DNA of 29,724 bases from Myxococcota bacterium (GTDB lineage Bacteria; Myxococcota_A; UBA9160; PR03), in NCBI GenBank assembly GCA_030066475.1, contig JASJBO010000096.1, positions 1 through 29,724 of the forward strand, written 5' to 3'. A program made the position numbers and the translations under genes. Every line of letters begins with the position of its first letter. The stretch's first letter is position 1. Positions 1-29,724 of the stretch are shown here, piece by piece. Under the pieces are notes generated by a model. That model made no database searches. It was not told the DNA's origin and saw only the letters and a list, made by a program, of their open reading frames with translations.

Positions 1-150
1 CAGCTCGCTGCGCTGGCGCTCGTCCTCGGGCGAGATGTCGGTGATGACGTCCTCGGGACCGCAGTGGCGGGAGAGGGCAATCTCGAGGCTGGTGCCCGCG
101 GTCTTCTTCGTCTTGAGAAAGATGTATCGATAGCGATGGCAGATGATCAC
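1..150 (-). CDS. Sulfotransferase, N-terminal fragment (continues beyond window)
   Basis: Only the first 50 codons are inside the window. The GTG start at 150 follows a purine-rich GGGGGAGGGGGAG stretch that can serve as ribosome binding site. The N-terminus reads MIICHRYRYIFLKTKKTAG followed by TSLEIALSRHC. The lysine-rich KTKKTAGTS loop directly after a short beta strand is the usual place and form of the 5'-phosphosulfate (PAPS) binding loop of Sulfotransfer_2-type carbohydrate sulfotransferases. The 3'-phosphate binding motif lies outside the window, so the acceptor cannot be guessed. It is divergent from the Gfo/Idh-PhyH fusion gene, with 171 bp between the two starts. The family call rests on this one loop; two further, complete sulfotransferases nearby make it more plausible. 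Confidence 0.72.
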   Translation of the reverse strand, partial: MIICHRYRYIFLKTKKTAGTSLEIALSRHCGPEDVITDISPEDERQRSEL

Positions 151-321
151 GGGCTCCCCCTCCCCCCAGGATCTCTCTTCGCCAGGTATTGTGAACCCCG
201 GGGGAGCCGTACACAAGGCTGCGCTTCCTGGAATCGGCGGCTAAGTTGACCGGTTGCCGGAAGCACCGGCCTCCGGGGAGGCGGGGAGCGGGCAACGAGG
301 AGGCGGGGAGGATCGGGCGCC

Positions 322-2202
322 ATGGCGGTCTCTGCGACCGGAGGCTCCATCGGCTGGGGCATCATCGGAGCCGGAGACGTCGTCGACCGCAAGGCGGCCG
401 CGGCGTTCCAGGAGATCCCGGGCACCCACGTGGCCGCGGTGATGCGCCGCTCGGCCGACCAGGTCGAGGAGTTCGCGCGCCGCCACGGGGTCCCCGTCTG
501 GACGACCGACGCCGACGAGGTGATCCACCATCCGGACGTGGACGCGGTCTACGTCGCGACCCCGCCGGACTGCCAGGTGGAGTACGCCCTGGCGGCGTGC
601 GCGGCCGGCAAGCCGTGCCTGGTCGAGAAGCCGGCGGGGCGCTCCGCCCGGGAGTGCCGCCGGATGGTCGACGCCTTCGCGGCCGCCGGGGTGCCGTTCT
701 TCGTGTCCTACTACCGGCGCCACCTGCCCCGCTACCGCAAGGTCAAGGAGATCCTCGACTCGGGCCAGCTCGGCCGCGTCGTGGCGATCCACTACCGCAT
801 GGCCAAGCAGCCGCGCGAGGGCAACTGGCGCCTGTCGCCGCGCGTGTGCGGCGGCGGCCAGTTCTACGACCTGAGCGGCCACATCCTCGACCTGCTCGAC
901 TTCTGGTTCGGCCCGCTCGAGCTGACCGGCAGCGCGGCCACCAACGCGATCCCGCTCCACGAGGCGGAGGACGCGGTGGCGCTCTCCTTCCGCACGCCCG
1001 AGGGCGCCGTGGGCACCGCGACCTGGAACTTCGCGGCGGCGCGCTCGGCCGACGAGCTGGTGATCGAGGGCCTGCAGGGCAGCATCCGGCTCAAGGGTAT
1101 GTCGACCGATGCGCCGGTCCGGGTCGAGCTCACCTCCGCCGCCGCGGTGCTGCGCAGCGAGTCGCGCGAGCAGCGGGCGCTGCGCAAGGTCCAGGAGGCG
1201 CTCAAGCTCCCGTTCCGAAGCAGCCATCGCTTCGACCAGGTGACGCCCCACCGCCCGATGCTCGAGGCGGTGCTCGCGGCGATCCGCCGGGGCGAGCCCG
1301 GCTCCGGTGCCGCGGCGCTGCGCACCACGGAGCTGATGAACCAGGCGCTCGAGGGCTACTACGGCGGGCGCGACGACGACTTCTGGGAGCACCCGGGGCG
1401 CTGGGACAGCCTGCGCGCACGCGCCGCGCGGACGGCGAGCGCGGAGATCGAGGCCCGCTACCGGCTGAGCGACGAGCAGATCCGCTTCTACGAGGAGAAC
1501 GGCTACCTGGGCCCGTTCGAGTGCGAGGGCGACTGGGAGCAGCTCCACGTGCCGCTGAAGAAGGGGCAGAACTTCCACCTGCGCGACGCCGACGTGTTCG
1601 CCGTCTGCACGCACCCCTCGGTGGTGCAGCGGGTCGCGCAGCTGATGGGGACCGACCGCATCGCCTTCTTCAAGAGCCGCTTCGTCGTCAAGGCGCCCCA
1701 CAGCGAGCGCGACGTCGCCTGGCACCAGGACGTCGGACCGACCAACGGCGGCTACTTCCCGGACGGGAGCCCGGTGCCGACCGTGAGCACCTGGATGGCC
1801 CTCGACGAGGTCACGGCCGCGAACGGCGCGATGCAGGTGATCCCGGGCAGCCACCGCGAGCTCGTCGGGGACTTCCACAAGCGCATCCGGGCCGACCTGA
1901 TCGAGAAGGGCGACCTCACCCAGGAGGAGATCGACCGCAGGGCCGTGACCTTCGAGCTGCGGCCCGGCCAGTTCTACATCTTCCACTCCTGGATCCTGCA
2001 CGGGAGCGCCCGCAACGACGCGGACATCCGCCGCGCCGGGCTCAACATGCGCTACGCGCTCGAGGGTCACGACTTCGAGGAAGGCGTCGAGCACTTCCCG
2101 CTGAGCACCCGGGCCGGCAGCGCGCCGGTCGAGCCCGAGGCTCAGCCGTCGAGTGCGGCCAGCTCGGGAGCCGGCTCGGCCGGGCGGATTTCCTTCGGGT
2201 AG
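322..2202 (+). CDS. Gfo/Idh/MocA oxidoreductase fused to PhyH-type Fe(II)/2OG oxygenase
   Basis: A 626-residue two-enzyme protein. Residues about 9-350 are a Gfo/Idh/MocA dehydrogenase: an N-terminal Rossmann motif GIIGAG (13-18) for NAD(P) and the family EKP motif at 102-104, followed by the C-terminal sheet domain. Residues about 385-600 form a phytanoyl-CoA dioxygenase (PhyH) domain with the iron ligands H468 and D470 (WHQD) and distal H560 (LHGS), then an arginine stretch that can bind 2-oxoglutarate. Each half has normal family length, so the gene is a true fusion with no frameshift visible. The ATG at 322 follows GGGGAGG. The 3' end overlaps the convergent sulfotransferase gene by 61 bp. 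Coupling of sugar or polyol oxidation to hydroxylation is inference; substrates are unknown, but the sulfotransferase neighbours suggest glycan or small-molecule tailoring. Confidence 0.9.
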   Translation: MAVSATGGSIGWGIIGAGDVVDRKAAAAFQEIPGTHVAAVMRRSADQVEEFARRHGVPVWTTDADEVIHHPDVDAVYVATPPDCQVEYALAACAAGKPCLVEKPAGRSARECRRMVDAFAAAGVPFFVSYYRRHLPRYRKVKEILDSGQLGRVVAIHYRMAKQPREGNWRLSPRVCGGGQFYDLSGHILDLLDFWFGPLELTGSAATNAIPLHEAEDAVALSFRTPEGAVGTATWNFAAARSADELVIEGLQGSIRLKGMSTDAPVRVELTSAAAVLRSESREQRALRKVQEALKLPFRSSHRFDQVTPHRPMLEAVLAAIRRGEPGSGAAALRTTELMNQALEGYYGGRDDDFWEHPGRWDSLRARAARTASAEIEARYRLSDEQIRFYEENGYLGPFECEGDWEQLHVPLKKGQNFHLRDADVFAVCTHPSVVQRVAQLMGTDRIAFFKSRFVVKAPHSERDVAWHQDVGPTNGGYFPDGSPVPTVSTWMALDEVTAANGAMQVIPGSHRELVGDFHKRIRADLIEKGDLTQEEIDRRAVTFELRPGQFYIFHSWILHGSARNDADIRRAGLNMRYALEGHDFEEGVEHFPLSTRAGSAPVEPEAQPSSAASSGAGSAGRISFG

Positions 2203-2873
2203 TCGAAGCGCCGGAAGTCCTCGTCGAAGAGCGCGTCGACGATCTGCTTCGACTCGTCGCAGTAGTAGGACGAGAAGTGGCGGTGGCGCGTCGCGTTGAC
2301 CCAGGGCAGCTCGACCCCCTCCAGTCCCAGCTCCCGGACCACGCGCCGGAAGTCGGCATCCAGGCTCTCGAAGCGGCCGGTGAAGTCGGGATCGGTGTGC
2401 TCCAGCCAGCGGAGCTGCGGATTGCAGAGCCCGAGACCCACCAGCTTGTGCACCCCCACCGGCTCGAGCTTCGTGTCGGCGACCAGTCGCCAGAAGTCGA
2501 GGAAGCTCATCTCCCGGGGCACGTACTCCTTCTTGTTGAGGAAGAAGAACAGCGAGACGGCCCGGTCGTACGGATCGCGCACGAAGCAGAACTTGTAGGC
2601 GCTCTCGTCGAACTCGCGCGAGACCAGGCCCGCGTCGACGAGCCGGCCGTAGTCCATGTGCTTGAAGCTCACCAGGCCGCGCTGCGGGAAGGTCCAGCGC
2701 ACCGCATCGGGCGACTTGAGCCGGTAGCAGCCGGCCTCGCGCAACGCGAAGTACACGCTCTTGCCGGCGGTCTTCGGCACCCACAGGAAGACGGCGTTGC
2801 GCACGTGGTGCGACCGGGACGCGTGCCTCCAGTAGTCGAAGCCGGTGCGCTCTCGGATCAGTCTACGCAGCAT
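2142..2873 (-). CDS. Sulfotransferase family 2 protein
   Basis: A 243-residue complete PAPS-dependent sulfotransferase. The 5'-phosphosulfate loop is PKTAGKS at 33-39 and the 3'-phosphate loop is RDPYDRAVS at 99-107, in the spacing usual for Sulfotransfer_2 (carbohydrate sulfotransferase) proteins. There is no signal peptide or obvious membrane segment, so it is probably cytoplasmic. The aromatic-rich segment after the second motif and the DYP segment near residue 223 are typical of the family. It lies 45 bp downstream of the MsbA-like transporter on the same strand, probably in one transcript, which suggests that a sulfated lipid or lipid-linked glycan is made and flipped. The ATG at 2873 has only a weak Shine-Dalgarno, consistent with translation in an operon. 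Its 3' end overlaps the fusion gene on the other strand. Confidence 0.9.
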   Translation of the reverse strand: MLRRLIRERTGFDYWRHASRSHHVRNAVFLWVPKTAGKSVYFALREAGCYRLKSPDAVRWTFPQRGLVSFKHMDYGRLVDAGLVSREFDESAYKFCFVRDPYDRAVSLFFFLNKKEYVPREMSFLDFWRLVADTKLEPVGVHKLVGLGLCNPQLRWLEHTDPDFTGRFESLDADFRRVVRELGLEGVELPWVNATRHRHFSSYYCDESKQIVDALFDEDFRRFDYPKEIRPAEPAPELAALDG

Positions 2874-2918
2874 GGTGTGTCTCTCGGCCCGGGGGACGCC
2901 GGAACATAACGAACCCGC

Positions 2919-4649
<1,731 letters not shown>

Positions 4650-4762
4650 CGCGAGAGAGCCTAGCGGCCCGGGCGATCCGGGCCGCGGGAGAGCGAAAAC
4701 CGGACGAAAACCGGGCTTGACGGGCCCGCTGCGGAGTATGAGCCTTCTCCCCGAGGCCGTTC

Positions 4763-4771
4763 GGAGGGGGG
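4763..4771 (+). promoter_or_regulatory. Shine-Dalgarno that sets the GTG start at 4777
   Basis: GGAGGGGGG ends five bases before the GTG at 4777. An in-frame ATG at 4738 lacks any comparable site, so the GTG is preferred as start of the 2OG-Fe(II) oxygenase. Confidence 0.6.
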
Positions 4772-4776
4772 GCGTC

Positions 4777-5649
4777 GTGGAGGGTTCCGTGGCACGCGTC
4801 GAGAGCATCCTGGGGTCGATCGGGCCCGAGGACATCCAGGACCTGGGCTTCCCGGCCGTCATCAAGCCCCAGGCGCTGTCCCGGGACTACTACGAGGCCC
4901 TGGACCGCGCCTTCCCGCCGCTCGAGAAGGTCACCGGGGGCGCTCCGGTCGCGAGCAACACCCGGCACCGGCTGGTGGCGCGGGACTGCCTCGCGGACCC
5001 CGAGGTGCCCGAGATCTGGCGCGATTTCGTGCGCTACCACACCTCCGAGGCGTTCTTCCGCGAGTTCTGCCGGATGTTCGGGGACCACGTGCGCCGCACC
5101 CACCCCCGGTTCGAGGAGAACTTCGGCAAGCCCCTCGAGGAGTTCTCGGTCGGCCTGCGGCACGGCGGCAAGGCCGACGACGAGGGCAACCGCTCCCACG
5201 ACATCGTGCTCGACGTCCAGTTCGGCTGGAACAGCCCGAACACCGAGGTCAGCACGGTCCGGGGGCCGCATCTCGACAGTCCGATCAAGCTGCTGACCGG
5301 CCTGCTCTACTTCCGGGACGAGGACGACGACTCCGAGGGCGCCGACCTCGAGTTCCACCACCTGCGGCAGGGCCGCTACCCGAAGCCCAAGGCCGCGCGC
5401 ATCGATCCGGACACGGTCGAGCCCTATCTGCACGTCCCCTACGCCGCGAACACCCTGGTGTTCTTCATCAACTCGCCGCTGGCCGTCCACGGGGTGACCC
5501 CCCGCTCGGTGACCGACCGGCCGCGGCGCTTCATGAACTTCGTGGGCGAGTGCTACCTGGGACGAACGCCCGACTTCTTCATCGCGCCCGAGACGCGGAG
5601 CCCGTACGCCTGGCGCCAGCTGGTGCGCGCCGTGAAGCGCCGGCTCTGA
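4777..5649 (+). CDS. 2-oxoglutarate/Fe(II)-dependent oxygenase
   Basis: A 290-residue protein with the double-stranded beta-helix metal triad: H165 and D167 in the PHLDSPIKLLTGLLYF stretch, distal H238 in AVHGVTPRS, and an arginine cluster about ten residues later that can hold the 2-oxoglutarate carboxylate. The GLLYFRDEDDD and ADLEFHHL segments resemble prolyl-4-hydroxylase-like 2OG oxygenases that act on small molecules or glycans. The start is the GTG at 4777, placed by a strong Shine-Dalgarno; ATG 4738 would add 13 residues. The gene diverges from the ABC transporter and is followed after only 25 bp by a sulfotransferase on the same strand, so hydroxylation and sulfation may act in sequence. 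The substrate is unknown. It is distinct in sequence from the PhyH domain of the nearby fusion. Confidence 0.82.
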   Translation: MEGSVARVESILGSIGPEDIQDLGFPAVIKPQALSRDYYEALDRAFPPLEKVTGGAPVASNTRHRLVARDCLADPEVPEIWRDFVRYHTSEAFFREFCRMFGDHVRRTHPRFEENFGKPLEEFSVGLRHGGKADDEGNRSHDIVLDVQFGWNSPNTEVSTVRGPHLDSPIKLLTGLLYFRDEDDDSEGADLEFHHLRQGRYPKPKAARIDPDTVEPYLHVPYAANTLVFFINSPLAVHGVTPRSVTDRPRRFMNFVGECYLGRTPDFFIAPETRSPYAWRQLVRAVKRRL

Positions 5650-5674
5650 TCGAGCGCGCCCAGAGCGAAGCGGC

Positions 5675-6514
5675 GTGATCCAGAGCGGGAAGGACGCCTG
5701 GAAGCGGGCGCGTTTCTACGGGCGGCTCCTCACCGCCCGCCGGCGCTCGCTGCCCGACGTCGTGATCCTGGGGGCGATGCGGGCGGGCACCACCTCGTTG
5801 CTGCGCTGGCTCGCCCAGCATCCGCACATCCGGCGCTCCCGGAAGAAGGAGGTCCACTACTTCGACGTGAACTTCCATCGGGGCGAGCTGTGGTACCGCG
5901 CCCACTTCCCGCGGATCGACGCCGCCGACACGGGGACGCGGATCCTCGAGTCCTCGCCGTACTACCTGTTCCATCCCCTGGCGCCCGAGCGGCTGGCCGC
6001 CACGCTGCCGGAGGCGAAGCTGGTCGCGTTGCTGCGCAACCCCGTGGACCGGGCGCTCTCGCACTACTACCACGAGATCCGCAAGGGGCGCGAGGAGCTG
6101 GACGTCCTGGCGGCCATGCAGATCGAGGAGGAGCGGCTCGCCGGCGAAGAGGAGCGCCTCCTCCGCGACGGGAGCTACGTGAGCCGCCCGCACCGGCGCT
6201 TCTCGTACAAGGCACGCGGCATCTACGTCGCGCAGCTCCGGCGCTGGGAGCCGTGGCTGCGCGACGGACGCCTCCGCCTGATCCAGAGCGAGGACCTGTA
6301 CCGGGACCCGGGCCGCGTGCTGGGCGAGCTGTTCGAGTTCGTCGGCGTCGACCCCGACCACCGCCCCCCCGACCTGCGCCCGCGCAACGTGGGCGGCTAC
6401 CCGCGCGAGAAGGTGGGCGGCGAGGTCCTGGAGTATCTCGCCGAGTTCTTCCGCCCGCACAACGCCGAGCTCGAGGACTTCCTCGGCCGAGACTTCGGCT
6501 GGAACGCTCTATAG
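5675..6514 (+). CDS. Sulfotransferase (Sulfotransfer_1, heparan N-sulfotransferase-like)
   Basis: A 279-residue cytoplasmic PAPS sulfotransferase. The 5'-phosphosulfate loop is GAMRAGTTSLLRWL (33-46) and the 3'-phosphate loop is RNPVDRALSHYYHE (121-134), both close to those of NDST/heparan-sulfate-type bacterial sulfotransferases. The KEVHYFD segment (about 58-64), with the acceptor-activating E or H, and the C-terminal FFRPHNAELEDFLGRDFGW, are also typical of this subgroup. It begins with GTG at 5675 since the next ATG falls inside the PAPS loop. It follows the 2OG oxygenase by 25 bp and precedes the GIY-YIG gene by 10 bp, so the three look cotranscribed. It is clearly different from the PKTAGKS-type sulfotransferase at 2142-2873, so the cluster probably sulfates more than one position or acceptor. 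Confidence 0.92.
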   Translation: MIQSGKDAWKRARFYGRLLTARRRSLPDVVILGAMRAGTTSLLRWLAQHPHIRRSRKKEVHYFDVNFHRGELWYRAHFPRIDAADTGTRILESSPYYLFHPLAPERLAATLPEAKLVALLRNPVDRALSHYYHEIRKGREELDVLAAMQIEEERLAGEEERLLRDGSYVSRPHRRFSYKARGIYVAQLRRWEPWLRDGRLRLIQSEDLYRDPGRVLGELFEFVGVDPDHRPPDLRPRNVGGYPREKVGGEVLEYLAEFFRPHNAELEDFLGRDFGWNAL

Positions 6515-6524
6515 TCCGGGCGGG

Positions 6525-7361
6525 GTGGGACTGCGGCGCTTCGATCGGAAGTTCGGGGCGCAGCTCGTGCGCGAGCTGCCGGACGCGCCGGGCGTGTACC
6601 TGTTCAAGGACGCGGGCGGGCGCGTGCTCTACGCCGGCAAGGCGAAGAGCCTGCGGCGGCGGCTCGCCAGCTACCGGAACGCCAGTCGGCGCAAGGCGCA
6701 CCGCAAGATGCGGACCCTGGTGCGCGAGGCGGCGTCCCTGGAGGTGCGGCACCAGCCCAGCGAGCGCGCGGCGCTGATCCTCGAGAACGAGCTGATCCGC
6801 ACGCTGCGCCCCCCGTACAACGTCGACGGCGCCTACTCGTTCCTCTACCCCGCGATCGGGCTCGGCGGCGACGCGCGCCAGGCGCTGCTGTGCTTCACGA
6901 CCCACCCGGACGCCTGGGACGCGCTGGGGCTCGACTGGTTCGGCGTGTTCCGCTCGCGGCCGCGGGCCCTCGAGGCGTTCGAGGCGCTCGCCGCGCTGCT
7001 CGGCCGGGCCGGCCACCGCGAGCCGCGCAAGCGCCTCCCCGAGGCGCCGCGGCTGCGCGGCTCGCGCCTCGCGGGCTTCCGTCGCGTCGACGCGGACTGG
7101 CTCGCCTCGACGCGTCGTTTCCTGGCGGGGGAGTCCGACGCACTGCTCGCCGAGCTGGCGCTGCACCTGCTCGAGAGGCCGGACGCGCGTCGCGAGGCGG
7201 ACGCGGTAGGGGACGAGCTGCGCTGCCTCGAGGCCTTCTTCCGCGGCGACCTCACCGCCCTGCGCGACGCGCTGCGCGCCTCCGGGCGCGGGGGCCACTT
7301 CGTCGGCCAGGACGAGCGGGACACGCTGTTCCTCGCCAGCAGACGTGACGGAGGGGAGTGA
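6525..7361 (+). CDS. GIY-YIG nuclease-domain protein (UvrC N-terminal-like)
   Basis: A 278-residue protein whose first 100 residues are a GIY-YIG domain like the UvrC N-terminus: GVY (23-25), YAG (36-38) followed by KAKSLRRRL with the conserved arginine, and a catalytic glutamate at E87 (ILENELI). In UvrC this half makes the 3' incision. The UvrBC contact region, the C-terminal RNase H-like nuclease and the HhH domain of full UvrC are absent; instead there is an alanine/arginine-rich helical domain (100-278) that I do not recognise. It resembles the stand-alone UvrC-N-like proteins (Cho and epsilon-associated types), but without the exonuclease domain. GTG at 6525 is the start, 10 bp after the sulfotransferase stop. 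Its presence in a sulfation transcript is odd and may be only positional. Confidence 0.8.
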   Translation: MGLRRFDRKFGAQLVRELPDAPGVYLFKDAGGRVLYAGKAKSLRRRLASYRNASRRKAHRKMRTLVREAASLEVRHQPSERAALILENELIRTLRPPYNVDGAYSFLYPAIGLGGDARQALLCFTTHPDAWDALGLDWFGVFRSRPRALEAFEALAALLGRAGHREPRKRLPEAPRLRGSRLAGFRRVDADWLASTRRFLAGESDALLAELALHLLERPDARREADAVGDELRCLEAFFRGDLTALRDALRASGRGGHFVGQDERDTLFLASRRDGGE

Positions 7362-7389
7362 TAAACTCCTGCCCTCGATGGGAGGGACC

Positions 7390-7947
7390 ATGTGCACCGG
7401 CTTCGCGCGGAACGGAATCATCGCGGCCCTGACAGGCCTCGCGGCCCTGACCCTGGCCGGCCCGGCGGCGGCGCAGGCCGTGAAGGCCTTCCAGCTGGTC
7501 GGCTTCACCAGCGCCACCCGCAACGGCGGCAAGGGCGTCGTCGACTTCACCCGCACCTGCCAGCTCGAGTTCGAGGCGAGCCGCATGTGCACGAGCACCG
7601 AGGTGATGCAGACCGTGGACTTCCCCGAGCTCACCTCCAACGCCTGGGTGCGGCCGGTGTTCTCCCCGCTCACCGGGGGCGCCACCAACCTCACCGTGCT
7701 GGACGCGTCGGGCGTAATGAGCGGGGACGACGGCGACCTGTCGTGCAGCGGATGGCGACGAAACGCCAGCGACGCCAGCGGCCTCACGGTCGACAAGGAC
7801 GGCCTGTTCGAGGCCAGGGCCTGCAACGAGGGCCGCCGCATCGCCTGCTGTGCGCTGATCCCGGTTCCCGAGCCCTCGATGTCGATGCTCCAGGGCGCGG
7901 CCGCCACCACGCTCGCCGCCACCAGCATCCTGAAGGGGCGCCCCTGA
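7390..7947 (+). CDS. Exported cysteine-rich protein with PEP-CTERM-like tail
   Basis: A 185-residue protein. An N-terminal signal peptide (about 1-29) has a short charged end, the hydrophobic core IIAALTGLAALTLAG and an AAAQA cleavage region. The mature part has paired cysteines (CQLEFEASRMC and later C, CN, ACC), an arrangement suggesting a disulfide-stabilised fold of secreted proteins. The C-terminus has VPEPS (159-163), then a weakly hydrophobic stretch and a basic end KGRP. That matches the three-part plan of PEP-CTERM sorting tails, although the helix is poor. ATG 7390 is chosen over an upstream GTG because of GGAGGG three bases before it and because the signal peptide starts there. Sorting would need an exosortase, which is not in the window. 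No enzymatic motif is visible, so the function is unknown. Confidence 0.72.
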   Translation: MCTGFARNGIIAALTGLAALTLAGPAAAQAVKAFQLVGFTSATRNGGKGVVDFTRTCQLEFEASRMCTSTEVMQTVDFPELTSNAWVRPVFSPLTGGATNLTVLDASGVMSGDDGDLSCSGWRRNASDASGLTVDKDGLFEARACNEGRRIACCALIPVPEPSMSMLQGAAATTLAATSILKGRP

Positions 7948-7982
7948 GGACCGCCCTCGCCTCGGCCTCCCTCAGCGGGCGC
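7938..7982. terminator. Hairpin across both stop codons of a convergent pair
   Basis: GCGCCCCTGAGG (7938-7949) pairs with CCTCAGCGGGCGC (7970-7982) through 12 base pairs with one bulged base, loop about 20 nt. It contains the TGA of the exported protein and the stop of the phosphodiesterase on the other strand. No T-run follows on either side, so it is a candidate bidirectional terminator or mRNA 3'-end stabiliser only. Confidence 0.45.
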
Positions 7983-8742
7983 GCGGCGCCAGCCCGGCGC
8001 GGCGGGCGGCGGCGAGCCCGGCCTCCACGTCGTCGACCAGCAGGAAGTCGACCCCCGTCGCGAAGAGCGCGTCGAGATCGGGCTCGTCGGGCGCGCAGCA
8101 GTGGTTCACGCGCAGCCCCGCGGCGTGCGCGCGCGTCACCAGCTCGGGCTCCGGTGCCCCGCGCAGGTAGTGGAGCTGCACGAAGTCGGCACCGGTGGCG
8201 AGGGCGTGCTCGAGGTAGCGGGCGCGGGTCTCCTGGCGCACCAGATTGCACACCAGCACCTCGGGATGGACCCGCCGCGCCTGGCGGGCGGCGGCGTTGC
8301 CGCAGGCCACGAAGGCCTGGTGCAGCCGGTCGTGGCGCGCCAGCGCGGCCGCGACGTCCCCCGCAACCGGCTCGCCGCGCTTGATCTGGACGTTGATCCA
8401 CAGGTCGCGCGGCAGCGCTTCGAGCGCCTCGTCGAGGGTGGGAATGCGCTCGCCGGCGAACTCGGGGCCCCGGTGCCGGCCCGCATCGAGCCGGCGCAGC
8501 TCGGCGAGCGGCAGGTCGGCCACGAGTCCGCTGCCGTCGGTGGTGCGGTCGACGGACTCGTCGTGCATCAGCACGATCGCGCCGTCCGCGGCGCGGCGCA
8601 CGTCGAACTCGACCTGGTGCGCGCCGAGCGCGGCCGCCGCGCGCAGCGCCGCGACGGTGTTCTCGGGCTGCGACCGCGAGGCCCCGCGGTGCGCCGCGAC
8701 GCCGCGAGGGGGCAGCGCCTCGCCGGCCCGGCCCGAGCTCAC
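7972..8742 (-). CDS. Glycerophosphodiester phosphodiesterase family protein
   Basis: A 256-residue GDPD-type TIM-barrel enzyme. The catalytic N-terminal motif AHRGASRSQPENT is followed by EFDVRRAADGAIVLMHDESVD-type metal and base residues (E, D, H), and the C-terminal strand GVDFLLVDD closes the barrel. Such enzymes split glycerophosphodiesters into glycerol-3-phosphate and an alcohol; members of the superfamily also include sphingomyelinase D-like phospholipases, so the true substrate could be another phosphodiester lipid. There is no signal peptide. The start is the GTG at 8742, which overlaps the stop of the upstream membrane-anchored gene in a GTGA arrangement, so the two are translationally coupled. 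A much longer open frame on this strand upstream is only antisense coding shadow. Confidence 0.88.
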   Translation of the reverse strand: MSSGRAGEALPPRGVAAHRGASRSQPENTVAALRAAAALGAHQVEFDVRRAADGAIVLMHDESVDRTTDGSGLVADLPLAELRRLDAGRHRGPEFAGERIPTLDEALEALPRDLWINVQIKRGEPVAGDVAAALARHDRLHQAFVACGNAAARQARRVHPEVLVCNLVRQETRARYLEHALATGADFVQLHYLRGAPEPELVTRAHAAGLRVNHCCAPDEPDLDALFATGVDFLLVDDVEAGLAAARRAGLAPRAR

Positions 8743-9167
8743 GAGCCCGGCGCCGGCTCCAGGCGGACGGCCCGGGTGGCGTCGCCGTCGGGAGCCAGCA
8801 CGCGCACCCACCAGTCGGCGATGCCGTACTTGTCGCGCAGCAGGCGGTCGATCGACGGGTGCGGCCCGGACACCGGCGACGCGACGTAGTCGCGCGTCTC
8901 GCCGCCTCGCTCGAGCCGCACGTGCGGGTCGGCGTGGAGCCCGTCCATCCAGCGCGAGCCGAGGTTGCCGTGCAGCCAGGCGCGACCCTCGTGATCGACC
9001 ACCCAGAGCCGCGCCTGGTTCCAGACCCCGTCGGGTGCGCGGGTGTGGAGCACCACCACCTCCCTGCCCATCTCGATCAGGGCCAGGTGGCCGGCGGCCA
9101 GGGCGACGGCCAGGAAGACGCCGATCCAGAGGAGTCTCGCGACGCGTCTCACGGCGGCGGCGAGCAT
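8739..9167 (-). CDS. Membrane-anchored small protein, possible DUF385/nitroreductase-like split barrel
   Basis: A 142-residue protein. An N-terminal helix (about 10-30, LLWIGVFLAVALAAGHLAL) is a signal anchor. The soluble part alternates short beta strands, with VVVLHTRAPDGVWNQARLWV and WLHGNLGSRWMDGLHADPHV followed by a charged stretch. That resembles the split beta-barrel of deazaflavin-dependent nitroreductase/FMN-binding proteins, a tentative call from pattern alone. The ATG at 9167 precedes the anchor; an open frame extends upstream but codes low-complexity residues. Its stop overlaps the GTG of the phosphodiesterase, implying coupled expression. It diverges from the GPH symporter, with 100 bp between the starts. 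Confidence 0.6.
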   Translation of the reverse strand: MLAAAVRRVARLLWIGVFLAVALAAGHLALIEMGREVVVLHTRAPDGVWNQARLWVVDHEGRAWLHGNLGSRWMDGLHADPHVRLERGGETRDYVASPVSGPHPSIDRLLRDKYGIADWWVRVLAPDGDATRAVRLEPAPGS

Positions 9168-9267
9168 AGCGGAGCGGCGCGACGCCGAGGCCGGGCCGCA
9201 CGCTATCGTCGCCGGGCGCCGAGTCCGATCGGAGTGGCGACCCTCGAGCCTTGGAGACCCCCAGCGA

Positions 9268-10746
9268 TTGAGCGACCCGGGACCCGCACGCGCCCCCGCC
9301 GACCACCAGGTCCCGCTCGGCATCCGCCTCGCCTACGGCACCGGCTCGGTCGCCGACGGCGCCAAGAACGCGGCCTTCAACGCGTTCCTCGTGATCTACT
9401 ACACCACCGTGCTGGGCCTGCCGGGCACGCTCTCGGGCCTCGCGATCTTCCTCGCGCTGTGCGTGGACGCCGTCACCGACCCGCTGGTCGGCTCGATCTC
9501 CGACAACTTCCGCTCGCGCTGGGGCCGCCGCCATCCGTTCATGTTCTTCGCGGCGATCCCGATGGGCGTGTGCTTCTACGCGCTGTTCGCGCCGCCGGAA
9601 GGGCTCTCGGAGGGCGGCCTGTTCGCCTGGCTGCTGACCTTCGCGATCGGCGTGCGGCTGTTCCTCACGTTCTACATGGTGCCCAGCAACGCCATGGGCC
9701 CCGAGATGACCACGCACTACGACGAGCGCACCACGCTCGCCTCGTTCCGCTGGCTGCTGGGCTGGACCGGCGCGATCGTGATCACCAGCACGGGCTGGCT
9801 GGTGTTCCTGGCCGATCGCGCCGAACAGGTCGGCGAGGGTCGCCTGGCCGCGCAGAACTACCCCGCGCTGGGCCTGTTCGTCGGCGTGGTCGTCGCCAGC
9901 GCGATCCTGGTGTCGTCGTTCGGAACGCGCAGCCTGATCCCGCGCCTGCGGCCGCCCGTGCACGACGGACCGATCTTCTCGCTCCCCCGCTTCCTGCGCG
10001 AGGTGCGGCTCGCGCTGCACAGCCATTCGCTGCGCGTCCTGCTCGCGAGCTCGCTGTTCGCGGCCACCGCGATCGGCATCGAGGAGGTGCTGCGCACCTA
10101 CATGGGCACCTGGTTCTGGGAGTTCCACTCCGAGCAGCTCGGCCTGCTGGCGGTGCTCCAGGTGATCCCGATCGTGATCGGCGTCGCCTTGGCGCGCCCC
10201 GTGAGCGAGGCGCTCGACAAGCGCCGCGCGACGATCCGGCTCACCTTGTTCGCGATCCTGTGGGGCCCGCTCCCGGTGCTGCTGCGCCTGGCCGGACTCG
10301 CTCCCGAGAACGGCGACCCGATGCTGCTGCTGATGATCATGGCGCACGGCGGCTTCCTGATCGCCACCGTGATCCAGATCGGGATCCTGCACAGCTCGAT
10401 GATCATGGACGCGATCGACGAGAACGAGCTCCATACCGGCGAGCGCCAGGAAGGCGTGTTCGTGGCGGCGATCGCGTTCACCGGCAAGGCGGTCTCGGGC
10501 TTCGGCAACTTCCTGGGCGGGGTCGTGCTCGACGTGATCGACTTCCCGACCGGCGCGGTGGACGCCGCCGTGGGCCAGGTGCCGACCGACACGATCGTGC
10601 GGCTGGGCCTGGTGGCCGGCCCGGGCCTCGTGGTCTTCCACCTGGCGGCGCTGTGGTTCGTCTCGCGCCTGCGCCTCACGCGCGCCCGCTACGGCGAGAT
10701 CGTGGCCGCGCTCGACGAGCGGCGCGCCGCTCGCGCCGGGCGGTGA
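9268..10746 (+). CDS. MFS transporter, GPH sugar:cation symporter family (MelB-like)
   Basis: A 492-residue inner-membrane carrier with about twelve hydrophobic segments. The N-terminal GIRLAYGTGSVADGAKNAAF, the DAVTDPLVGSISDN motif in helix 2 and the following RSRWGRRHPFM loop are hallmarks of the glycoside-pentoside-hexuronide:cation (MFS_2/MelB) family. Residues YMVPSNAMGPEMT and ERTTLASFRW fit the family too. The start is probably the TTG at 9268, preceded by GGAGA at 10-base spacing; no ATG or GTG in frame lies close to the first helix. The epoxide hydrolase starts 33 bp downstream, so they form a transporter-enzyme pair. The substrate cannot be told; MFS_2 members in such bacteria also carry lipids (MFSD2-like) or aromatics, which would suit an epoxide pathway. 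Confidence 0.87.
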   Translation: MSDPGPARAPADHQVPLGIRLAYGTGSVADGAKNAAFNAFLVIYYTTVLGLPGTLSGLAIFLALCVDAVTDPLVGSISDNFRSRWGRRHPFMFFAAIPMGVCFYALFAPPEGLSEGGLFAWLLTFAIGVRLFLTFYMVPSNAMGPEMTTHYDERTTLASFRWLLGWTGAIVITSTGWLVFLADRAEQVGEGRLAAQNYPALGLFVGVVVASAILVSSFGTRSLIPRLRPPVHDGPIFSLPRFLREVRLALHSHSLRVLLASSLFAATAIGIEEVLRTYMGTWFWEFHSEQLGLLAVLQVIPIVIGVALARPVSEALDKRRATIRLTLFAILWGPLPVLLRLAGLAPENGDPMLLLMIMAHGGFLIATVIQIGILHSSMIMDAIDENELHTGERQEGVFVAAIAFTGKAVSGFGNFLGGVVLDVIDFPTGAVDAAVGQVPTDTIVRLGLVAGPGLVVFHLAALWFVSRLRLTRARYGEIVAALDERRAARAGR

Positions 10747-10779
10747 TACCCTGCCGCCAACCCAGCGAGGAGCCCCCCG

Positions 10780-11919
10780 ATGAGCGACGCGATCCAGCCC
10801 TTCCGCATCGAGACCGGCGACGACGAGATCGACGACCTGCGCCGGCGCCTGCGCGCCACGCGCTGGCCCAACGCCGAGCCGGTCTCGGACTGGTCGCAGG
10901 GCATCCCGCTCGCCTACGTGCAGGAGGTGTGCGCCTACTGGGCCGAGAAGTACGACTGGCGCGCGCGCGAGGAGCGGCTCAACGCCTTCCCGCAGTTCCG
11001 CACGCCGATCGACGGCCTCGGCATCCACTTCGTGCACGTCCGCTCGCCCCACGAGGACGCGCTGCCGCTGGTGGTGACCCACGGCTGGCCGGGCTCGATC
11101 GTCGAGTTCCAGAAGGTGATCGGCCCGCTCAGCGATCCGACCCGGCACGGGGGCGACGCGCGCGACGCCTTCCACGTGGTGTGTCCCTCGCTGCCCGGCT
11201 ACGGCTTCTCGGACAAGCCCGCCGAGACGGGCTGGGGCGTGGGCCGGATCGCGACGGTCTGGGACCAGCTCATGGAGCGCCTCGGCTACGGGAGCTACGT
11301 CGCGCAGGGCGGCGACTGGGGCGCGATGGTCACGACCCTGATCGGCGCGCAGAACCGGGGACGGTGCAAGGCGATCCACCTCAACATGCCGATCGCCCCG
11401 CCCGACCCCGAGACGCTGAACGATCTGACCGAGCGCGAGCAGGCGGCGATGGCCAGCATGCAGCACTACCAGGACTGGGACTCGGGCTACTCGAAGCAGC
11501 AGAGCACCCGCCCGCAGACGCTCGGCTACGGCCTGGTCGACTCCCCGGCCGGCCAGGCGGCCTGGATCCTCGAGAAGTTCTGGGCCTGGACCGACTGCGA
11601 CGGCCACCCGGAGAACGTGCTCACCCGCGACGAGCTGCTCGACAACGTGATGCTCTACTGGCTGCCGGCGACGGCGGCCTCGTCGGCGCGCCTGTACTGG
11701 GAGAGCTTCCGGACGCCGCCCTTCGACCCGGTCGAGCTGCCGGTGGCGTGCAGCATCTTCCCCAAGGAGATCTTCCGCTGCTCCAGGCGCTGGGCCGAGA
11801 AGCGGTTCCCGAACCTGATCTACTGGAACGAGCTCGAGAAGGGCGGGCACTTCGCCGCGTTCGAGCAGCCCGAGTCGTACGTGGAGGAGATCCGCGGGGC
11901 GTTCCGCAGCCTGCGCTGA
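10780..11919 (+). CDS. Epoxide hydrolase (microsomal EH-type alpha/beta hydrolase)
   Basis: A 379-residue enzyme with the EHN N-terminal domain (about 5-110) and an alpha/beta hydrolase core. HGWPGS (101-106) forms the oxyanion region, D179 in GGDWG is the nucleophile, Y306 (ARLYWE) can be one of the epoxide-activating tyrosines, and H357 in GGHFAAFEQP is the base. This layout defines the microsomal/limonene-like epoxide hydrolase family, which opens epoxides to diols. The family N-terminal membrane helix of the mammalian enzyme is missing, as usual in bacteria, so it should be soluble. ATG at 10780 has AGGAG eight bases before it. It follows the GPH symporter by 33 bp. Likely role: detoxification or catabolism of an epoxide made from a lipid or terpenoid; substrate not determinable. 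Confidence 0.93.
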   Translation: MSDAIQPFRIETGDDEIDDLRRRLRATRWPNAEPVSDWSQGIPLAYVQEVCAYWAEKYDWRAREERLNAFPQFRTPIDGLGIHFVHVRSPHEDALPLVVTHGWPGSIVEFQKVIGPLSDPTRHGGDARDAFHVVCPSLPGYGFSDKPAETGWGVGRIATVWDQLMERLGYGSYVAQGGDWGAMVTTLIGAQNRGRCKAIHLNMPIAPPDPETLNDLTEREQAAMASMQHYQDWDSGYSKQQSTRPQTLGYGLVDSPAGQAAWILEKFWAWTDCDGHPENVLTRDELLDNVMLYWLPATAASSARLYWESFRTPPFDPVELPVACSIFPKEIFRCSRRWAEKRFPNLIYWNELEKGGHFAAFEQPESYVEEIRGAFRSLR

Positions 11920-11941
11920 GCAGGCCGCGGCGCCGGCTCAG
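11916..11941. terminator. Stop-to-stop hairpin between convergent genes
   Basis: CTGAGC (11916-11921) and GCTCAG (11936-11941) are perfect inverted arms with an inner GGC/GCC pair. Each arm contains one of the two opposing stop codons. A poly-T tail is absent. It may act on both transcripts; the two stops being complementary accounts for three of the six pairs by chance. Confidence 0.4.
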
Positions 11942-12702
11942 GACTTCGGCTTCTTCTTCTTCTTGCCGCGACCGGCCAGCGCCGCGTCGTAGACGGAGGC
12001 GGGGAGCAGGCGCGCCAGCGCGACCGGGAGCGCCACGGTCGCCGGGAAGGCGATGCGGCGCGGGCGGCGCTCGACCGCGTCGGCGATGCGCCGCGCGGCC
12101 TCGTCCACCGACACCGAGATGAGCCGGCTCTTCTTGCTCTTCGGCTTGAGCCGCACCGGCCCCGGCGCCACGATCGTGACGTGGATGCCGCGCGGGCGGA
12201 GGTCGATCCGCAGGCTCTCCATCATGGCGTCGAGCGCCGCCTTGGCGGACGAGTAGGCGGCGCCGCTGGGGAGCCCGCGCGAGCCGGCCAGGCTGCTGAC
12301 CGCGACGAGGTGGCCGGCGCCGCGCTCGAGCATGCCGGGCAGCACCGCCTCGATGCAGTGGGCCACGCCGACCGTGTTGAGCCGGATCGTGGCCTCGATC
12401 TGCTCGGCCTGGAACTCGTCGACGTGGGTCGGCGCGCCCCCGCCCGCGTTGCCGATCAGCACCTCGACCGGACCCAGGCTGGCCTCGGCCTGCTTGACGG
12501 CGGCGAGGACGGCCGCGCGATCGGTGACGTCGCAGGGCAGCGCCAGGGCGCGGCCGCCCGCCGACTCGATCTCGGCGACCAGCGAGTCGAGCAGCTCGGC
12601 GCGCCGCGCCAGCACGGCCACCGCATGGCCGCGCGAGGCGAGCTCGAGCGCCGTGTGGCGACCGATCCCCGAGGAGGCGCCGGTGATCAGCGCGACCGCC
12701 AT
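11938..12702 (-). CDS. Short-chain dehydrogenase/reductase with lysine-rich tail
   Basis: A 254-residue classical SDR. The cofactor motif TGASSGIG is at 7-14, NAG at 85-87, catalytic S136/S137, and Y150xxxK154 (YSSAK). The residues after the PGPV turn (LKPKSKKSR) and the C-terminal GKKKKKPKS are strongly basic. A hydrophobic segment near 225-245 (ATVALPVALARLLPASVY) precedes the tail, as in membrane-associated SDRs acting on lipids. The tail could bind acidic membrane lipids; that is inference. It lies 22 bp downstream of the AspH-type hydroxylase and probably shares its transcript with the sphingomyelinase-like gene upstream. The oxidised or reduced substrate is not clear. It converges with the epoxide hydrolase. 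Confidence 0.9.
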   Translation of the reverse strand: MAVALITGASSGIGRHTALELASRGHAVAVLARRAELLDSLVAEIESAGGRALALPCDVTDRAAVLAAVKQAEASLGPVEVLIGNAGGGAPTHVDEFQAEQIEATIRLNTVGVAHCIEAVLPGMLERGAGHLVAVSSLAGSRGLPSGAAYSSAKAALDAMMESLRIDLRPRGIHVTIVAPGPVRLKPKSKKSRLISVSVDEAARRIADAVERRPRRIAFPATVALPVALARLLPASVYDAALAGRGKKKKKPKS

Positions 12703-12724
12703 GGCCGGTCTCCGCGGCGCCCGC

Positions 12725-13522
12725 TCAGCGGATCATCGCCTCCAGCTCGGGGCCGGTGGGCGCGTCGGTGCGCTCCTCCCAGGCGAGCTGGTTGCGGCGC
12801 GCGTCGCGCACGAAGGGGCTCACCCGCAGCAGGTTGCTGGCCACCCACCAGGCCGCGCGACCCGGCCAGCGCATCGGGCGCACGAAGTCGAAGAGCAGCA
12901 CCACGCGCTCCTCGTCGGTGTCGTTCCACACCTCGTGCTTCCACTTGTCGTCGAAGACGACGACCTTGCCCTCCTCCCAGGTGAAGTGCTGGTCGGCGAT
13001 GTGCATCATGCAGCGCTCCCCGCCGCGCGGCACCTTGAGGCCCAGGTGGCAGCGCACCAGGCCCTTGGTGACACCCGTGTGGAGCGGCACGTGCTTGCCG
13101 GGGGAGAGCACCGAGAAGAAGGCCGCCGTCAGCCCGGGCACCTGGTCGAGCAGCCGGGTGGTCTCGGGGCACTCGGCGCGGTGGCGCTGGGACCAGTAGC
13201 CGAAGCCGCAGAAGAAGTAGACCCGCCACTTGTCGTCCGGCGAGACCTTGTACTGGTCGGGCTGGATCTCCTGGATCGGCGCGACCGCGTCGCGGCGCGC
13301 GAGCACGGCGTCGAGCTCGTCGCGGACGGCCTTCCAGTTGGCCTCGAAGTCCGCCGACCACGAGAACAGCTCGCTGGGAAACACGACCCGGTCGCCGATC
13401 AGCGACTGGCTCGCCATGAACTGGTCGAGCTTGGTGACGATGGGCTTGCCCATGCGCTTGATCAGGAACCAGCGGGCGAAGCGTTTCGGACCGAGCTCGG
13501 CGTAGCGCTCTCGAAGCCTCAT
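12725..13522 (-). CDS. Aspartyl/asparaginyl beta-hydroxylase family oxygenase (AspH/LpxO type)
   Basis: A 265-residue Fe(II)/2OG oxygenase of the Asp_Arg_Hydrox family. Metal ligands are H148 (VPLHTG) and H196 (KHEVWN), with R157 (RCHLGL) and R206 (DEERVVLLFDF) placed to hold 2-oxoglutarate. This family uses two histidines rather than the HxD...H triad. Bacterial members include LpxO, which hydroxylates lipid A acyl chains, as well as peptide hydroxylases. ATG at 13522 is preceded by GGAGGGGGG. A basic N-terminus and a W-rich stretch near 217-230 (WPGRAAWWVASNLL) suggest membrane contact, which fits a lipid substrate. It is 76 bp downstream of the secreted phosphodiesterase gene and 22 bp upstream of the SDR. 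A ceramide or fatty acyl substrate is possible from context but not shown. Confidence 0.87.
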   Translation of the reverse strand: MRLRERYAELGPKRFARWFLIKRMGKPIVTKLDQFMASQSLIGDRVVFPSELFSWSADFEANWKAVRDELDAVLARRDAVAPIQEIQPDQYKVSPDDKWRVYFFCGFGYWSQRHRAECPETTRLLDQVPGLTAAFFSVLSPGKHVPLHTGVTKGLVRCHLGLKVPRGGERCMMHIADQHFTWEEGKVVVFDDKWKHEVWNDTDEERVVLLFDFVRPMRWPGRAAWWVASNLLRVSPFVRDARRNQLAWEERTDAPTGPELEAMIR

Positions 13523-13598
13523 GGCCCCCCTCCGGAGAGCGCGACCCTAGCGGATTCGAGGGTCGCGGGCTGCCCCGCGGGAGCGCGGACCGGGGCGC

Positions 13599-14510
13599 CT
13601 ACCAGGTGATCCGGTAGTGGACCTCGTAGCCCCAGTGGTCCGACAGCGGCGCACCCTCCCAGTACTCCGTGAAGTTGCGAACCAGCCGCACGGGGCGGAT
13701 TGCCGCACTCGCGTCGCGGGGCGCGTAGTAGAAGTGGCGGTCGTGCGTCGTCTTCCACACGTCGGTCTCGTCGGTGTGCCCGTGGACCCCCACGACCACC
13801 TCGCAGCGCTCGGGGGCGCCGAGGCACTCGGCGCCGACCTCGCGGAACGGCAGCTTGCGGAGGAACTGGTGGTAGCTCTCGTGGCGCGGCTTGAAGTTGA
13901 AGTCGCCGGCGAAGATCGCCAGGCGGTGGCCGAAGCCGATGCGCCGGAAGAAGATGCCGAGGTCGTCGACCTGGTTCTTGCGCACGCGGTCGTTGATCGA
14001 GTCGGCCTGGAGGTGCGTGTTGAAGATGTCGACGTCGACGGGCACGCCCGGGATGCGGATCGTCGCGCCGAGCACCGACTTCTCGACGAAGCACTCCGGG
14101 AAGGCGCAGTCGCCGAAGCTGCGGTGCCAGCTCTCGACGATCGGGTGGTTGCTCAGGATCTCGAGCCCGGTGGGGTTGCGGAACGGAAAGCCCGGCTCCG
14201 GATCCACCCCGACGATCTCGTGGGGATAGCCGGCCCGCTTGCGGATCCGCTTCGCCTTGTCGAGGAAGGCCTCCTGGAGCAGCACCACGTCCGGCTCGCG
14301 TCCCGCGCGGCGCCGCTCGCGCAGGATCTCGCCGATCCGCTTGAGGCGGTCGAGGTCGTTGACGATCGGCAGCGCCTTCACGTTGTAGGTGAGGACGACC
14401 AGCTCGTACTCGTGGGTCTCGGCGGGGGCGCTCGGCGCCGCGGGCGACGCCGCGGCCGGCGGAGACAGCAGCAGGGCGAGCACGAGCGCGAGGGACGGAG
14501 CGTAGGTCAC
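13599..14510 (-). CDS. Secreted endonuclease/exonuclease/phosphatase-fold enzyme, sphingomyelinase-like
   Basis: A 303-residue protein with a signal peptide (MTYAPSLALVLALLLSPPAA, cleavage near AAAS). The mature domain has the EEP superfamily metal-dependent phosphodiesterase motifs in order: N43 (LTYNVKALP), E80 (VVLLQEAF), FNTHLQAD, AGDFNFKP and the C-terminal SDHWGYEV with the catalytic DH pair. The length and extracytoplasmic location match bacterial neutral sphingomyelinases/phospholipase C of this fold better than DNases or inositol phosphatases, but the substrate is not certain. GTG 14510 follows AAAGGAT; the open frame upstream has no signal peptide. A sphingolipid synthesis locus on the same window gives the sphingomyelinase reading extra weight. 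Divergent from the nucleotidyltransferase gene, starts 84 bp apart. Confidence 0.83.
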   Translation of the reverse strand: MTYAPSLALVLALLLSPPAAASPAAPSAPAETHEYELVVLTYNVKALPIVNDLDRLKRIGEILRERRRAGREPDVVLLQEAFLDKAKRIRKRAGYPHEIVGVDPEPGFPFRNPTGLEILSNHPIVESWHRSFGDCAFPECFVEKSVLGATIRIPGVPVDVDIFNTHLQADSINDRVRKNQVDDLGIFFRRIGFGHRLAIFAGDFNFKPRHESYHQFLRKLPFREVGAECLGAPERCEVVVGVHGHTDETDVWKTTHDRHFYYAPRDASAAIRPVRLVRNFTEYWEGAPLSDHWGYEVHYRITW

Positions 14511-14594
14511 ATCCTTTAGGTGCCCGGGGGCGGACCCGGGTGACGCGAGCTGCGTGCCTGTTGCCGGCGGGCTGCGTCCGATAGCGTGCGGCCG

Positions 14595-15410
14595 ATGACG
14601 GAGGGACCGCGGCGCGCGCTGATCCTCGCCGGACGGCGCGGGAACGTGGATTCCCTGGCCGTGTCCGCCGGCGTGCCGCACCGCGCGCTGATCGAGGTCG
14701 GCGGCCAGCCGATCCTCGAGCGCGTGGTGGCGGCCCTGCGCGAGGCCGGTGTCGGGGCGATCCACGTGTGCAGCGACGACGCGTCGCTTCCCGAGGCCAC
14801 GCCGACGCTCGCCGCGCTCCACGCCGCCGGGGCGCTGCTCCACCAGCCCGCCGCCGCGTCGCCCGCGGCGAGCGTGGCCGCCTTCCTCGAGGGCTGCGCC
14901 GACGGCGAGAGCGTGCTCGTGACGACTGCCGACCACGCGCTGCTGAGCGCCGAGATGGTCGAGCACTTCGGGCGCGAGGCGGCGCAGGCGCAGGCCGACG
15001 TGGTGGTGGCCGTGGTCGAGGCCGCGCGGGTGCGCGCGCGCTTCCCCGACGCGCGGCGCACCTTCATCCCGCTCGCCGACGGGGCGGTGACCGGCGCCAA
15101 CCTGTTCTGGATGCGCGCCTCGCGCGCGCAGCGGGTGGCGCGCCTGTGGATCCGCGCCGAGAGCGTGCGCAAGCGACCCTGGCGGCTCGTCGCGCTGTTC
15201 GGCCCCGGCGCGCTGCTGCGCTTTGCGCTGCGGCGGCTGTCGCTCGACGCGGCGCTCGAGCGCGTATCGCGCGCGGCCGAGGCCCGCGTGGAGGCCGTGC
15301 GCATGCCCTTCGCCGAGTGCGCCGTGGACGTCGACACCGAGCCGGATCTGGAGCTGGTGCGCGGGATCGCGGGCGCAGCGCTCAGAGCGTCCGACGGCCC
15401 TCCGGCTTGA
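14595..15410 (+). CDS. MobA-like nucleotidyltransferase (NTP transferase)
   Basis: A 271-residue protein starting with RRALILAGRRGN, the nucleotide-binding loop of MobA/GlmU/CDP-ME synthase-type nucleotidyltransferases, then PHRALIEVGGQPILERVVAAL, a standard acceptor-side helix. TTADHALLSAEM contains the metal-binding Asp of the second motif and VDVDTEPDLELV near the C-terminus is the family D-x-D-x-x-x-D type end. GRRGN replaces the usual GGxGTRM, so this is a divergent clade. ATG 14595 is used; a GTG nine bases earlier is also possible, neither has a clear Shine-Dalgarno. It overlaps the metallophosphoesterase gene by 29 bp at the 3' ends. A CTP:phosphoalcohol role in headgroup activation is a hypothesis from the neighbouring lipid kinase. 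Confidence 0.78.
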   Translation: MTEGPRRALILAGRRGNVDSLAVSAGVPHRALIEVGGQPILERVVAALREAGVGAIHVCSDDASLPEATPTLAALHAAGALLHQPAAASPAASVAAFLEGCADGESVLVTTADHALLSAEMVEHFGREAAQAQADVVVAVVEAARVRARFPDARRTFIPLADGAVTGANLFWMRASRAQRVARLWIRAESVRKRPWRLVALFGPGALLRFALRRLSLDAALERVSRAAEARVEAVRMPFAECAVDVDTEPDLELVRGIAGAALRASDGPPA

Positions 15411-16329
15411 ACTCGCCCGAGGCCGGGTCGTAGCCGCGGATCTCGCAGCCGATCTCGCCCTCGGGGCCGATGCGGTAGATGTGGTAGCGCGCGCGCCGCT
15501 CGGGCCGGTGGCCGACGTCCGAGGCCGAGGGCACCGAGACGACCGGAATCGGCGCCTGCGGTCCGGGCACGGACTCGATGCTGGTGCGGTGGGTGTGGCC
15601 GTGCAGGATCAGCTCGGCGCCCGTGCGCGCCAGCACCGCGCGCAGCGCCTCGGCGTCGTCGAGCTGGCGCCGGGGCGCCTGGCCGCAGGGCAGCGGCGGG
15701 TGGTGGAGCAGCACGATGCGGAACACGTCCACGCCGCCGAGCTGCGCGAGCGCCGCCTCGGCACGGGCGAGCTGCTGTGGACCCAGCCGGCCGGTGGCGA
15801 GCCACGGCGCCGTGGGAAGCGCGCTCGAGAGCCCGACGAACGCGATCCGGTCGCGGCGGCGCACGTAGGGAAACCCGCTCCCGAACTCGGCGCGGCCGGC
15901 GCGGGACGCGCGCCCCGCGGGGTCGTCGCCCCGCATATAGGCACCCCAGGACGCCCAGCGCTCCTCGCCCCGGAAGCCCCCATAGGCGTCGTGGTTGCCT
16001 GGAACCAGCGAAACGCGCTGCGGGGGCCCAATTCGCTCGAGAATTGCCGCCGCTCTGCCGATCTCCGAACGGAGCCCGATCTGGGTGAGGTCTCCGGTGA
16101 TGGCCACGTGGTGGGTCTCGACGCTCGACAGGTCCCTCAGCAGCGCCTCGACCACCTCCGGGCGGTGGGCGTGGCGCCGCCGCAGCCGCCACGAAGCGAA
16201 GCCCAGCCCGCGCTTGCCGAATAATTCCCACGGCGCATCGATCCGAACCTCGGTGGCATGGAGGTCGGAGAGATGAGCGAGCAGGAACCCGCCGTCCCCT
16301 CGGGGATGCTCGAGGCTACCATCCAACAC
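15382..16329 (-). CDS. Calcineurin-like metallophosphoesterase
   Basis: A 315-residue enzyme with all the dimetal motifs of the calcineurin-like family: DLH (D22, H24), GDLT (D80), GNHD (N112-D114), the LLHH pair (208-209) and HGHTH (242-246). No signal peptide, so cytoplasmic. It resembles the Icc/GpdQ/UDP-diacylglucosamine hydrolase broad group; members hydrolyse cAMP, glycerophosphodiesters or UDP-activated lipid A precursors, and the motifs do not separate these. The start is GTG 16329, directly followed by TTG. The gene converges with and overlaps the nucleotidyltransferase, and its start faces the secreted CrtC/AttH-like gene over 132 bp. A headgroup phosphatase or phosphodiesterase role with the lipid kinase is possible by context. 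Confidence 0.88.
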   Translation of the reverse strand: MLDGSLEHPRGDGGFLLAHLSDLHATEVRIDAPWELFGKRGLGFASWRLRRRHAHRPEVVEALLRDLSSVETHHVAITGDLTQIGLRSEIGRAAAILERIGPPQRVSLVPGNHDAYGGFRGEERWASWGAYMRGDDPAGRASRAGRAEFGSGFPYVRRRDRIAFVGLSSALPTAPWLATGRLGPQQLARAEAALAQLGGVDVFRIVLLHHPPLPCGQAPRRQLDDAEALRAVLARTGAELILHGHTHRTSIESVPGPQAPIPVVSVPSASDVGHRPERRARYHIYRIGPEGEIGCEIRGYDPASGEFKPEGRRTL

Positions 16330-16461
16330 GGCAGCGGCTATCGTAGCGGCCGGCTCGGAACCCCCCGGTCGACCCCTCGACAGCGAGAGCTCTCCACCAC
16401 CTGCGTGACCGCGAGGCCCGGCTGCTCGGGCGCGTCACCGAACCGCGAGGTCCTCGACCGG

Positions 16462-17538
16462 ATGCCCCCGATGCGCTGCCACCGGTGGATCGTCGCCGCG
16501 CTGATCGCCGCCCTCGCCGGGCTGGTGGCGGCGACGACGCCGCGCGACCCGGGACGCGGTGCGCCCGCCGTGCGGCTGCCGGACGCCGAGTTCGGCGGCG
16601 ACTACTGGGACCTGGTCGCGCGCTTCGACTCGGGCCACCACCTGTTCGCGCAGGCGGCCGTCACGAACATGGGACTCGGCGACCACAAGGCGGCCGTGTT
16701 CGGCTTCATCGTGACGCCCGAGGGCGAGGAGATCCCGTTTCGCAGGACCGAGAACCGCGGCGGCTGGCGCCTGTCGCCGGACGGCTCGCGCATGGACCTG
16801 CGCTCGATCGTGCTCGACACGGCCGCCCCGACCCGCTCGCTCGTGGTCGACAAGAAGGAGATCGAGATCGACCTGGCGATCGAGGCGGCGCCGAGCCCGG
16901 CGTGGGAGGCGCGGCCCGGCGACCGCTGTCCGGTCGACGTGCTCGACGTGGCCAGCCCCGTGCGCGGCTCGTACTGGCTCGCCGAGACCGACGAGCGCGT
17001 GGAGCTGGTGGGGAGCGCGACGCTCACGCACCGCTGGATGTCGGGCCTCGAGGCCGAGTGCGTCCAGCGCCGGGTCGAGTTCTTCGGGCTCGAGGCGGAG
17101 CTGGGCGTGTACTTCTCCGAGGTGACCACGCCGGAGGGGGCCGTGCACCGCTGGTCGGTGGCGCGGCGCGGCGACCGGCTCGAGATGGATCGCGGCGCTG
17201 CCCAGGTGGAGCTCGCCTGGCGCGGCGACGTCAGGGGCTTCCCGCAGCCGACCGCGATCGACCTCGAGGGCACGGCGCTCGCGCTGCACGTGGACGTCGA
17301 CGAGCCCGTGCTGGTGGTCGAGCCGCTCGCGCGGGTGTCCGAGCCCTGGCGCGGCTTGCTCGAGCGGCTCACCCGGCCGCTGCTGCGCTTCAGCCCGGCG
17401 CCGTTCCACCACGCGTCGAGCGGCGAGGAGGCCTGGCACGAGGGGCGCGGCGTCGTGAAGGTGTCGTACCTGAACCCGCTACCTTCCGAGGTCCCCTCGA
17501 CTGCCCCCGCCAACCCCGTCCCGGGGAGGGATCGATGA
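16462..17538 (+). CDS. Secreted lipocalin-like protein, CrtC/AttH-like (tentative)
   Basis: A 358-residue protein with a signal peptide (CHRWIVAALIAALAGLVAATT). The mature part is all-beta, with a DYWDLVARFDSGHHLFAQAAVTN opening, FGFIVTPEGEEIPF, then two weakly related halves; this is the pattern of the AttH/CrtC (hydroxyneurosporene synthase) calycin-like fold. No catalytic residues are certain. The ATG at 16462 is chosen since GAGG lies 11 bases before it and the signal peptide begins there; ATG 16471 is possible. Its stop overlaps the lipid kinase start in an ATGA arrangement, so the two are coupled. A role in handling a hydrophobic ligand in the periplasm fits the fold and the context but is not proven. 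Confidence 0.6.
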   Translation: MPPMRCHRWIVAALIAALAGLVAATTPRDPGRGAPAVRLPDAEFGGDYWDLVARFDSGHHLFAQAAVTNMGLGDHKAAVFGFIVTPEGEEIPFRRTENRGGWRLSPDGSRMDLRSIVLDTAAPTRSLVVDKKEIEIDLAIEAAPSPAWEARPGDRCPVDVLDVASPVRGSYWLAETDERVELVGSATLTHRWMSGLEAECVQRRVEFFGLEAELGVYFSEVTTPEGAVHRWSVARRGDRLEMDRGAAQVELAWRGDVRGFPQPTAIDLEGTALALHVDVDEPVLVVEPLARVSEPWRGLLERLTRPLLRFSPAPFHHASSGEEAWHEGRGVVKVSYLNPLPSEVPSTAPANPVPGRDR

Positions 17539-18491
17539 AGATCGGCGTCCTGAGCAATCTGCGGGCCGGCAAGCGCGACTCGAAGGTCGAATCGGTGCTC
17601 GGGTTCCTGCGCCAGCACCCCGAGATCCTGCGGATCGAGACCGAGAGCGACGCGGACGTCTCCGACGCGCTCGCCCACTTCCAGCGCGAAGGGGTCGAGG
17701 TGCTGGTGCTGAACGGCGGCGACGGCACCGTGCAGCTGGGGCTCACGCACCTGCTCGGGGGAGGCTGCTCCGGCTGGGACCCGTGGGTCGCGCCGATCCG
17801 GGGCGGGCGCACCAACATGACGGCAGCCGACCTCGGCGCGCAGCGCCATCCGGTCAAGGGACTCCAGGCGCTCGTGGCGGCGCGCAATGCCGCCAGCCTC
17901 GCCCAGCGCGAGGTGCGACGCGCGGTGATGCGGATCGAGCTGGGAGCGGGGCGTCCGCCGCTCCACGGGATGTTCCTCGGCGCCGGCATGCTGCACCGCG
18001 CCGTCGACTTCACGCACAAGAGCTTCCCGGAAGGGCGCGCGCAGGGCACCTTCGGAGCCGGCGTGGTGACGGCGATGCTGGTCGCCCGGGCGGCGCGGGG
18101 CAACGTGGCCGGCGTGCTCACGCCCGACAAGATGCGCATCTCCTGCAACGACGAGGGAGAGCAAACCGGCGAGGTCGTGCTCGCGATGGCCAGCACGCTC
18201 CACCGGCTGTTCCTGGGCCTGCGCCCGTTCTGGGGCGAGGGACCGGGACCCGTGCGGGTCACCACGATCGCCCCCGGTGCGAAGCGCTTCGGCCTGGCCG
18301 CACCCGGCGTGCTGTTCGGCCACCCGCCCCGCTGGACGCGGCCCGAGAACGGCTACGTGAGCCGCAACGTGCGGGAGGCTGCCATCCAGCTCGACGCCGG
18401 CCTCGTGCTCGACGGCGAGCTGTACGCGCCGGAGCCGGACCGCGTCGTCAAGGTGAGTGCGGTCGAGGGCGTTCGCTTCCTCCGTGCCTGA
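17535..18491 (+). CDS. Diacylglycerol/ceramide kinase-like lipid kinase (DAGK catalytic domain)
   Basis: A 318-residue DAGK_cat protein. NGGDGTV (60-66) is the ATP-binding GGDGT signature; VAPIRGGRTNMTAADLG (86-101) takes the place of the usual GTaNdfA segment, and the C-terminal DGELY (about 303) is the family's last motif. The GGRTNM form differs from common YegS/DgkB enzymes. ATP is used to phosphorylate a lipid hydroxyl: diacylglycerol, sphingoid base or ceramide. With a serine palmitoyltransferase and a ketosphinganine-reductase-like gene a few kilobases away, a ceramide or long-chain-base kinase, as reported for CpgB in Caulobacter, is a reasonable hypothesis. ATG 17535 overlaps the preceding stop and follows GGGAGGG. 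The next gene overlaps its end. Confidence 0.87.
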   Translation: MKIGVLSNLRAGKRDSKVESVLGFLRQHPEILRIETESDADVSDALAHFQREGVEVLVLNGGDGTVQLGLTHLLGGGCSGWDPWVAPIRGGRTNMTAADLGAQRHPVKGLQALVAARNAASLAQREVRRAVMRIELGAGRPPLHGMFLGAGMLHRAVDFTHKSFPEGRAQGTFGAGVVTAMLVARAARGNVAGVLTPDKMRISCNDEGEQTGEVVLAMASTLHRLFLGLRPFWGEGPGPVRVTTIAPGAKRFGLAAPGVLFGHPPRWTRPENGYVSRNVREAAIQLDAGLVLDGELYAPEPDRVVKVSAVEGVRFLRA

Positions 18492-19476
18492 GGGTGCGGC
18501 GCCGGCGACCCATCCGGACCTCGCCGCCCTCACCCGCTGGATTGCGGACGAGCTCGACGGGCCGGTCCCGGCCGCCATCCGCGGCGCGGCCGAGGCAATC
18601 CGCCGGCGCCATCGCGGCGCGGCGGCCGTGCTCTTCTACGGCTCCTGCCTGCGGCGCGACACCACCGAGGGCGTGCTCGACTTCTACGTGCTGGTCGACC
18701 GCTATCGCCCGGCCCACCGCTCGGCTCTCGTGGCGGCCCTGAACCGCCTGCTGCCGCCGAACGTCTTCTACTGGGAGGACGAGGTCGACGACGCCGGCAA
18801 GCTGCGCGCGAAGTACGCCGTGATCAGCACCGAGCAGTTCGCCCGCCGCGCGCGCCGCGCCAGCCCCGACTGCCGCATCTGGTCGCGCTTCTGCCAGCCG
18901 GCGCGGATCGCCTGGGTGCGCGACGAGGAGACGCGCCGGGCGGTCCACGACGCGGTCGTACGCGCCACCCTGACCGCCGCCGACTGGATGAGCAGCTGGC
19001 TGGACGCCGCCGGCGGCGTCCAGCGGGTGCGCCCGGCCGAGCTGTGGGTGCGCGGGTTTCGCGAGACCTACGGGGCGGAGCTGCGCGGCGAGAAGCTCGA
19101 CACCGTCGACGCCGTCTACCGCGAGCAGGGGGAGCGCTTCGATCGGCTGACGCCGCTGGCGCTACGCGCGCTCGCCGCGCACGGGCGGCTGCGCGTGCTC
19201 CAGCTCGAGCCCGAGATCCAGCTCGACGGGGACCCGGCGCGCCTGTCCCGCATGCGTCGCAGCTGGCGCGTGCGGCGCCCGCTCACCAAGGCCCTGGCCG
19301 TGCTGGGCCTGCTCAAGACCCCCGTCACCTTCGACGGCTGGGTCTCCTACGCGCTCTGGAAGGTCGAGCGCCACAGCGGCGTCCACGTCGAGGTCACCGA
19401 CCTCCAACGCCGCCACCCCCTCCTCTTCGGCTGGCCCGTCCTCTTCCGCCTGATCCGCCACCGCATCCTCCGCTAG
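18484..19476 (+). CDS. Nucleotidyltransferase-fold protein of unknown role, operon with lipid kinase
   Basis: About 330 residues. LFYGSCLRRDTTEGVLDFYVLVD (50-72) matches the GS...DxD nucleotidyltransferase core: G53-S54 after a hydrophobic strand and acidic residues D66 and D72. The TAM41/MMP37 phosphatidate cytidylyltransferase family has a comparable YGS...VDF core, so a CTP:lipid phosphate cytidylyltransferase is a candidate, at low confidence. The rest is arginine-rich and helical with no signal peptide. The start is uncertain: GTG 18484 overlaps the kinase stop by 8 bp; GTG 18457 is 9 codons earlier. Tight coupling with the lipid kinase suggests it uses the phosphorylated lipid. It is followed by the repeat cluster. 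I could not place it in a named family with certainty. Confidence 0.68.
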   Translation: MPEGAAPATHPDLAALTRWIADELDGPVPAAIRGAAEAIRRRHRGAAAVLFYGSCLRRDTTEGVLDFYVLVDRYRPAHRSALVAALNRLLPPNVFYWEDEVDDAGKLRAKYAVISTEQFARRARRASPDCRIWSRFCQPARIAWVRDEETRRAVHDAVVRATLTAADWMSSWLDAAGGVQRVRPAELWVRGFRETYGAELRGEKLDTVDAVYREQGERFDRLTPLALRALAAHGRLRVLQLEPEIQLDGDPARLSRMRRSWRVRRPLTKALAVLGLLKTPVTFDGWVSYALWKVERHSGVHVEVTDLQRRHPLLFGWPVLFRLIRHRILR

Positions 19477-19504
19477 CGGCCCGCGCGGCAGAAGCCCCCT
19501 GCAA

Positions 19505-19519
19505 GCGCCCGAAGGGCGC
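19505..19519 (+). repeat. Unit 1 hairpin
   Basis: GCGCCC, loop GAA, GGGCGC. Unit 2 has the same hairpin at 19600-19614. Confidence 0.75.
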
Positions 19520-19693
19520 GCGCAGCGAGCCGCAGGCGAGCGAAGTCCACCAAGACGCCGCCGCGCCGGCACCGCCGCCCTACGCGGGCACCCCTGCAAG
19601 CGCCCGAAGGGCGCGCGCAGCGAGCCGCAGGCGAGCGAAGTCCATCAAGACGCGCTCGCGCCGGCTACTCCTCCGTACGCGGGCACCCCGCAA

Positions 19694-19718
19694 GCGCCGC
19701 CGGTTCCTCCGGCGGCGC
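19694..19718 (+). repeat. Unit 3 hairpin, longer compensated stem
   Basis: GCGCCGCCGG, loop TTCCT, CCGGCGGCGC. The stem is ten pairs and differs in both arms from units 1 and 2, yet remains fully paired. Confidence 0.75.
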
Positions 19719-19748
19719 GCGCAGCGAGCCGTAGGCGAGCGAAGTCCC

Positions 19749-20822
19749 CTAGGGCCGGGCGGCGGAGCGTTCGAACAGGGAGCGGAGGGCGGCGAGGGCG
19801 CCGGGGGCCACCGTGTCGCGGTAGCCGGCGTCGGCGGGGAGCTCGGCCATCAGGCTGCGGTGGACGTGGCCGAGGCTGTGGTACGGCAGGCCGGGGACGA
19901 GATGGTGCAGGCCGTGGTAGCGCAGGCCGACGGGCGCGAAGAGCGCACCCAGCACCGGGAGGCCGGCGAGGTTGACCGAGTCGGCGAGCTGGCCGCGCAC
20001 GTCGAGCGACTCGCCGGGATTCTCGTAGCGGTGCGCGACGAGCGTGCGCAGGTGATTGAGCACGAGGATGCCGATGGCCACGACGTACCAGCGGGTGATC
20101 CACTCGGACCCGATCGCACCGGTCGCCAGCGCCGCGACGAACGCCCAGAAGGCCAGCGCCGCCCCCGCCTCGCCCAGTGCGAAGCGCCAGCGCGCGCGGC
20201 CGGTCGGGAGCGGCCGGACGTACTGCTCGTTGATCACGAGGGTGGACAGGCGCGCGATCAGCCAGCGGCGCAGCGGCGGCACCAGCCAGGAGAGCGGAGC
20301 GAGCACGCCCCAGCGCAGCGCGAGCACCGCCGGAAACACCGCCATCAGCAGCGTCGAGGCCACGATGCGCCAGGGGGGCCAGGTCGCGATCGGGGCGTAC
20401 TCCGGGTCGTCGGCCGTCCCGTAGGTGGAGCGGCGGTGATGCACGGCGTGCGAGCCCACGTACATCAGGCTCGGCACCTGCATCGGCGAGCCGACCAGCA
20501 CGCTCCAGACGGTCTCGAGGCCCGGGATCGCGCCGGCTCGCAGATGGGCCAGCTCGTGGATGAACAGCGCAGCGCGGTAGAGCGCCAGGGTCGCGACCAC
20601 CAGGGCGACCGCTGCAAGGCCGCCGTCGAGCCACCCGCACGCGACGAAGGCCGTCCAGCCGATCGCCGCGGAGGCCAGGACGTCGACCCAATACAGACGG
20701 GCGCGCGGCTCGAAGGCGCCCGGAAAGCGCCGGCGCAGCGCCGAGGGAGCCAGCGGCGACGCGGTCGCGCGCTCGTCCCGGCGTTCGTCTTCGACGGCTC
20801 GCGCCGAGGCTTCCATCGCCAC
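19749..20822 (-). CDS. Fatty acid desaturase family protein
   Basis: A 357-residue membrane di-iron enzyme. The histidine boxes are HELAH (89-93), HAVHH (125-129) and HGLHH (303-307), with further histidines at about 256 and 264 (NHLRTLVAHR), together the eight or more ligands of the membrane desaturase/hydroxylase superfamily. About four membrane segments flank the boxes. The segment DSVNLAGLPVLGALFAPVGLRYHGLHH resembles bacterial acyl-lipid desaturases; sphingolipid desaturases and hydroxylases share the superfamily, so specificity is open. GTG 20822 is favoured by an AAGGAGG site eight bases before it. It is 75 bp downstream of the serine palmitoyltransferase gene on the same strand, so modification of a sphingoid base or ceramide acyl chain is a good hypothesis. 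Confidence 0.88.
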   Translation of the reverse strand: MAMEASARAVEDERRDERATASPLAPSALRRRFPGAFEPRARLYWVDVLASAAIGWTAFVACGWLDGGLAAVALVVATLALYRAALFIHELAHLRAGAIPGLETVWSVLVGSPMQVPSLMYVGSHAVHHRRSTYGTADDPEYAPIATWPPWRIVASTLLMAVFPAVLALRWGVLAPLSWLVPPLRRWLIARLSTLVINEQYVRPLPTGRARWRFALGEAGAALAFWAFVAALATGAIGSEWITRWYVVAIGILVLNHLRTLVAHRYENPGESLDVRGQLADSVNLAGLPVLGALFAPVGLRYHGLHHLVPGLPYHSLGHVHRSLMAELPADAGYRDTVAPGALAALRSLFERSAARP

Positions 20823-20827
20823 GGAAT

Positions 20828-20837
20828 CCCCCTCCTT
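20828..20837 (-). promoter_or_regulatory. Near-perfect Shine-Dalgarno of the desaturase gene
   Basis: On the minus strand this reads AAGGAGGGGG, followed by ATTCC and the GTG at 20822; the ATG two codons later is too far away to be the better start. Confidence 0.6.
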
Positions 20838-20879
20838 CGTCGTGAGCGGCCGCAGTCTAGTCGACTCGACGCGGCTGTC

Positions 20880-20893
20880 TTCCCCAAGGGGAA
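20880..20893. repeat. Short inverted repeat between desaturase and SPT genes
   Basis: TTCCCC, AA, GGGGAA: two perfect 6-base arms with a 2-base centre, just past the stop of the SPT-like gene. Could be a weak hairpin or protein site. An 8-base palindrome AGTCGACT is at 20859-20866. Confidence 0.4.
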
Positions 20894-20897
20894 TCGC

Positions 20898-22079
20898 TCA
20901 GATCGCTCCCAGCTCGCGTCCCACGCGGGCGATCGCATCGAGCGCCCGCTCCAGGTGCTCGCGGGTGTGCGTCGCCATGTAGGACGTGCGGATCATGGCC
21001 CGGCCGGGGGGGACCGCCGGGGTGATCACGCAGTTCACGAATACGCCTTCCTCGTCCAGACGGCGCACCATGTGGAACGCCGCCTCGTCCTCGCCGATCA
21101 CGATCGGGATGACCGGCGAGTCGGAGTGGCCGGTGTCGAAGCCGAGCGCTTCGAACTCGCGCTTCATGAAGTGCGTGTTCTCCCAGAGCTGCTTGCGGCG
21201 CTCCGGCTCGCGCTCGACGATCGACAGCGCTTCGAGGGCCGCGGCGGCCGAGGCGGGCGGCAGCGCGGCCGAGAAGATCTCGGAGCGCGCGTTGTGCTTG
21301 ATGTAGTCGATCACCGTGGCATCGCCCGCCACGAAGCCGCCCACCGTGGCGAGCGACTTCGAGAAGGTGCCCATCACGAGATCGACCTGGCTCTCGACCC
21401 CGAAGTGCTCGGGCGTGCCGCGCCCGTGCTCGCCGAAGACGCCCAGCCCGTGCGCGTCGTCGACCATCAGGCGCGCGCCGAAGCGCTCCTTCAGCTCGAC
21501 GATCTCGGGCAGCGGCGCCAGATCGCCCTCCATCGAATAGACCCCGTCGATCACGATCAGCTTGCCGCGGTCGTCAGGGACGTTGCCGAGCCGCTTCTCG
21601 AGGCTCTGCATGTCGTTGTGGAGGAACTTGACCATGCGCGCGAAGCCGAGCCGCGCGCCGTCGATGATGCAGGCGTGGTCGAGGCTGTCGAGGATCGCGA
21701 CGTCATGGCGGCCGAGCAGGCACGACAAGACGCCGACGTTCACGCCGTAGCCGGTCGGGAAGGTCACCGCCGCGTCGCAGCGCATGAAGCGGGCGATGCG
21801 CTCCTCGAGCTCGGCATGCAGGTCGAGCGTGCCGTTGAGCAGCCGCGAGCCCGCACAGCCGGTGCCGTAGCGCTCCAGCGCGCGCGCGGCCGCCTCCTTC
21901 ACGGCGGGATGCGTGGTGAGGCCGAGGTAGCTGTTCGAGCCGAGCATGATCATGCGCCGGCCGTCGACCTCGACCTCGGGGTCCTGCCCCGAGGAGATCT
22001 CCCGGAAATAGGGATAGACGCCGGCTCTGCGGAGCTCACCGGCGAGCGCGTAGTCGTGGCACTTGCGGAAGACGTCCAA
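20898..22079 (-). CDS. spt: Serine palmitoyltransferase-like PLP enzyme (alpha-oxoamine synthase)
   Basis: A 393-residue fold-type I PLP enzyme of the alpha-oxoamine synthase family. Features: LGSNSYLGL (46-54), H135 for stacking on PLP, VDDAHGLG (206-213), and the Schiff-base lysine K241 in GTFSKS. Family members differ at this site: 8-amino-7-oxononanoate synthase and glycine C-acetyltransferase usually have GTLGKA/GTxGK, whereas serine palmitoyltransferases have TFSKS-like sequences. It would condense L-serine with palmitoyl-CoA (or acyl-ACP) to 3-ketodihydrosphingosine in the cytoplasm. The start is probably TTG 22079, with AGGGAA before it; a GTG 12 codons earlier is possible. It is divergent from the KDSR-like SDR over 60 bp and upstream of a desaturase. 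Confidence 0.82.
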   Translation of the reverse strand: MDVFRKCHDYALAGELRRAGVYPYFREISSGQDPEVEVDGRRMIMLGSNSYLGLTTHPAVKEAAARALERYGTGCAGSRLLNGTLDLHAELEERIARFMRCDAAVTFPTGYGVNVGVLSCLLGRHDVAILDSLDHACIIDGARLGFARMVKFLHNDMQSLEKRLGNVPDDRGKLIVIDGVYSMEGDLAPLPEIVELKERFGARLMVDDAHGLGVFGEHGRGTPEHFGVESQVDLVMGTFSKSLATVGGFVAGDATVIDYIKHNARSEIFSAALPPASAAAALEALSIVEREPERRKQLWENTHFMKREFEALGFDTGHSDSPVIPIVIGEDEAAFHMVRRLDEEGVFVNCVITPAVPPGRAMIRTSYMATHTREHLERALDAIARVGRELGAI

Positions 22080-22139
22080 GGGCGTTTCCCTGCTCGGCTG
22101 CCGAATGTAACGCACCGCGCCGTATCGAGGAACGAGCCC

Positions 22140-23027
22140 ATGTCCGAGCCCGCCGCGCCCGCCCGCTCGTCGTCCTCGCGCTCGGCGTCGCCCTGGGCGG
22201 GCCGGCGAGCGCTCGTGACGGGCGGCTCCAGCGGAATCGGCCTTGCCGTGGCGCGCCGCCTGGTTGCGGCAGGCGCTCGCGTGGCGATCGTCGCGCGGCG
22301 CGAGGCGCCGCTCCGGGCCGCCTGCGACGCGCTGCAGCAGGCGGCGCCGGGCCCGATCCGCCCCACCTGGGTTCCGCTGGACGTGAGCGACGCGGAGGCC
22401 GTGCAGGCGGGCGTCGATCGCTGCGCCGATGCCCTGGGGGGGCTCGACCTGCTGGTCAACAACGCCGGTGCCGCCTGGGCGGGGACCTTCCTCGAGACTC
22501 CGCCCGAGCGCTTCCGCGAGCTGCTCGAGGTGAACTTCCTCGGCGTCGTCCACGTGACCCGCGCGGCCCTGCCGCATCTCGTGCGCGCCGGGCGCGGCGA
22601 CGTGGCGATCGTGTCGTCGTTCGCCGGGCTGTTCGCGCCCTACGGCTACACCGCCTACGCCCCGACCAAGTATGCCGCGACCGGCTTCGCCGAGGCGCTG
22701 CGGCAGGAGCTGAGACCGCACGGCATCGGCGTCTCGGTCGTCTTCCCGACCGACACCGACACGCCCCAGCTCGCGGAGGAGAACCGGCACAAGCCGGCGG
22801 TGACACGCGAGATCTCGGGCACCGCGCGCGTGCTGACACCCGACGAGGTGGCCGACGCGCTGCTCGAGGGCGTCGCGCGGGGCCGCTTCTGGATCGTGCC
22901 CGGGCTGCGCGCGCGCGCCCTCGCCGCGTTGATCCGCCACGTGCCCAGCCTGGCGCGCCGCGTCGTCGACTACGACGTGGCCCGCGTGCTGCGCCGGCAG
23001 CCGGGCGCGCGAGGGGAACCGGGCTGA
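22140..23027 (+). CDS. SDR resembling 3-ketodihydrosphingosine reductase (KDSR)
   Basis: A 295-residue SDR. Motifs: TGGSSGIG (27-34), NNAG (107-110), catalytic S160, and Y173xxxK177 (YAPTK). After the cofactor site there is FPTDTDTPQLAEEN and KP (about 202-219) then TREISGTARVLTPDEVA. From memory this matches the eukaryotic KDSR segment PPDTDTPGFAEEN...KP...SE, an unusual signature not found in most SDRs. KDSR reduces 3-ketodihydrosphingosine to dihydrosphingosine with NADPH. The N-terminal 20 residues are Ser/Ala/Pro-rich without an anchor helix. ATG 22140 follows GAGGAA. Being divergent from the SPT-like gene by 60 bp supports the assignment: the two consecutive steps share one control region. 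The LptF-LptG gene follows. Confidence 0.85.
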   Translation: MSEPAAPARSSSSRSASPWAGRRALVTGGSSGIGLAVARRLVAAGARVAIVARREAPLRAACDALQQAAPGPIRPTWVPLDVSDAEAVQAGVDRCADALGGLDLLVNNAGAAWAGTFLETPPERFRELLEVNFLGVVHVTRAALPHLVRAGRGDVAIVSSFAGLFAPYGYTAYAPTKYAATGFAEALRQELRPHGIGVSVVFPTDTDTPQLAEENRHKPAVTREISGTARVLTPDEVADALLEGVARGRFWIVPGLRARALAALIRHVPSLARRVVDYDVARVLRRQPGARGEPG

Positions 23028-23080
23028 GGGGGCGAGCCCGTCCGCTCGGCCGGCAGCTGCGCCGATCCGTCGCCTTCGAG

Positions 23081-25258
23081 GTGGCCACCGCCACGGGGTT
23101 CACCCTGGGCGGGCTCACGCTCGTCATGATGATGGTCGACCTCGTCGGCTACGCCGAGCTCGTCATCAACCGCGGCTTCGGCGTGGACGAGGTCGGTCGC
23201 ATCGCGCTCTACCGCACGCTCCCGATCGTGACGCGCACGCTGCCCTTCGCGCTGCTGATCGGCTCGCTGACCGCGCTCGGCCGCATGGGCGCCGACCGCG
23301 AGATCATCGTGCTGCGCGCGAGCGGGATCTCGCCGCTGCGCCTGATGGGACCGGTGTTCGGCATCGGCCTGCTGCTGGGGCTGGGGACCACGTATCTGGC
23401 GCTCGAGGTGTCGCCGCGCGCAAACCGCGCGCTCGAGGCCACGCTGCGGGCTGCAGCACGGGAGCACCCGGGCAGCGCGCTGCGCAGCGGCTCGGTGGCG
23501 CGCTTCGGGAGGTGGCGGATCGAGGCGCGCGAGGTCTCGAGCAACGGGGAGGAGCTGCGCGGCGTGGTGCTGTGGATGCCGACCCTGGGCGAGACCGCCT
23601 TCGCGCAGTCGGGGCGGCTGAGCCGGACCGAGGAGGGCGGCGCCGAGGTGGTGCTCGAGGACGGCAGCTTCCTGATGACCGCCCAGGGGCGCCTGTCGCT
23701 GGTGCACTTCGAGCGGCTGCAGCGCGAGCTGGCAATCCGGCCGGCCGATCTGAAGTTCGTCGACGTCACCGAGGCGGCCTCGACGGCCGAGCTGCTCGCT
23801 CTCGCCGATCGGCCACAGCAGCCGCGCCGGCAGCGCCAGGCGCTCACCGAGCTGCACCGCCGCGTCGCCATGCCGCTCTCGACGGCGCTGTTCGGGCTGA
23901 TCGCGGTGCCCCTGTTCCTGGCGCGCGGCGGCACCTCGCGCGCCAGCGGCATCGTGCTGGGGATGGTCGCGACCCTGGTCTACTACGGACTGATCCAGCT
24001 CGGCGGCGGGCTCGCGCGCAGCGAGGACGTGCCGGTCGGCGCGGCGATCTGGCTGCCGAACGCGGTCCTGCTGGTGCTGGCGCTCGCCCTGGCGCGGCGC
24101 GCCCGCTCGAGCCGGAGCTCGCCGGGCCTGCAGATCGACTGGAGCGCGCTGCGCCCGCGCCTGCCCCGTCGGAAGCGCCCGCGGCGCCGCATCGGAGGCG
24201 GCGGACGCCGCATCCTCGACCGCTACGTGCTGCGCCACTTCCTCGAGCTGGCGGTGCTCTCGACCCTCGTGCTCGTGGTGGCGTACCTGCTGATCGACGT
24301 GATCGAGAACCTCAAGTGGTTCACCAAGTACCAGTCCACGCCCGACGAGGTGATGCGCTACTACAGCGCGCGCATCCCGATCCTGGTCTCGCGCATCCTC
24401 CCCTTCGCGCTGGTGATCGCCTCGGCGCTCACCGTCAGCGGGCTCGCCGCCACTGGCGAGCTGCTCGCGATGCGCGCTTGCGGGGTCGCAACGCGGCGCA
24501 CGGTGATCCCGATCCTGGTGAGCTGCGTCGGCGTGGCCGTCTTCTACAGCGTGCTGGCGAACGAGTGGGTACCCCGGGCCAGCGTCCGGGCCAGCCAGAT
24601 CAAGCACACCGAGATCAAGGACCGCAGCGGCGCGCGCCGCGCGCTGTGGTATCGCGACGGCGACACGCTCTACGAGATGGACTTCCTCGATCCGCTGGGT
24701 GGCGTCGCGCGCGGCGTCACGATCTACGAGCTCGACGAGCGGGGACTTCCGGCGAGCCGCATCGACGCGACCGAGGCGCGCCACCTGGGCGGCGGCAGCT
24801 GGCGCCTGGCGAACGCAGAGAAGCTCCTGATCGAGCCGGATGCGCTGCGCCCGGTGGAGCCGCCGCAGGACGTGAAGCTCGGCACCGAGCTGCCCTCGGA
24901 GGTGGAGACCAGCGACCTCTCGCTGGCCGCGCTGCGCGCGGCGATCGTCGAGGCCGACGAGGACGGCTACGACTCCACCTCCTTCCAGGTCGACCTGCAC
25001 GTGCGGCTGGCCGCGCCGCTCGCCTGCGTGGTGCTGCCCGCGCTCGCGCTCGCCTTCGCCGCGGCCGGCCCGCCGTTCCGCCGCAGCATCCAGATGATTG
25101 CGGCGACGCTGGTGATCGCACTCGCCTACGGCCTGCTGCTCGCCGGGGCGACGGCACTCGGCTACGGCAAGATGGTGCCGCCGCCGGTGGCGGGCTGGGG
25201 GCCAATCACGGTCGCGGGGCTGGGCGGCGCCTGGCTGGTGCGGCGGGGCCCCGGGTGA
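23081..25258 (+). CDS. lptF/lptG: Single-chain LptF-LptG fusion, LPS export permease
   Basis: A protein of at least 725 residues made of two complete YjgP/YjgQ-type permeases. Residues 1-340 are LptF-like: membrane helices, a large periplasmic beta-jellyroll domain (about 120-240), then three helices. A basic linker rich in R, K, S and G (about 345-375) leads to RILDRYVLRHFLELAVL (about 377), a canonical LptG start, followed by a second full permease with its own periplasmic domain. In known systems LptF and LptG are separate proteins that form a heterodimer with LptB2. The GTG at 23081 may be too late, as amphipathic sequence like a LptF N-terminus continues upstream to a CTG at 23024, which has GAGGGG seven bases before and overlaps the SDR stop. 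The ATPase LptB is not in the window. Confidence 0.88.
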   Translation: MATATGFTLGGLTLVMMMVDLVGYAELVINRGFGVDEVGRIALYRTLPIVTRTLPFALLIGSLTALGRMGADREIIVLRASGISPLRLMGPVFGIGLLLGLGTTYLALEVSPRANRALEATLRAAAREHPGSALRSGSVARFGRWRIEAREVSSNGEELRGVVLWMPTLGETAFAQSGRLSRTEEGGAEVVLEDGSFLMTAQGRLSLVHFERLQRELAIRPADLKFVDVTEAASTAELLALADRPQQPRRQRQALTELHRRVAMPLSTALFGLIAVPLFLARGGTSRASGIVLGMVATLVYYGLIQLGGGLARSEDVPVGAAIWLPNAVLLVLALALARRARSSRSSPGLQIDWSALRPRLPRRKRPRRRIGGGGRRILDRYVLRHFLELAVLSTLVLVVAYLLIDVIENLKWFTKYQSTPDEVMRYYSARIPILVSRILPFALVIASALTVSGLAATGELLAMRACGVATRRTVIPILVSCVGVAVFYSVLANEWVPRASVRASQIKHTEIKDRSGARRALWYRDGDTLYEMDFLDPLGGVARGVTIYELDERGLPASRIDATEARHLGGGSWRLANAEKLLIEPDALRPVEPPQDVKLGTELPSEVETSDLSLAALRAAIVEADEDGYDSTSFQVDLHVRLAAPLACVVLPALALAFAAAGPPFRRSIQMIAATLVIALAYGLLLAGATALGYGKMVPPPVAGWGPITVAGLGGAWLVRRGPG

Positions 25259-25384
25259 CCGCTTCCGGGACGCCCGGCGGCCCGTCCCGCGGGGCGGGCG
25301 GACTCGGGCGAAGCGGGTTAAGTTTGCGATCTGGCGCCGGGGAAAGGCGCCGCGCCACGAGGCGGCCCCCGGCCGACCGCCTGC

Positions 25385-25390
25385 AGGAGG
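25385..25390 (+). promoter_or_regulatory. Shine-Dalgarno that decides a TTG start
   Basis: AGGAGG, eight bases before TTG 25399. Without it the start of the ELM1-family gene would be ambiguous, as no ATG or GTG lies near the conserved N-terminus. Confidence 0.6.
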
Positions 25391-25398
25391 GGTGGCCT

Positions 25399-26679
25399 TT
25401 GGATGAGAGCCGCGCCGGCGCGGCCCGCGCTGCCGAGGCGCCCGAGCCCTTCCGGGTGCCGCCGCGCACCTGGCTCCTGATGGGGCATCGCGCCGGCGAC
25501 AACTCGCAGGTGCTGGCCCTCGGCGAGGCGATCGGCTGGCCCTTCGAGATCAAGCGCTTCGTCTACGCCCGCCACGAGATCCTGGTGAACTGGCCGTTCG
25601 CGACCACGCTGGCGGGCGTGAAGACGGGCCGCGAGCAGCTCCAGCCCCCGTGGCCGGAGCTGATCCTGACCGCGGGCCGCCGCAACGAGCCGATCGCGCG
25701 CTGGATCCGCAAGCAGGCGTCGCACCCGATCAAGCTCGTGCACGTGGGACGCCCGTGGAAGACGGTCGGGTACTGGGACCTGGTGGTCACCACGCCGCAG
25801 TACCGGCTGCCGCACGTCGCCAACGTGCTGCACAACGAGACGCCGCTGCACCGGGTCGTGCCCGAGCGGCTCGCCGAGGCGGCGGCCGAGTGGGAGCCTC
25901 GGCTGGCCCACCTGCCGCGTCCCTACATCGCCGTGCTGGCGGGCGGCAACAGCGGGCCCTACCCGTTCGATCCCGAGTCGGGCGCGCGGCTGGGCCGCGA
26001 GGCGAGCGCGATGGCGCGCGCCCTCGGCGGCTCGCTGCTGATCACGACCAGCGCGCGCACGCTGCCCGAGACCGTCGAGGCGCTGCTCGGTGCCGTGGAC
26101 GTGCCCTCGCACGTCTACCGCTGGGCGCCCGGCCAGCCCGACAATCCCTACTTCGGCTTCCTCGCGCTCGCCGACCGGCTGATCGCGACCGGCGACAGCG
26201 TGTCGATGATGACCGAGGCCTGCGCCACCGGACGACCGGTCTATCTGTTCGACACGGGCGAGGGCTTCTTCTCGATGCGCGCGGACGATCCGGCGGGAGC
26301 GTCGGACCTGCCGATCTGGCGGCGCCTCGACCGCACGCACCTGAAGGCCAGCATCTATCGCCACGCGATGCGCTACGGGCCGCGGCGCTGGACGCGCGAC
26401 ATCCGGATCGTGCAGCGCCGCCTGGTCGACTCCGGGCGCGCCGCGTGGCTCGGCGAGGGCGAGCCGAGCGGATCGCCGCCGCCGCTGCGCGACCTCGAGC
26501 GCGCGGCGGAGCGGGTCCGCGGCCTGTTCGGCGCGCAGTCGCCCGCGTCGGGGGCCCCTTCGCGGGCGGACGAGGACGGAGCTACGCCGCGAGCGGCGGC
26601 GTCTTCTCCAACAGCTCGAGCGCGTCGCGACGCAGGTGGCCCTGCTGCATCTCCTGGCGCAGCAGGCCCTCCTCGATGA
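25399..26679 (+). CDS. ELM1/DUF1022 family protein (GT-B-like, envelope-associated)
   Basis: A 426-residue member of the ELM1-type (mitochondrial fission ELM1, DUF1022) family, which in bacteria often stands near lipid A and LPS genes. Recognisable segments: TWLLMGHRAGDNSQVLALGEAIGWP, ILTAGRRNEPIARWIRK, VVTTPQYRLP, IAVLAGGNSGPY, LITTSARTLPETVEAL and IATGDSVSMMTEACATGRPVY; the last two resemble the nucleotide-sugar binding half of GT-B glycosyltransferases. Biochemical function is not established. The start is TTG 25399. The C-terminal 35 or so residues are Ala/Pro/Arg-rich and lie antisense to the GT8-like gene with a 98-bp overlap, so they are probably not conserved. It follows the LptF-LptG gene by 140 bp. 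Confidence 0.83.
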   Translation: MDESRAGAARAAEAPEPFRVPPRTWLLMGHRAGDNSQVLALGEAIGWPFEIKRFVYARHEILVNWPFATTLAGVKTGREQLQPPWPELILTAGRRNEPIARWIRKQASHPIKLVHVGRPWKTVGYWDLVVTTPQYRLPHVANVLHNETPLHRVVPERLAEAAAEWEPRLAHLPRPYIAVLAGGNSGPYPFDPESGARLGREASAMARALGGSLLITTSARTLPETVEALLGAVDVPSHVYRWAPGQPDNPYFGFLALADRLIATGDSVSMMTEACATGRPVYLFDTGEGFFSMRADDPAGASDLPIWRRLDRTHLKASIYRHAMRYGPRRWTRDIRIVQRRLVDSGRAAWLGEGEPSGSPPPLRDLERAAERVRGLFGAQSPASGAPSRADEDGATPRAAASSPTARARRDAGGPAASPGAAGPPR

Positions 26680-27484
26680 CGCCCTGCTCCACGCACTCGC
26701 GCAGCAGGCCGAAGAAGAAGCGCTCCTGATTGCGGTCGGGGTGGCGCAGGTAGCGGCCCAGCAGCGCGTGGTCGCCGAGCCACTCGCGGCGCTTGCGCAT
26801 CAGCCAGTCGATCGGCGCGATGCCGGTGGCGCGGTCGCCGGGCACGAAGTCGACCGGCAGCCCGGTCTTCCAGGGCTGCGTCCAGCGCCGCGTGTTGTGC
26901 AGCAGCTTGGTCTCCGGCGTGAGCCGGTCGAAGTGGTTCCACTCGTCCTCGAGCAGCCCGATGCTCTCCTGGGGCTCCAGGTTCAGCGTGATCCAGGGCG
27001 CGTAGTCGCGATCGCCGCTGAACAGCTCTCGGAACTGTGCCTCGCACTGCCAGTGCCCGAGCCGAGCGCAGTCGAGCAGCATCACGCTCGACGCCCAGCA
27101 GGTGCTCTTCTTCCAGCCGGCACGCCGCCGGCACAGAATCGCGCGACCCCCCATGTCGCGCGCCAGCAGCTCGTGGATGTCGCTCAGCGCGAAGATGTCG
27201 GGGTCGATCACGACGGCGCGGCCCTGGTAGCCCATCAGCTCGGGCGGCATGAAGCGCAGCGGCGTGAACGACTGGAGGTCCCCGTTGTGCCACACGCGCC
27301 AGGCACCGTCGCGCAGGTAGCGGCGGTTCTCGAACTCCTCGAAGAAGGGGTAGTGCTCGCGCTCGAGGATGCGCACGTCGAAGGCGTCGGCGTGGGCAGA
27401 GCTGCGCCGCAGCGAGTGCGCGGACACGAGCGCCCCCACGAGCTGCTGGCGGTTCGTGTGCACGAAGACACAGGGTCGGGTCAC
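26582..27484 (-). CDS. GT8-like glycosyltransferase
   Basis: A 300-residue protein with the N-terminal VFVHTNRQQLVGALVSAHSL, typical of GT-A enzymes of the GT8 type, and a DxD metal motif at D94/D96 (VVIDPDIFAL) in the usual place after the donor-binding strands. Later segments include ESIGLLEDEWNHFDRLTPET and LLHNTRRWTQPWKTG, where the H of LLHN could be the second metal ligand. No signal peptide, so it works at the inner face of the membrane. The GTG at 27484 overlaps the TGA of the sulfotransferase upstream in the GTGA form with GGGGAGG eight bases before it. The coupled pair suggests a sugar that is transferred and then sulfated. Donor and acceptor cannot be told. Confidence 0.78.
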   Translation of the reverse strand: MTRPCVFVHTNRQQLVGALVSAHSLRRSSAHADAFDVRILEREHYPFFEEFENRRYLRDGAWRVWHNGDLQSFTPLRFMPPELMGYQGRAVVIDPDIFALSDIHELLARDMGGRAILCRRRAGWKKSTCWASSVMLLDCARLGHWQCEAQFRELFSGDRDYAPWITLNLEPQESIGLLEDEWNHFDRLTPETKLLHNTRRWTQPWKTGLPVDFVPGDRATGIAPIDWLMRKRREWLGDHALLGRYLRHPDRNQERFFFGLLRECVEQGVIEEGLLRQEMQQGHLRRDALELLEKTPPLAA

Positions 27485-28404
27485 GGCGCGGCCTCCCCGT
27501 AGCCGTATGTGGGATCCAGCTTCGAGTGGACGAAGCCGTCGATCTCGGCGACCTCCTCGTCGCTGAAGTAGTCGCGGTAGCCGCCGACCACGGCGCGGCG
27601 GACCTTGTACGAGTCGGGATTGTCTCGATCGCCGGGCCGGTAGCGCCCGCCGAACGGCCACAGGCCGCCCTGGCGCTCCTGCTCGCGCATGTTCTCCACC
27701 GACGCGAAGCGCACCGCCTCGCGCACGGCGCTCTCGCTCGCGGCGCTTCCGACGAAACGCACGATCCGGTCGAGCTCGCGCTCGGTGTCGGCCTTCAGGT
27801 CCTCGTAACGGACCACCAGCACCTCGCCGACGGCGGCCGCCTCGCGCGCCCACAGGTTCATGAAGTCCACGATGCGCGGCAGCCCGGCCATGTCGCCCAT
27901 CACGAACTCGAACATCGAGACGTCGGAGCCCTCGCGCCCGGCCGGGAAGTCGTTGATGTCGATCTTGTGCTGCCGCATGCGGAACTTCCACTGGAAGAAC
28001 TGCGAGACCGCGACGTCCTGGGGCGAGCGCACCAGCAGCACCACGCGCTTGCCGTAGAAGTCGCGCTTCGAGCCGGCGTTGCCGGTGTAGTCGCCGAGGT
28101 AGGTGTCGTGGGTGAAGAAGATGCGGGGGATCGCCGGGTTGAGGGCGTGGAAGTTGTCGAAGCCCAGCACCGAGCCCGCGGGGAGGCCGAGGCTCTGCTG
28201 GTAGAAGCGCGAGAGCAGCACGCGCAGCCAGGTGCGGCCGCTCTTGCCGTACGAGACCAGCGCGACGTCTGCGCGCCGCAGCTTCTGGACCTGCTCCCAG
28301 CCCCGGAGCCAGCGCTCGATCCGCCGGAAGCGCGCCGCCGGCAGCCAGAACCCGAACGGCCGCAGCAGCCTCCGGGGGAGTTTCTCGAAGAAGTTGCGCA
28401 GCAT
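27481..28404 (-). CDS. Sulfotransferase domain protein (Sulfotransfer_1)
   Basis: A 307-residue PAPS sulfotransferase. The 5'-phosphosulfate loop is SYGKSGRTWLRVLL (51-64), the 3'-phosphate motif RSPQDVAVSQFFQW (126-139), and the C-terminal RPGDRDNPDSYKVRRAVVGGYRDYFS follows the family pattern RxGxxGxWK. The closest types are aryl/alcohol-like sulfotransferases seen in bacterial glycan clusters. The ATG at 28404 (MLRNFFEKLPRRLLRP) is preferred; a GTG at 28503 would add a Pro-rich 33-residue extension. A basic amphipathic N-terminus could touch the membrane. It is translationally coupled to the GT8-like gene and diverges from the acyltransferase over 147 bp. It is the fourth sulfotransferase in the window and unlike the other three. 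Confidence 0.9.
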   Translation of the reverse strand: MLRNFFEKLPRRLLRPFGFWLPAARFRRIERWLRGWEQVQKLRRADVALVSYGKSGRTWLRVLLSRFYQQSLGLPAGSVLGFDNFHALNPAIPRIFFTHDTYLGDYTGNAGSKRDFYGKRVVLLVRSPQDVAVSQFFQWKFRMRQHKIDINDFPAGREGSDVSMFEFVMGDMAGLPRIVDFMNLWAREAAAVGEVLVVRYEDLKADTERELDRIVRFVGSAASESAVREAVRFASVENMREQERQGGLWPFGGRYRPGDRDNPDSYKVRRAVVGGYRDYFSDEEVAEIDGFVHSKLDPTYGYGEAAP

Positions 28405-28551
28405 GTCTGCGGGGTTCCGAAGGGGGGCGGCCTGACGATACCAGTCAGCCGGCGGAGGGCCAGACCGCTCGTCCCCGCTGGGAAGCGAGGGGCCGCCGGC
28501 CACTGGGCCCGGTCACACCCGTTTTGGTAGCTTGCATCGGTTCCTCGGGGG

Positions 28552-29724
28552 ATGGTCTTGGCCAAGCATCCGTTCGTGCCCGAGCGCCTGCGAGCCCAGA
28601 TCGTCGCACGGCCAGGGCTCCAGCGAGTGATGTGGCGCATCGAGGCGCTGGTCGTGGGTGCCGTGTGGGCGCTGGTCGGAGCGCTCCCGGTCGACCGCGC
28701 CTATCGGTTCGGCCGCGCGCTGGGGCGCATCCTCGGCCCGAAGCTGCGCAAGACCGAGCAGGTGCGCGCCAACCTGACGAATGCCCTGCCCGACCGGACG
28801 CCCGCCGAGATCGAGGCGCTGGTGCGCGAGGTATGGGGTGGCCACTTCGGGGCTGCCGCCGAGTTCCCGCACTTCGGGCGGATCGCCGCCGCCGGCGAGG
28901 AGCGGATCGCGTTCGAGGTGCGCGGCGACGTGCGCGGCCTGCGGGAGCCCGGGCGCCCGATGATCCTGGTCACGGCGCACACCGGAAACTGGCAGCTCGC
29001 GACCACGGTGATGGCGCGGCTCGGGCGCCGGCTGACCTCGGTGTACGCGCCCGAGTCGAACCCCTTCGTGGACGCCTTCATCAACCGCTGCCGGGAAGGG
29101 CTCCACTGCGACCTCGTCCCGCGCGACGGCAGCGTCAAGGCCCTGATGCGCGTGCTCGCCGCGGGCGGGTCGATCGGGATCGTCGGCGACAATCGCGTGA
29201 ACGAGGGCGAGTCGATCCTGCTGTTCGGCAAGCCCACGCAGATCAGCCAGGTGCCCGCCAAGCTGGCCCTGCGCTTCGACGCCGAGCTGGTGCCGGCCTG
29301 GGTCGAGCGGCTCGAGGACTCCCACTTCCGCGTGACCGTGTTCGACCCGATCCGCCCGGAGCCCCACGCCACGCCCCGCGAGCAGGCCCGCCAGATGACC
29401 CGCAGGCTGGTCGACCACTTCGAGACCTGGTTCCGCGCCCGCCCCGAGCAGTGGATCTGCACCCGCCGCTACTGGCCCAAGCCCCAGAACGTCGCCAAGC
29501 TCCCCCCCGTCCCCGACTCCGCAGGCCCCGACCAACGCACCCCCTCGCCCAGCGCCCGAAGCACCCCCGCAAGCGCCGTAGGCGCGCGCAGCGAGCCGAA
29601 GGCGAGCGAAGTCCACCAAGTAGGCGCGCGCAGCGAGCCGAAGGCGAGCGAAGTCCACCAAGTAGGCGCGCGCAGCGAGCCGAAGGCGAGCGAAGTCCAC
29701 CAAGTAGGCGCGCGCAGCGAGCCG
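28552..29724 (+). CDS. LpxL/HtrB-like lysophospholipid acyltransferase with repeat-derived C-terminal tail (open at window end)
   Basis: At least 391 codons without stop. Residues about 20-315 are a LpxL/HtrB-family acyltransferase: an N-terminal membrane segment near 28-45, HTGNWQL at 143-149 where the family has HxxxxE/D, GDNRVNEGE, the PAKLALRF stretch and the C-terminal EQWICTRRYWPKP. The usual acid after the catalytic histidine is Q148 here. Lipid A secondary acyltransferases and PIM acyltransferases share this fold. After residue 320 the sequence becomes Pro/Ser/Ala-rich and, from codon 343 on, is encoded by the 42-bp repeats, which stay in frame and give the peptide VGARSEPKASEVHQ repeatedly. 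The ATG at 28552 follows GGGGG. The real end of the protein lies outside the window. Confidence 0.84.
   Translation, partial: MVLAKHPFVPERLRAQIVARPGLQRVMWRIEALVVGAVWALVGALPVDRAYRFGRALGRILGPKLRKTEQVRANLTNALPDRTPAEIEALVREVWGGHFGAAAEFPHFGRIAAAGEERIAFEVRGDVRGLREPGRPMILVTAHTGNWQLATTVMARLGRRLTSVYAPESNPFVDAFINRCREGLHCDLVPRDGSVKALMRVLAAGGSIGIVGDNRVNEGESILLFGKPTQISQVPAKLALRFDAELVPAWVERLEDSHFRVTVFDPIRPEPHATPREQARQMTRRLVDHFETWFRARPEQWICTRRYWPKPQNVAKLPPVPDSAGPDQRTPSPSARSTPASAVGARSEPKASEVHQVGARSEPKASEVHQVGARSEPKASEVHQVGARSEP
29569..29724. repeat. Repeat unit expanded as 42-bp tandem array (continues beyond window)
   Basis: A unit beginning GCAAGCGCC at 29569 with hairpin GCGCC-GTA-GGCGC (29573-29585) runs into the same core as the 19.5-kb cluster. 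The part from GGCGCGCGCAGCG onward then repeats at 29581, 29623, 29665 and 29707, a 42-bp period, with no visible change between copies. Only the first copy keeps the left arm of the hairpin; the later ones have the right arm alone. The reading frame of the acyltransferase passes through. Confidence 0.9.

Follow-up and report, generated by a model that had tools for sequence, protein, structure and literature searches.

In Caulobacter crescentus, a parallel sphingolipid gene set and the roles of its products have been described (excerpts of PMC11324152, PMC10331486 and PMC12275187). As given in the first of these excerpts, CpgB is a ceramide kinase with a GGDG motif, CpgC carries a CDP-DAG-synthase InterPro domain, CpgA has a CMP-displacing (CDP-alcohol) domain, and a DesA-type enzyme is encoded elsewhere, at CC_0202; the way in which CpgC works is described as "a yet unidentified mechanism" (PMC12275187, excerpt). 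In Bacteroides thetaiotaomicron, the SDR BT_0972, whose gene is not clustered with that of a serine palmitoyltransferase (SPT), converts 3-ketosphinganine to sphinganine (PMC9278070). Finally, in the polyketide-derived sphingolipid cluster PfSgaABC a 3-ketosphinganine reductase (KDSR) homologue lies beside an alpha-oxoamine synthase (AOS), and the chain comes from a polyketide synthase (PMC12134224, excerpt). KDSR in bacteria has been published previously (PMC9278070, PMC12134224), and the excerpt of PMC12134224 (2025) treats this step as atypical of bacterial pathways other than those of Bacteroides and Prevotella.

The window analysed here, a stretch of 29,724 bp from a Myxococcota bacterium, probably constitutes a cluster for sphingolipid biosynthesis and export, in which the lipid would be made with a KDSR, a member of the reductase family found in animals and fungi, modified, phosphorylated and exported (Table 1). 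We assign this reading a probability of about 0.7. It is supported by family memberships, linkage and co-occurrence, drawn from sequence, fold and genomic context, and from these we infer all substrates, the sequence of reactions, a CDP-lipid as intermediate and the cargo to be exported. The window shares SPT, nucleotidyltransferases, a phosphoesterase, LptF2/LptG2 and flippase types with the ceramide and ceramide-phosphoglycerate region CC_1152–CC_1168 of C. crescentus, and the desaturase type with CC_0202 (PMC11324152, excerpt). The window kinase combines DAGK_cat with GGDG and is likened to CpgB (CC_1160) by description, and the Tam41-like orphan is likened to CpgC, also by description, whereas a counterpart of CpgA was seen only in relatives. 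Unlike in C. crescentus, LptF and LptG are fused, and the SPT resembles those of Sphingobacterium and deltaproteobacteria. The reaction proposed for the window SDR is that of BT_0972, compared by description only, although the window gene is clustered with spt. As for PfSgaABC, the KDSR-AOS neighbourhood is the same, but the window has a stand-alone SPT in a phosphosphingolipid-type cluster. The original prediction, a bacterial sphingolipid locus made of a divergent SPT and KDSR pair, stands as to its two enzymes and its difference from the CerR route, although the locus is far larger than two genes.

Table 1. Features of the window, in order of position.
Feature	Position	Strand	Basis or remark
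MsbA-like ABC transporter, candidate flippase	2919..4649	-	HepA 275, MsbA 240 bits, both below cut-off
F2, MobA/CTP-transferase-like nucleotidyltransferase	14586..15410	+	PF12804; CTP_transf_3 under cut-off; homologues in cluster
F5, calcineurin-like metallophosphoesterase	15382..16329	-	14/25 loci; relative L199:9554-10480 = PF00149
F4, conserved, family not known	16470..17538	+	Directly upstream of kinase; 16/25 clustered loci including window; no Pfam match
Lipid kinase, DAGK_cat with GGDG; ceramide or long-chain base as proposed substrate	17535..18491	+	PF00781 31.4 bits, alignment A3
Orphan, Tam41-like CTP:lipid-phosphate cytidylyltransferase fold	18484..19476	+	8-bp overlap with kinase gene
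des, membrane fatty-acid desaturase/hydroxylase family	19749..20816	-	81 bp downstream of spt, same strand; PF00487 92 bits
spt, serine palmitoyltransferase (alpha-oxoamine synthase)	20898..22079	-	393 aa, TTG start, P0123
Intergenic region, presumed shared promoter	22080..22139	.	Exactly 60 bp between divergent spt and kdsr
kdsr, 3-ketosphinganine (3-dehydrosphinganine) reductase-family SDR	22140..23027	+	295 aa; motif, tree, profile competition
LptF-LptG fusion, probable lipid export permease	23081..25258	+	LptF 272, LptG 324 bits, above NCBIfam cut-offs
ELM1-family protein	25399..26679	+	PF06258 213 bits; adjoins LptFG in L224, L226 too

The PLP enzyme was assigned as an SPT because of the tree and its scores against solved structures. 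It scored 462 bits with the Sphingobacterium SPT 3a2b, which excludes a chance match, as against 332 bits with Kbl/BioF-type enzymes. Moreover, in a tree of 40 rows chosen from the matches (including two from E. coli and three from the PDB, without ALAS or the cysteate enzyme) it grouped with both solved bacterial SPTs with a support of 99/99*, apart from E. coli Kbl and BioF, and a BioF or Kbl identity was rejected on this placement. The TFSKS lysine site that had been put forward as distinctive of SPT is indeed present at the PLP lysine (as GTFSKS) and is identical in most close SPTs, locus L146 having TFSKA. The top NCBIfam family, SerpalmtaseCFB (NF047600), scored 568.5 bits, below its equivalog cut-off of 640, so the protein was not filed as that equivalog. 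These data support an SPT, with serine as the predicted substrate. It is quite unlikely that the enzyme makes instead a sphingolipid analogue, either a cysteate-derived sulfonolipid or an alanine-derived 1-deoxy-sphingoid base, whose 3-keto product the SDR would reduce: the window protein is homologous to the cysteate fatty-acyltransferase 28eh (275.7 bits), 3-ketocapnine reductases were found to be KDSR homologues (PMC11211663, excerpt), and 1-deoxyceramides from the Black Sea have tentatively been attributed to Desulfobacterota and/or Bacteroidota (PMC11334938, excerpt), but the solved SPT scored well above the cysteate enzyme (462 vs 276 bits) and the tree, built without the latter, joins the window protein to the solved SPTs.

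Assignment of the SDR to the KDSR family is likewise supported, and 3-ketosphinganine reduction is its predicted activity. Alignment with 25 SDR homologues (47–65% identical to the window SDR) revealed an invariant Ser-Tyr-Lys triad and invariance at most positions of the C-terminal motif (FPTDTDTPQLAEENRHKPAVT); the corresponding region of the shrimp KDSR P0334 reads DTDTPGFEEENKTKPTET. The full motif of the window SDR, DTDTP...EEN.xKP..T, was confined to loci scoring at least 212 bits with profile A1, rather than being widespread in a non-KDSR clade that includes the window protein. As to the signature expected of eukaryotic KDSRs (DTDTP...EEN...KP), among the 105 matches to a fungal TSC10 query, fragments included, [DE]N..[KR]P..[TS] was found in 51 and DTDTP in only one. 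In a profile competition limited to those 82 of 96 matches (P0243–P0338) with at least 230 residues, all 82 full-length sequences (70 named eukaryotic, 12 unnamed) matched the bacterial KDSR profile best, by a median of 108.5 and a minimum of 61.6 bits over three rival SDR profiles that are narrower (8–10 sequences, compared to 26); the window SDR itself scored 331 vs 201 bits. In the SDR tree, built from 95 of the 166 prepared sequences, the KDSR family received an SH-aLRT support of 84, and placement of the eukaryotic KDSRs outside the family was not rejected by the AU test (p 0.417), leaving their attachment point unfixed. Many homologues of the window SDR are labelled "3-dehydrosphinganine reductase" by JGI.

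Both genes of the pair were found in the predicted divergent arrangement, with the predicted spacing. A consensus scan of positions 21900–22300 gave no promoter or terminator signals, and no sigma-70-like site in the gap. The divergent pair recurs in G078, G126 and G068, the three top SDR scorers of 235 genomes, and among the best 80 SDR loci listed, a biased sample divided by a 230-bit KDSR line that was set after the scores were seen, a gene of the AOS (SPT) type lies no more than 2 kb away at 15 of the 39 KDSR-family loci, compared to 4 of the 41 others. One locus under that line, L042, has the full motif at 212 bits. KDSR-family reductases are linked to SPT-type genes across several bacterial phyla, a finding relevant to the disputed order of steps and to the origin of eukaryotic KDSR. 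As the family is widespread in bacteria, with at least 15 loci near an SPT-type gene, the term "eukaryote-like" pointed the wrong way and needs rewording. The family is not bound to SPT alone, because 35 of the 41 genomes with a KDSR-family match lack a window-type SPT at E 1e-100. This figure would also suit an SDR acting on a different long-chain 3-keto compound, for instance a ketone derived from a polyketide or a fatty acid, with only incidental proximity to SPT, as would the 2010-aa ORF near KDSR locus L126, polyketide synthase-like by eye and with an AOS-type motif, and the KDSR homologue of the PKS-derived cluster (PMC12134224, excerpt). Nevertheless, the divergent pair in the three best-scoring genomes, the AOS linkage across phyla among those 80 loci and the mutual exclusion of KDSR and SDR-B, described below, make this explanation very unlikely.

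SDR-B, the reductase that most relatives with the same SPT would use, gave strong matches in 20 of the 28 genomes with a close SPT, in none of the three with KDSR and in none of six controls. All three KDSR genomes fall among the eight of 28 without strong SDR-B, for which the chance probability is 0.017 if kinship is ignored. KDSR may thus have taken the place of SDR-B in the sub-lineage of the window, although the case for a neat displacement is weakened by five other genomes that have a close SPT but no strong SDR-B match: G197, with an SPT placed as sister to that of the window, has neither reductase, G063, G113 and G221 have no SDR-B match, and G101 has one of 179 bits. A Prevotella SDR scored best with SDR-B and not with the KDSR family of the window, which suggests that BT_0972 may belong with SDR-B as well. 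With respect to the C. crescentus route, KDSR stands in place of CerR: E. coli CerR, AcpR, AasR and YghO-type ceramide synthase (bCerS) had no significant match in the window, where CerR and bCerS were consequently rejected, and the best CerR score in the 28 close-SPT genomes was 64 bits, while two Sphingomonas genomes used as controls scored 123 and 138. This agrees with two earlier proposals, namely that the route differs from the CerR pathway of Caulobacter and that no ceramide synthase, here of the E. coli YghO type, is visible in the window. An order of steps as in eukaryotes is plausible for this lineage. In the three KDSR relatives no CerR match exceeded 64 bits, and a search restricted to bCerS of the E. 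coli type gave no homologue, so that ceramide is an assumed product, and we infer its formation, as no N-acyltransferase was identified.

The orphan protein matched the fold of Tam41 (6ig2, 6ig4, 7ecd) with about 15% identity. It had no Pfam match and no PDB sequence-profile match, and is for this reason labelled as a Tam41-like fold and not as a member of Pfam Tam41. Tam41 is a mitochondrial and bacterial CDP-DAG synthase, whereas the window protein adjoins SPT and a lipid kinase and is a putative CDP-lipid synthase. A close SPT, present in 28 of 235 genomes of unstated completeness, occurs in 19 of the 21 genomes with the Tam41-like gene and in 18 of the 21 with the kinase, co-occurrences whose P values ignore shared ancestry; conversely, nine of the 28 lack the Tam41-like gene. 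Searches of 120 kb of two Sphingomonas genomes with both profiles gave nothing at E 1e-3. The window could also hold a plain SPT and KDSR sphinganine module, to which kinase, Tam41-like gene and LptFG are accidental neighbours serving glycerophospholipids or LPS. Tam41 is, per its structure entry titles, a mitochondrial CDP-diacylglycerol synthase, the kinase and Tam41-like pair occurs without an SPT match in G013 and G239, and in G126, G078 and G068 the SPT-KDSR pair has other neighbours, away from the kinase cluster (in G068 at a distance of about 80 kb, otherwise on separate contigs). We consider such an accidental neighbourhood unlikely given the co-occurrence above, the L211 locus, where the kinase gene immediately precedes SPT in the same orientation, and the single 17-kb contig L201, which combines SPT, SDR-B, kinase, Tam41-like gene and desaturase with a phosphoesterase, an NTP transferase, a CDP-alcohol transferase and LptFG.

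In the biosynthesis and export cluster that we favour, SPT would form 3-ketosphinganine by condensing serine and an acyl thioester, KDSR would reduce this product to sphinganine with NAD(P)H, and an acyltransferase outside the genes recognised in the window would N-acylate it. The desaturase-family enzyme would hydroxylate or desaturate the lipid, the DAGK-type kinase would phosphorylate ceramide or the long-chain base, the Tam41-like protein would convert the lipid phosphate and CTP into a CDP-lipid for head-group addition, and LptFG and the MsbA-like flippase would carry the product to the outer membrane. More tentatively, at somewhat less than even odds, we propose a general bacterial CDP-ceramide (or CDP-long-chain-base) route, with a DAGK-type kinase, CTP activation by a Tam41 fold and head-group transfer by a CDP-alcohol phosphotransferase, in which the sphinganine reductase was swapped among CerR, SDR-B and KDSR within one phylum. 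The term "CDP-ceramide" does not occur in any of the 5.39 million papers searched, and a CDP-alcohol transferase was seen in relatives but not among the window genes. If true, this route would account for the CpgC step: the unannotated Tam41-like orphan, overlapping a ceramide-kinase-like gene and clustered with SPT, may explain the unsolved phosphate head-group step of bacterial sphingolipids and makes it directly testable.

The His boxes of des are conserved (His invariant in alignment A4), all nine genomes with the desaturase, of 235, also have an SPT (present in 46), and two Sphingomonas genomes have a des homologue next to that of the ceramide synthase. LptF/G adjoins SPT in E. coli BL21(DE3), and in Sphingomonas L278 some 2 kb separate the two; the fusion meets ordinary LPS-export cut-offs and may simply export LPS. 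L226 keeps the order kinase, Tam41-like gene, LptFG, ELM1, F17 and sulfotransferase, as does L224, where ELM1 is followed by two additional genes, and the spacing of 220 and 268 bp between Tam41-like gene and LptFG in this pair is occupied in the window by des-spt-kdsr. The MsbA-like transporter, F13, is found in five of 25 loci, the window included, and is a cluster member in some relatives.

Comparison of the window PLP enzyme with reference proteins gave 462 bits for the Sphingobacterium SPT (3a2b), vs 332 for a Kbl/BioF-type enzyme, 296 for a Sphingomonas SPT and 276 for a cysteate acyltransferase. Its top NCBIfam family was the Bacteroidetes-type SPT, although at 568.5 bits it fell short of the curated threshold of 640. 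A tree of 40 rows put it inside a 30-row clade (99/99*) containing both solved bacterial SPTs, with E. coli Kbl and BioF outside, so the original prediction of an SPT rather than a Kbl or BioF was upheld, as was that of a divergent SPT/SDR pair 60 bp apart, which the coordinates confirm (see table). According to PMC9386255, bacterial SPTs split into subgroups, one of which comprises Bacteroidetes and deltaproteobacterial enzymes. Homologues among the matches listed came mostly from metagenomes or MAGs, the few named being Enhygromyxa salina, Deltaproteobacteria, Proteobacteria and Myxococcota bacterium; the window probably derives from an uncultured bacterium of this group.

Features of the window, and of related loci where a locus number is given
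Feature	Coordinates	Strand	Remarks
SPT-like gene	22079-20898	minus	TTG start, 393 aa
SDR gene (kdsr)	22140-23027	plus	295 aa
SDR-B representative	L201:16058-16936		unnamed reductase, SPT-associated both in Firmicutes and in this phylum
Sulfotransferase-family genes	5675-6514; 27481-28503
Third sulfotransferase-like gene	2142-2873		by eye
Unannotated gene	26582-27484
LptF-LptG fused in a single protein	23081-25258; L224:5204-7387; L201:11686-13944
Aspartyl/asparaginyl beta-hydroxylase-family gene (PF05118)	12725-13522	minus	also L207:8651-9415
F4	16470-17538		conserved protein, no Pfam match
Repeats	19493-19747; 29559-29698		common GGCGCGCGCAGCGAGCCG.AGGCGAGCGAAGTCC core

The glycine motif and the Ser160-Tyr173-Lys177 catalytic residues of the SDR were invariant in 26 sequences. 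Its complete DTDTP...E...KP..T motif was confined to loci with a family-profile score of at least 212 bits, and was also present in shrimp KDSR; among 105 fungal TSC10-query matches (fragments counted), [DE]N..[KR]P..[TS] occurred in 51 and DTDTP in one. A 95-row tree placed the bacterial family together with the eukaryotic KDSRs on one side of a branch (SH-aLRT 84), with 13 outgroup and six Bacteroidota SDRs on the other. The eukaryotic KDSRs lay inside the bacterial family, near Anaerolineae, cyanobacterial and alphaproteobacterial rows; their placement outside it was not rejected by an AU test (p 0.417). Finally, all 82 TSC10-query matches with a length of 230 residues or more, of which 70 were named as eukaryotic and 12 carried no name, preferred the bacterial KDSR profile, by a median margin of 108.5 bits. 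On these motif, tree and profile results, the window SDR is, as judged from sequence, a member of the KDSR family. The expectation of a eukaryote-like KDSR thus held as to family and failed as to its eukaryotic character, the family being broadly bacterial. KDSR in bacteria was already known from PMC9278070, which describes homologues in Bdellovibrio and Myxococcus as well.

Linkage was analyzed in the best 80 SDR loci of named genomes, of which 39 carried a KDSR-family SDR (at least 230 bits). An alpha-oxoamine synthase (AOS) lay within 2 kb in 15 of these 39 vs 4 of the 41 others (Fisher P 0.0035), the 15 being from Chloroflexota, Spirochaetota, Cyanobacteriota, Alphaproteobacteria and one deltaproteobacterium. 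The synthase of one locus (L020) sits within a very long open frame. A strict SPT-KDSR tie is counted against by the 235 genomes of one phylum, where the KDSR family was found in 41 (E 1e-45), SPT in 46 (E 1e-100) and both in only six. At one locus of this phylum (L126), a 2010-aa ORF with an AOS motif lies near KDSR; judged by eye it resembles a polyketide synthase, and the arrangement is similar to a PKS-derived sphingolipid cluster described in PMC12134224. The KDSR family was also detected in 16 of 247 genomes from a second phylum.

Twenty-eight genomes encoded an SPT scoring at least 575 bits against that of the window, and three of them (G126, G078 and G068) had KDSR, at 415–431 bits; the next-best SDR among the 28 scored 214. 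A second SDR group, SDR-B, was present at 238 bits or more in 20 of the 28; neither the three KDSR genomes nor six controls without such an SPT had a match at that level. It adjoins SPT in L201, in 12 of the 20 genomes it is no more than 2.2 kb away from the Tam41-like gene, and related SDRs adjoin SPT in three Firmicutes loci (L065, L072 and L077). The reductase swap is not fully clean, as neither KDSR nor SDR-B was found in G197, whose SPT is sister to the window's. Since the SDR-B profile was the top scorer for one Prevotella and one Flavobacterium SDR, SDR-B may be of the BT_0972 kind. CerR homologues were detected in two Sphingomonas controls (123 and 138 bits) and in G059, G008 and G017 (102–119 bits), beside SPT in G059 and G017; the top CerR score across the 28 genomes was 64 bits. 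Homologues of YghO, the E. coli BL21 ceramide synthase, were adjacent to SPT in G059, G017, G124, G142 and G011 and on contigs other than SPT's in six of the 28 genomes, with none in the three KDSR genomes.

The gene downstream of SPT, on the same strand, belongs to the desaturase family and has its His boxes conserved. It was found in nine of 235 genomes, all nine with SPT (P 2e-7, ignoring kinship), and a homologue adjoins a ceramide synthase homologue in two Sphingomonas genomes. A Caulobacter DesA-type enzyme reportedly hydroxylates the amide-linked acyl chain (cited in PMC11324152). Past the desaturase gene come a DAGK_cat-family kinase gene, encoding a GGDG motif, and, in an 8-bp overlap with it, the gene of the orphan protein of Tam41-like fold. 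Both were strong in 20 genomes, side by side in every one, and the 28 close-SPT genomes (of 235) account for 19 of 21 bearing the Tam41-like gene and 18 of 21 bearing the kinase. Nucleotidyltransferase, metallophosphoesterase and CDP-alcohol phosphatidyltransferase genes also belong to the cluster in relatives, some of which have LptFG there as well. L226 keeps the window order kinase, Tam41-like, LptFG, ELM1, unannotated F17, sulfotransferase, as does L224 apart from two additional genes; the Tam41-like gene and LptFG are just 220 and 268 bp apart in these loci, at the position occupied in the window by the desaturase, SPT and KDSR genes. Directly upstream of the kinase, F4 is present in 16 of 25 clustered loci. 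Repeats lie in the 272-bp gap between the Tam41-like and desaturase genes and at the window end, the first set bordering the stretch absent from L224 and L226.

Of the Caulobacter proteins, CpgB acts as a ceramide kinase (PMC10331486), CpgD produces CDP-glycerate and CpgC acts via an unidentified mechanism (PMC12275187); an NDP-activated ceramide was proposed by other authors from the CDP-DAG-synthase InterPro domain of CpgC (PMC11324152). The candidate kinase and Tam41-fold pair of the window supports such an activated-ceramide step. In a literature search covering few subscription journals, no paper was found for 'CDP-ceramide', and among the matches listed no title linked Tam41 to bacterial sphingolipids or concerned SPT-KDSR clusters in this bacterial group.

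LptFG is a plausible sphingolipid exporter by analogy, because LptF/LptG adjoin SPT in E. coli BL21(DE3), lie some 2 kb away in Sphingomonas and, as LptF2/LptG2, belong to the Caulobacter sphingolipid region (PMC11324152); the window LptFG, however, reached ordinary LPS family cut-offs and may export LPS instead. The PF05118 product may be a sphingolipid hydroxylase, given that its homologue in G197 (41% identity, 201 bits) lies directly downstream of SPT. The second sulfotransferase-family gene and the unannotated gene before it are kept near LptFG/ELM1 in L224 and L226, and this sulfotransferase might modify the exported lipid.
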